Assembly: GCA_018402725.1 (NCBI GenBank)
Contig: JAGYII010000009.1
Span: 1 to 50,609, forward strand
DNA: 50,609 bases
Source: Candidatus Izemoplasma sp.
Lineage (GTDB): Bacteria; Bacillota_I; Bacilli_A; Izemoplasmatales; Izemoplasmataceae
Direction of reading: 5' to 3'
The notes below the pieces were generated by a model that saw nothing but the letters and a program-made list of their open reading frames with translations, did no database searches and was not told the DNA's origin. The position numbers were made by a program, and so were the translations under genes. Position 1 is the first letter of the stretch; each line of letters starts with the position of its first letter. Positions 1 to 50,609 of this stretch are shown piece by piece.

Positions 1-528
1 AAAGAACAAGTCGAGTCCTTAGGGGCGAAGTTTGTCGTCTTTGATTTAGAAAGTGCCACCGGTGAAGGCGGGTACGCTAAACAAATGGATGAAGCGTACT
101 ATGAAAAACAACGCCAGTTGATGAAAGAAGAACTCTCGACCAAAGACATCGTCATCACCACCGCGAACATCCCTGGGAAAAAAGCCCCCGTCCTGATTAC
201 TGAAGAGATGGTCAAAGGGATGGCCCACGGATCGGTCATTGTTGACTTAGCCGCTGAACGCGGTGGAAACTGTGAACTGACCGAATCAGGTAAAACCGTC
301 GTTAAACACGGCGTGACCATATTAGGCCCTGAAAACTTAGCGGCGTCTTTATATGGCAATACCTCAACGCTTTATTCTAAAAACATGACCACGTTCTTAA
401 ATAACTTACTTTCAAAAGAAGAAAAAACCATTCAATGGGACGATGACATCGTGGCGGCGACCGTCGTCACTAAAGAAGGTCAAGTTCCCAATGAACGGAC
501 TCGTTCATGGATTGGAGGCACCGTATGA
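1..528 (+). CDS. pntA: NAD(P) transhydrogenase subunit alpha part 1, C-terminal end (partial)
   Basis: The reading frame is open from base 1 and ends at TGA 526-528, so only the last 175 residues of the soluble NAD(H)-binding subunit are present. The motifs ITTANIPGKKAPVLIT and VDLAAERGGNCE are characteristic of the alanine dehydrogenase/PntA-type dI domain. The protein couples hydride transfer between NADH and NADP+ to proton flow, together with the two following genes. The stop overlaps the ATG of the next gene (ATGA), so the genes are translationally coupled. The split pntAA-pntAB-pntB arrangement is that of Rhodospirillum-type enzymes rather than the fused E. coli PntA. The N-terminus lies outside the window. 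Confidence 0.93.
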   Translation, partial: KEQVESLGAKFVVFDLESATGEGGYAKQMDEAYYEKQRQLMKEELSTKDIVITTANIPGKKAPVLITEEMVKGMAHGSVIVDLAAERGGNCELTESGKTVVKHGVTILGPENLAASLYGNTSTLYSKNMTTFLNNLLSKEEKTIQWDDDIVAATVVTKEGQVPNERTRSWIGGTV

Positions 529-821
529 TTTTAGTGTATTTAATTACCGTCTTTGCGATGGCTATTTTCTTAGGCTTTGAACTGATCACCAAAGTGCCTG
601 CGACCTTACATACCCCTTTGATGTCAGGTTCAAATGCGATCTCAGGGATTACCATTGTTGGGGCCTTAGGAATCTTACTCACCACCGTATCCACCGATGA
701 TGTTGCGGTATGGCCGTTTATCTTAGCGGCACTCGCCTTATTTTTTGCGACCGTCAACGTGGTCGGAGGCTTTGTGGTCTCGCACCGGATGCTTGCGAAA
801 TTTAGAGGTAAAAAATCATGA
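525..821 (+). CDS. pntAB: NAD(P) transhydrogenase subunit alpha part 2 (membrane)
   Basis: A 98-residue protein starting at the ATG that overlaps the pntA stop. An ATG upstream at 507 lies inside pntA and is unlikely to be used. It has three hydrophobic helices and the family stretch TLHTPLMSGSNAISGI near residues 25-40, the conserved loop of the dII membrane domain. It forms the proton channel with PntB in the cytoplasmic membrane. Its own stop (819-821) overlaps the pntB ATG at 818, so all three genes form one coupled operon. Length and motif match the family. Confidence 0.93.
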   Translation: MILVYLITVFAMAIFLGFELITKVPATLHTPLMSGSNAISGITIVGALGILLTTVSTDDVAVWPFILAALALFFATVNVVGGFVVSHRMLAKFRGKKS

Positions 822-2275
822 CAATGGAATTTAAAAATGTTTTAGTCGCGGTTATTTACTTAATCAGTGCGATCTTATTTATCATCGGCATCAAACGTTT
901 ATCTAAACCCAAAACCGCCACCCAAGGGAATCAAATTGGGGCGATTGGGATGTTGGTCGCGGTGATTGCGGCGTTCATTGACTTTGGACTCGTGATAGAC
1001 GCTTCTAATAACATCACCTTTGCGACCTCGTATTGGCTTTATATTTTAGTCGCTTTACTCTTAGGATCAGTCGTCGGGGTGATATCAGCGATTAAAGTCC
1101 AAATGACCGGCATGCCTCAAATGGTCGCCATCTTTAACGGACTAGGCGGCGGGGCTTCATTCTTAGTCGCCGGGGTGTATTTGATTTTTGAACTCTCTAA
1201 AGTTGCGGGAATGTCGGCAGAGGTTATCAATACAGCCTTACCGGTCAACGTCATGGTCGCCACCGGCTTATCCGGTCTGATCGGGGCGGTGACGTTATCG
1301 GGGTCCTTTATTGCTTATGCGAAACTCCAAGGTTTAAAGATTATTCCAGATAAACCGGTATCCTTTAAATTTGATTTAGTGTTAAAACTCGTCTTATTAG
1401 CGGGACTCTTAGCCTTATCCGGCGTCTTAGTCGTTGAACCTACGATGGTGAATCTCTACTGGATTATCGTCGCCGGGGGCCTGTGTTAGGGTCTTACTGG
1501 TCATTGGGATCGGCGGCGCCGATATGCCCGTCGTCATCTCACTCCTTAATTCATATTCAGGGATTGCGGCGCGCCACGGGCTTTGTGTTAAATAACTTAG
1601 TTTAATTGTTGCCGGGTCCTTAGTCGGGGCGTCTGGGATTATCTTAACGATGATCATGACCAAGCGATGAACCGTTCCTTAGTCAACGTATTATTCGGTG
1701 GCTTTGGGGGCGGAGGTACCACCTCATCGGTTGGCGATGAGATCTACGACGGTAAATTAAATCCACCTCGCCGGATGAAGTCGCAATGATTTTAGAATCC
1801 GCGCAACGCGTCGTCATTGTCCCAGGTTACGGGATGGCCGTTGCCCGGGCAGCGACTCCAGTTCGGTTACTGACTGAAACCTTAGAAGCGAACGGTGTTG
1901 AAGTGGTCTTCGGGATTCACCCGGTCGCAGGAAGAATGCCGGAGCCACATGAACGTCCTCTTAGCTGAAGAAAGCATTCCGTATGAGAAACTCTTAGATT
2001 TAGATACCGTTAACCCGACCTTGCAGAATACGGATGTGGTTATTATTATCGGGGCCAATGACGTGGTTAATACCTTGCCAGAGAAAAGACTCAGCGATTC
2101 CAGGATGCCGATTTTAGATGTCGATCAAGCGAGAACCTGTGTCGTCATCAAACGCTCCTTAAGTTCAGGGTTTGCAGGAATTCCCAATCCACTCTTTGCA
2201 ATGGATAATACCTTGATGTTATTGGAGACGGTAAAAAAGCCGTCGAAGAACTCGTCGCAATATAAAGATTTATAA
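818..2275 (+). pseudogene. pntB: NAD(P) transhydrogenase subunit beta, frameshifted
   Basis: The first 223 residues (818-1489) are intact: several membrane helices and the family motif MTGMPQMVAIFNGLGGGAS. After 1487 the protein continues in changing frames: a GGADMPVVISLLNSYSG segment near 1510-1562, MNRSLVN and FGGFGGGGTTSS near 1660-1720, VVIVPGYGMAVA of the NADP-binding dIII domain near 1810-1845, GIHPVAGRMP near 1912-1940, and DVDQARTCVVIKRSLSSGFAG near 2117-2176. All parts of a full PntB of about 480 residues are present in order. At least five indels are needed to read it through. Because the conserved motifs are undamaged, I favour sequencing error over decay, but cannot prove it. Confidence 0.85.
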
Positions 2276-2319
2276 AACCTATCCCCTCATCTAGAGGGGA
2301 TATTCATTCGAGGTCAAGC

Positions 2320-3210
2320 ATGTATTTAGGAATTGATAGGGCGGAACCAAAACAGCCTTTGTCGTATGCGATGCAAACATGGTCCCTATTTATCACGTAG
2401 AAAAGGGTCCACCGCGATTCATGGCGTCTCTTTTGAACATGCCTTAAATACCCTCACTGAAGGCATCCTGGATGCCCTATGAAAAGCACCCGGCATCAAA
2501 GCCATTTACATGGGACTGGGGGATATCAGCGGGCCTGAAGATGAGAAGCGTTTATTAGACGCTTTAAGACACGGCTTCACCCTTTAAATCCGCTCATCAG
2601 TCTTTCAAATGACGTAGTGATTGCCCATGCGGGCGGCTTAGAAGGTGCTAACGGATGGTCTTAATCAGTGGAACAGGCTCCGTAGCCCTGGCGTGGATGC
2701 CCATCAAACCCTCCGGGTCAGGCATCTCTTACCAAGAGGGCGACGAGGGAAGTGGTTATATTGTGGCCACATGGCATTAAAAGCCCTCGCCAAAGCCGAA
2801 GATGGTCGGCTTGACCCTTCACCGATGACGAACGCTTTAAAGAAGACTTGGGATTCACTCGTTATATGATTTAGCGTCTTTATTTGAAACGATGCACAAA
2901 CCGTCAAGAAACAGCCCGGTTTTCCTTGTATGTGACGAAGTATGCCTTTAAACGATCCCATGCTTTAGCGATTGTTGAGCACGCGGTGAATCACTTTAGT
3001 TGAACTCATTAAACCCCTGCATCAGCGTTTAAACCTACCTCAGAAAGAACTGGCTTTAGTCGGGTCCTTAGCCCAAGAAGAGAGTGTCTTTAAACCGAGA
3101 CTCATCAAGGCATTAAATCAACTTGATTCAACCCTGTTGGTCTATAATGCAAAAGCAGCCCGGCCATTGGGGCCTGCATCTGTGCTAAAAAATTACTAAA
3201 GACGGATTAA
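2320..3210 (+). pseudogene. BadF/BadG/BcrA/BcrD-type sugar kinase (GlcNAc kinase-like), frameshifted
   Basis: No long open frame exists, but the ATG at 2320 starts a reconstructable protein of about 297 residues. Visible pieces are the ATPase phosphate-1 motif YLGID..GGTKTAF, then YMGLGDISGPEDEKRLLDA, SNDVVIAHAGG, LISGTGSVA and ELALVGSLAQEESVF. This is the layout of ASKHA-fold N-acetylglucosamine kinases (BcrAD_BadFG family), which phosphorylate imported amino sugars in the cytoplasm. At least five frame breaks and one in-frame TGA near 2480 are present. It sits between pntB and a GntR regulator and ends at a strong hairpin. Substrate is inferred from family only. Confidence 0.72.
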
Positions 3211-3224
3211 TCCGTCTTTTTTTT
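3198..3224 (+). terminator. Rho-independent terminator after the BadF-type kinase
   Basis: AAAGACGGAT at 3198-3207 pairs perfectly with ATCCGTCTTT at 3210-3219, followed by a run of T to 3224. The kinase stop codon TAA (3208-3210) lies in the loop. Confidence 0.9.
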
Positions 3225-3282
3225 AACTTATCTACGCTTTTGTTGAGTAAAGTGACTAAAAATGATGGTGTTGATTTAAAGG

Positions 3283-3313
3283 TATTGCAAATGTATTACA
3301 ATTGCGATATGAT
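3283..3313 (+). promoter_or_regulatory. gntR promoter with putative operator
   Basis: A -35 TTGCAA (3285-3290) and -10 TATGAT (3308-3313) are separated by 17 bases. The -35 lies inside TATTGCAAATGTATT (3283-3297), a 15-base word that recurs exactly at 4053-4067 before the next operon. It is the likely binding site of the adjacent GntR protein, which would then repress its own gene. Confidence 0.65.
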
Positions 3314-3334
3314 ACAGCTGACATGGAGGGGACA

Positions 3335-4048
3335 ATGAAAACTAAAATCCCGCAATACGCATCCATTAGAGAGTATCTCAAGAAGATCGATCAACAAGTC
3401 TGAAAGAAGGCGAATTAATCCCTACGGAAGCGGAATTAATGAAGCTTTTTCTCAATTTCTCGTGTGACGATTCGCAAAGCCATCGACTTATTGGTATCAG
3501 CCCATTATCTAACCCGTAAAGCGGGTTATGGGACGACCGTCAACCCGGACCGGAGTTTGTTGTCAAATTTTACCTTGATTCAGAGCTTTACCAATGAAAT
3601 GAAAGAGATGGGTCTCGCCACTAAAACCATGCATGCCTCGGTGGAAAAAGTGGAAGCGAATGATCTTTTAGCCAGTATCTTTAAAATCAACCCCGGAGAC
3701 ATGGTTTATCACATCGTCAGAACCCGGGGCACGACTGTACCTCTCATTTATTCAGATACTTATCTACTCCCCGTCATCGACATCCCTTTAGACAGTGAAG
3801 AGATGTATGGGTCTCTCTATGCTTTTTTAGCCAAACATCAAATCTACTTTAGTTATTTTGAAGAGTTTGTCAGTGCGGTTCAGGCGAAGCAAGAAGTGAA
3901 GTTATTACTCCAAGTCGATGCGATCACCCCTCAGCTTAAACGGAAGCGTTTTAGCTATGATGTAACGGGCAAGTTAATTGAATACACAGAGACCTTTTAT
4001 AACGCCCAACAATACGAATACCGGACTAAAATCTTTTATAAAAAGTAA
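3335..4048 (+). pseudogene. GntR family regulator with UTRA effector domain (two frameshifts near N-terminus)
   Basis: The ATG at 3335 follows a TGGAGGGG ribosome site. The N-terminal winged helix reads MKTKIPQYASIREYLKK, then GELIPTEAELMKL and SRVTIRKAIDLL in three frames, with breaks near 3398 and 3447. From 3464 the remaining 194 residues are open and contain the UTRA ligand-binding domain (HutC subfamily; VYHIVRTRG, PLIYSDTYL, YTETFYNAQQYEYRTKIFY). UTRA regulators sense small sugars or sugar phosphates. It lies directly upstream of the carbohydrate operon, and a shared 15-base word in both promoters suggests it controls that operon and itself. The breaks resemble single-base errors. Confidence 0.82.
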
Positions 4049-4052
4049 AATG

Positions 4053-4094
4053 TATTGCAAATGTATTGTCATAACTTATTTAATACGATAAAAT
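4053..4094 (+). promoter_or_regulatory. Promoter and GntR operator of the first sugar operon
   Basis: TATTGCAAATGTATT at 4053-4067 is identical to the word in the gntR promoter. It overlaps a -35 TTGTCA (4066-4071) that is 17 bases from a -10 TAAAAT (4089-4094). Binding here would block RNA polymerase. Confidence 0.62.
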
Positions 4095-4102
4095 AACCAT
4101 AA

Positions 4103-4116
4103 AGAAAGCGTTTTCG
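4103..4116. promoter_or_regulatory. cre-like site before the first sugar operon
   Basis: AGAAAGCGTTTTCG matches 12 of 14 positions of the catabolite-response consensus TGWAANCGNTNWCA; the mismatches are the two outer bases. It lies just downstream of the -10, between promoter and the ribosome site, where a LacI/CcpA-type protein could act as a roadblock. This is a weaker match than the site at 25453. Confidence 0.4.
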
Positions 4117-4124
4117 GGAGATAT

Positions 4125-6129
4125 ATGCAAAAACTTTATGGTTTTTTTATACTAACAATCTCATCGCTTGCTTTAATTGGGTGCCAAGAAGGTGAAAGCA
4201 TGGAAGAAGAGCCCTTAGAACTCCCCCCATGCCCCTATGAGTATCGATTAGAAAAAGACGCAAAGATGCCGATTCAATCGATCAGTGCTCCTTATTCAAC
4301 CGTGACCGGTCTTTTAGAGGCGGTCATTACCCCGTGTGAACAAAATGAATTGACCGCTTTATTTACTGAATCCACCTTAAGAACCCATCAAATCTTTTTG
4401 ACTTTAGATGCGATTTATCCCATTGAACAGATGCACCTTGATTTGACCACCTTAGGTGTTTTTGATATCCGGATTGAAACCTCCCTAGATGGCGTTAAAT
4501 ATTCAGCATTGACCGCGATGGCTTCCACCGAAACTTCAAAAAACTTTGAGGGCCATTATGCCCGTAACATTAAACTGATTTTCCCCACTCAAAACGACGT
4601 CACCCTTCACCAAATTGCTTTTACCTTAGCTGAAGGCTACCGAGTCCTTTTAGATGAACCCTTTAGCAAAGCCTTTTTTAAAGAAGAAGGGTGGACCGGG
4701 GCTGATGGTATCTTTAGCTTTGATTTAAACGGACGCGATACGTTAAATGCTCCAAATCCAAACACCGCATTTATCTTTTCAGATACGTTTGTTGGAGGGG
4801 TGAACCCCTCTACTCAACAAAGAATTGCGCCTAAGCTGATTAACAACTCACTTGCCTATTACAACAAAGAGGCGTTAGAGCCCTGGACCTTTGTTTACAC
4901 TCGAACTGAAAAAGCCCTCTTTTTAGCCGACGCTTATCTAAATCATCTCCCTTTTCAACTGCTCTCCCCAGAAGGCCTTGATATTTCTTCTCACATCAAC
5001 GGGCGCGTAGATCCGTTGACGACGTCAACCTGGTTGACGGATGATTTTGATGCGACCCTTCAAATCTCGTTTAATACCTTAACGGATGTTAAAGCCCTTC
5101 ATCTTTGGAATCATCCTGATAAGACCTCTTACATTTTAGAAGTCGCTGTGTATATCAAACAAAACGATACCTGGACGTTTTTAAAAAATGCCTCCCTTGA
5201 GCCGTTTAATCAAGCGGGGTCGGTGTCGGCGTCGATTGAAATTAATCAAGCCGTAGAGGCCATCGAGTTAAGAGTCTTAGGTCATGAAGAAGGCCCTTAC
5301 ATCGGATTATCCAAACTCTTTGTGGAAGGGTTAGAAGGTCCTTTATTTCCAGTCCTAACCGCCCCTTATGTAGAACTTCCCCTCAGTAAAGACGATCAGA
5401 GTGCGAGACTTTGGCTTCAAGATGGCATTGTCATCGGTTCAAACTTATATGTCTTTCCGATCTTAGTGAAAGATGAAGCGAACTTTTTTAGAGTCGATAA
5501 TGTCGGTCTAATGGAAATCCCGATTGTCGATGGCGTACTCCACCATGAAGCGACTGCGTATCTCCACACGCCACTTCAAGTGTATACCGAGGATGGCGGC
5601 ACGATTTTCTTCGGGGCCGGCGTCATGGACCACCGGGACATCGATGGTTATATCTATGTCTATGGCTATAAGGATTTCGGCGGTCGTCAACTCATCGTAG
5701 CCCGTGTACAAGAAGAGGACTTTTTAGATTTTAATGCCTGGACGTATTTTGACGGCACGGATTTTAAGAAAGATATTCGCAGCGTCCAAGGCATCATGAC
5801 CGGCGTCTCCGCCGAGCTCAGTGTGTCTTATATGGGGATGCATTTGAAAACCCTATCTCTTAGTGTCGATGAAAACCACCACCTCAGGGACCGTGAGTTA
5901 TGCCTTATCAGATACGCCGTTTGGCCCTTTTGATGCCTGGGTTGATATTTATCAAGCCTTAGAACCTCAGTTTCTAGACGCCTTTACGTATAACGCTAAA
6001 ATCCATTATCACTTGTCTTCAGAAGATACGATTTATATCTCTTATAACGTCAATAGTATTGGCTTTGCGGCGTTTGTTGATGCCAACATCTATTATCCTC
6101 GGTTCATTCGCTTAGACCGGATTAAATAA
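4125..6129 (+). CDS. Uncharacterised lipoprotein, paralogue A (one frameshift)
   Basis: Starts with a lipoprotein signal (LALIGC, Cys20), so it should sit on the outer face of the membrane. Residues about 50-170 look like a discoidin-type beta-sandwich and a second such segment lies near 300-400. The remainder carries DGIFSFDLNG, FSDTFVGGVNP, LWLQDGI, FGAGVMDHRDIDGYIYVYGY and, after the break, SDTPFGPF, YNAKIHYHLS and YYPRFIRL. The same motifs, in the same order, occur in the next gene. The main frame ends at 5933; a single shift between about 5836 and 5860 joins it to the frame ending at 6129. The motif FxDTFVG recalls DUF4185/DUF5005-type proteins and propeller glycosidases; I do not assign a reaction. 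Confidence 0.75.
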
Positions 6130-6142
6130 AAAAGGAGACCCC

Positions 6143-7852
6143 ATGAAGCCTCATCACATTCTCTATCAACAGCCCCATTTAAAAGGTCCCGTAAAGATTA
6201 AGTTGGGCGGTGTTTACCCGGTCACGGTCAAAGATGTCAAAGCCGCTTTAGTTCACCGGTTTATTGATGATGAACCGTCCACCACCTTGTATGCGAATCG
6301 TCTTGAACTTGAACTCTCTCAAGACCAAACCATTGAAGTCGTGCTTGAACCTGGATTTTACGCTGAAAAAGATGAAGCCTTTACCGCCCAATTTTTAAAA
6401 GAAGATTTATGGCGGGGAGGAGATGGCATCTATTCCTTTAATCTAAATCAGGGCGTTGATGGTTTTGACGCGCCAAAGGATTCAAATACGCTTTTCGTCT
6501 TTGGGGATACTTTTGTTGGTGAAATTAATCCCGAGACCTTTAGACGTCTTGAACCGACCCTGATGCCCAACAACAGTTATGCCTTAATGAAAGCCGAATC
6601 GATTTCATTTCATTTAGAAAAAGCCGATAATCATTCGGTTAAAAACGTCTTTGATTTAGAACCCCGTTACGCCAAAAAAGGGACATCGATTGAAAATGTG
6701 CTTGATGATAACGAAACCTTATATCTCAGTGCTGATACCGATGAAGACGTGGTGATCTTTATTGACCTCCACCACCAAAAACCCGTTGATACGCTGGAAA
6801 TTGGTCATTACGATGACCCTGATTTTAAAGAAACCTCGGTTCGGGCCTTTCAAAAGATGGAGATTTATCAAAGTCATAACCATGTGACCTATGAACTCGT
6901 TAAAAGAGTCGATCTATCACAGCCCCAAGGACCGATCACGTCGATTGAGGTCAACCTAAACGCGCGCTACATTAAATGTGTGATCAAGAAGCACCGTCCC
7001 CTTGTTGGATGTCGTTACCTTGGACTCAGTTATCAAAATCAACGCTATATTGATTTTGATATCGCGGTCAATCAAGTCTTTTTTGAAGCCCCCTTGCATG
7101 CCTGGTTATGGCTTCAAGACGGGATTATCTTAGATGATCATTTCTATTTCTATCCGATGCGAGTCATCGGGGATCAAACCCAACCTGAAGGCCTACAATT
7201 TAAAGTCTTAAGCACGATGATCTTTAAAGTTCCTTTTACGCAAAAAGGGCTTCAGATTGAAAAGCTTGAGCAAAAACCGATGCGCAACTTTTATGATCAT
7301 CAAGGCAAAACCATCATGTTTGGAGCGGCCGTCATGAACCATCAAGACATAGATGGCTACATTTATATGTATGGTTATCAATCTCAAATGGGTTTTCGTC
7401 AGCTCTTAGTCTCCCGGATTAAAAAAGAAAACCTCTGGAATCTCGATGCGTATGATTACTTTGACGGACAATCCTTTACCCCGGATTTCATGAAAGCCGC
7501 CCCGGTCTTAGACCACGTCTCGTGTGAAATGAGTGTGTCATACCTCAATGAAGGCCCCCACCAAGGAAAGTACATCGCGGTCATGACCTTTGACACCAAT
7601 ACCCGTTATGTCGCTTTTTCCATCGGTGAAACGCCTTATGGGCCCTTCACCCCCCCTCAAAAAATATATGTCACCCCTGAACCTGATATTTTTAAATCAA
7701 CGACCTACACGTATAACGCCAAAGCCCATCCCCACTTATCCACCGCCACCGACATCTTAGTCTCTTATAATACCAATACCTATAACTTTGACCACAATAT
7801 GAGTCATGCCCACATTTACCGCCCTCGCTTTATTCGTCTAAAAACCATATAA
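6143..7852 (+). CDS. Uncharacterised cytosolic protein, paralogue B
   Basis: A 569-residue protein with a good AAAAAGGAG site, 13 bases after the preceding gene. It has no signal peptide or membrane helix, unlike paralogue A, so it should act in the cytoplasm. Shared blocks are GGDGIYSFNLN, FGDTFVGEINP, WLWLQDGII, FGAAVMNHQDIDGYIYMYGY, EMSVSYL, ETPYGPF, YNAKAHPHLS and YRPRFIRL. The many invariant Asp, Glu and His residues in these blocks suggest a catalytic domain, plausibly a propeller-type carbohydrate enzyme. A discoidin-like insert lies around residues 195-290. Family function is unknown to me. The pair probably arose by duplication, one copy working outside and one inside. Confidence 0.78.
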   Translation: MKPHHILYQQPHLKGPVKIKLGGVYPVTVKDVKAALVHRFIDDEPSTTLYANRLELELSQDQTIEVVLEPGFYAEKDEAFTAQFLKEDLWRGGDGIYSFNLNQGVDGFDAPKDSNTLFVFGDTFVGEINPETFRRLEPTLMPNNSYALMKAESISFHLEKADNHSVKNVFDLEPRYAKKGTSIENVLDDNETLYLSADTDEDVVIFIDLHHQKPVDTLEIGHYDDPDFKETSVRAFQKMEIYQSHNHVTYELVKRVDLSQPQGPITSIEVNLNARYIKCVIKKHRPLVGCRYLGLSYQNQRYIDFDIAVNQVFFEAPLHAWLWLQDGIILDDHFYFYPMRVIGDQTQPEGLQFKVLSTMIFKVPFTQKGLQIEKLEQKPMRNFYDHQGKTIMFGAAVMNHQDIDGYIYMYGYQSQMGFRQLLVSRIKKENLWNLDAYDYFDGQSFTPDFMKAAPVLDHVSCEMSVSYLNEGPHQGKYIAVMTFDTNTRYVAFSIGETPYGPFTPPQKIYVTPEPDIFKSTTYTYNAKAHPHLSTATDILVSYNTNTYNFDHNMSHAHIYRPRFIRLKTI

Positions 7853-7863
7853 AGGAGAACGTT

Positions 7864-8712
7864 ATGGCCTGGAACCGCAAAACCAAACGACGTGTCTATC
7901 ACACGATTTTACACGCTGTCATCATTTCACTCAGTCTTGTCTTTACGTTTCCTTTTTTGTGGATGTTATTTACGGCGCTTAAAACCCCGCAAGAGTTACT
8001 CCAAGGAACGGCTCAATTCTTCCCGAGTGATCCACAGTGGGATAATTTTGTGACCGCTGTCACCACCATTCCGTTTTTACTATACTTAAGTAATTCCTTA
8101 CTGATTGTGACCAGTGTCATTGCGGGGACCTTATTTTCTTCAACCACCGCAGCCTATGCCTTTGCGAAACTGCGATGGAAAGGTCGAGACAAGTGGTTCT
8201 TAGTGATGCTCGCAACGATGATGATTCCCCTTCAAGTCATTTTAATTCCGATGTACATCATGTACGCCCGGATTGGCTGGTTAGGGACCCGTTTTCCGCT
8301 GATTATTCCTGCCTTTTTTGGAGGCGGAGCGGCCTTTTATATTTTCTTACTCCGGCAGTTTTTCAAAGGGATCCCGAAAGAACTCTCAGAATCGGCGATC
8401 ATTGATGGGGCCAGTTACATTCAAATCTTTACACGAATTATGTTGCCACTCTCTAAACCTGCGATTATTACCGTCGCCTTATTTACTTTTTTAGGAACGT
8501 GGAATGACTATTTTGGTCCCCTCATCTTTTTAAGTAACCCGGACCAATGGACGCTGGCCTTAGGACTGAGGGCCTTCCAGCTCCAGTTTGGCGGCCGCTA
8601 TGACTTGATGATGGCAGCCTCCATCCTCATCATGCTGCCGACCCTCATTATCTTTTTCTTAGCTCAGAAGCAGTTTATCGAAGGCATCACCTTTACCGGA
8701 ATAAAAGGTTAA
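7864..8712 (+). CDS. Sugar ABC transporter permease, MalG-type (CUT1)
   Basis: A 282-residue protein with six predicted helices. The cytoplasmic EAA loop reads SESAIIDGASYIQIFTRIML followed by PLSKP (about residues 176-200), which docks the ATPase. The C-terminal FIEGITFTGIKG is the classic end of MalG/LacG-type permeases. It belongs to the carbohydrate uptake transporter 1 family. The order permease G, binding protein, permease F is unusual, since the binding protein most often comes first. No ATPase gene is in the operon, so it probably shares an MsmX-like ATPase encoded elsewhere. Starts 11 bases after the preceding gene with an AAAGGAG site. Confidence 0.93.
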   Translation: MAWNRKTKRRVYHTILHAVIISLSLVFTFPFLWMLFTALKTPQELLQGTAQFFPSDPQWDNFVTAVTTIPFLLYLSNSLLIVTSVIAGTLFSSTTAAYAFAKLRWKGRDKWFLVMLATMMIPLQVILIPMYIMYARIGWLGTRFPLIIPAFFGGGAAFYIFLLRQFFKGIPKELSESAIIDGASYIQIFTRIMLPLSKPAIITVALFTFLGTWNDYFGPLIFLSNPDQWTLALGLRAFQLQFGGRYDLMMAASILIMLPTLIIFFLAQKQFIEGITFTGIKG

Positions 8713-8725
8713 AAAGGAGAAACCC

Positions 8726-10015
8726 ATGAAAAAGAAATTATTATTATTGGTTACCATGCTGTCATTCATTAGCGTCCTTGCCGCTTGTGGCGATCCTGCG
8801 AATGAGGGCAAAGTCGAACTTAACTTTTGGCATATGTCCCCCGTTGGAAGTGAAGGCTTTAGAGAAATGAGAGCCCTCATCACTGCGTTTAATGAAAGCC
8901 AAGATGAGATTGTTGTCGTCGGCACGGGATTTTCTTTCTGGGATTACTGGGATAAAATCAACATCGCGATTTCCTCAAGAACGGCTCCCGACCTTGGTTT
9001 TCATACCATCGATAACATGATCACACGGGCGGAAGCAGGAGTCTTACATAATATCTCAGAACTCATGAGCCAAGACACAAGTGCTAACAATATCGAAATT
9101 GATCAATTTAGAACCTCACAACTTGATTTTTTAACCTACAACGGAGATCTTTACGCCTTACCCTTATCAGCCACGACCCGCGTTTTATACTACAACTTAG
9201 ATATGTTTGAAAGCTTAGGGTATGGGGTGGATGATGTCCCGAATACCTGGGATGAACTTCAAACCATGGCCCGCGAGTTTGATGTCGTTGAAGACGGTCA
9301 AATTACCCGTCTAGGCTTTGACCCTACTTATGGAAACGCAACCTATCATGGCTGGTTATGGCAAACCGGTGAAGACTTTTTTGATGCCGACTTAAATCCA
9401 ACGTTAAATACCCAAACGCATATTGACGTTTTAGACTGGATTGTTAATTTCAATGAGATTTATACCCGGAATCAATTGGCAAGCTTTGGCGAATCCAATC
9501 AACTCTAGGGATCAATGTCTTTGCGGCTGAAAAAGCTGCGATGATTGTCGATTCAGATGGCCATATCGCGTCATTGAAGAAGCTGGTGCGACCTTTAAGT
9601 ATGGTGTCGCCCCCATTCCATTACTGGATGAAAACGGGATTAGAGGAACTGGGAAGTGGGTTCGATTGAACTTTATAACAACCAAAAATGAAGACGCTAA
9701 GAAAATGGCTGCCTTTGAATTTTTAAAATACTTGATGGCCTATGAAACCCAAATCGAATTTGCGGACGCCTCAGGGCTGGTTAACTGCATATATTCAATG
9801 GTAGGATTACACCGTTGATAAAACCGATCTTAAGACAAATCCTAAACGAAGTGGACTATGCCATGATAAAGCCTTGTCCCCTACGCTCCTTCACATGGCA
9901 TGCGGCTGATTGGCAAACCTATTACACCCAGGCTCAGTCGATTCAACCCCGGCAGAAGCCTATGATGCCTGAAACTTTACTTAGAGAAAACCACCGCGAA
10001 TCGGCGCGAGACTAA
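8726..10015 (+). pseudogene. Sugar ABC transporter substrate-binding lipoprotein, frameshifted C-terminus
   Basis: The first 260 residues (to 9508) are intact: a lipoprotein signal ending LAAC (Cys21), then a family 1 extracellular solute-binding fold with NFWHMSPVG, APDLGFHTIDNM, YNGDLYALPLSATTRVLYYN and DVPNTWDELQ. After 9508 the protein continues in several frames, with GINVFAAEKAAMIVDSDGH, LNFITTKNEDAKKMAAFEF and EVDYAM still recognisable. The exact end is unclear; TAA at 10013-10015 overlaps a possible permease ATG, but a longer end near 10050 is also possible. It would capture an oligosaccharide outside the membrane and deliver it to the flanking permeases. Confidence 0.82.
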
Positions 10016-10753
10016 TGAAGCAAATTACAATCAGTGGGTTAAAGAGCAGAAAATAGAGCCGGGTACTTATTTGCGGGTCCTGGATTTTAGGGATCATTGT
10101 TTTATGCGTTTCCTTTTGGCTTCGCTTTATTTGTCGGTCTATTGATTGCCTTATTACTGGAATAATAAATCAAGGGATGAGTATTTACTGACGATGTTCT
10201 TTCTCCCAAACGTTGTTTTGATTGTTGCCTTATCCTTATTATGGCTGTGTTATTTCAACTGTCCCTGGGCTCATTAATGAACTGTTTGATCCGGCTTTAT
10301 CGAAGGAAATAGTCGAACCGCTTCGCCGGCACCCGCGAATCCACTCCAAAATTACCTTAATTTAATGGGGTTATGGACGGTCGGGGGTCGATGATTATTT
10401 ATCTCGCCCAGATGCAAGACATCCCTGACTAGCTATATGAGTCGGGCTGAGATTGACGGCGGGTTGGGCCTTAAAAAAACCATTTACATTACCTACCCTT
10501 AATGACGCTCTCTGATTTTCTTTAATTTATTATCGGAACTGGCAGCTTCCAGGTCTTTTACCTCGCGTACATTGTCACTGGCGGCGACCGTCACGCTCAA
10601 CATATATTATTTGCGTAATATCTATTTGACAAATGATCAACGACCAAAACATGGGCATGGCCAGTGCCATGGCCTGGGCTTACTTCATGATTGTATTAGT
10701 GATTAAGGATGGCAGGCTTAAAACTCAATAAATATGTCATCTATCCCCGGTGA
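10015..10753 (+). pseudogene. Sugar ABC transporter permease, MalF-type (CUT1), heavily frameshifted
   Basis: No long open frame, but joined frames give a MalF/UgpA-type permease. Pieces are WILGIIV near 10080-10105, YYWNNKSRDEYLLTMFFLPN near 10154-10210, SVPGLINELFDPALSK near 10260-10308, the EAA loop SRAEIDGGLGLKKTIYITYP near 10441-10500 and NDQNMGMASAMAWAYFMIVLV near 10635-10702, ending KLNKYVIYPR with TGA 10751-10753. It would pair with the MalG-type permease at 7864-8712. At least eight indels are needed. The start is approximate: an ATG at 10014-10016 gives MKQITISGLKSRK before the first break. Confidence 0.72.
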
Positions 10754-10815
10754 CGAATCGTAACCCCTTAAGAAACGTTTAGCTTTTAACGATAGCAATA
10801 AAATAGAGGAACCAA

Positions 10816-11650
10816 ATGAAAAGAAAGTTAGCATTTTTAAGCATTATGGCATTTTACCATGGTTTTATCGGCCTGTTGGTCCGGTGAAATTGGCGCCGAT
10901 ACCTCGTGATGGATGCCGATGGGCGCTGGGCACCGTGATTTTTATGTCGTGGTCTATGATGAATCCTTAAGTGACACTCCATCATTAACCTGAACGATCC
11001 TGATGGCGCTAAAGGCAATGGTCCTGTCTTGAATGTTCAACACATCGAAGGCGGCATTCCGGCAATTCAAGATTGGCTCGGAAGATAACACCCTGCCTTT
11101 TTAGAAGTCCTCCCAATGAGGAACTGAAGGCGTCCAAAGAATTTTCACCGTTCGGATGACCTTGACTCGTTTGAAGACTTTGGGTCAATACGAGCAAATT
11201 TAAAGTGGTTTATCCCTAACTTAAGTTGGAGTGATTTCACTGATGCTGAAAAACTGACCTCACCACTGTTGGAAGAAGCATGCCTCTAAAGTCACTCCTC
11301 ACTGAATCCAATGTGATTTTACAAGCGTCCTCGACCAAGCGATTGACGGGACGAGACCAATCTTCTTAGAAGCTAGCTTAGCTGGTTTTGCTGACAAGAC
11401 TTCGCTTTCACAATTTGCAACCTATAACTTAACATTAGGCGAAGAGACGCTTAATATTGTGTCTGAATACGATCCTGCGGTATGATTCCAATGGTCGTTT
11501 AGGCTGGCGGCTCATACTGACTAAATCATCATTCACTTAACAAGCACCACCGAACTCCCCGCCATGAACACCTTATTATTTGTTTTAATTGGAGCCGCGG
11601 TTGTCGCTGTTGCGGGTGGCGCGTACTTCTTTACTAAGAAAAAAGCTTGA
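10816..11650 (+). pseudogene. Exported protein with C-terminal membrane anchor, frameshifted
   Basis: The ATG at 10816 follows an AGAGGAACC site and begins MKRKLAFLSIMAF, an export signal that breaks after about 13 residues. Readable segments include DFYVVVYDES, INLNDPDGAKGNGPVLNVQH, VVYPNLSWSDFTDAEKLTSP and LTESNVILQ. The last 30 residues, read in one frame from about 11550, are TELPAMNTLLFVLIGAA plus a hydrophobic stretch and KKKA, a tail anchor like that of Gram-positive surface proteins but without an LPXTG motif. I do not recognise the family. It is expected to be a surface protein held by its tail and involved in handling the operon's substrate. Confidence 0.6.
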
Positions 11651-12255
11651 CCCTACCATCGTCTCTTAAAGATGCCCTCAAAATCTACTTAGATTTTATT
11701 TACGTGACGCTCCTCTGGTTTGTTGCATCCTTCCTAGGGATTTTGTTATCCCTAGGAAGTGCAACCCTAGCGTTTTATCGCGTGATGGCATCGCTTAGTC
11801 AACCCAAAAAACAAACCTATATCTTTCCCACCTTTATCACCGAATTTAAACAAAAAATAGTCAAGCGGATCTTATTTACGCTCCTGTTTTATGTTGACCT
11901 ATTTGGTTTCTTTGTGTTGTTTCAAATCGCCATAAATCAAAACATCACCGTGCTTATTATTGTCTTAAGTATTTTATTGTATGAATTTGTGATGGGGATG
12001 ATTTATTATTTAGGATTGAACGCCTTATTTGTTTTAGAACCCGGTCAATCTTTAGTCTCTATTGTCTTTATTGCGATGCATCAAAATATTTGGCGAAATC
12101 TTCAATTACTATCGCCCTTGTTCATTATGGTTTTTGCTTTTTTCTATGTGCATCCAACCACCGTTATCTTTTTATTTAGCGGTGTGGTTTGGTTACAGTT
12201 GGTCATATTGAAAAAAGCCTTTCTAAAAACAGATCAACTCATCGATGAGGAGTAG
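11647..12255 (+). CDS. YesL-like membrane protein (DUF624)
   Basis: A 202-residue protein with five to six hydrophobic helices. The start LYVTLLW-type helix with a following GSATLAFYRVMASL segment resembles DUF624/YesL proteins, which accompany CUT1 importers and glycan-degrading genes in Bacillota and whose role is unsettled. The start is a TTG at 11647 that overlaps the stop of the preceding gene; an upstream site is weak, so the start is uncertain. Being intact in the middle of the operon, it shows that the damage upstream is local. Confidence 0.7.
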   Translation: MTLPSSLKDALKIYLDFIYVTLLWFVASFLGILLSLGSATLAFYRVMASLSQPKKQTYIFPTFITEFKQKIVKRILFTLLFYVDLFGFFVLFQIAINQNITVLIIVLSILLYEFVMGMIYYLGLNALFVLEPGQSLVSIVFIAMHQNIWRNLQLLSPLFIMVFAFFYVHPTTVIFLFSGVVWLQLVILKKAFLKTDQLIDEE

Positions 12256-12256
12256 C

Positions 12257-13960
12257 ATGCGATATCTCGACTTTCATTCTAATTACGACAAAACCCCCAC
12301 CACTCGCTATGAGACCGGTCAAGACGTCTATGCGGGACTGAAGCCCCTTTTAAACCACATCACTTCAAAGGCTTCAAGCGTCATCGCGCTTGAAACCTAC
12401 CCAGGGGTGGATGTAGATACCATTTTAGAGGCTTTGAGCGCTTATAAAGATTTTCAAATCATTGACATGCGAACCCTCAGCATTGGCAAAGAAGCCTACC
12501 TTAAACGCTTTAAGGATGACTTTACCGATGACCGTGTTTTTGGGATAAAAACCACCAAAACCATGGCGGATATTTTTCAAAACCTCCCCCCCACTAAACC
12601 TCTAACCCCCACCATCATTGTCGGCTTTGGCGCTGCGCTATATCCGCATGATGTTTTATATTATGGGTCGATTCATCGCTATGAACACCAGTTAAGAATG
12701 CGTCAAGGGCAACCCAATTATTTACTTGAAAATAACACCGAAGATATTTTAACCAAGTACAAAATTGCCTATTTTGTAGAATGGGTGATCGCGAATCAAC
12801 ATAAACGCAATCTCCTTTCAAAGATTGATTATTTCATTGAATGGAACGACATCGCCGCTCCAAAAATGGTTTCGTTTGAAGTGTATCAAGACGCTTTAAA
12901 AAGGTTTACCAATCAGCCCTTCCGGTTAGTGCCTTACTTTGACCCCGGGGTCTGGGGCGGACAGTGGATGAAAGAAGTATGTCAGCTTAATCCCCATGAA
13001 AAAAATTATGCATGGTCGTTTGATGGGGTCGTCGAAGAGAACTCGTTGCGTCTATTAATTAATGACGTTTTGTTTGACGTGCCCGCCCAAGATTTGATTG
13101 ATCTATACCCAGAACCCATTTTAGGTCCTCATGTCTTTGAGCATTTTCAATATAATCTTCCGATTCGCTTTGATTTACTGGATACGATGGAGGGACAAAA
13201 TCTCTCACTTCAAGTCCATCCGACGCGGTCCTACATCAAAACGCATTTCAACATGCCCTACACCCAAGATGAATCGTATTATATTTTAGATGCTTTAGAG
13301 GATGGGGCGGTATATTTAGGATTTAAAGAAGCCATCCATCCTGACGAATTTGAAGCCGATTTAAGACATTCTGAAAGCACCCAAAGTTTTGACGCGTTAA
13401 AATACGTTAATGTCTTTCCCGTGAAAAAACACGATCACTTATTGATTCCCGCAGGGACGATTCATTGCAGTGGCAAGAATACCATGGTCTTAGAAATCAG
13501 TGCCGCCGCTTATATCTTTACCTTTAAACTGTGGGACTGGAACCGCCTCGGCTTAGACGGCAAGATGCGCCCGGTTCATATCGAGCACGGCTTAAAAAAT
13601 ATTGATTACAGTAAAACCACCCAAATCATCCAAGACCACCATATCAACACACTCACCGTCTTGGATGACCACCTTGAAAAAACGGGCCTAGACCATGAGA
13701 CATTTTTAGATTCATATAGGCTAAGTTTTAAAGGGACGTACCAGTATACCTTTGCGCCCACGGTCCAAATGGCGAATCTCGTATCCGGTCAAAAAATGAT
13801 GATGCGCTCGATGAGTGGGGCGTTTGAACCCCTTGAAATTCACTACGCTGAAACGTTTATTATTCCCGCCCAGGTCCAAGACATTGAGTTTGAATGCTTA
13901 GAAGAATGCAAAGTCGTCTTTGCGGAGGTCAACCCATCATGGTCGAAACCGTCTTATTAA
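12257..13960 (+). CDS. manA: Class I mannose-6-phosphate isomerase, long two-domain form
   Basis: A 567-residue enzyme that interconverts mannose 6-phosphate and fructose 6-phosphate in the cytoplasm. The isomerase half starts near residue 235 (FDPGVWGGQWMKE) and contains the zinc ligands in LSLQVHPT, DESYYIL and IPAGTIHCSG. The first 230 residues are an extra domain (ETYPGVD, DDRVFGIKTT, TIIVGFGAALY, KYKIAYFVEWVIANQHKR) found in long ManA-like proteins of Bacillota and resembling a nucleoside-kinase fold without a visible P-loop. I prefer the ATG at 12257, preceded by GAGGAG, over the ATG at 12245. The first gene product in the operon with a firm metabolic role, it points to mannose-containing substrates. 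Confidence 0.9.
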   Translation: MRYLDFHSNYDKTPTTRYETGQDVYAGLKPLLNHITSKASSVIALETYPGVDVDTILEALSAYKDFQIIDMRTLSIGKEAYLKRFKDDFTDDRVFGIKTTKTMADIFQNLPPTKPLTPTIIVGFGAALYPHDVLYYGSIHRYEHQLRMRQGQPNYLLENNTEDILTKYKIAYFVEWVIANQHKRNLLSKIDYFIEWNDIAAPKMVSFEVYQDALKRFTNQPFRLVPYFDPGVWGGQWMKEVCQLNPHEKNYAWSFDGVVEENSLRLLINDVLFDVPAQDLIDLYPEPILGPHVFEHFQYNLPIRFDLLDTMEGQNLSLQVHPTRSYIKTHFNMPYTQDESYYILDALEDGAVYLGFKEAIHPDEFEADLRHSESTQSFDALKYVNVFPVKKHDHLLIPAGTIHCSGKNTMVLEISAAAYIFTFKLWDWNRLGLDGKMRPVHIEHGLKNIDYSKTTQIIQDHHINTLTVLDDHLEKTGLDHETFLDSYRLSFKGTYQYTFAPTVQMANLVSGQKMMMRSMSGAFEPLEIHYAETFIIPAQVQDIEFECLEECKVVFAEVNPSWSKPSY

Positions 13961-14634
13961 TTGCCTCACTGATTATCATCATCGGCTTTTACCGTTACAG
14001 TAAACTCCAATACCGAAAAGGGGCTGATGATTTATTTCAACTCTTTGCGAGAGGGGCGTATGATCAAAAAGTCGCGATGTTTAAAGCCCTCAATGCCGAT
14101 AGTCTTCCCGGAGGTGTGGTCTTTGTGGGGGATTCCATCACCCAAGATTACAATGTCTATGAGTTTTTTAAAGGAAAAAACGTCTACAACCGCGGCATCG
14201 GCGGTGACACCAGTGAAGGGGTCTTAAACCGGCTGGATGAAAGTGTCTTTCAGTTAAAACCAAAGGCCGTCTTTTTACTGATTGGCACCAATGACCTTGC
14301 CTCCCCACAGTTTTCAATCGAAAAGACCTTTACTAATATCCAAGCCATCATCCAAAACCTTCAAGCCTTTGACCCCGCGATGAAGATTTATCTCCTTTCC
14401 ATTCTTCCCGTCAATAGCACGATTGATGCCACCACGGTCGGCTTAAGAAACAACTCCCTGATTGAAAAACTCAATCAAAAGCTAAAAGGTTTAAAAGCGG
14501 TTCATTTCATTGATCTTTATCCTTCGCTTTTAGATGCGAATCAACACCTCTCAGAAAAATACACCGTTGAAGGCCTTCACTTAAATGCGCAAGGCTACCA
14601 TGTCGTCACTGACGTTCTTAGAAAATACATTTAA
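13939..14634 (+). CDS. Membrane-anchored SGNH/GDSL hydrolase
   Basis: A 231-residue protein with one N-terminal helix (VETVLLIASLIIIIGF) that anchors it to the membrane. SGNH blocks follow: GDSITQDY (nucleophile Ser), the Gly block NRGIGGDTSEG, IGTNDL (Asn), and EGLHLNAQGY (His). The usual catalytic Asp three residues before the His is Glu here. Such enzymes remove acetyl or other acyl groups from carbohydrates or lipids, which would suit deacylation of an acetylated glycan such as mannan. The start at 13939 has a GCGGAGG site and overlaps manA by 22 bases. Confidence 0.85.
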   Translation: MVETVLLIASLIIIIGFYRYSKLQYRKGADDLFQLFARGAYDQKVAMFKALNADSLPGGVVFVGDSITQDYNVYEFFKGKNVYNRGIGGDTSEGVLNRLDESVFQLKPKAVFLLIGTNDLASPQFSIEKTFTNIQAIIQNLQAFDPAMKIYLLSILPVNSTIDATTVGLRNNSLIEKLNQKLKGLKAVHFIDLYPSLLDANQHLSEKYTVEGLHLNAQGYHVVTDVLRKYI

Positions 14635-14644
14635 CCCATAAAAA

Positions 14645-14664
14645 AAGCCCCACTTAAGGGGCTT
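14645..14664 (-). terminator. Terminator of the minus-strand sugar operon
   Basis: AAGCCCC (14645-14651) and GGGGCTT (14658-14664) form a 7-bp stem with a 6-base loop. On the minus strand it is followed by seven T residues, so it acts for the lacI operon. It lies against the stop of the SGNH gene. Confidence 0.85.
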
Positions 14665-14684
14665 GTATCTGACTTTAAAACCTT

Positions 14685-14713
14685 AAAGACGACTTAAAGT
14701 TCGTCTTTTTTTT
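14685..14713 (+). terminator. Terminator of the plus-strand sugar operon
   Basis: AAAGACGA (14685-14692) pairs with TCGTCTTT (14701-14708) and is followed by T to 14713. It works on the plus strand and overlaps the last codons of the opposing lacI gene. Confidence 0.85.
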
Positions 14714-15689
14714 CGGGGTTTGGTCCGGTTGAATCTCGTTCAATTAAACTGCAGTCTAAGCTGATCTTTTTAAAATGATTTCCCGTTGTATCATTGATCC
14801 GCATCATTAAGATCGATAAGGCTTGTTCAGCCATGTAAGTTCTTGAGACCCGCATCGTACTGATGGTTGGGTTTGAATCGCTGCTATAAGAGACATCATC
14901 AAAGCCCATCACACTGATATCTTGTGGGACTTTTAATCCTTTTGAATGGAGTTGTTGAATTAGTAAATAAGCGGTATGGTCATTATTACAGACGAAGGCG
15001 GTCGGGTAATGGTCCCCCAAATCAAACTGGACCTTTAAACCATGACCGTTTCGGTCATCGATCGATTTGATTTCAGCTTCACAGTTAAATTCGGTCATCG
15101 CTTTACAATACCCGAAATAACGATCGTTGATGGAAGAGGTGGCGTTTAAAGTTCCGATAAAATGAATCCGTTCATGTCCGTGGTTAAGTAAATGGGCGGT
15201 GGCCTCATAAGAAGCAATGAAGTTGTTACTTAAAATCATATCCGCGGCAATCCCGTGCTCATAAAAGTCAATACAGATAAAAGGGACTTGATTAAGCTCT
15301 AAATGAAGTAAGAAGTCCCGGTGGAATTGACCCATTAAAGCAACGCCATCAAAATGACTTAAATCAAAATTTTGAATGAAGGATAAGGCTTCGGTATCTT
15401 TCACCACGGTTAATGAGATTTGACACAAAAAGGCTTGGGATTGTTCGTTCAGTCGAAAAAACAATTCGTTATAAAACGTATCGCCTTTGGATAAAAAAGA
15501 TTCCTTTGAAAGAACGATGATGTTCGTTCTTTTTTTCTTGGGATAGACATAGCCGACCGCTTTCGCGGCTTCAAAGACTTTGCGCCGCATCGACTGGGAA
15601 ATATCAGGGCTATTTTGAAAGGCTTTAGAAACCGTCATCGCCGAGACATTTAAGGCTTTCGCCACATGTTCCATGGTTATTTTTTTCAT
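14694..15689 (-). CDS. LacI family transcriptional regulator
   Basis: A 331-residue regulator. Residues 1-25 hold the LacI helix-turn-helix (ITMEHVAKALNVSAMTVSKA), followed by the hinge region and a periplasmic-binding-like sugar domain (FDGVALMGQF, HERIHFIGTL, CNNDHTAYLLIQQ, VMGFDDVSYS). It is the last gene of the minus-strand sugar operon, so it most likely senses that operon's substrate. The first helix residues fit recognition of a CG-centred palindrome like the site at 25453, although a separate CcpA could bind there too. The start ATG lies six bases after the stop of the preceding small membrane gene. Confidence 0.92.
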   Translation of the reverse strand: MKKITMEHVAKALNVSAMTVSKAFQNSPDISQSMRRKVFEAAKAVGYVYPKKKRTNIIVLSKESFLSKGDTFYNELFFRLNEQSQAFLCQISLTVVKDTEALSFIQNFDLSHFDGVALMGQFHRDFLLHLELNQVPFICIDFYEHGIAADMILSNNFIASYEATAHLLNHGHERIHFIGTLNATSSINDRYFGYCKAMTEFNCEAEIKSIDDRNGHGLKVQFDLGDHYPTAFVCNNDHTAYLLIQQLHSKGLKVPQDISVMGFDDVSYSSDSNPTISTMRVSRTYMAEQALSILMMRINDTTGNHFKKISLDCSLIERDSTGPNPEKKDEL

Positions 15690-15694
15690 ACTTT

Positions 15695-15956
15695 TTACCT
15701 ATCGATTAAGAAGATAGAGATCACGATTGTGAGACTCATCAGTTGGATTAAAAAGGGAATCAACGTCCCTTTACGTTTGACTTATAAACGACGATACTCG
15801 TAAAGATAAATGACACCACCACCAACATCCCCGCTAAAAAGTCATCACCTGAGAAATAAAATCAAGCGGCCCTTGAAAGACAAAGACCACAATGTAATGG
15901 CGTTAATAAGACTTAATAAAGATAAGCCATAAAGAAGCGGTTTTCAGGGACTTCAT
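15695..15956 (-). pseudogene. Small membrane protein, frameshifted
   Basis: The minus-strand ATG at 15956-15954 follows GGAGAG and overlaps the stop of the DUF1861 gene (TGATG). Joined frames give about 90 residues with two hydrophobic helices: MKSLKTASLWLIF, LINAITLWSL, LAGMLVVVSFIFTSIVVYKS and LIPFLIQLMSLTIVISIF, ending LIDR. At least three indels interrupt it. No family is recognised. It could be an accessory membrane component of the sugar operon. Confidence 0.5.
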
Positions 15957-16860
15957 CAGCTCTCCTTAAAAGGCGGTGGGTTTGGGTAATGCGCTGAACT
16001 TCCGCATCAGACGCTCCCATAAATATACCAAAAAGGGTTTTCAAAATGCAATCCTGCAGTGAAAATGACATCTTTGAAGGTCATCTCTTTTAAAAGGTCT
16101 GGTAAAACTGCGAGCGTTCTGCGATGATTTTAATGTCTTTGTAGGTTCTTTTCAGGGATCATCGTCCTGAAGCTCATCGTGTGTATTAATAATGGCGAAT
16201 CCGCTCTTGATCAAAAATCGCAACGTGACCCACCACCCCAATTGAACCGTCCTCTAATAATAGACAATCATTCACCCCGGCCCAGGAAGCTTCTTCAAAT
16301 AGATCAATAAGCGGGGCTTTGGTCATGACCTCACGGGTCAAGTCTTTTAAATCATCGACGACGGTAAACCCAATCACGCCGAAACGGGCTAAGCCGCCTT
16401 GAGGCCGGGTGAAGACGCCAATTTTACCGTTCGCTAGCTCAATCAAGCGGACATCTTTCATCCCGGTAGGGGCGTCGACTAAGTGCGTGAGTTGATCAAG
16501 TGTGGGCCCATGGTAAAACCGGGTAAACCAGGTTTTGGTCGTCCAGTCCACAAAAGTTCCCCCGAGGATATAAGTGCCATGGATGACGGTTAAAAAAGGA
16601 TCTTGTAAGGGGTAGGCTTCAAAGTCTTTAATAAGACCATATGACGTCTTGGTGATTCTTTTAAATAGTCCAATGATGGACACTTCAGACGTTCTTTTTT
16701 CAATCCGCCCAAACAGATGATAGGCGCCTTCATAAAAAAAGGGGATGGATGGATTATAGACATCAAACCCATCCACGCCAATAAATGCAATCTTTTCAGG
16801 GGTGTGATTCTTAGTCGTGGCCCTAAAGTCTTTTAGTAAATCGTTAATCAATATATTCAT
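15956..16860 (-). pseudogene. DUF1861 protein, GH130-associated (frameshifted C-terminus)
   Basis: The first 224 residues (16860-16186) are intact and typical of DUF1861: IAFIGVDGFDVYNPSIPF, HLFGRIEKR, LQDPFLTVIHGTYILGG, GMKDVRLIELANGKIGVFTR, RFGVIGFTVVDDL and EASWAGVNDCLLLEDG. Beyond 16186 the remaining third is readable in shifted frames: MTFKDVIFTAGL, WYIYG and SDAEVQRIT. The fold is a five-bladed propeller related to GH130, and the gene overlaps the GH130 gene by 17 bases, so the two products probably act on the same mannoside. The family's reaction is unknown to me. At least three indels occur in the last 230 bases. Confidence 0.8.
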
Positions 16861-17920
16861 ACGGCAACATGTCTCCTAAAAGGTCCGCCATCGGTATATG
16901 GGCTAAAGCGAGGGTTGAATCCGCCGCCCCATAATAAATATAAACGATGTCGTCTTTTAATACTACCCCGCAACTAAAGACTACATGATCAAAAAATCCC
17001 GTGAGTTCATAGGGGGCTTCAGGTTTTAATAAAGGATGTTTTAAGAAATGCGTGATCAAAGTATGGTCATTAAAATCAGTGATAAACGCTGAGAGTTCAT
17101 AGCGGTGTTTAGCGTCCGCTCCATGAAAGATATGAAGCCAACCCAAAGATGTTTTAATCGGCGGGGCTCCGGCTCCAATCCGGCCATTTAGATATCCAAA
17201 ATCATCGGCTCTAGCGATGCATTGATGATGGCCCCAATCAGTCAAGTTATCAGACGTTGCACTCCAGATGTTTAATCCCCCAATCCCAAAAGGAACCGGG
17301 CGGTGATAGGCGACATAACGGCCATTTATTTTTTCTGGGAATAAAACGACGTCTTTATTTTCAGGGGGAAGAATCACCCCTTGTCTTTCAAAATGAATAA
17401 AATCTTGCGTCGTCATTCTTGAGACGCTCACGCCCCGGCTTGAAACCGAGGTATAGACAATATGAAAGGTATCGCCGATTTGCGTAATCCGGGGGTCTTC
17501 GATGCCAAAGTTTTCATAAAGCCCTTCGGGAAGAATCGGGGTTTCATCAATCGTAAAATGGACCCCATCATCACTGCGAGCGACCCGGAGATGAGAAAGG
17601 GAAGTTAAATAAGCCACCCGTCCATTTTGATTGGCTTTTTTATAGGCCACAAACCGTGAATCCGAATAATCAAATTCATGATCTTCTTTAGGGTTGAGTA
17701 ATTTAATCGTGATTTCATTGTGGCGGTTCATTAACGGAATCCCAATTTGGTGGTCTTTAAGGGCCGTTTCAGCCACTCTAAGGAGTAATAAGACTTGGCC
17801 TTGAAAGATTACAGCGCCGGCGTTAAAAACGCCAATGACCGTGAGTTCAGGGTGAGAAGGAGAAAGATCCGCTGGACTAAGTAATGGATTTAAAGGATGT
17901 CTATTCATATCACGTCTCAT
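16844..17920 (-). CDS. GH130 beta-mannoside phosphorylase-like enzyme
   Basis: A 358-residue cytosolic enzyme without signal peptide. GH130 hallmarks are FNAGAVIF near the N-terminus, RVAETALKDHQIG, YENFGIEDPRIT with the proton-donor Asp, HRPVPFGIGGLNIW, GRIGAGAPPIKTSLGWLHIFHG and YIYYGAADSTLALA. The family uses phosphate to split beta-mannosides, giving mannose 1-phosphate; some members are hydrolases. The linkage (beta-1,4 to GlcNAc or mannose, or beta-1,2) cannot be told from sequence alone. The ATG at 17920 overlaps the stop of the preceding lipoprotein gene (ATGA); an in-frame ATG at 17908 is an alternative. It is the key enzyme that assigns this operon to mannosides. Confidence 0.9.
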   Translation of the reverse strand: MRRDMNRHPLNPLLSPADLSPSHPELTVIGVFNAGAVIFQGQVLLLLRVAETALKDHQIGIPLMNRHNEITIKLLNPKEDHEFDYSDSRFVAYKKANQNGRVAYLTSLSHLRVARSDDGVHFTIDETPILPEGLYENFGIEDPRITQIGDTFHIVYTSVSSRGVSVSRMTTQDFIHFERQGVILPPENKDVVLFPEKINGRYVAYHRPVPFGIGGLNIWSATSDNLTDWGHHQCIARADDFGYLNGRIGAGAPPIKTSLGWLHIFHGADAKHRYELSAFITDFNDHTLITHFLKHPLLKPEAPYELTGFFDHVVFSCGVVLKDDIVYIYYGAADSTLALAHIPMADLLGDMLPYEYID

Positions 17921-19872
17921 TCTATCGTTAGGATGATGCTGCCTGTGTCTTTTAAGCCAGAGACCATCGTAATTTCATACGAGAAGCGACGATTCCCTTT
18001 TAAGCCTAGGTTCGTTAAATCGATTAACACGCTATTCGTATCTGAAGAAGTAAAGGTCTGAGTTCCGATGCGGACCGTGATGGACTGAATCGCATCATTT
18101 TCAACATCGGAATAATAGTCCCATTCCAAGCGAGTGGGTCCGGATACGGTTTGGTTCGGCGTTAAGTTAGAAACGCCAGTGTGAACTTGGAACTGGGTTA
18201 AAACGTGTCCGTTTTCTAACCTTAAGGTTAAATCATCGACGATCAGCTGGGTCCCGACCGGGAGTTCGACGACGATGACACTTTCTAAAACGCCTAGATC
18301 AAGGCTTAAAGCGCCGGTATGGTTTTTAGAAAGGTAGGTTTTACTCACAAGATCGTATAAGTCTAAGGGCCCTTCGGTGCTTGGGAGGTAGGTGACGGTT
18401 TTTACTTCTGGATGCGGATTAAAAAGTAAATACTGAGGGAAAGGGTCATGGCCCAGCATCGCCATCCGGTTGATCCAAATCTTTAAAAGACCTTCAACAT
18501 CAGTCGGCTCAATCATCACCCCTAACATCCCGGTGCTGACGCCACTGTAAATCGATAGGTCGGTGTTGGCCCATCCCGTAATCATCGGATCGCCCCCAAT
18601 CCAGGGGGTCCGTCCGTTATAGCCATTAATAATCCCTTCATAAGGGACACTATGACCGGTCACCTCATTGAAGGTGCCACATTGTTCAAAGTACGTACAT
18701 GAATGAAAACGAGGATCCGATTGGTCAGAAAAGAAGTAACGACCATTACTGGTGAGATGAAGGAGCCATTGACCGGTGGCGCTTGCGTATCGCGCATCAT
18801 ATGAAACAAAGGAGGACACAATAAAAGCACTTGCAAAAGTGTTCATCGAAAACGCATAGCCCCCGCGGTCTCTGGTACTTCCCATTAAGCCGTCCATGGG
18901 GAATTCTCCCCACGTTCCAACCACGGACCCCCACCCCCCACGAGGGACAGAAAGTCCATCGAAGTTTTCGTTTAGGAATTGCGAGAGGTCATAATTTTTA
19001 CCGTGTTGAGCATTTAAATAAGCCCCTAAAAAAGGTGCGTAATAATGTAAGATTTCATAAAGGGGACTACTGAAATAATTTGAAATGTAGTCCATCGTGT
19101 TGATCAAGGCGTCGAGGTATTTTTCTTCCCCGGTCCATTGATACCCGTAATACATCAACATCCCAATCCCGACCGCACTATCAGGTTCTTGCCAAATCCC
19201 GTTGTTATAAGGTTGCATCGTCGTAAAGTCAAACGAGGTAAAGTTATAATCCGGTCCTTTTTCTTGAGCTTGGAAGACTAAGTGCGCTTGGTACCATTGT
19301 TCGATGTTGGAAAGTGCTTGTTCACGGACGACGGTTGCACCTGGATAAAGCGCCGAGACCTGAGTAAATAAAATCCCGGGATAAATCATATACCATAACG
19401 AACTGTCGATGGAGACCCCACGGGTTCCATTGAGAATAACTCGCTGATTCGCATTATAAAACTGACTTAATTTAGCGACATAATCATCGCCATCATAGTC
19501 GGTCATATCAAGGCCAAGCAACGAGGCACTTAAAACGGCCGCAATGGCCGCAACCCCTTCAACATACCCACGATCATCCCCAACATACGCCCCAAAACGA
19601 AATTCATTTCGAGTGTCATCTTTGGTGATTAAAGGTAAAAAATCACCCGTCGCTTCCGTGTCAAATAACCATTGATGGAAGGTTAAGGCTTTTTCTTGAT
19701 AGTCCATGAGTTCATAAGATGCTGGGAAATAACGATCATAATTAGAGATCCTTGCAATCGGTTTTTGATAGCTTAAAGACATCGGGGGATACTCCACTTC
19801 TAAACGCGAAGCACACCCTGAAAAAACGAAAGAAGCTATGAGGATGAGGAAGGTTAGGATGAGTTTTTTCAT
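17917..19872 (-). CDS. Large lipoprotein with predicted alpha/alpha-barrel glycosidase fold
   Basis: A 651-residue lipoprotein (signal ending FSGC, Cys20). From about residue 60 to 500 it is rich in paired helices with Trp, Tyr and Gly motifs (SSLWYMIYPG, NNGIWQEPDSAVGIGMLMYYGY, TRDRGGYAFSMNTFASA, INGYNGRTPWIGGDP), the look of a six-hairpin glycosidase or lyase. The last 90 residues form an Ig-like beta domain. It is anchored outside, where it may trim the polymer before import. Start: ATG 19872 is preferred to an in-frame TTG at 19875; the AAGGAG site precedes both. I cannot name the CAZy family. Confidence 0.72.
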   Translation of the reverse strand: MKKLILTFLILIASFVFSGCASRLEVEYPPMSLSYQKPIARISNYDRYFPASYELMDYQEKALTFHQWLFDTEATGDFLPLITKDDTRNEFRFGAYVGDDRGYVEGVAAIAAVLSASLLGLDMTDYDGDDYVAKLSQFYNANQRVILNGTRGVSIDSSLWYMIYPGILFTQVSALYPGATVVREQALSNIEQWYQAHLVFQAQEKGPDYNFTSFDFTTMQPYNNGIWQEPDSAVGIGMLMYYGYQWTGEEKYLDALINTMDYISNYFSSPLYEILHYYAPFLGAYLNAQHGKNYDLSQFLNENFDGLSVPRGGWGSVVGTWGEFPMDGLMGSTRDRGGYAFSMNTFASAFIVSSFVSYDARYASATGQWLLHLTSNGRYFFSDQSDPRFHSCTYFEQCGTFNEVTGHSVPYEGIINGYNGRTPWIGGDPMITGWANTDLSIYSGVSTGMLGVMIEPTDVEGLLKIWINRMAMLGHDPFPQYLLFNPHPEVKTVTYLPSTEGPLDLYDLVSKTYLSKNHTGALSLDLGVLESVIVVELPVGTQLIVDDLTLRLENGHVLTQFQVHTGVSNLTPNQTVSGPTRLEWDYYSDVENDAIQSITVRIGTQTFTSSDTNSVLIDLTNLGLKGNRRFSYEITMVSGLKDTGSIILTIE

Positions 19873-19915
19873 CAAATAAGACTCCTTAACATTTTTTCAG
19901 GGGATTCGCTAGATG

Positions 19916-20473
19916 TTATTTCGTGTAGAAAACGGAAATTGAAGTAATTTGAACAAAGGCATCCGGACTACCGGCTGGGTAAATCCAGAAATGTAAGTCT
20001 AAGACAGTTCCGTAATCACTATACGTAACCCCAATGGAATCAGCGATATTTCCGCCGGCATATTGGTTCCATTTCATGTCATTGTCATTGATGATGTATA
20101 AGCCCCATGACTCTCCAACTAAATCAGAAAGAAGAGTTTGAACGCCCCATTTAAAGGCATCCGGTGATTCGTTAACACGGACTAAGAAGATGGGTTCTCT
20201 TGACAAGTCAAGGTTTAATGCAGGCGTTTGAACGCCGCCCCAACCATTAGGTCCTGCTTTGATGGTGACGAATCCACCGTCATGATCAACGCCCATGACA
20301 ACGCCCTGATCGACTTCGCCCCCAGGAGTGACCATAAGATCAAACAACGCGATCTCCTCGTAAGTAAAACTGTAGGCGAGTTCGTAGCCGCCTTCTTCAG
20401 CCGCCGCAGTATCACAGGCAGCTAAAACAAACATGCTGGTAAATAAAGCGGTAAGTAATAATAATTTTTTCAT
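19916..20473 (-). CDS. Small lipoprotein, predicted carbohydrate-binding beta-sandwich
   Basis: A 185-residue protein with a lipoprotein signal (VLAAC, Cys20). The mature part has alternating beta-strand patterns and surface aromatic residues (GPNGWGGVQT, DAFKWGVQTLL, SWGLYIINDND, LHFWIYPAG), like a carbohydrate-binding module. It lies between the permease genes and the large lipoprotein of the same operon and probably holds the glycan at the surface. No named family is recognised. Confidence 0.6.
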   Translation of the reverse strand: MKKLLLLTALFTSMFVLAACDTAAAEEGGYELAYSFTYEEIALFDLMVTPGGEVDQGVVMGVDHDGGFVTIKAGPNGWGGVQTPALNLDLSREPIFLVRVNESPDAFKWGVQTLLSDLVGESWGLYIINDNDMKWNQYAGGNIADSIGVTYSDYGTVLDLHFWIYPAGSPDAFVQITSISVFYTK

Positions 20474-20518
20474 TCTTTTTCTCCTATTTTTCTATTTTTT
20501 TTCAGCTTTCGCTGTTTG

Positions 20519-21370
20519 TTAACCTTTAATACCTGACGTTTTTATACCTTCCATGAAGTACTTTTGAGCGTAAAGCAAGAGGATGATAATCGGCGTAAGC
20601 GCCATCAGTGACGCCGCCATTAACGGTCCCCATAAGGTTTGCCCTGTCATTGAACTAAAACTAGCAAGCCCGAGTTGAATCGTGTATTTGGTATCGGAAG
20701 AAATATAAATAAGTTGGCCCAGTAAATCATTCCACGTTCCCATAAAGGCCCAGAGGCCAATCGTGATTAAAGCCGGTTTACCTAAGGGGATAAAAATCTT
20801 CGTGAAGATCTGAAGCCAGGTCGCCCCGTCGACTAAGGCAGAATCTTCGAGTTCTCGAGGGAATGTTTCAAAATACATCCGTAAGAAGAAGATAAACGCC
20901 GGGGCTGCAAAGTAAGCCGGTAAGGCTAAGGGGACATAAGAATCATAAAAGCCTAAGGTCGTCCATAAGATAAAGGTTGGAATCATGACGACTTCATAGG
21001 GCAACATCAAGGTTGCGAGTAAGAGTAAGAACAAGGCATTCTTCCCTTTAAAGTCAAACCGCGCAAACCCGTAAGCGACCATCGCAGAGACAAAGACTTC
21101 CCCCATGATTTTAATCAGTGCTAAGAAGGCAGTATTGCCAAGTTGACGGAAGAGGGGCTGGATTTCTAGCGCGGTGGTGAAGTTACCAAATTGCCAAACG
21201 CTAGGAATCCACTGGATCGGGAGTTTAAGTATTTCATCGGTGGTTTTAAAGGCCGATAAGATCATCCAGATGAAAGGAATAATCATCACTAAAGCCCCGA
21301 GGGTGATAAAGCCATATCGTAACCCAACACGGAGATGCTTTTGGTTTTTAGAAGGATTTAATCGATTCAT
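20519..21370 (-). CDS. Sugar ABC transporter permease, MalG-type (CUT1), second system
   Basis: A 283-residue permease with six helices. The EAA loop LEDSALVDGATWLQIFTKIF and the following PLGKP, and the C-terminal FMEGIKTSGIKG, are diagnostic of MalG-type CUT1 permeases. It lies four bases downstream of its partner permease. It is similar in layout to the protein at 7864-8712 but clearly diverged, so the two importers are separate systems. No ATPase is in the operon. Confidence 0.94.
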   Translation of the reverse strand: MNRLNPSKNQKHLRVGLRYGFITLGALVMIIPFIWMILSAFKTTDEILKLPIQWIPSVWQFGNFTTALEIQPLFRQLGNTAFLALIKIMGEVFVSAMVAYGFARFDFKGKNALFLLLLATLMLPYEVVMIPTFILWTTLGFYDSYVPLALPAYFAAPAFIFFLRMYFETFPRELEDSALVDGATWLQIFTKIFIPLGKPALITIGLWAFMGTWNDLLGQLIYISSDTKYTIQLGLASFSSMTGQTLWGPLMAASLMALTPIIILLLYAQKYFMEGIKTSGIKG

Positions 21371-21374
21371 CGCA

Positions 21375-22229
21375 TTATTCCCTATGGACCCAGTATTTTT
21401 TGGAAATATTTAAGATAATTGTGAGGGTTAGAATGATGATAAACAGTAACCATGCCATGGCTGTAGCACGGCCCATGCGGTAATCGACAAAGGCTAAATC
21501 ATATAAGTACACCATCGCAAAGCGACCCTGGCCGCCGGCTCCGCCTAAGATAAAGGCATCGGTGAATTTTCGAAAGGACCCAATGATCCCCATCACTACG
21601 GAATAAAAGATCACCGGGGTCACAAGAGGTAAGGTGATATGACGGGTTTTTTGATAGGCATTGGCCCCATCAATCATCGCCGATTCATATAAACTTTTAG
21701 GAACGTCTTTGATCGCAGCAAGAAAGATAAACAATCCACTGCCTGCCCCCCAAAGCGCTAAGATTAAATAAGAGGGTAAGACCCAGTTAGGATCGCCTAA
21801 CCAGTCGGGTCCGGTGATTCCAAAGAGATTTAAAAATCCGTTAATTAGGCCAAAACTAGGGTCGAGTATCCATTTAAAGATAATCGCCACGGCCGCACCT
21901 GATACCACCGCAGGTAAATAAAAGATGACCCGGTAAATCCCGACGCCTCGCATCGGGCGGCTAAGAATGACCGCCACCATGAAGGCCACAAAGGTCCCAA
22001 GGGGCACCGCTAAGATAGCGTAGCGGAACGTCACCCATAAACTACTCCAGAAGATCGAATCTTGAAGTAAGTAACGATAGTTGTCAAGGCCGATAAAATT
22101 AGCGTCACCGGCGATATTCCAGTCCGTGAAGCCAATGTATAAAGCGGCCAATAAAGGAAATGCGGTAAATAGGATTAAGCCGATCAGCCACGGTAAAATG
22201 AAATAAAATCCAACGCGGTTTCGTCTCAT
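21375..22229 (-). CDS. Sugar ABC transporter permease, MalF/UgpA-type (CUT1), second system
   Basis: A 284-residue permease. FYFILPWLIGLILFTAFPLL is the typical N-terminal helix, and YESAMIDGANAYQKTRHITL with PLVTP is the EAA loop. RFAMVYLYDLAFVDYRMGRA near the end is the usual UgpA-type segment before the last helix. It starts at an ATG overlapping the binding-protein stop (ATGA), so the two are translationally coupled. It forms the heterodimeric channel with the MalG-type partner. Confidence 0.94.
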   Translation of the reverse strand: MRRNRVGFYFILPWLIGLILFTAFPLLAALYIGFTDWNIAGDANFIGLDNYRYLLQDSIFWSSLWVTFRYAILAVPLGTFVAFMVAVILSRPMRGVGIYRVIFYLPAVVSGAAVAIIFKWILDPSFGLINGFLNLFGITGPDWLGDPNWVLPSYLILALWGAGSGLFIFLAAIKDVPKSLYESAMIDGANAYQKTRHITLPLVTPVIFYSVVMGIIGSFRKFTDAFILGGAGGQGRFAMVYLYDLAFVDYRMGRATAMAWLLFIIILTLTIILNISKKYWVHRE

Positions 22230-23520
22230 GGTCGTTGATCAATAAGATTTCTTGAGAAAGCCGCGATGTCATCAACGGCCGAGAGGTAATCAAAATCTGG
22301 ATTTTGAATCATTTCAAAATAAAGATCATACCAGAGTCGGTGATTGATTCCACTGATGCCGTCCCATTCAGGGATGTAATACCCAGACCGGGCAAACTCT
22401 AAGGTAAATTCAATCGTTTCCATGGCCGCAATTTTAGAGGGGTTAATCGATCGTATATTTTCAATCGTCCCTCTAACCGGTGGAGCAATCTTCCATTCAA
22501 ATATGGCGAGGGTCAACATTTCTAAGGCTTTATAGGCTAATGGATTATCTTGATGGGATTTATGTAAGACCGTCGACGCCGTCCAGTTAAAAGAAGACCG
22601 GGACCCGTCGAGGTTGACTGGGAGGGGAGCGTATCCGATTTCAAAGGCATCGGCTTCACTCATATCCTCCACTTTAATTTCAAAATTATCTTGAGCACCG
22701 CCCATAAACATCGCGACTCTTGAGCGTTCAAACCAGACGTTATTACCGCCTAGGCTTCTGACTTCACTGTAAGAGGGGGACAGTCCTTTTTCTAAGATAC
22801 TTTGAAGGAGGCCAAGTCCCGCTAAAGAACCGGCGGAATCCAGCGTGATGGTTTGATAATCTTCAGCGATGATGTCACCACCACCGGCCCAAATAAAGGT
22901 TTCAATATTAGGCCAACCATCAATCACCGTTCCAAAGACTTTTTCACCACGGTGGTTTAAAGTCCCAGTCAGTTGTTCAGAGATTGCGATAAATTCATTC
23001 CAGTCCCAATCATCGGTTGGAGAAGGATGAGGAATCCCTGCATTATCAAACAAGGTTTTGTTATAGTAAATAATTATGGGATTACGCAATCCAAGAAGTC
23101 CCCAGTATGAGCCGTTATAAAAGCTTTAAGACTCAATGGCACACTTGTCCATGGTAGGCATCTAAGGTAGAAATCCTCACTATTGGTTAAAGTCCGTCCA
23201 TCGACAATGGTAGCCCAAGTCAAACGCATGCCGAGAATCAGTTCTTGGGTCAGCCGAACATATCGGGGGCTTGACGTCCTCCAATTAATACCGCGATTTG
23301 TTGGTAGTAATTGGATGGAATCGGGTAATTTGAATCATGGAATTCACCGGCTGCTCTTTCATTCGCACAGCCACAACAGCTCTCAGTTCCAGTGAGTTCT
23401 GGACCAGCCCAGGTCGCAAATGTAAAAACCAGGTGGACCGGAAGGTTCACTGTCCCCACGCCACTAAACCAACAAATAATAAGGTTCAAAGGGCCCAAAA
23501 AGGTAGTAAACTTTTTTCAT
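22226..23520 (-). pseudogene. Sugar ABC transporter substrate-binding lipoprotein, frameshifted N-terminal third
   Basis: The C-terminal 287 residues (23089-22226) are intact and typical of family 1 solute-binding proteins: YYNKTLFDNAGIP, DDWDWNEFIAISEQL, SRVAMFMGGAQDNF, EIGYAPLPVNLDG and MLTLAIFEWK. Upstream the gene is broken: the ATG at 23520 begins MKKVYYLF, TFATWAGPELT lies near 23430 and IPSNYYQQIAVLIGGRQAPD near 23260-23320. Six or more indels lie between 23520 and 23090. The protein would capture the mannoside outside and pass it to the coupled permeases. Confidence 0.83.
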
Positions 23521-23533
23521 TTCAGCCACCTCT

Positions 23534-23569
23534 AATGCTTTGTTATGTTTTTATAAAGTGTGAAGCATT
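23534..23569. repeat. Inverted repeat in the leader of the second sugar operon
   Basis: AATGCTT (23534-23540) and AAGCATT (23563-23569) form a 7-bp inverted repeat 22 bases apart, between the predicted minus-strand promoter area and the binding-protein start. It could be an operator or a leader hairpin. The divergent intergenic region (23521-23687) also contains a weak minus-strand promoter; no cre-like site is visible. Confidence 0.35.
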
Positions 23570-23687
23570 AAAGTATCAGCACCTGAGCTTTATTTTTCAA
23601 GATATATATAAAAGAGATTAAGAAGGTTTCCTAAATAAGGGATCCGGTATTTTTTAGTTATGATGAATCTAATCATGGAGTAGACTC

Positions 23688-24583
23688 GTGATCTTAAGGT
23701 CAAACCCTTCATCTTTATCAGTAAGTCTGGGGCGGACGCCTTCTTAAAGGCTATTTCACTCATGGGAGACATCGGATCAATGCAGAGTGCTGGGGCATCA
23801 GTGCGCCCACGCCTTCCCAACTAATCACGGTGATGATCCCACCTCCCACGCTTTTAAAGGAAGACTGACCTTAAAGACCTTTATATAAAACCTGCCACCA
23901 TGCCCCAGATTATTCGGCCCTATCCACAGCCGAAGGTTTCCAATTTTAGTCAAACTCATTTCATGAAGACCTCGAGTTTTCAGGTCCATCCGGATGATGC
24001 GTACGCCAAGCGATTTAATAGTTACGGGAAAGAAGAATGCTGGACGATTTTAAATGCTCAAGATGAGGCATCCTTATATACAGGGCATTCGTTTGATACT
24101 CCAGAGGCCCTCCTCCAATCCCTTCATCAAGGCACCTTTATGTCAAAGATCAAAAAACTACCCGTTCAGCCCGGTGATTTTTACTACATCCCCACCGGCA
24201 CTTTACACGCCATTGGGGCAGGGATCGTCTTATTAGAGGTCCAACAGTCTTCTGATCTGACCTTTCGCTTATTTGACTATCACCGCTTAGAAAACGGTCA
24301 ACCTAGAACCCTTCATCTAGAAGACGCCCTGGCCGTCATGCATTTTCCTGATAAGCCCATCTTAAGAGCGCCTCAAGATACCTTTTTTGATTATCAACTT
24401 AACACGTTTAATGAATCCTCTTCAAAGACCGCTCATCTTCATGGCGATTACGTGTTTGTGATGGAAGGTGAAGGCTACTTAAATGAGACGCCCGTCAAAA
24501 AAGGGGATTTTCTCATGGTATCATCCCTTCACCCTTACGAAATTAAAGGTTCAATAACGCTTCAAACCACGCAGCTAAGATAA
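23688..24583 (+). pseudogene. manA: Class I mannose-6-phosphate isomerase, short form (frameshifted N-terminus)
   Basis: The second ManA of the window, without the extra N-terminal domain of the first. The last two thirds are open (23900-24583): FQVHPDDAYA and GKEECWTIL carry zinc ligands, PTGTLHAIGAG holds the zinc-binding His, and LLEVQQSSDLTFRLFDY is a family block. Upstream, pieces such as KVKPFIF near 23697, GISAHAFPTNHGDDPTSHAF near 23790-23850 and GRLTLKDLY near 23860-23885 lie in shifting frames. GTG 23688 after an ATGGAG site is my best start. It is divergent from the second sugar operon. Confidence 0.82.
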
Positions 24584-24619
24584 TGGCTACTTAAAACCTT
24601 AAACTTTAATCTTAATAAA

Positions 24620-24648
24620 AAAAGCTTGACCGCGAGGGTCAAGCTTTT
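24620..24648. terminator. Bidirectional terminator between manA and the SDR gene
   Basis: AAAAGCTTGACC (24620-24631) and GGTCAAGCTTTT (24637-24648) form a 12-bp stem with a 5-base loop. T runs follow on both strands, longer on the minus strand. It serves two convergent genes. Confidence 0.88.
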
Positions 24649-24655
24649 TGTTTGA

Positions 24656-25399
24656 TTAGATTTTACAAATTTGTCCGCCATCAATCACAAATTCAGATCC
24701 GGTCATAAAACTAGATTCATCAGAACCTAAGAATAAGACGAGATTAGAAACTTCAACGGGATCACCAATCCGGCCCAGTGGATTATTTTGAGCCATTGCA
24801 TCCACCATTGCTTTATCAACATTTGGATTATCAAGGGTCATCGGTGTGGCGATAACGCCCGGGTGAATCGAGTTTGAACGAATGTTGAAAGACCCATAAT
24901 CAAGGGCGGCGACTTTCGTCATCCCTCTAACCGCAAACTTTGTAGCGGTATAGGCCATGAGACCCATACTTCCACCCATTCCGGCGATGGATGAGATATT
25001 GATAATCGAGCCTGATTTAGCTTTCATCATCGAAGGGGCGGTGATTTGGATTCCTAGATACACCCCAAGTTGATTGATTTTGTAGTGTCTTTCGTAATCT
25101 TCATCGGTCCGTGAGTCCCATGGAGCAAACCCAGCGATGCCGGCGTTGTTGACTAAGATGTTAATCGGTCCAAAGGCTTTTTCCGTCTCGGCGACGACTC
25201 TTTCCCAGTCTTCACGCTTGGTGACGTCATGCTTAAAGTATAAGCAGTGATCCCCGAGTCTTTCAGCTTCCTTCGCGCCATCTAAGATATCCGTAATCAC
25301 GACTTTAGCGCCTTCTTTAAGTAAGAGTTCAGCATGGCTTAGTCCCATACCCCGTGCCCCGCCTGTAATTAAAGCGACTTTTCCTGTTACTCGTGCCAT
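24656..25399 (-). CDS. Short-chain dehydrogenase/reductase
   Basis: A 247-residue classical SDR. The nucleotide-binding motif TGGARGMG is at residues 13-20, NNAG near residue 87, a catalytic Ser in INISSIAG and YTATK near 150-155, and DGGQ at the C-terminus. Asp in the ITDIL segment after strand 2 favours NAD over NADP. Substrate is unknown; sequences of this type are often annotated as 3-alpha/20-beta-hydroxysteroid or glucose dehydrogenases, which is unreliable. It is a single-gene unit, starts after AAGGAGG, and its promoter is covered by a cre-like operator, so sugar supply probably controls it. Confidence 0.93.
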   Translation of the reverse strand: MARVTGKVALITGGARGMGLSHAELLLKEGAKVVITDILDGAKEAERLGDHCLYFKHDVTKREDWERVVAETEKAFGPINILVNNAGIAGFAPWDSRTDEDYERHYKINQLGVYLGIQITAPSMMKAKSGSIINISSIAGMGGSMGLMAYTATKFAVRGMTKVAALDYGSFNIRSNSIHPGVIATPMTLDNPNVDKAMVDAMAQNNPLGRIGDPVEVSNLVLFLGSDESSFMTGSEFVIDGGQICKI

Positions 25400-25429
25400 A
25401 TAAAATGACCTCCTTTTCTTGATACTTTT

Positions 25430-25466
25430 ATCATAACATTAATAAGCATTTATGTAAACGCTTACA
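25430..25466 (-). promoter_or_regulatory. SDR promoter with cre-type operator
   Basis: On the minus strand, -35 TTTACA (25458-25453) and -10 TATGAT (25435-25430) are 17 bases apart. The -35 is part of TGTAAACGCTTACA (25453-25466), which matches all 14 positions of the catabolite-response consensus TGWAANCGNTNWCA. A CcpA or local LacI protein bound here would block the -35. Confidence 0.75.
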
Positions 25467-25523
25467 CTTTTTGTAATAAAGGCCTTTTTTATTACGAATT
25501 GAATCAAATTCTTCAATTAGTTC

Positions 25524-25551
25524 TTGGCAGAAAAGGCAGATGTGATATAAT
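25524..25551 (+). promoter_or_regulatory. tRNA-Leu promoter
   Basis: TTGGCA (25524-25529), a 16-base spacer and TATAAT (25546-25551) with an upstream TG (extended -10). Transcription would begin about 5 bases before the tRNA. Confidence 0.75.
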
Positions 25552-25562
25552 TTTTCTTGCCT

Positions 25563-25646
25563 GCCAGCATGGCGGAATTGGTAGACGCACCAGACTCAAA
25601 ATCTGGCGTTCTTGCGGACGTGTCGGTTCGACTCCGACTGCTGGTA
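25563..25646 (+). tRNA. tRNA-Leu (anticodon CAA)
   Basis: An 84-base class II tRNA. Acceptor strands GCCAGCA (25563-25569) and TGCTGGT (25639-25645) pair with a G-U at the first position. The anticodon stem CCAGA/TCTGG encloses the loop CTCAAAA, giving anticodon CAA (reads UUG). A long variable arm follows, then a T arm with stem GTCGG/CCGAC. CCA is not encoded. Confidence 0.96.
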
Positions 25647-25653
25647 GGAAATT

Positions 25654-25676
25654 ATCCTCGTGAGGGGATTTTTTTT
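25654..25676 (+). terminator. Terminator of tRNA-Leu
   Basis: ATCCTC and GGGGAT form a 6-bp stem (one U-G pair) closed by a GTGA tetraloop, followed by eight T. Confidence 0.8.
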
Positions 25677-25698
25677 ATGGTTTTTTTAGAGGTCTCTT

Positions 25699-25729
25699 GT
25701 TTACTTTTAAAGGGGGTAAACGCTATAAT
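25699..25729 (+). promoter_or_regulatory. gcvT promoter with inverted repeat
   Basis: TATAAT at 25724-25729 has TTTACT 18 bases upstream (25700-25705). GTTTAC (25699-25704) and GTAAAC (25716-25721) form an inverted repeat that overlaps the -35 and spacer, so it may be an operator. No glycine riboswitch core is visible between the tRNA and gcvT. Confidence 0.5.
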
Positions 25730-25754
25730 GAACCTAACAAGAAAGGATGTAACC

Positions 25755-26837
25755 ATGAAAACGACGCCGCTTTATCAGAACCACTTAAACATGGGCGCTA
25801 AAATGGTTGATTTTGCTGGCTATTTAATGCCCTTATCGTACACCTCGATTGAAGATGAACATCACGCCGTGAGACATCAAGCTGGGTATTTTGATGTTTC
25901 TCACATGGGAGAGATTTTAGTTGAAGGCAAAGGCGCCACGGCTTTCATTGAAAAGGTCTTTACCAATCAACTCCCTGGATTGAACCAAGCTCGCTATGGA
26001 TTGTTATTAAAAAATGACGGGATGCCCGTTGACGATGTCTTAGTCTATCGTCTCGGTCAAGAAAAGTACTGGATTGTCTGTAACGCAAGTAACATTCAAA
26101 AGGTCATGGAACACCTTCAAAACATTCCCTTTGAAGGCACATTAAAAGATTTATCTGAAAGCATTGCGATGGTCGCTTTACAAGGACCCAAGGCGCAAGC
26201 GATATTAGAAGCGATTGTCAATCTTGATTGTGAGATGAAGCGTTACACCTTTAAAGAAGCTGAGTACCTCGGCGATCCCCTCCTCATTTCAAGAACCGGG
26301 TATACCGGTGAAGATGGCTTTGAAGTATATGGAGAAGAGTCCTTAATCATTGAATTCTGGAAAGCCCTGGCTGCTTTTGAAGAGGCTTGGCCTTGTGGAC
26401 TTGGGGCCCGTGACACCTTACGCTTTGAAGCGGGATATCCCCTATTTGGCCATGAAATCCTCCATTTCTTAACCCCTCAATCATCCGGTTTATCGATGTT
26501 TATCGACTACACAAGGACTGATACTTACGGCATCAAAGCCCTCTTAGAGGAACAAGAAAAAGGCTTGCAAGAAATCATTGTCGGGGTTGAGCTTTGTGAT
26601 AAAGGCATCATCCGCGAAGGGTATGGCTTGTACGTCGGTGATACCCGGATTGGTGAAGTCACGACGGGGTATAAACTCAGACACTTTGAATTCGCCAAAG
26701 CTCTCGCCTTTGTGAAAATGCCTTACACCGCGGTGGGCACTGAAATTGAAGCCGAAATTAGAGAAAAACGCGTTAAAGCGAAAGTGATTCCTTATCCGTT
26801 TTATCAAAAACTCAAGAAAAAGAAGGTAGAAGCATGA
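25755..26837 (+). CDS. gcvT: Glycine cleavage system T protein (aminomethyltransferase)
   Basis: A 360-residue enzyme that transfers the methylene carbon of glycine from lipoyl-GcvH to tetrahydrofolate and releases ammonia. Family blocks are TPLYQNHLNMGAKMVDFAGY, FDVSHMGEI, NASNIQKV, ALQGPKA, SRTGYTGEDGFEVY and GLGARDTLRFEAGYPLFGHE. I start it at ATG 25755 behind AAAGGATG; the open frame runs back into the tRNA but has no better start. The stop overlaps the gcvH ATG. It heads a four-gene operon. Confidence 0.96.
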   Translation: MKTTPLYQNHLNMGAKMVDFAGYLMPLSYTSIEDEHHAVRHQAGYFDVSHMGEILVEGKGATAFIEKVFTNQLPGLNQARYGLLLKNDGMPVDDVLVYRLGQEKYWIVCNASNIQKVMEHLQNIPFEGTLKDLSESIAMVALQGPKAQAILEAIVNLDCEMKRYTFKEAEYLGDPLLISRTGYTGEDGFEVYGEESLIIEFWKALAAFEEAWPCGLGARDTLRFEAGYPLFGHEILHFLTPQSSGLSMFIDYTRTDTYGIKALLEEQEKGLQEIIVGVELCDKGIIREGYGLYVGDTRIGEVTTGYKLRHFEFAKALAFVKMPYTAVGTEIEAEIREKRVKAKVIPYPFYQKLKKKKVEA

Positions 26838-27217
26838 AAGCTCCCAATCATTTATATTACAGCGAATCCCATGAATGGATAAAAGTTGAAGGGGGCGTTG
26901 GCATCGTCGGAATCAGTGATTATGCCCAGGACTCCTTAGGCGAAGTGGTGTATTTAGACCTCCCTGAGGAAGGTCAACCCGTCACTAAAGGCCTTCAATT
27001 TGGGGCCATTGAATCAGTCAAAGCCGCCTCTGATCTAAACGCCCCTGTCACCGGCGTCATCAGTGAAGTCAACCCTGACATTGACCGGACCCCTGAACTA
27101 ATCAACGAAGATCCATATGCTAACTGGATCATTAAAATTGAAATTGAAGATGAAAGTGAACTAGAAAGCCTGATGAACGCAGAAAGTTACTTAGCTTTTT
27201 GTGAAAACGCTGCATAA
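26834..27217 (+). CDS. gcvH: Glycine cleavage system H protein (lipoyl carrier)
   Basis: A 127-residue carrier protein. YYSESHEWIKVEGG begins the fold, GISDYAQDSLGEVVYLDLPE follows, and ESVKAASDL around residue 63 carries the lipoylated Lys. It shuttles the aminomethyl group among the P, T and L proteins. Translationally coupled to gcvT. No gcvL (dihydrolipoyl dehydrogenase) or lipoate ligase is in the window, so these must be supplied from elsewhere. Confidence 0.97.
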   Translation: MKAPNHLYYSESHEWIKVEGGVGIVGISDYAQDSLGEVVYLDLPEEGQPVTKGLQFGAIESVKAASDLNAPVTGVISEVNPDIDRTPELINEDPYANWIIKIEIEDESELESLMNAESYLAFCENAA

Positions 27218-27233
27218 ATAAAGGAGACGTTCG

Positions 27234-28561
27234 ATGTTTAAATACTTACCCCATACCGAAGAAGACATCCAGGCGATGTTACAAACGATTGGGGTGGCAT
27301 CGGTGAATGACTTATTCACTGATATCCCTGCATCGTTATTAAATCCGCCGCTTGATTTACCCCCGACGCATTCAGAGATTGAACTCTATGCGCATTTTAA
27401 GCGTTTATCGGAAGACGTTAAACATCTCACCCCGGTGATTGGGGCGGGAGCGTATGATCATTACACGCCGTCGATCATTAGACCCCTGATTGAACGTCAA
27501 GAGTTTTTAACCAGCTATACGCCGTATCAACCTGAAATCTCGCAAGGGACACTTCATTACATCTTTGAATTTCAATCGATGATTACCCGTTTAACCGGGA
27601 TGGATGTGGCGAATGCCTCGATGTATGATGGGTCAACCGCGACGGCTGAGGCGATGTTTATGGCCTGCGCGATTACCAAAAGAGATAAAGTCCTCGTCAG
27701 TGATACCTTGCATCCGGGCGTCTTAAACATCATCCATACCTATGCCCACTACAAAGGCATTGACGTGGTCGTCCTTAAAACCTCCGGCGGCACCTTGAGT
27801 CTTCAAGACCTCCCTGCTGATTTAAGTGATGTCGCGGCTTTACTGGTTCAGACGCCAAATATATACGGGATCATTGAAGATTATGACGGATTTGCGGACG
27901 CGCTTCATGCCGCCAAAGCTCTCTTTGTGATCAATCAAGACCAGCTTGACCCTATCACATTTAAAAACCCCCGGTGAATACAGGGCCGATATTGCAGTTG
28001 GTGGCCCAAACCTTAGGGGGTTCCTTTATCTTTTGGCGGGCCTTATATCGGTTATATGGCGACCCTTCATCCGCATATCGAAGAAAGCTCCCCGGCCGGA
28101 TTTGCGGGATGACCGTCGATAAAGACGGGAAACCCGCCTTTACCTTGACCTTAAGAGCTCGCGAACAAGATATCAGACGGGATAAAGCAACATCTAATAT
28201 TTGTTCGAACCAAAGCTTACTCGCCTTATTTGTGACGATATATTTATCCACGATGGGTAAAGAAGGCTTATATGAAGCCTCGCAAATGAGTTTAAACGGC
28301 GCTCATTATTTATATGAACACCTCGTCAAACTCCCCTATTTAAGCGATCCTTTTAATCAACCTTTCTTTAAAGAGTTCACCTTAAAATCTACGCTTCCAG
28401 TAGCGACCTTAGAAAAAGCCTTAGAAGAAAAAGGCTTCTTAGCGCCTTTTGACTTAAAACGCTTAGGGCTTGAAGAAGGCTTGATTAGTTTTGCGGTCAC
28501 CGAAAAACGGACTCAAGAAGAGCTTGATACCTTGATTGACGTCTTAGGAGGTCTATCATGA
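27234..28561 (+). CDS. gcvPA: Glycine dehydrogenase (decarboxylating) subunit 1 (frameshifted in the middle)
   Basis: The N-terminal part of the split P protein. The frame is open from 27234 to 27977 (YLPHTEEDIQAML, GAGAYDHYTPSIIRPL, YTPYQPEISQGTLHYIFEFQ, NASMYDGSTATAEA), and again from about 28090 to 28561 (GRICGMTVDKDGKPAFTLTL, REQDIRRDKATSNICSNQSL). Between 27950 and 28090 the family stretch is spread over two frames (KTPGEYRADIAVG, AQTLGG), so a tight group of indels is present. As it sits in an intact operon, assembly error is likely. Complex with GcvPB decarboxylates glycine using PLP. Confidence 0.9.
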
Positions 28562-30024
28562 AAAATTACGATACCCTGATCTTTGACTTATCGGTCAAAG
28601 GCCGAAGAGGTTATACCCTTCCTAAGTCATCTTACAAAGACGTCGTTCTTCCTAAAAAGCTTTTAAGACCCGCTAAACCAGAACTTCCTGAAGTCGGTGA
28701 ACTCGGGGTCTTAAGACACTTCACGAACATGTCTTTTAAAAATTACGGAATTGAAACCAATATGTATCCGCTAGGGTCATGTACGATGAAATATAACCCT
28801 AAAGTCCATCAAGAACTTGCCGCACTCCCAGCTTTTTCAAGCGTTCATCCTTACCAAAAAGATAAAGATACGCAGGGACTATTAAAAATGGTTCATGGCC
28901 TCCAAGGTTTCTTATCGAGCATCGCTGGGATGGCCGAATTCACGCTGAATTCTTTTGCGGGAGCCCACGGTGAACTGGTCGGACTGATGGTCATGAAAAA
29001 ATACCATGAGGACCAAGGAAATACTCAAAAAACCAATGTCTTAGTCCCCGATGCCGCCCACGGTACCAACCCGGCGAGCGCCATTTTAGCCGGCTTTAAC
29101 GTCGTTGAAATTGCGTCCAATCTGGACGGGACCGTCGATATGGATGACTTTTACTCTAAACTTGATGACCATACCGCGGGCATCATGTTGACCAACCCCA
29201 ATACGATCGGCGTCTTTGAACGAAATATCTTAGAAATATCAAAAGCCATTCATGATGTCGGCGGTCTTTTATATTATGACGGTGCGAACCTCAACCCCCT
29301 CTTAGGGATGGCTCGCCCGGGCGACATGGGCTTTGACATCATGCATATCAATCTTCATAAAACCTTTTCCACCCCGCACGGCGGAGGCGGTCCTGGGGCC
29401 GGTCCGGTGGGTGTGGCCAAACATTTAGCGAAGTACTTACCCGCCCCCCGGATTAAAAAAGAAGGCGATCACTATGCCATTGATTGGACCTTAGCCGGTA
29501 AACTCGGACAAATCTCACCCTTTTATGGCAACTTTGGGGTCTACGTGAAAGCCTATGCCTTCATCTTGACCTATGGTAAAGACCATCTGTCTGAGATTTC
29601 AAAAATGGCGGTCCTTAATGCGAACTATGTCAAAGAGTCTTTAAAAGATGTCTATGAACTTCCTTCAAAAGCGCTTTGTAAACATGAATTTGTCTTTAAT
29701 GGATTAAAAGATAAATCAACCCACGTTACGACTTTAGACGTCGCTAAACGATTGCTTGATTTTGGGTTCCATCCACCGACCATCTATTTCCCACTATTGT
29801 ATAAAGAATCGCTTATGATTGAGCCGGTTGAAACCGAATCCAAACAAACCATTGATGTCTTCATCGGCGTCTTAAGAACGATCGCTGAAGAAGCCCTCAC
29901 CATGCCTGACTTTGTCAAGGCCGCTCCCCATACCACCATCGTAAGACGTCTAGATGAAGCCTTAGCCGCCAGAAGACCCATCTTAACCTACGATCAGTTT
30001 AAAGCCCTTGATTCTCTTGCATAA
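28558..30024 (+). CDS. gcvPB: Glycine dehydrogenase (decarboxylating) subunit 2
   Basis: A 488-residue PLP-binding subunit. Blocks are YPLGSCTMKYNPK, HPYQ, PDAAHGTNPASA, NPNTIGVFE, YYDGANLNPLLGMARPGDMG and INLHKTFSTPHGGGGPGAGP with the PLP-bound Lys. The ATG overlaps the gcvPA stop. Together with GcvPA it makes the P protein, splitting glycine to CO2 and the aminomethyl group on GcvH. Length and sequence are normal. Confidence 0.97.
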   Translation: MKNYDTLIFDLSVKGRRGYTLPKSSYKDVVLPKKLLRPAKPELPEVGELGVLRHFTNMSFKNYGIETNMYPLGSCTMKYNPKVHQELAALPAFSSVHPYQKDKDTQGLLKMVHGLQGFLSSIAGMAEFTLNSFAGAHGELVGLMVMKKYHEDQGNTQKTNVLVPDAAHGTNPASAILAGFNVVEIASNLDGTVDMDDFYSKLDDHTAGIMLTNPNTIGVFERNILEISKAIHDVGGLLYYDGANLNPLLGMARPGDMGFDIMHINLHKTFSTPHGGGGPGAGPVGVAKHLAKYLPAPRIKKEGDHYAIDWTLAGKLGQISPFYGNFGVYVKAYAFILTYGKDHLSEISKMAVLNANYVKESLKDVYELPSKALCKHEFVFNGLKDKSTHVTTLDVAKRLLDFGFHPPTIYFPLLYKESLMIEPVETESKQTIDVFIGVLRTIAEEALTMPDFVKAAPHTTIVRRLDEALAARRPILTYDQFKALDSLA

Positions 30025-30066
30025 AGGCTTTGACTGTGCTACATTATTGATGAAAGTGAGGCGACT

Positions 30067-30216
30067 ATGCGCGTAGAATTTGTCCTTCGTTGCACCGAGT
30101 GCAGCAATGAAAACTACTATATGAGTAAAAATAAGACCACGCATCCTGATCGGGTGGAAGTCAAAAAATTCTGTAAGAAATGCAATAAACAAACTGCTCA
30201 TAAAGAGAAAAAATAA
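30067..30216 (+). CDS. rpmG: 50S ribosomal protein L33
   Basis: A 49-residue zinc-type L33. MRVEFVLRCTECSNENYY supplies the first CxxC, and FCKKCNKQTAHKEK the second. Mollicutes and Bacillota commonly have several rpmG copies; this one has all four Cys. A GTGAGGCG site precedes the ATG, and a promoter (TTGCAT 30017-30022, TACATT 30040-30045, 17-base spacer) may overlap the end of gcvPB. Confidence 0.95.
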   Translation: MRVEFVLRCTECSNENYYMSKNKTTHPDRVEVKKFCKKCNKQTAHKEKK

Positions 30217-30236
30217 CTTCTTCGGAAGTTTTTTTT
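30215..30236 (+). terminator. Terminator after rpmG
   Basis: AACTTC (30215-30220) and GAAGTT (30225-30230) enclose a TTCG tetraloop and are followed by T. The stem overlaps the rpmG stop. Confidence 0.88.
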
Positions 30237-30252
30237 CAAAAAGGAGAACGGC

Positions 30253-31146
30253 ATGGCATCACTCATCGGCATTGATATTGGGGGGACCACGATTAAAATG
30301 GGTCAGTTTAAACTGACCGGGGCCCTCATTAAAAAATGGGAGATTCCCACGCAAACCGCCTTTGATGGAATGTTTATCCTCAATGACATCGAAGCGAGTC
30401 TTTCTTTAGAAGTCAATCTCTTAGATGTTAAAGGCATCGGCTTTGGTGTCCCTGGTCCGGTCAATGGGTCGGTGGTCTTAGAGGCCGTCAACTTAGGCTG
30501 GAAACATTTAGACGTCGCCGAGGTCTTTAAACAAAAGTTCCCCCACATCCCGGTCACGGTCGATAACGATGCGAACGTCGCTGCGTTAGGGGAAGCCCTA
30601 TCTAGAGAAGACGCCTATCCTTCGATGGTTTTTTTCACCCTTGGTACGGGGGTCGGCGGTGGGATTGTCGTCGACGGTAAAATTGTCGAAGGTTCCCACG
30701 GCGCCGCCGGCGAACTGGGCCATATGATCATTGACCTTAATGGAGCGCTTTGTAATTGCGGTCAAAAAGGCTGTTTAGAAACCATCGCTAGTGCGACCGG
30801 TGTGGTCAGACTTGCGAAAAAGCACGGATCTGATTTAACCGACGCTAAAGCCGTCTTTGACGCCGCGAAGGCGGGAGATTTAAAAGCCCTAAGCGCCATT
30901 GATGAAATGACTGACGCGCTCGCTTTAGCGATGCAACATGTGGCGGTCACGGTTGATCCGGATGCCTTTGTGATCGGCGGCGGGGTCTCTAAAGCGGGGG
31001 CCTTCTTGATTGATAAAGTGAAAGAAAAATACCAAAAGATGGCCTTTTCAGATACCAAACACGTCGCGTTTGAACAAGCCCTTCTCGGCCATAATGCTGG
31101 GATGTACGGCGCGTTTCAAGCCATCAAACAGAAGGTGATGATATGA
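30253..31146 (+). CDS. glcK: ROK family glucokinase
   Basis: A 297-residue sugar kinase. LIGIDIGGTTIKMG is the ATP-binding loop, FGVPGPV and DNDANVAALGEA contain substrate contacts, FFTLGTGVGGGIV binds phosphate, and the ROK zinc motif reads CNCGQKGCLE with the upstream GHMI His. It phosphorylates glucose or a related hexose in the cytoplasm. Because ROK kinases vary in substrate, mannose or N-acetylmannosamine cannot be ruled out. It starts after AAAGGAGAAC and overlaps the next gene by four bases. Confidence 0.9.
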   Translation: MASLIGIDIGGTTIKMGQFKLTGALIKKWEIPTQTAFDGMFILNDIEASLSLEVNLLDVKGIGFGVPGPVNGSVVLEAVNLGWKHLDVAEVFKQKFPHIPVTVDNDANVAALGEALSREDAYPSMVFFTLGTGVGGGIVVDGKIVEGSHGAAGELGHMIIDLNGALCNCGQKGCLETIASATGVVRLAKKHGSDLTDAKAVFDAAKAGDLKALSAIDEMTDALALAMQHVAVTVDPDAFVIGGGVSKAGAFLIDKVKEKYQKMAFSDTKHVAFEQALLGHNAGMYGAFQAIKQKVMI

Positions 31147-31841
31147 AAAAAAGTGTATTCTTACTGATTTTATTTTTAGCCGCTTGTGGCGGCGCCGCAC
31201 CAGTTGAGACGGTGGATCCAGATGATTCGTCCGCCAATCAAGGAAACCTAGAAACTGAAGTAGACCCCGATATTGAGGAGATTGAATATAATATGGAATT
31301 AGCCTATAGCTCTTACTTTAAAACCACCAACCCCTTAGTCACGATGAATGTCGCCGGTCAAGGCACGATTGTGATTGAACTCTTCCCTGACGTCGCTCCA
31401 AACTCTGTCAACAATATGATTAAACTGATTCAAGACGGCTTTTATGACGGACTGATTTTCCACCGCGTCATCACCGGCTTTATGATTCAAGGCGGATGGG
31501 GCGATCTTAAAGGCAAACAAGCCACCTGCACGATCGCAGGCGAGTTTTCAGCCAACGGATTTGACAATAACTTAATCCATGACCGGGGCGTGATTTCAAT
31601 GGCCCGGACGAATGTAAGAAACTCCGCCACTTCGCAGTTTTTCTTAATGCATGCGAAAAGCCCTTGGTTAGACGGTGAATACGCAGCATTTGGGGGAATG
31701 GTCTCAGGCTTTGAGGTCTTAGATGCAATTGCGAATACTCCGACCGGGGCTCAAGATGCCCCCCGGACTGAAGTCGTCATTGAGTCAGTCACCGTTGATT
31801 TAAGAGGCTACACCCCCGCTCCTCCGGTATGCGTGAATTAA
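31143..31841 (+). CDS. Cyclophilin-type peptidyl-prolyl isomerase lipoprotein
   Basis: A 232-residue protein with a short lipoprotein signal (LAAC, Cys15), an acidic linker to about residue 55, and a cyclophilin domain: IELFPDVAPNSVNNMIKL, FYDGLIFHRVITGFMIQGG, RGVISMART, NSATSQFFLM, LDGEYAAFG. The catalytic Arg is in FHRVI. It would assist folding of exported proteins at the membrane surface, useful in a cell with many lipoproteins. It is coupled to the glucokinase gene and ends at a terminator. Confidence 0.93.
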   Translation: MKKSVFLLILFLAACGGAAPVETVDPDDSSANQGNLETEVDPDIEEIEYNMELAYSSYFKTTNPLVTMNVAGQGTIVIELFPDVAPNSVNNMIKLIQDGFYDGLIFHRVITGFMIQGGWGDLKGKQATCTIAGEFSANGFDNNLIHDRGVISMARTNVRNSATSQFFLMHAKSPWLDGEYAAFGGMVSGFEVLDAIANTPTGAQDAPRTEVVIESVTVDLRGYTPAPPVCVN

Positions 31842-31857
31842 CGCATACCTTTTTTTT
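31826..31857 (+). terminator. Terminator after the cyclophilin gene
   Basis: GGTATGCGT (31826-31834) pairs with ACGCATACC (31841-31849), loop of six bases holding the stop codon, followed by eight T. Confidence 0.92.
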
Positions 31858-31866
31858 ATTACACTT

Positions 31867-31940
31867 TTAGCACTCAATGCTTGACAGTGCTATTTAGATG
31901 TTTTATAATCGATTTAGCATTCAACCCTTGCGAGTGCTAA
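31867..31940 (+). promoter_or_regulatory. Heat-shock promoter with two CIRCE elements
   Basis: A consensus promoter (TTGACA 31881-31886, 17-base spacer, TATAAT 31904-31909) is bracketed by two HrcA operators. CIRCE 1, TTAGCACTC-N9-CAGTGCTAT (31867-31893), overlaps the -35 and has two mismatches in its right arm. CIRCE 2, TTAGCATTC-N9-GAGTGCTAA (31914-31940), lies after the start point with one mismatch. Confidence 0.95.
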
Positions 31941-31953
31941 AAGAGGTGAAATC

Positions 31954-32961
31954 ATGCTTTCTGATCGCCAAAAAGCTGTTTTAAAACTCATTGTTGAGGA
32001 ATTTGTTAGGACCGCTGAACCCGTAGGCTCACGGACACTTTCTAAACTTCTCGTATTCTCACCCGCCACCATTCGTAATGAAATGGCGGATTTAGAAGAA
32101 GATGGGTATTTAGAAAAAACGCATTCATCCAGTGGAAGGGTTCCTTCTGAAAAAGGGTATCACTATTATGTCGAGACCTTAATGAAAGAAGACGACACCG
32201 CGATTGACCTAAAGATCATTGATGATCTATTTAAAGAAGGTCCACGGAGCCGTGAGACGTTGATTGAAGAATCAATGAAGCTTCTCTCAGAACTGACCAA
32301 TTACACCACCCTAGCGCTTGGTCCTCAGGCGCGCTTTGCGACGGTGAAAAAGATTGATCTTGTTCCGCTTTATGACAATACTGGTTTATTGATTGTGATC
32401 ACGAATCAAGGTCACCTTGAAAACAAACAAGTCCACATGCCTTTAGGGACCCACATCGAAGACGCTAAACAAGTCGTCAATATCTTAAACGATCTATTAA
32501 AAGATGTGCCGATTTCGCAAGTCTCTGAAAAACTCCATTATGAAATTGAAACCAAAAACGTCGAAGCTTTACTCAATTACAACGAAAGCATCTTAGAAGC
32601 TTTCTTAGAAGCCTTTACCCAGTTTACCGAAAGTAAGTTTTACTTATCGGGTCAAAGTAATATGCTTTATCAACCCGAGTTTTCAGACTTAGACCGGGTC
32701 CGAGAACTGATGAAGTTCTTTGAAAAAAACGAAGTCTTAAAACTGGTTGAACATAGCGATTCTAACGGCATGACCGTCCGAATTGGCCATGAAAACCAGG
32801 TCCAAGCGATGCAAGACTGTTCCGTCATCATGGTGCCCTATGACGTTTCTTCGTCTGAAAAAGGGACCATCGCCGTGGTCGGACCGACCCGCATGGAATA
32901 CCGCAAAGTTATTCCCTTATTAAAATATATTGCCTCACACTTATCTAAACTATCGAAATAG
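31954..32961 (+). CDS. hrcA: Heat-inducible transcription repressor HrcA
   Basis: A 335-residue repressor of the heat-shock genes. The N-terminal winged helix contains RQKAVLKLIVEEFVRTAEPV, SRTLSKL, SPATIRNEMADLEEDGYLEK and HSSSGRVPSEKGYHYYVE; the C-terminal GAF-like dimer domain ends with GTIAVVGPTRMEYRKVIPLL. It binds the CIRCE elements just upstream, so it represses its own operon until GroE becomes limiting. AAGAGGTGAA precedes the ATG. Confidence 0.97.
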   Translation: MLSDRQKAVLKLIVEEFVRTAEPVGSRTLSKLLVFSPATIRNEMADLEEDGYLEKTHSSSGRVPSEKGYHYYVETLMKEDDTAIDLKIIDDLFKEGPRSRETLIEESMKLLSELTNYTTLALGPQARFATVKKIDLVPLYDNTGLLIVITNQGHLENKQVHMPLGTHIEDAKQVVNILNDLLKDVPISQVSEKLHYEIETKNVEALLNYNESILEAFLEAFTQFTESKFYLSGQSNMLYQPEFSDLDRVRELMKFFEKNEVLKLVEHSDSNGMTVRIGHENQVQAMQDCSVIMVPYDVSSSEKGTIAVVGPTRMEYRKVIPLLKYIASHLSKLSK

Positions 32962-32968
32962 AGACCCC

Positions 32969-35326
<2,358 letters not shown>

Positions 35327-35348
35327 TTCAAAGTAAGGAGGGCTTCGC

Positions 35349-36461
35349 ATGAGTAAACGTGATTACTATGACGTTTTAGGCATTGCTAAAGGGTCCAGTC
35401 CCGATGAAATAAAAAAAGCCTACCGTAAAAAAGCCCGCGAAACCCATCCTGATGTCAATAAGGCAGCGGACGCAGAAAATAAGTTTAAAGAAGTCCAAGA
35501 AGCCTATGATGTCTTAAGTGATACCCAAAAACGATCCACCTATGACCGGTTCGGCCATGAAGCTGCCAATCAAGGCGGCTTTGGGGGTTCGGGCGGTTTT
35601 GATGGCTTTGACTTTGGGGATGTTTTTTCATCCTTTTTTGGAGGCGGAGCCCGTGAAAACGCAAGTGCACGAGCAAATGCCCCTCGGAAAGGTCAAGACA
35701 TTCATAAACGGATGCGCGTTAATTTTGCTGAAGCCGTCACCGGCGGTGAAAAGAAAATTAAAACGCAAGTCTATGAAGAATGTCACGTCTGTCATGGGTC
35801 TGGAGCCCATTCTAAAAATGATGTAGAAACCTGTTCGACCTGCCGTGGTTCTGGGTCTGTGATCCAGGAACAACAAACGATTTTTGGCCGGACCCGGACC
35901 CAAACGACCTGTCCAAAGTGTCAAGGCCGTGGGAAAACCATTCGTAAACGTTGTGGAACCTGTAGCGGCGATGGAGTGGTGTCTTCTGAAAAAGTAGTGA
36001 GTGTTAAAATCCCTGCCGGGATTGACACCAACCAACAATTAAGAATGCAAGGGTTTGGACATAAAGGGGTTAACGGTGGACCTTCGGGAGACTTATACAT
36101 CGTCTTTGAAGTCGAAATTGATGACCGCTTTGAACGCAGTGGAGACGACCTGATCATGGAAATACCCCTCAGTGTAACGGAAGCGACGTTGGGGGCTGAG
36201 ATTGAAATTCCGACACCGTATGGCCCGGTCAGTCTAAAAATCCCCGCCGGGACGCAGGCCGATAAAACCTTTAGACTAAAAGGCAAAGGAATGCCGAATG
36301 TCCGGGGTAAAACCACCGGAGATTTACACGTCATTAGCAAGATTGTTATCCCGACCAAACTGACCAAAGAACAAGAGAAACTCTTCGAGAAACTAGCTGA
36401 TACTAAACTAGATAATAACGACACGTCTAAATGGGACCGAATTAAGTCTGCATTCAAGTAA
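35349..36461 (+). CDS. dnaJ: Chaperone DnaJ (Hsp40)
   Basis: A 370-residue type I DnaJ. The J domain (residues 1-70) carries HPD in ARETHPDVN; a Gly/Phe-rich linker spans about 72-105. Four zinc repeats follow: CHVCHGSG, CSTCRGSG, CPKCQGRG and CGTCSGDG. The C-terminal substrate-binding domains end before DRIKSAF. It stimulates the ATPase of DnaK. AGTAAGGAGGG precedes the ATG. Confidence 0.98.
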   Translation: MSKRDYYDVLGIAKGSSPDEIKKAYRKKARETHPDVNKAADAENKFKEVQEAYDVLSDTQKRSTYDRFGHEAANQGGFGGSGGFDGFDFGDVFSSFFGGGARENASARANAPRKGQDIHKRMRVNFAEAVTGGEKKIKTQVYEECHVCHGSGAHSKNDVETCSTCRGSGSVIQEQQTIFGRTRTQTTCPKCQGRGKTIRKRCGTCSGDGVVSSEKVVSVKIPAGIDTNQQLRMQGFGHKGVNGGPSGDLYIVFEVEIDDRFERSGDDLIMEIPLSVTEATLGAEIEIPTPYGPVSLKIPAGTQADKTFRLKGKGMPNVRGKTTGDLHVISKIVIPTKLTKEQEKLFEKLADTKLDNNDTSKWDRIKSAFK

Positions 36462-36468
36462 CAAAACC

Positions 36469-36497
36469 TTTACAAAGACAACCCCATTTGATACTAT
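36469..36497 (+). promoter_or_regulatory. rpsU promoter
   Basis: TTTACA (36469-36474), 17-base spacer, TACTAT (36492-36497). It separates rpsU expression from the heat-shock operon. Confidence 0.65.
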
Positions 36498-36530
36498 ATC
36501 TCTAGACCGCGAGTGAAAGGAGGGATACCC

Positions 36531-36695
36531 ATGGCAAAAACCATCGTTCGCAATAACGAATCATTAGAAGAAGCGCTCAAACGCTTTAAACGCGATGTCA
36601 ATCGCTCAGGCACCCTTGCAGAAGCTCGTAAACGTGAATATTACGTGAAACCTAGCGTCTCACGCAAATTGAAAGCAAAGAAAAAGGTTAAATAA
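36531..36695 (+). CDS. rpsU: 30S ribosomal protein S21
   Basis: A 54-residue S21: [37 protein letters not shown], then a basic tail ending KAKKKVK. The ATG at 36531 has AAAGGAGGG 8 bases upstream. An upstream in-frame start at 36513 would place that site inside the gene and is rejected. Confidence 0.97.
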
Positions 36696-36698
36696 TAG

Positions 36699-36722
36699 CG
36701 GTGAGAATTTCTCACCGTTTTT
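36699..36722 (+). terminator. Terminator after rpsU
   Basis: CGGTGAGA (36699-36706) and TCTCACCG (36710-36717) form an 8-bp stem with a 3-base loop, followed by five T. Confidence 0.88.
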
Positions 36723-36755
36723 ATTTGTTTTACTCCCCGAAATAGAGGGGTAATA

Positions 36756-36764
36756 TGCTATAAT
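36756..36764 (+). promoter_or_regulatory. phoH operon promoter (extended -10)
   Basis: TGCTATAAT (36756-36764) is an extended -10; no good -35 is seen at the normal distance. Confidence 0.6.
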
Positions 36765-36799
36765 ATTGAGGATAATTCAACCCTTCAAGGAGGCCACCT

Positions 36800-37744
36800 C
36801 TGGTCAAACTACCCATTGAATTTCCGTCGCAATCCATTTACCAAACCATATTAGGTCCCAATGACCGTCACTTAAAGCTGATTGAACTTCATTTTAAAGG
36901 GTCTATAAAAGCCAAAGAGGGCGCTTTATATAAAGACGATAGTGTGCCTTTAAAACCCTTGATGAAGTTGTTAGAATTATTAGTCTTATTACTCTCTAAA
37001 AACCATGATTTAAAAGAACGAGACTTTTTATATTTAACCCAAGTGTTTGAAAGCATTGATAATGACACCCTCATTTCCTTTTACGATGACCGCAAGGCCA
37101 TCCTTCATACCACAGAGGGTAAAGCCGTCTTTCCCCTGACTGTATCTCAAGAAAAGTATTTAGAAAAACTCAAAAATAAACCCTTAGTCTTTGGACTTGG
37201 CCCGGCCGGAACCGGTAAAACCTTCTTAGCCGTGATGCACGGGGTCGCCCTTTTAAAAAAGGGTCACATAAAAAAAATACTACTGACCCGGCCCGCCGTT
37301 GAAGCCGGTGAAAACTTAGGGTTTTTACCAGGTGATCTCCGGGAAAAAATCGATCCTTATTTAAGACCCTTATATGACGCTTTATATCAGGTCTTAGGGG
37401 TTAAAACCGTTGAAGAATACCTCTATAAAAACGTGATTGAAATTGCCCCCCTCGCTTACATGCGGGGCCGGACACTAGATCATGCGTACGTCATTTTAGA
37501 TGAGGCGCAAAATACCACTTCCTCCCAAATGAAACTCTTTTTAACCCGGTTAGGGATTGAATCAAAAATGGTCGTCAATGGCGATGTCACCCAAACCGAT
37601 CTTCCTAAAAATGTCACTTCCGGCTTGATTCACGCGGCCTCATTATTAACCGATATCGATGACATCGGAATTCATCATTTCGACCGTTTTGATGTCATTC
37701 GTCATCCCCTCATCCAAACCATTTTGGAGCGTTACGATGCTTAA
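36800..37744 (+). CDS. phoH: PhoH-like ATPase, apparent CTG start
   Basis: A 314-residue PhoH family protein. GLGPAGTGKTFLAVMHGVAL (residues about 131-150) is the Walker A and VILDEAQNTT the Walker B; LLTRPAVEAGENLGFLPGDL is a family block. The N-terminal domain (FPSQSIYQTILGPND, LIELHF) is in frame well upstream of the first ATG (36944). No ATG, GTG or TTG serves this domain, but CTG at 36800 lies 6 bases after AAGGAGG, so I take it as start. An ATG-to-CTG sequence error is the alternative. It begins the phoH-ybeY-cdd-era-recO-glyS-dnaG-rpoD run. PhoH is linked to RNA metabolism. Confidence 0.88.
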   Translation: MVKLPIEFPSQSIYQTILGPNDRHLKLIELHFKGSIKAKEGALYKDDSVPLKPLMKLLELLVLLLSKNHDLKERDFLYLTQVFESIDNDTLISFYDDRKAILHTTEGKAVFPLTVSQEKYLEKLKNKPLVFGLGPAGTGKTFLAVMHGVALLKKGHIKKILLTRPAVEAGENLGFLPGDLREKIDPYLRPLYDALYQVLGVKTVEEYLYKNVIEIAPLAYMRGRTLDHAYVILDEAQNTTSSQMKLFLTRLGIESKMVVNGDVTQTDLPKNVTSGLIHAASLLTDIDDIGIHHFDRFDVIRHPLIQTILERYDA

Positions 37745-38156
37745 TTTTGTGGATCATCAAGCCACGGCTTTTGAGCCTTTATTGACCGCTGTTATGGAAG
37801 AAACTTTCCGGGTATTTCATGTTGATGATGATGTTGTTATTAATGTCATCATTGTTTCAGATGAGCAAATGAAAGACCTCCATTTAACCTTTGCGAAAAA
37901 AGAAAAAACCACCGATGTCCTGTCTTTCCCAAGTGCCCTTGAAGGAGAACTCGGGGACATCTTTATCTCGATTGATCAAGCCCGTAAACAAGCCACCGAA
38001 CTGGGGCATTCTTTAGAGCGTGAAATTGCCTTTTTAGGCGTCCATGGCGCTTTACACTGTTTAGGCTTGACCCACGAGACAGACGATGAACTCCAAACCA
38101 TGATCGACCACCAAGAAGCCATATTGCAGGCGGTCGGCCAACCGAGGTCAAAATGA
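37737..38156 (+). CDS. ybeY: Endoribonuclease YbeY (rRNA maturation)
   Basis: A 139-residue metalloprotein with the zinc motif HGALHCLGLTH near the C-terminus and TTDVLSFP in the centre. The ATG at 37737 follows TTGGAGC and overlaps phoH by eight bases; the longer frame from 37659 is not needed. YbeY takes part in 16S rRNA 3'-end processing and ribosome quality control. Its position after phoH is conserved in Bacillota. Confidence 0.95.
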   Translation: MLNFVDHQATAFEPLLTAVMEETFRVFHVDDDVVINVIIVSDEQMKDLHLTFAKKEKTTDVLSFPSALEGELGDIFISIDQARKQATELGHSLEREIAFLGVHGALHCLGLTHETDDELQTMIDHQEAILQAVGQPRSK

Positions 38157-38545
38157 ATGAAGCTTTAATCCATGCGGCCAAAGCGGCCTATCAAAAGGCG
38201 TACGTTCCTTATTCGAAGTTTCCCGTTGGGGCGGCGATCTTACTTAAAAACGGGGACATCCATACCGGGGCTAATATAGAAAACGCTTCGTTTGGTTTGA
38301 CGATTTGCGCTGAACGCACCTGTTTAAGTCATGCCTACAGTATGGGCGTTAAAAAAGAAGACATCGTCGCGATGGCGGTGGCCACGCCGCAATCCCATCA
38401 AGTTTCTCCGTGTGGAGCGTGTCGTCAATTCATGCGTGAACTCGTTCCTTTAAATACCCCTATTTATTTAGTCAGTACAAAACAAACGGATGAAATCAAA
38501 AATGATGACTTGCTTCCCTTAGGCTTTGACCCGGATGATTTATAA
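38153..38545 (+). CDS. cdd: Cytidine deaminase
   Basis: A 130-residue enzyme that converts cytidine and deoxycytidine to uridines. YVPYSKFPVGAAIL opens the fold; the zinc site is formed by TICAERTCLS (Cys and catalytic Glu) and SPCGACRQFM (two Cys). It overlaps ybeY by four bases. The gene dgkA, which often lies between ybeY and cdd, is absent. Confidence 0.96.
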   Translation: MNEALIHAAKAAYQKAYVPYSKFPVGAAILLKNGDIHTGANIENASFGLTICAERTCLSHAYSMGVKKEDIVAMAVATPQSHQVSPCGACRQFMRELVPLNTPIYLVSTKQTDEIKNDDLLPLGFDPDDL

Positions 38546-39438
38546 TGTTTAAATCGGGTTTTGTGGCCATCATTGGAGAACCCAATGTCGGTAAAAGTAC
38601 CTTTTTAAACGCTGTCATCGGTGAAAAAATCGCCATCACCTCCTCTAAACCTCAAACCACGCGCTATCGCCTCGATGGGATTTATCATAGCGAAGCGGGC
38701 CAAATCGTGTTTGTCGATACCCCGGGGATTCATGCTCCGCAAAGTGCCCTCGCTAAAAAAATGGTGGATGTCGCCATGCAAAGTTTGCATGACGTGGATT
38801 TGATTTTATATTTAGTCAGCGCCGTTGAACCGATTACTGAGATTGATGAACGAATCATTCAAAGGCTTAAAACCATTAACACTCCCGTCTTTTTAGTCCT
38901 TAACAAAATTGATAAAGCCACAAATATTCCGCGATTAGAAACGCTTGTTGAAGGCTATAAGGCCCTTCACACGTTTGATCAAATCGTTGCCATATCGGCC
39001 TTAAAAAAGACTTTTATCAATGTCTTGATTGAAGATATATTTAAGGTTTTAGATGAAGGGGAAGCCTTCTATCCTAAAGACATTAAGACCAACCGTTCAA
39101 AACGGTTCTTAATGGCCGAACTCATCCGGGAAAAGATTCTTCAATTCACCCAACAAGAAGTGCCCCATAGTTCGTATGTTAGTATTGAAAACATTGAATA
39201 TGACGACACGGATCTTTTAGAAGTCAGAGCCAATATTATTGTTGAGCGTGATACTCAAAAGAAAATCATCATCGGTAAAGACGGTCAACTGATTAAACGG
39301 ATTGGCACCCTCGCCCGGAAAGAACTGATCCCTTTACTTGGAGAAAAGCTCTTTTTAGATTTACACGTTAAAGTGGAAGCTAAGTGGCGTCAAAACACCC
39401 AAGCGATTGACCGCTTATTCCAAGGGGACTTTGAGTGA
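38545..39438 (+). CDS. era: GTPase Era
   Basis: A 297-residue GTPase for 30S assembly. G1 GEPNVGKSTF, G3 DTPGIH, G4 NKID and G5 SAL are in place; the C-terminal KH domain has ETKN-like and IIIGKDGQLIKRIG segments and binds the 16S rRNA 3' end. The first base of its ATG is the last base of the cdd stop. It functions with YbeY encoded in the same operon. Confidence 0.97.
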   Translation: MFKSGFVAIIGEPNVGKSTFLNAVIGEKIAITSSKPQTTRYRLDGIYHSEAGQIVFVDTPGIHAPQSALAKKMVDVAMQSLHDVDLILYLVSAVEPITEIDERIIQRLKTINTPVFLVLNKIDKATNIPRLETLVEGYKALHTFDQIVAISALKKTFINVLIEDIFKVLDEGEAFYPKDIKTNRSKRFLMAELIREKILQFTQQEVPHSSYVSIENIEYDDTDLLEVRANIIVERDTQKKIIIGKDGQLIKRIGTLARKELIPLLGEKLFLDLHVKVEAKWRQNTQAIDRLFQGDFE

Positions 39439-40142
39439 TTGTATACACGTATAAAACAATTCCCTATCAAGATAGTTCTAAGTTGGTCTATGCCTACAGT
39501 GAATCGGGCTTAATCAGCTTTTTAGCCCGCGGTGTGATGAAGATGTCACATCCGTTATCATTCGCCGCAGAACCCCACCGACTCTTAGACGTCACCGTAT
39601 CTAAAGGAACCCTTCCGACGTTAAAAGAAGCCACGCTTTTGAACCGTTATGAAGCGGCTAAAAAAGACTTGAAAAAAACGATGATTCATCATCTCATTGG
39701 GGAAACGCTACAAAAAAACAGTGCCCCTGAAGATGATCACTTTAAGCTCCTTGGCTTACTTAAAAAAGTCTTTGATAAAATAGAAACGGAAGATAAACCT
39801 TTAAAATACGGAGTTTTGTTTTTACTGAAGTTACTTTACTTCTTAGGGTTTGGGCTCCATTTAAAACAATGTGCTAGTTGTCCTGTGAGTGCTGAATTAG
39901 GCTTTGATATCTACGCCCTTGAAACTCAGTGTAAAGCGCACGGATCAACCCCAGAAAAAAGAAGAAATCACGCCCTAATAACCTCGTATTTAACCGCTGA
40001 GGTAAGCGAAGATTTGATTCAAGATTTACCCGATGAAATGGTCTTTTTGGAGATGATCGGGCGGCTTTATGAAACCCACCTCGATTTTCAATCGAAAGCC
40101 CTCAAAGAAACCCTTCGCTACTTGAAAAAGGAGATTGTATGA
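39435..40142 (+). CDS. recO: DNA repair protein RecO
   Basis: A 235-residue protein with an N-terminal OB fold (YKTIPYQDSSKLVYAYSESG, LISFLARGVMK) and a helical C-terminal domain containing CASCPVS. The zinc motif seems partial, with a single further Cys (TQCKAHG). It loads RecA on single-stranded DNA with RecR. GTG start at 39435 overlaps era by four bases. RecO after era is the standard Bacillota order. Confidence 0.9.
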   Translation: MIVYTYKTIPYQDSSKLVYAYSESGLISFLARGVMKMSHPLSFAAEPHRLLDVTVSKGTLPTLKEATLLNRYEAAKKDLKKTMIHHLIGETLQKNSAPEDDHFKLLGLLKKVFDKIETEDKPLKYGVLFLLKLLYFLGFGLHLKQCASCPVSAELGFDIYALETQCKAHGSTPEKRRNHALITSYLTAEVSEDLIQDLPDEMVFLEMIGRLYETHLDFQSKALKETLRYLKKEIV

Positions 40143-41503
40143 ATCGCTTTGAAGCCCTTGTTAATTATGCGAAAACCTATGGCTTTGTCTATCAAGGCTC
40201 AGAAATTTATGGTGGCTTATCCAATACCTGGGATTTTGGTCCTTTAGGCGTCACTTTAAAGAAACTGATCAAAGACGCTTGGTGGTTTGAGTTTGTTGAA
40301 AAAGACCCTCAAATGGTCGGTCTTGATAGTGCTATCTTGATGCACCCTAAAGTTTGGGAAGCATCGGGCCATGTGGGTGGTTTTTCAGATCCTTTAATTG
40401 ACTGTAAATCATGCAAAACCAGACACCGCGCGGATCACTTGATTGCGCAAGCAAACCTTGGCCTTGATGCCGATGGTTTAAGCAACGAGGCGATTGAAAA
40501 AATCATTAAAGACCACGCCATCAAGTGTCCCAAATGTGGGAAGAGTGATTTCACTTCGATTCGTAGCTTTAATTTGATGTTTAAAACCGCACTTGGCGTC
40601 ACCGAAGAATCCGCTCAAGACATTTACTTACGTCCTGAAACCGCCCAAGGAATCTTCTTAAACTTTAAGAATGTTCAACGCACGAGCCGTTTAAAAGTAC
40701 CGTTTGGGATTGCTCAAATTGGAAAAAGCTTCCGTAATGAGATTACCCCTGGTAACTTTATCTTTAGAACCCGTGAGTTTGAACAGTGTGAAATCGAATT
40801 TTTCTGTGCCCCTGGGACAGAAAAAGAATGGTTCAATACGTACAAAGCTAAAATGGCCGCCTTCTTAGAAGGTCTAGGCATCACTAAAGACCACCTCAAG
40901 TTTCATGATCACCCCGCTGAAAAATTGTCACATTACTCGAATATGACCACCGATGTCGAATACTTATTCCCTTGGGGTTTTGATGAATTATGGGGATTAG
41001 CCTCGCGCACCGATTTTGATTTAAAACAACACCAAACCTATTCAGGAGAAACCCTCGATTACATCGACCCCCTCACTAACGAGCGTTACATCCCTTATGT
41101 GGTCGAGCCCTCGCTCGGGGTTGAACGTCTTTTCTTAGCCCTTTTAAATGAGGCCTATGAAGAAGAAGTCATCGGTGAAGAAACCCGGACGCTTTTAAAA
41201 ATCAGTCCAAAACTGGCCCCGTATCAAGTCGCAGTCTTTCCCCTCATTAAAAAACGGCATCAAGACCTATCCGATCAACTCTTCGCTTCGCTTTTAGGCA
41301 CCTTTAGAGTGACTAAAGATGACGCAGGCGCGATTGGACGTCGGTATCGTCGTCAAGATGCCATCGGAACCCCGGTATGCATCACAATTGATGATGAATC
41401 CTTAGACCATCAAACCGTCACTTTAAGAGACCGTGACACGATGGAACAAGTCAGTGTTCCGATTAATGAGTTAGTCAAGACATTGCACGAACGTTTCAAA
41501 TAG
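40139..41503 (+). CDS. glyQS: Glycyl-tRNA synthetase, single-chain dimeric type
   Basis: A 454-residue class II synthetase of the alpha-2 kind (not the two-subunit form of most bacteria). YGGLSNTWDFGPLGVTLK, FNLMF, YLRPETAQGIF, FGIAQIGKSFRNEITPGNF and VEPSLGVERLFLALL are the family motifs; CKSC and CPKC near residues 86-140 suggest zinc. The C-terminal anticodon-binding domain starts near 350. Mollicutes and some other Bacilli use this form. Confidence 0.97.
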   Translation: MNRFEALVNYAKTYGFVYQGSEIYGGLSNTWDFGPLGVTLKKLIKDAWWFEFVEKDPQMVGLDSAILMHPKVWEASGHVGGFSDPLIDCKSCKTRHRADHLIAQANLGLDADGLSNEAIEKIIKDHAIKCPKCGKSDFTSIRSFNLMFKTALGVTEESAQDIYLRPETAQGIFLNFKNVQRTSRLKVPFGIAQIGKSFRNEITPGNFIFRTREFEQCEIEFFCAPGTEKEWFNTYKAKMAAFLEGLGITKDHLKFHDHPAEKLSHYSNMTTDVEYLFPWGFDELWGLASRTDFDLKQHQTYSGETLDYIDPLTNERYIPYVVEPSLGVERLFLALLNEAYEEEVIGEETRTLLKISPKLAPYQVAVFPLIKKRHQDLSDQLFASLLGTFRVTKDDAGAIGRRYRRQDAIGTPVCITIDDESLDHQTVTLRDRDTMEQVSVPINELVKTLHERFK

Positions 41504-41510
41504 GAGGCCT

Positions 41511-43217
41511 ATGGCCGATCAATCCCTTCTTGATGAGATCTTACAAAAGACCGATCTCATTGCCTTAATTTCAGAAACGACCCCCTTAGAAAAAAAGGGG
41601 AAAAACCATATGGGGCTTTGTCCATTTCATGATGAAAAGACCCCGTCTTTTTCCGTGTCTGAAGATAAACAACTCTATCATTGCTTTTCTTGTAAGGCTT
41701 CAGGGAATGCCATCACCTTCTTAAAAGAAAAAAGAGGGATGTCTTCGAAAGAAGCGATTAAATACCTAGCTAGTAGTGCGGGGGTTGAACTGAAAGAGTC
41801 CTATCAAAACCCGCACCAAAAACTCTTTGACGTCACCAAAGCCGCAAAAGACTACTTTCAAGTGATGTTATTGCATTCAGAAAAAGGCCTTCCAGCAAAA
41901 GCGTACTTAGATTCTCGTAAGTTGACGATGGAAACAATCAAAACCTTTGAACTTGGGGTCGCGACCGATAATCGCAAGGGTTTAGTTGAGGCCTTATTAA
42001 AACAAAAATTTCTGGCTTCTGAAATTGATGATGCGGGCGTCGTAAAATCCACCGAACCGCCGCTTGATTTTTTTGTCGAACGTTTGATCATTCCTTTAAA
42101 AGATGTTCATGGTCATATCGTTGGATTTTCCGGAAGAACCTTAACCGAACAAGACCCTAAATATTTAAACAGTGCTGAAAACCTTCTTTTTAAAAAACGT
42201 CAATTCCTATATGGCCTTGATCTTGCAGTCGCTGAGATTAAAAAACAAAAAGAGATCATTCTCACCGAAGGGTACTTTGATGTGATGGCCGCTCATCAAG
42301 CCGGCCTTAAAAATGTCGTTGCCTTGATGGGAACGAAATTATCTGAAGAACACATTCAAATCATAAAAAGTCTAACCTCTAAAGTCATTGTGGTCTTAGA
42401 TGGGGACACCCCTGGATTAAAAGCCACCGATCAGTTGATTGAGCAACTCAAACCGCACCGGCTTGAAGTGAACATTGTCTCATTGCCTGATCAGTTAGAT
42501 ATTGCGGCGTACTTAGATCGCCATCCGGTCGATGACCTTAAAGCGCTTTTAAGAAACGCGCTGGAGGCTTTAAGTTTTTATTATCAATATGACCAACATG
42601 ATTTAAACCTTAAAAATATTGGCGACTTTGAACGCTTTAAACGGCGTTTTTTCACCCGCCTTATCGGCATCCCCCAAACCACTGTTGCCTTTTACTTGAA
42701 TCAAATGGCCACCTCGATGAACATCCATGTGGACCTTTTGTGGCAAGACTTTAATCCTAAAAAAGAAACGCCTCGTTCGATTAAAACCCCGAAAGAACTC
42801 ATCACCGATAAATTTCAACGGGCTGAAACCGCCTTCTTACATTACTTCTTAAAAGACGAACACTATACGCGTTGGTTTAGAAGAGAATTTGAAGACATCA
42901 CTTATATCAATCCCCAAATCAGAGATATTCAATTTGAAATCTTCGAGCATTATGATTTACATCCCCAAAGTTGTCTCGTCTACGGACTATTTAAGTCATC
43001 GCTGCCGATTGAGCAGCAACAATTTTTAGACGCAAACATCCATATGGCGGATTATCCATTTCAGCCCGAAGAATTCGATGACTTGATTAAAGTCATGCAC
43101 CAGCATGCCAACCGGGTCCGTCAGACCCAGTTGAAAAAGCACATGGTCGAAGCGACCTCGATGGAAGAAAAGATTGCCTTAAGAAAACAAATCGATGCGC
43201 TTAAAAAGGAGTTATAA
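41511..43217 (+). CDS. dnaG: DNA primase
   Basis: A 568-residue primase. The zinc finger is in [15 protein letters not shown] and [11 protein letters not shown] (residues about 36-66), the TOPRIM core in [20 protein letters not shown] and VLDGDTPG. The C-terminal helicase-binding region is present but somewhat short. It makes RNA primers for replication. The macromolecular-synthesis order dnaG-rpoD is kept, with an AGGAGG site before the ATG. Confidence 0.96.
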
Positions 43218-43218
43218 G

Positions 43219-44469
43219 ATGGATTTAAAATTAATCGTTGATAGCTTGGTTGAAAAAGCAAAAGAAAAAACATACCTCACTATTTCTGACCTAGAAAAAG
43301 AACTCGGGCCTTCGAATGAAGACGCGCTAGAAGATCTCATCGTTGAACTTGAAGCCAAAGGAGTCGATATTGTCAGTGAGAAAGATCTAGTCAGTGTCAA
43401 AGTCATCAATGATGATGAGAATAATAACCTCTTGATTGATGATGAAGATGAACTTGATGAAGACTTCATGGACTTAAATTTCGCCGATGAAGTTGAAGAA
43501 GAACTCCTTCAAGATAAAAGCTTTGAAGACAATATCGCAATCAAAGTCGATGACCCTGTCAGAATGTATTTAAAAGAAATTGGCCGGGTTGAACTTTTAG
43601 ATTCAGAAACCGAACTTGCTTTAGCCCAGGCCGTTTCCGCAAGAGATAAACTCCGGATTGAACTCGATGAAAAACTCTTAAACGGGGATGACTTATCAAG
43701 TGATTATAAAGATCACGTCCGTGAAATCATCTATAAAGGGGACCTTGCCCGGAGCCGACTTGTCGAAGCGAACTTACGTTTAGTCGTCTCCATTGCGAAA
43801 AAATATGTCGGCCGAGGCATGCAGTTTTTAGACCTTATTCAAGAAGGCAACATGGGCTTAATGAAAGCGGTTGGAAAGTTTGACCATACCAAAGGCTTTA
43901 AGTTTTCAACCTACGCCACCTGGTGGATTCGTCAAGCCATCACCCGCGCCATCGCTGACCAAGCTAGAACCATCCGGATTCCTGTGCATATGGTTGAAAC
44001 CATTAATAAACTAGTCAGAACCCAGCGTCAACTGATTCAAGAACTCAGAAGAGAACCTCTCCCTGAAGAAGTCGCTGCTCGGATGGGGATTACGGTGGAG
44101 AAAGTTCAAAACATTCAAAAAGTCGCCCAAGAACCGATTTCGCTAGAAAACCCGGTGGGGGAAGAAGAAGATTCAACGTTAGGGGATTTTATCCCCGATC
44201 AAGATACCCTTACTCCTTTAGAATTTACTTCTAAAGAAATGTTAAAAAGAGAACTCGACGAAGTCTTAGAAACCCTGACAGACCGTGAAGAAAAAGTATT
44301 AAGAATGCGGTTTGGATTACTCGACGGCCGGACTAGAACCTTAGAAGAAGTCGGTAAAGAATTTGGTGTCACCCGGGAACGGATTCGTCAAATTGAAGCC
44401 AAAGCCTTAAGAAAATTAAGACATCCTTCAAGAAGTAAAAAACTGAAAGACTTCATGGGAGGGCGCTGA
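43219..44469 (+). CDS. rpoD: RNA polymerase primary sigma factor (SigA/RpoD)
   Basis: A 416-residue housekeeping sigma factor. An acidic region 1 (residues about 65-105) is followed by region 1.2 ([13 protein letters not shown]), region 2 ([58 protein letters not shown]), region 3 and region 4 ([36 protein letters not shown]). The ATG at 43219 after AAAAAGGAG is one base from the dnaG stop; the longer frame from 43195 is inside dnaG. Confidence 0.97.
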
Positions 44470-45125
44470 TGGCCTCACGGCTGGATGCCCTTGTTAAAAC
44501 CTTAGAAGGATTTGACTCGGTTTTAGATGTCGGCACGGATCATGCCTATTTACCCATCAAAGCCCTACAAGAAAATCCGCGCCTAGACGTTAGTGCATCA
44601 GATAATAAAAAAGGTCCCCTTTCGCAGGCCAAAAAAAACTTAGAAGCCGCTGGATTTAAAGACCGTGTTCGCCTTTATTTAGGCGAAGGATTAGAGGTTT
44701 TAAATGAACCGGTGGATGTCATTGTGATGGCCGGCTTGGGAGGAACCACGATTCAAAAGATGGTGCTTGATAAGGCTGATTTAGACGTTAAAAGACTTGT
44801 CTGTCATCCCACCAATAACCCAAAAGCAATTAGACAACTCGCCCACTTAAGTCCTTTTAAGATTGTCGATGAAATCTTTGATATCGATCAAGGCGTCCCT
44901 TATACCTTGATTATCTTAGAACCTGGGTCTGTAAAGTACACGGAAAAAGAACTTTTATACGGGCCTATTTTACTCAAAAAAAGACCCAAGGAATATATTG
45001 AACTATTAAAAAAAGAATTCGCCTTTACCTTAGGCTTAGTAGATCAAATTCCTGAAGGTGTTAAGAAAGACCAATTCATCCATCAATCACAGCTTTTAAA
45101 GGAGGTCATTGATGACGGGGCATGA
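44469..45125 (+). CDS. trmK: tRNA (adenine(22)-N(1))-methyltransferase TrmK
   Basis: A 218-residue SAM-dependent methyltransferase. DVGTDHAYLPI is the SAM motif I, SDNKKGPL motif II, and VMAGLGGTTI the following active-site loop. TrmK methylates A22 of tRNAs. The family and its position between rpoD and the Nif3-like gene are typical of Bacillota and Mollicutes. It overlaps rpoD by one base. Confidence 0.93.
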   Translation: MASRLDALVKTLEGFDSVLDVGTDHAYLPIKALQENPRLDVSASDNKKGPLSQAKKNLEAAGFKDRVRLYLGEGLEVLNEPVDVIVMAGLGGTTIQKMVLDKADLDVKRLVCHPTNNPKAIRQLAHLSPFKIVDEIFDIDQGVPYTLIILEPGSVKYTEKELLYGPILLKKRPKEYIELLKKEFAFTLGLVDQIPEGVKKDQFIHQSQLLKEVIDDGA

Positions 45126-45888
45126 TTTAGTTTCCTTTTTTAAAACCAAATATCCTGAGAATACCGCTTATGAATGGGACCACGTGGGTTTACAAGTAGG
45201 CCGCTTAAACCAGAAGATAAATGGCATTTTGATTGCGCTTGATATAACCGAAGCGGTGATTGAAGAAGCGATTAAAAATAACTGTAATACCATTATTTCC
45301 CATCACCCCTTTTTATTTCACCCGCTCAAAAAAATTAATCTTGATACCCCGAAAGGGGCTTTGATTGAAAAAATCATTCAACATCAATTAATGATTTATG
45401 CTGCCCATACGAATTATGATGTGGGTCATCCGGGGATGAATCAAATGTTAGCGGATAAAATTGGGTTAACTGAGACCGACGTACTCGACGTGGATGAAAA
45501 CGGAATTGGGATGGGCCGGATTGGAACGATAGCACCGCTTTCACTCGATGACTTTATTAATCACGTCAAAAATCAACTTGATTTAAAACACGTTCATTTG
45601 ATTAGCCATCACGATGATAAAATCATTCAAAAAGTCGCTATCAGTGGCGGTTCTGGGTCAAGTCATATGATGGCGGCGAAGAAGAAAAAAGCGGATATTT
45701 ATTTAACCGGTGACGTCACGTATCATACGGCCTTAGAATGTTTAGAGCTTAAACTAAGAGTCTTAGATATCGGCCACTATGCTGAAAGTCATTTTAAAAC
45801 CGCCCTCAAAGAAGAACTGATCGCTTTTGGCATCAAAGGCCCGATTGAAACCGCCACCGTTGAGGTAAGTCCATTTAAACTCAAATAA
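45112..45888 (+). CDS. Nif3-like dinuclear metal centre protein (YqfO family)
   Basis: A 258-residue protein. YEWDHVGLQVG, SHHPFLFHPLKKI, YAAHTNYDVGHPGMNQ and LDIGHYAESHF contain the His, Asp and Glu residues of the two-metal site; the biochemical role of the family (GTP cyclohydrolase type 1 in some reports) is unsettled. I start at ATG 45112, six bases after AAAGGAGG, rather than the TTG at 45109. It overlaps trmK by 14 bases. Confidence 0.92.
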   Translation: MTGHDLVSFFKTKYPENTAYEWDHVGLQVGRLNQKINGILIALDITEAVIEEAIKNNCNTIISHHPFLFHPLKKINLDTPKGALIEKIIQHQLMIYAAHTNYDVGHPGMNQMLADKIGLTETDVLDVDENGIGMGRIGTIAPLSLDDFINHVKNQLDLKHVHLISHHDDKIIQKVAISGGSGSSHMMAAKKKKADIYLTGDVTYHTALECLELKLRVLDIGHYAESHFKTALKEELIAFGIKGPIETATVEVSPFKLK

Positions 45889-45891
45889 AAA

Positions 45892-45907
45892 ACGCCCCGA
45901 AGGGCGT
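45892..45907. terminator. Bidirectional terminator between nif3-like and ferredoxin genes
   Basis: ACGCCC (45892-45897) and GGGCGT (45902-45907) enclose CGAA. On the minus strand it has six T after it, so it is strongest for the ferredoxin gene. Confidence 0.85.
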
Positions 45908-45917
45908 CTTAATAGTT

Positions 45918-46088
45918 TTAGATTTCGATGATGGCATCCACAGGGCAAACGACTTCACATGCGCCACAATCAATACAAACGTCTTCATCGATAACGAATT
46001 TACCGTCACCGGAAAAGATGCAATCAACAGGACATTCGGGAACGCAGTTACCGGTATTAATACAAGAATCCGTAATCCGTCTTGGCAT
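45918..46088 (-). CDS. Small ferredoxin, 7Fe-like
   Basis: A 56-residue ferredoxin. The first cluster motif is CINTGNCVPECPVDC (residues 9-23) and the second CIDCGACEVVCP (37-48). In a regular 8Fe ferredoxin the second Cys of the first motif would be at position 12, where Thr stands. The VDC element and Thr recall the 7Fe ferredoxins of Bacillus, which have a [3Fe-4S] and a [4Fe-4S] cluster, but this protein is shorter with no C-terminal extension. It carries electrons in the cytoplasm. AAGGAGG precedes the ATG. Confidence 0.93.
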   Translation of the reverse strand: MPRRITDSCINTGNCVPECPVDCIFSGDGKFVIDEDVCIDCGACEVVCPVDAIIEI

Positions 46089-46120
46089 AGTTTGGGCCTC
46101 CTTATGTTGAAGTTAACTTT

Positions 46121-46149
46121 ATTGTAGTCGTTTTAAGGCTGAATGTAAA
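46121..46149 (-). promoter_or_regulatory. Ferredoxin promoter
   Basis: On the minus strand, TTTACA (46149-46144), 17 bases and TACAAT (46126-46121). Confidence 0.75.
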
Positions 46150-46204
46150 CCGGGGAATGGGCTTCTTTGAAAAGATTTTAAACGCGTGATTTTAATTTAG
46201 GTTC

Positions 46205-46233
46205 TTGCACAAAAAGGTAAAAACACATACACT
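46205..46233 (+). promoter_or_regulatory. Promoter of the UPF0154 gene
   Basis: TTGCAC (46205-46210), 17-base spacer, TACACT (46228-46233), followed by a GAGGTGAA ribosome site. Confidence 0.65.
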
Positions 46234-46251
46234 ATTTAAAGAGGTGAATTT

Positions 46252-46470
46252 ATGCAACCATGGTTAGCCAATTTATTAATCGGACTCGTTAGTTTGATTG
46301 CAGGCGGCGTCGCCGGATTTTTCTTATCCCAACGGTATTTCAAACGTTACTTACAAAAAAATCCTCCGGTGAATGAAAATATGATCCGGGCGATGATGAC
46401 GTCGATGGGCCGTAAACCGTCTGAAAAACAAGTTAGACAAGTCATGCAATCAATGAAAGAACAACAATAA
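46252..46470 (+). CDS. UPF0154 (YneF-like) membrane protein
   Basis: A 72-residue protein with one N-terminal helix (LLIGLVSLIAGGVAGFFLS) and a basic, amphipathic tail (RYFKRYLQKNPPVNENMIRA, MGRKPSEKQVRQVM). The length and the NPPVNE and MGRKPSEKQ blocks match YneF/UPF0154, widespread in Bacilli and Mollicutes with no settled function. Confidence 0.92.
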   Translation: MQPWLANLLIGLVSLIAGGVAGFFLSQRYFKRYLQKNPPVNENMIRAMMTSMGRKPSEKQVRQVMQSMKEQQ

Positions 46471-46491
46471 TAAAGTTTTAAGTTAAAAAGC

Positions 46492-46520
46492 TTGACACTA
46501 GGAACGCTTTTTATTAAAGT
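46492..46520 (+). promoter_or_regulatory. Promoter of the lysine-riboswitch operon
   Basis: TTGACA (46492-46497), 17-base spacer, TAAAGT (46515-46520). The transcript would begin about 15-20 bases before the aptamer. Confidence 0.7.
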
Positions 46521-46540
46521 ATATGTAATCATAAAAAATT

Positions 46541-46690
46541 AGAGGCAGCGATGTAGATGAGTACTTATGGGAGCCGGCAGGCTTTGAACATAAGGAAAGG
46601 TAACCATCGCCGAATGAATCATTTAGGCATAAATGACTCATGGGCTTACATGAAATACGTGTAAGACTCCTACTTCGGTAGTGGCGCTAT
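46541..46690 (+). ncRNA. Lysine riboswitch (L box) aptamer
   Basis: Core L-box elements appear in order: AGAGGCAGCG at 46541-46550, the AGTA motif near 46560, GGAAAGGTAACCATCGCCGAA near 46595-46615, a GGGCTTACATG/CGTGTAAG hairpin near 46643-46670, then CTACTTCGGTAGTGGCGCTAT at the 3' end. It senses free lysine and precedes a terminator hairpin, so high lysine should stop transcription of the transporter genes. Confidence 0.85.
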
Positions 46691-46711
46691 GAAATCAAAC
46701 CGATTTTATTT

Positions 46712-46736
46712 AGTGTCCGCCGTGACACTTTTTTTT
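46712..46736 (+). terminator. Riboswitch expression-platform terminator
   Basis: AGTGTC (46712-46717) and GACACT (46724-46729) form the stem, followed by eight T. It ends transcription ahead of the transporter start when the aptamer holds lysine. Confidence 0.85.
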
Positions 46737-46762
46737 GTGAAAAAAAAGTCATGGAGGAAATC

Positions 46763-47575
46763 ATGAAAAGAATTTTATTATTTTTAGCATTAGCATCATC
46801 AAGCTTTGTCTTAGCCGCCTGTGGGGGCAGTGATGAAGCCGAACCGTTTATCGTTGGGTTAGAGTGTGACTATGCTCCCTTTAACTGGACCACCACCGAC
46901 TCATCGGCCGAACCGATCGATGGAATCAATGCCTATTGCGATGGCTATGATGTCGAAATCGCTCGTCTTATCGCCGAAGGCTTAGGCCGTGAACTTGTGA
47001 TTAAAAAAGTGGATTGGGATGGCATCATTCCTGCCCTTAATTCCGGCATCATTGATGCCATTATTGCCGGCATGAGCCCTACTGAACCTCGTAAACTCGT
47101 CGTTGCTTTCAGTGATGCTTACTTTACCAGCGATCAAGTTTTAATTGTTCAAGCCAATTCAAGTTTTGCAGGAGCGACTTCTTTAGCTGGACTCGGCTCC
47201 ATTCGAGTGATTGCTCAACGTGGAACTCTCCAAGATGACCTCATTCCTCAAATCCCTGGGGCGACTCGTCTCGATCCTTTAGATAATTATGCCGCCTTAG
47301 TTTCCCAAGTCGTTTCAGGAATTAGTGATGCTTTGATTGCTGAAGCCGCCGTCGCTAGAGCGATTGTTGCGAACAATCCAAGTTTAACGATGGTTAGTTT
47401 CCAAGCGGGTTCAGGCTTTACGCTTAATGAAGCCGATGTATCTGTGAGTATTGCGGTTCGTCTTGATGAAGCCGCTGATCTCATCCCAGAGATTAATGCC
47501 ATCTTAGCGGGTATCAGTCAAGCTGAAAGAGAAGAACTGATGACTCAAGCCGAGAATAATCAACCGTCTTCATGA
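46763..47575 (+). CDS. Amino-acid ABC transporter binding lipoprotein (probably lysine)
   Basis: A 270-residue lipoprotein (VLAAC, Cys20) of family 3 solute-binding proteins. GLECDYAPFNWTT, GYDVEIARLIAEGLGRELV, DWDGIIPALNSGIIDAIIAG and MSPTEPRKLVVAFSDAYFTS are family blocks. The ATG at 46763 follows GGAGG; the frame's upstream ATG at 46751 contains that site and is rejected. The lysine riboswitch upstream predicts lysine as ligand. It overlaps the permease gene by four bases. Confidence 0.93.
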   Translation: MKRILLFLALASSSFVLAACGGSDEAEPFIVGLECDYAPFNWTTTDSSAEPIDGINAYCDGYDVEIARLIAEGLGRELVIKKVDWDGIIPALNSGIIDAIIAGMSPTEPRKLVVAFSDAYFTSDQVLIVQANSSFAGATSLAGLGSIRVIAQRGTLQDDLIPQIPGATRLDPLDNYAALVSQVVSGISDALIAEAAVARAIVANNPSLTMVSFQAGSGFTLNEADVSVSIAVRLDEAADLIPEINAILAGISQAEREELMTQAENNQPSS

Positions 47576-48309
47576 GTTTTTTAGGACGGATGACAGCGCT
47601 TTTTATAGAAGGTTATCCATTACTGATTGAAGGGTTGAGATCAACCCTTCTTTTAGCTATTTTTGGGACTTTATTTGGCTTAGGAATTGGTTTAATCTTG
47701 ATTACCGTTCAAAAGCTTCATGTCATGGACCAAGAGCCATTCTTTAAAAAAACCGTCAAGAAATTCAATGCTCAGCTCACTAAAATGTATGTCGCGTTTT
47801 TCAGAGGCACCCCGATGCTCGTTCAGGCGATGGTCTTTTATTATGGACTGAATCAAATGGGGTTTCGGATTGGTTTTTATGCGGCCGGTTTAACGGTCGT
47901 CAGTTTAAACACAGCGGCTTATCTAACAGAAGTCTTAAAAGCGGGACTTAACGGATTAGATGTGGGTCAGTCAGAAGCTGCCTTATCGTTAGGGATGACG
48001 CATGGTCAAACCTACCGTTTAGTTTTATTGCCTCAAGCCCTTAAAAACATGGTGCCTGCCATTGGGAACGAACTCATTGTCAATATCAAAGACACCGCCG
48101 TTTTAAGTGTGATTGGCGTCGGTGAACTCTTTTACATGGGAAGAGCCCTGGCTTCTAGAACCTTTTTATACACGGAAGCGTTTGTCTTGGTCTCAATTGT
48201 CTATTTGATTACCGTCCTTGTGATGGTGGAGCTTTTAAAACGAATCAGCCGTTTATCGGATAAAGACGCCTCTCGTTTACTTAATTCACAAAGTGAGGTG
48301 GGCGTATGA
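47572..48309 (+). CDS. Amino-acid ABC transporter permease (probably lysine)
   Basis: A 245-residue His/Glu/Gln/Arg-type permease. FFRGTPMLVQAMVFYYGL is the signature of polar amino-acid permeases, and GQSEAALSLGMTHGQTYRLV, LPQALKNMVPAIGNE is the ATPase-contact loop. One permease gene suffices, as these form homodimers. It overlaps both neighbours by four bases, so the three genes are coupled. Confidence 0.95.
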   Translation: MSFLGRMTALFIEGYPLLIEGLRSTLLLAIFGTLFGLGIGLILITVQKLHVMDQEPFFKKTVKKFNAQLTKMYVAFFRGTPMLVQAMVFYYGLNQMGFRIGFYAAGLTVVSLNTAAYLTEVLKAGLNGLDVGQSEAALSLGMTHGQTYRLVLLPQALKNMVPAIGNELIVNIKDTAVLSVIGVGELFYMGRALASRTFLYTEAFVLVSIVYLITVLVMVELLKRISRLSDKDASRLLNSQSEVGV

Positions 48310-49031
48310 TCACGGTTGAAAACCTCTTAAAAGACTTTGGCCAAGGACCGATTTTAAAAGACGTAAACCTGACCTTTAAAGAAGGGGAAGTGACCGTCAT
48401 CATGGGTCCATCAGGAAGTGGGAAAAGCACGCTTTTGCGGTGCTTGAATTTCTTAGAAATTCCGACTGAAGGCCAGGTTATGTTTGAAGACATCACCTTA
48501 ATTGAAACCCCAGCTATCTTACAAGCCGTTCGTCAAGAAGTCGCTATGGTCTTTCAAAGTTTTTATTTATTTAATCATATGACCGCTCTTGAAAATTGTT
48601 CTTTAGCGCCCCGTAAAGTTTTAGGGCTCTCTAAAGAAGTCGCCAGCCAAAGAGCTGAAGATGCTTTGGTTGAGGTCGGCCTTAAAGACTTTCTTCACCG
48701 TCTACCGAAAACCTTATCCGGGGGACAAAAGCAACGGGTTGCGATTGCTCGAGCTTTAGCAATGAAACCTAAAGTCATCTTATTTGATGAACCGACCAGT
48801 GCTTTAGATCCTGAAAATGTTCAAGAAGTGCTTCAAACCATCGCCGCATTAGCCGCTAAGAAAATGACGCTTATTGTGGTGACCCACGAAATGGGTTTTG
48901 CGAAAAAAGTCGCAGACCGCGTCATCTTCATGGATGAAGGAAACGTCGTTGAAGATGCAAAAGCTCATTCCTTTTTCATCGCTCCAAAGACCGAACGGGC
49001 GAGAAACTTCATCAAAAACTTAAGTTACTAA
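48306..49031 (+). CDS. Amino-acid ABC transporter ATPase (probably lysine)
   Basis: A 241-residue ATPase. Walker A GPSGSGKST, Q loop VFQSFYLFNHMT, signature LSGGQKQRVAIARAL, Walker B VILFDEPTSALDPE and the His switch VVTHE are intact. It belongs to the GlnQ/HisP group, which drives polar amino-acid import. This is the only ABC ATPase in the window, and the group differs from the MsmX group, so it would not serve the two sugar importers. Confidence 0.96.
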   Translation: MITVENLLKDFGQGPILKDVNLTFKEGEVTVIMGPSGSGKSTLLRCLNFLEIPTEGQVMFEDITLIETPAILQAVRQEVAMVFQSFYLFNHMTALENCSLAPRKVLGLSKEVASQRAEDALVEVGLKDFLHRLPKTLSGGQKQRVAIARALAMKPKVILFDEPTSALDPENVQEVLQTIAALAAKKMTLIVVTHEMGFAKKVADRVIFMDEGNVVEDAKAHSFFIAPKTERARNFIKNLSY

Positions 49032-49056
49032 AAAGAACACCTTGGGGTGTTCTTTT
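49031..49056. terminator. Terminator after the lysine transporter operon
   Basis: AAAAGAACACC (49031-49041) and GGTGTTCTTTT (49046-49056) form an 11-bp stem with TTGG loop, followed by T on the plus strand; weaker on the minus strand for plsY. Confidence 0.9.
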
Positions 49057-49702
49057 ATTTTTTTGTTTGAAACGATTTAATATGAGGTTCACTACCGTCT
49101 CTTAAGCGTTCATAATTTTTCTTATGGCGAACCAAGATAAGCGTTGCACCGAGCGTTCCAACTACCGGTAAGGCCCACTCGTTTGCTTCACCGAACCACG
49201 TGACTAAGGCACCTGAACTGGGTCCAAATGCGAAGACGAGCCAGGTGGCTATCATTAATAAAACCGCTGCTAATGTACTCGAGACTGAAACATAGCCCCA
49301 TTTTTTTAAAGAGATCCAAAATGTGGAAGCCGCAAAGACGCCTAGGACCGGCGCGTAAAATAAGAAAGCCCCTAAACTTGTCGCGACCGCTTTACCACCT
49401 TTGAATTTTAAAAATGCTGGATAAACATGTCCAATCATCGCCATCAACCCATAATAAAGCGGATGAAACATGTCATTAAAAGCCCCAAGACTGACGATTA
49501 ATACGGGTATTCCGCCTTTTAAGACATCGAAGATAAAAACGGGAATCCCCCATTTACGACCTAGCACTCGAATCGCGTTGGTCGAGCCTGGGTTTTTAGA
49601 TCCGTGTTGTCTGACATCAATATTTAAAAATAACTTTCCGATGATTAAGGAAAAAGGAAGTGATCCAAAGAGGTAACTGACAAATAACCAAGCAATATTC
49701 AT
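49055..49702 (-). CDS. plsY: Glycerol-3-phosphate acyltransferase PlsY
   Basis: A 215-residue membrane enzyme that acylates glycerol 3-phosphate with acyl-phosphate, the first step of phospholipid synthesis. SYLFGSLPFSLIIGK, GSKNPGSTNAIRVLG, KGG and GHVYPAFLKFKGGKAVATSL are the conserved loops; several helices are visible. Divergent from parE, as in many Bacillota. AAGGAG precedes the ATG, with an extended -10 TGGTATAAT on the minus strand (49737-49729). Confidence 0.96.
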   Translation of the reverse strand: MNIAWLFVSYLFGSLPFSLIIGKLFLNIDVRQHGSKNPGSTNAIRVLGRKWGIPVFIFDVLKGGIPVLIVSLGAFNDMFHPLYYGLMAMIGHVYPAFLKFKGGKAVATSLGAFLFYAPVLGVFAASTFWISLKKWGYVSVSSTLAAVLLMIATWLVFAFGPSSGALVTWFGEANEWALPVVGTLGATLILVRHKKNYERLRDGSEPHIKSFQTKK

Positions 49703-49728
49703 AATAATCTCCTTAATAATTACAAAAT

Positions 49729-49784
49729 ATTATACCATGTGAAGGGGTTTTAGACTATCAAATAAAGGGACCTTTTGATATAAT
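49729..49784. promoter_or_regulatory. Divergent plsY/parE promoter region
   Basis: Minus strand: extended -10 TGGTATAAT (49737-49729) for plsY. Plus strand: extended -10 TGATATAAT (49776-49784) for parE. Neither has a clear -35. Confidence 0.6.
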
Positions 49785-49811
49785 AACAAAAGATTAAAAG
49801 GAAGTGAATTA

Positions 49812-50609
49812 ATGCCAAACCCCAGCGCTAATGCGTATGATGCTCAATCCATTCAAATCCTTGAAGAGTTAGAAGCGGTCCGAAAAAGACCTGCGATGTA
49901 TATCGGTTCAACCGACACTAGAGGGCTTCACCATTTAGTTTGGGAGATTGTCGATAACGCCATCGATGAGACTTTAGCAGGATTTGGAAAGAAAATCACG
50001 GTCACAATTTGTGAAGATAATTCTGTCATCGTTGAAGATGATGGCCGTGGCGTCCCTGTTTCTAATCACCAGTCCGGCGTCTCCGCTGCGGTGATTATTT
50101 TTACGAAACTTCACGCGGGCGGCAAGTTTGGTCAAGATGGCAGTGGCTACAAGGTCTCAGGCGGACTCCACGGGGTGGGCGCGAGTGTAGTCAATGCGCT
50201 CTCTGAATTCGTCCAGCTTGATATTTACCGGGATGGTTCGCATTATACGATGCGCTTTGAAAAGGGCGGCGAAATTGCAGAACCGCTCAAACGAATCGGT
50301 GATAGTTCTAAAACCGGAACCAAAGTCTGGTTTAAACCAAGCGCTGATATTTTCAGTACCACCATCTATCATTTTCCGACCCTTGAAGAGCGACTTAAAG
50401 AGAGTGCCTATTTAATTAAAGGCCTGACCGTTATCTTAAAAGACGAACGCTCTAAAGTCACTCAAACCTTTAAATACGATGAGGGCCTTAAAGCTTACAT
50501 CGACTTTTTACATCAAAGTAAAACTCCAATCCACGAACCGGTCGTTATATCAGGGCTTGTTTCAGAGATTGAAGTCGAAGTGGCTTTTCAATTTACAACC
50601 GCCTATTCC
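49812..50609 (+). CDS. parE: DNA topoisomerase IV subunit B, N-terminal part (partial)
   Basis: Open from ATG 49812 to the window end, 266 residues. The GHKL ATPase motifs are EIVDNAIDE (Asn), EDDGRGVPV, LHAGGKFGQDGSGYKVSGGL and HGVGASVVNAL. GSTDTRGLHHLVWE and GYKVSGGLHGVGAS, and the location next to plsY, favour ParE over GyrB. It decatenates chromosomes with ParC, expected downstream. The C-terminus is outside the window. Confidence 0.9.
   Translation, partial: MPNPSANAYDAQSIQILEELEAVRKRPAMYIGSTDTRGLHHLVWEIVDNAIDETLAGFGKKITVTICEDNSVIVEDDGRGVPVSNHQSGVSAAVIIFTKLHAGGKFGQDGSGYKVSGGLHGVGASVVNALSEFVQLDIYRDGSHYTMRFEKGGEIAEPLKRIGDSSKTGTKVWFKPSADIFSTTIYHFPTLEERLKESAYLIKGLTVILKDERSKVTQTFKYDEGLKAYIDFLHQSKTPIHEPVVISGLVSEIEVEVAFQFTTAYS

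Follow-up and report, generated by a model that had tools for sequence, protein, structure and literature searches.

What would two related proteins, one carried on the cell surface and the other kept inside, be doing beside the genes of a sugar importer in a wall-less bacterium? The question is raised by two neighbouring genes at 4125-7852 of the window, the whole 50,609-nucleotide stretch of DNA that was analysed; these genes and all other features given below lie on the plus strand. We lean towards reading the pair as glycoside hydrolases that go back to an ancient duplication and belong to a distinct GH183-like (DUF4185/DUF5005) subfamily; they would take a mannose-containing glycan apart in two stages.

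Homology, localisation and age of the pair

The first gene (4125..6129) encodes a GH183-like propeller lipoprotein with N-terminal and inserted discoidin/CBM32-like domains. The second (6143..7852) encodes a cytosolic GH183-like propeller of 569 aa into which a discoidin/CBM32-like domain is inserted, an assignment based on DUF4185, the structure model and fold matches. Open reading frames are present at 4125-5933 and 6143-7852, and the first gene is frameshifted at about 5837-5848: the frame of 4125 holds to about 5837 and the next frame runs from about 5848 to 6129. Its relatives in the loci L038 and L039 are intact, and the window copy shows small gaps exactly at the frameshift site.

Judged by their sequences the two proteins are homologous. 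The second matches the first, far beyond chance, in two collinear pieces with E values of 1.1e-46 (37%, query 64-469) and 2.0e-14 (42%). The sequence-only reading had listed seven motifs common to both, and all were found in order (first protein/second protein): DGIFSFDLN/DGIYSFNLN, FSDTFVGGVNP/FGDTFVGEINP, WLQDGI, FGAGVMDHRDIDGYIYVYGY/FGAAVMNHQDIDGYIYMYGY, ELSVSY/EMSVSY, YNAKIHYHLS/YNAKAHPHLS, and PRFIRL in both. Because of the frameshift, YNAKIHYHLS and PRFIRL of the first protein lie outside its annotated frame, in the next one. Only the first protein of the pair carries a lipoprotein signal, as that reading had also held: a signal peptide and lipobox (LIGC, in MQKLYGFFILTISSLALIGC) at 4125..4184. 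Across relatives a lipobox was found in 34/34 first-type proteins (31 identified by rule and 3 by eye) and in 0/32 second-type proteins, so the localisation, with one sister anchored outside the cell and the other kept inside, is well supported.

A tree built from 106 sequences puts 33 of the 34 lipoproteins in one clade and the cytosolic forms in another, and the two copies of one genome share a mean identity of 30%; together these rule out a recent tandem duplication. The distances within the two groups correlate (Mantel r 0.92, a value reached in 0 of 2000 permutations), which shows that the two genes are co-inherited, and they are adjacent in about 30 loci, which come from unclassified relatives as well as from Acholeplasmatales and Izemoplasmatales. 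Among the 296 genomes that sampled the class, 19 had a match, and in a few of these it was weak or partial. Given the parallel clades, the correlated distances and the adjacency, the outside/inside split is an old, maintained arrangement. The earlier description of the genes as duplicated paralogues is right in that they are homologous neighbours, but the duplication is ancient and has left two parallel clades, not a recent copy.

Geobacillus AbnA and AbnB are a known case of same-family enzymes placed outside and inside the cell around an importer. The window pair shares this arrangement, and AbnB is among the fold matches, but AbnA and AbnB belong to GH43 (Z about 18), use inverting chemistry and act on L-arabinan.

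Fold and family

The structures were predicted with AlphaFold from alignments of relatives. The model of the second protein reached pLDDT 94.3 and pTM 0.92, and that of the L038 orthologue of the first protein pLDDT 91.8 and pTM 0.88. Compared through VIA-align, the second protein's best fold match was BACOVA_04882 (PDB 4hbs; Z 33.0, 339 residues, 3.2 A), an uncharacterised putative hydrolase, followed by the GH183 endo-D-arabinanase EndoMA1 (Z 28.4, 302 residues, rmsd 3.3 A); the later matches, to AraH2, GH159, GH43, GH68, GH62 and GH117, fall to Z 19.8 or less. The orthologue of the first protein gave the same ranking, with 4hbs at Z about 33 and EndoMA1 at Z 27.6.

Profile searches agree in part. 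DUF4185 (PF13810) matched the second protein with 57.5 bits, above the curated Pfam cut-off of 39.5, and the first with 36 bits in frame 0, just under it; the first protein's relatives score 27.1 (L038, below the cut-off) and 43.7 (L035, above it). GH183-type proteins of Gordonia and Tateyamaria score 315-339 bits over nearly all of profile positions 1-309, whereas the second protein covers only 166-294 and the pair's subfamily as a whole scores 27-65 bits on part of the profile; the second protein thus lacks the whole-profile match of GH183-type proteins. DUF5005 (PF16396) gave 14.4 bits for the first protein, under the Pfam cut-off of 29.6, which some single-domain relatives pass. The two window proteins had no match in NCBIfam, and a viral structure library and PHROGs held no close relative.

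The sequence-only reading had proposed looking for a five-bladed propeller and for matches to DUF4185, DUF5005 and the GH43, GH32 and GH130 clans. The propeller was predicted and DUF4185 was found in the second protein; for the window proteins neither DUF5005 nor the three clans gave a passing match. GH43, GH32 and GH130 had no Pfam match up to E 1, and their fold matches reach Z 20 or less, against 33 and 28 for 4hbs and EndoMA1, so membership of these families was rejected. GH130 mannoside phosphorylases are also five-bladed propellers of mannose metabolism, but their fold match is much weaker (Z about 18). A GH130 mannoside phosphorylase gene lies in the window's next gene cluster. The nearest folds, 4hbs and EndoMA1, point to an enzymatic family. 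Neither of the outcomes that the sequence-only reading had named as refuting it was seen: a predicted structure lacking the propeller or a conserved pocket, or a hit to a known non-enzymatic family.

In both proteins the propeller is interrupted by a discoidin/CBM32-like domain that is missing from third paralogues of about 410 aa. In the second protein it spans residues 178-317 or so (6674..7093; Pfam and Foldseek), with a weak F5_F8_type_C_2 match at 185-278 and CBM32 matches from Foldseek; F5_F8_type_C is above its cut-off in L035. Residues 42-168 of the first protein also have fold matches to CBM32 domains.

It is well supported that both proteins are five-bladed propellers of the DUF4185/GH183 superfamily and form a separate subfamily. 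With EndoMA1 and other GH183 proteins (DUF4185; Microbacterium arabinogalactanolyticum, Dysgonomonas gadei, mycobacteria) they share the propeller, the Asp pair of which the second stands in FGDT, a Glu in xEMSV and a Tyr in the last blade. They differ in their separate clade, partial DUF4185 match and other invariant residues, in a CBM32-like domain that is inserted where GH183 has a C-terminal CBM, and in a mannose-type operon without GH172. In the tree, where five GH183-type proteins other than the characterised ones stand for that family, long and fully supported branches separate them from the subfamily. Like the subfamily, 4hbs has GWNGGDG and NDS motifs, but its 406 residues leave no room for the inserted discoidin domain, and being uncharacterised it gives no clue to the substrate. 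As far as is known, GH183 enzymes act on D-arabinan and not on mannans.

Candidate catalytic residues

EndoMA1 is a retaining enzyme in which Asp33 acts as nucleophile and Asp51 as acid/base, and it also requires Glu243 (PMC10509167); DgGH4185b depends on a pair of aspartates with a spacing of 18 residues (PMC10115798). The putative counterparts in the first protein are Asp194 as nucleophile (GADGIFSF, 4704..4706), Asp220 as acid/base (FSDTF, 4782..4784) and Glu564 as third acidic residue (AELSVSY, 5814..5816). In the second protein they are Asp94 (6422..6424), Asp122 (6506..6508) and Glu462 (7526..7528). The Asp of FGDT or FSDT aligns with EndoMA1 Asp51 and with the FGDTF Asp of GH183, and the Glu of both proteins aligns exactly with Glu243, found by counting through the EndoMA1 residues as printed. 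The GADG Asp is the probable equivalent of Asp33, by motif and spacing. The two aspartates are 17 residues apart in core forms and 18 in GH183 and 4hbs; the wider spacing in the pair, 27-28, is due to a short insert.

The conserved acidic clusters noted from the sequence proved to be general: the Asp/Asp/Glu set is invariant in all 101 aligned relatives, comprising 34 first-type lipoproteins, 32 second-type cytosolic proteins and 35 remaining family members (single or core forms). Seven further residues (W90, W323, D326, N525, K527, N545 and R562) are invariant or almost so within the subfamily, but not among the GH183-type proteins used for comparison. The contrast is firm only at N525, K527 and N545, which are replaced in GH183; near the first Asp, W323, D326 and R562 the GH183 sequences show mostly gaps, and W90, W323, D326 and R562 have no counterpart in the alignment. 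By analogy with their characterised relatives, both proteins are likely to be retaining glycosidases. The open-licence PMC papers searched held nothing on DUF5005 or on what BACOVA_04882 does, no DUF4185 mannosidase and no measured activity for any member of the pair's subfamily.

The operon and its candidate sugar

The pair had been said to open an operon with a CUT1 importer, ManA and an SGNH hydrolase. The pair does head the sugar-import genes, but a gene for a GntR/UTRA-type regulator (3464..4048; UTRA 1.8e-24) lies ahead of it and goes with the pair in most relatives; homology to its counterpart in L038 reaches up to 3335, with 79% identity over 3335-4045. Downstream are a CUT1-type permease (7864..8712; BPD_transp_1, 90% identical to L038), a sugar-binding lipoprotein or SBP (8726..10030; SBP_bac_8 9.1e-17, homology to 9955), the remains of a second CUT1 permease gene in unreadable frames (10040..10760, by homology to relatives) and those of a conserved lipoprotein gene of about 275 aa (10816..11649). 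A DUF624 membrane protein (11647..12255; 7.8e-09) is followed by a long, ManA-like mannose-6-phosphate isomerase with about 220 extra N-terminal residues (12245..13960). Its C-terminal part resembles the mannose-6-phosphate isomerase 1qwr (8.4e-09 over 221-546), and its TIGR00218 score of 27.8 bits is under the cut-off of 116.2. An SGNH/GDSL hydrolase that has a membrane segment at its N-terminus (13894..14634; Lipase_GDSL_2 2.2e-24) comes last.

The SBP gene is readable to 9508. From about 9500 to 11650 its end, the second permease and the small lipoprotein cannot be read because of many indels, which we read as a local sequence-quality problem, with gene decay as the alternative. Stop codon reassignment was rejected, since 9500-11500 has many indels in all frames and not in-frame TGA.

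The same genes recur in the 21 full-context loci: SBP and DUF624 in 21, permeases, small lipoprotein and long ManA in 20, SGNH hydrolase in 18, BadF-type kinase in 15, GntR and a second ManA in 14, AraC in 6 and GH38 in 5. The importer, ManA and SGNH hydrolase named from the window are thus present in 18-21 of the 21, and a conserved import operon common to many wall-less bacteria is well supported. No consistent operon was seen around single-domain relatives outside Mollicutes and Firmicutes. The view that the operon has no recognised hydrolase did not hold up: as members of the DUF4185/GH183 superfamily, the two proteins themselves give the operon a recognised hydrolase fold, and relatives have GH38 genes in addition.

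ManA points to mannose 6-phosphate. GH38-like genes, which had no solved relative by sequence, occur in the operon of Izemoplasmatales; eight Izemoplasmatales-type genomes hold 13 GH38 genes, and for 11 the distance to the pair is about 20 kb or less (counted from coordinates). Next to homologues, Clostridiales and Izemoplasma have canonical GH38 genes and Bacillus and Ignavibacteriales a GH38 gene; GH92 is found near homologues in Mucilaginibacter and Lacticaseibacillus. GH20 adjoins the Mucilaginibacter homologues. In 16 of 31 carrier genomes, including the window's own and several incomplete drafts, neither GH38 nor GH92 was detectable, so that their operons offer no candidate cutter besides the pair. 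We infer the mannose link solely from ManA and the neighbouring GH38 and GH92 genes, and these suggest mannose passing through the pathway, not mannoside cutting by the pair. The profile of the operon kinase best matches N-acetylmuramic acid/N-acetylglucosamine kinase (2.2e-55; hexokinase 2e2n 1.4e-30), so the substrate could also contain a different sugar.

The rival that survives best, which we still consider rather unlikely, is that the same scaffold serves another chemistry or sugar, as a phosphorylase, a transglycosidase or a hydrolase of a non-mannose furanoside or N-acetyl sugar, with mannose as a side component. GH130 phosphorylases and GH68 transfructosylases do appear among the lower-scoring fold matches, but the Asp/Asp/Glu pattern follows GH183 and neither of these. 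Another sugar is suggested by the kinase and by the GH20 gene in Mucilaginibacter; the long ManA in 20/21 full-context loci argues against it.

It seems improbable that the two proteins are ordinary GH183 endo-D-arabinanases feeding on the D-arabinan of actinobacterial necromass. Such enzymes would fit the rank of EndoMA1 as second-best fold match (Z 28.4), the acid/base Asp, Glu and Tyr common to the pair and GH183, the passed DUF4185 cut-off, and a Gram-positive D-arabinan locus that likewise combines DUF4185 genes with an ABC importer (PMC10509167). A D-arabinan system was nevertheless rejected because its partners are absent. DUF2961/GH172 and fucose isomerase were not found in the window's own genome as assembled (85% complete); among the carriers they occur in 7/30 and 5/30 genomes and never in the operon, which has ManA instead. 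The long branch in the tree, the replaced N525, K527 and N545, and the four residues that have no GH183 counterpart in the alignment also stand against it. Two features looked for and missing weaken the claim that the pair are GH183 D-arabinanases, but not the claim that they work like GH183.

Lipoproteins adjoining SBPs are often glycan binders, and both proteins have CBM32-like domains, but a lipoprotein that only binds surface glycans for the importer, or a cytosolic protein that is only a sensor, is very unlikely, since the putative catalytic residues are invariant in 101/101 members and in every subgroup, which is unexpected of a pure binder.

A proposed two-stage scheme and what it would mean

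For the two-stage hydrolases that we favour, a mannose-containing glycan that is cut outside and finished inside is plausible as substrate, both the sugar and the order of events being read from the neighbouring genes only. The surface lipoprotein would hold the glycan with its CBM32-like domains and cut it with retention, using Asp194 as nucleophile and Asp220 as acid/base with Glu564 assisting. The CUT1 importer would carry the fragments into the cell and the SGNH hydrolase may strip esters; the cytosolic sister enzyme (Asp94/Asp122/Glu462) would degrade the fragments further. The BadF/NagK-like kinase seen in relatives and ManA would then pass the hexose into glycolysis as fructose 6-phosphate.

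More tentatively, the pair may represent a new glycoside hydrolase family, with a retaining cleavage of mannose glycans foreign to GH183 and a self-sufficient outside/inside pair in wall-less bacteria without classical mannosidases. What the analysis provides is a propeller subfamily of many phyla with invariant catalytic-type residues, tied to a conserved operon that apparently feeds a ManA-type pathway, and with this a domain of unknown function becomes an enzyme that can be tested on a few candidate substrates. It suggests that small wall-less sediment bacteria could use glycan debris through two enzymes of the same family, one on each side of the membrane.

Operon proteins with stretches that match no family

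ManA of the operon (window 12245-13960) and its relatives have an N-terminal extension of about 220 residues, for which no family was matched, and this long ManA is found in 20 of the 21 relatives' loci with full operon context. Family matching was likewise negative for a conserved lipoprotein of about 275 aa with a C-terminal membrane segment, whose gene is located between the importer and DUF624 in locus L034 (15182-16003, in that locus's own coordinates) and its relatives.

Neighbouring genes in relatives

In Izemoplasmatales-type operons, divergent GH38-like proteins (L035 1355-3784; L034 4115-6556; L028 3534-5960) go with an AraC regulator that takes the place of GntR. The match of these three is confined to the GH38N domain, and no solved relatives were found by sequence. 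O-antigen-ligase-like (Wzy_C) genes lie next to the sugar kinase gene upstream of the operon in L042 (1220-2704) and L068 (4495-6048), an odd presence in wall-less bacteria.

Broken frames and a second sugar cluster

Between 9500 and 11650 of the window, the genes for the sugar-binding lipoprotein, the second permease and a small lipoprotein are disrupted by indels every few dozen bases, while the flanking stretches are normally readable; this is probably a low-quality assembly stretch. At 1-2300, transhydrogenase-like genes, assigned by eye, seem broken across several frames.

A second sugar cluster (14694-23089, minus strand) encodes LacI, DUF1861, GH130, two lipoproteins (652 aa and 185 aa) and another CUT1 importer. 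The nearest model to the GH130 is mannobiose phosphorylase, at 398.7 bits, under the model cut-off of 550. The 652-aa lipoprotein (17917-19875, minus strand) matched no Pfam, NCBIfam or PHROGs profile and, adjoining GH130, is possibly an uncharacterised glycan-active enzyme.
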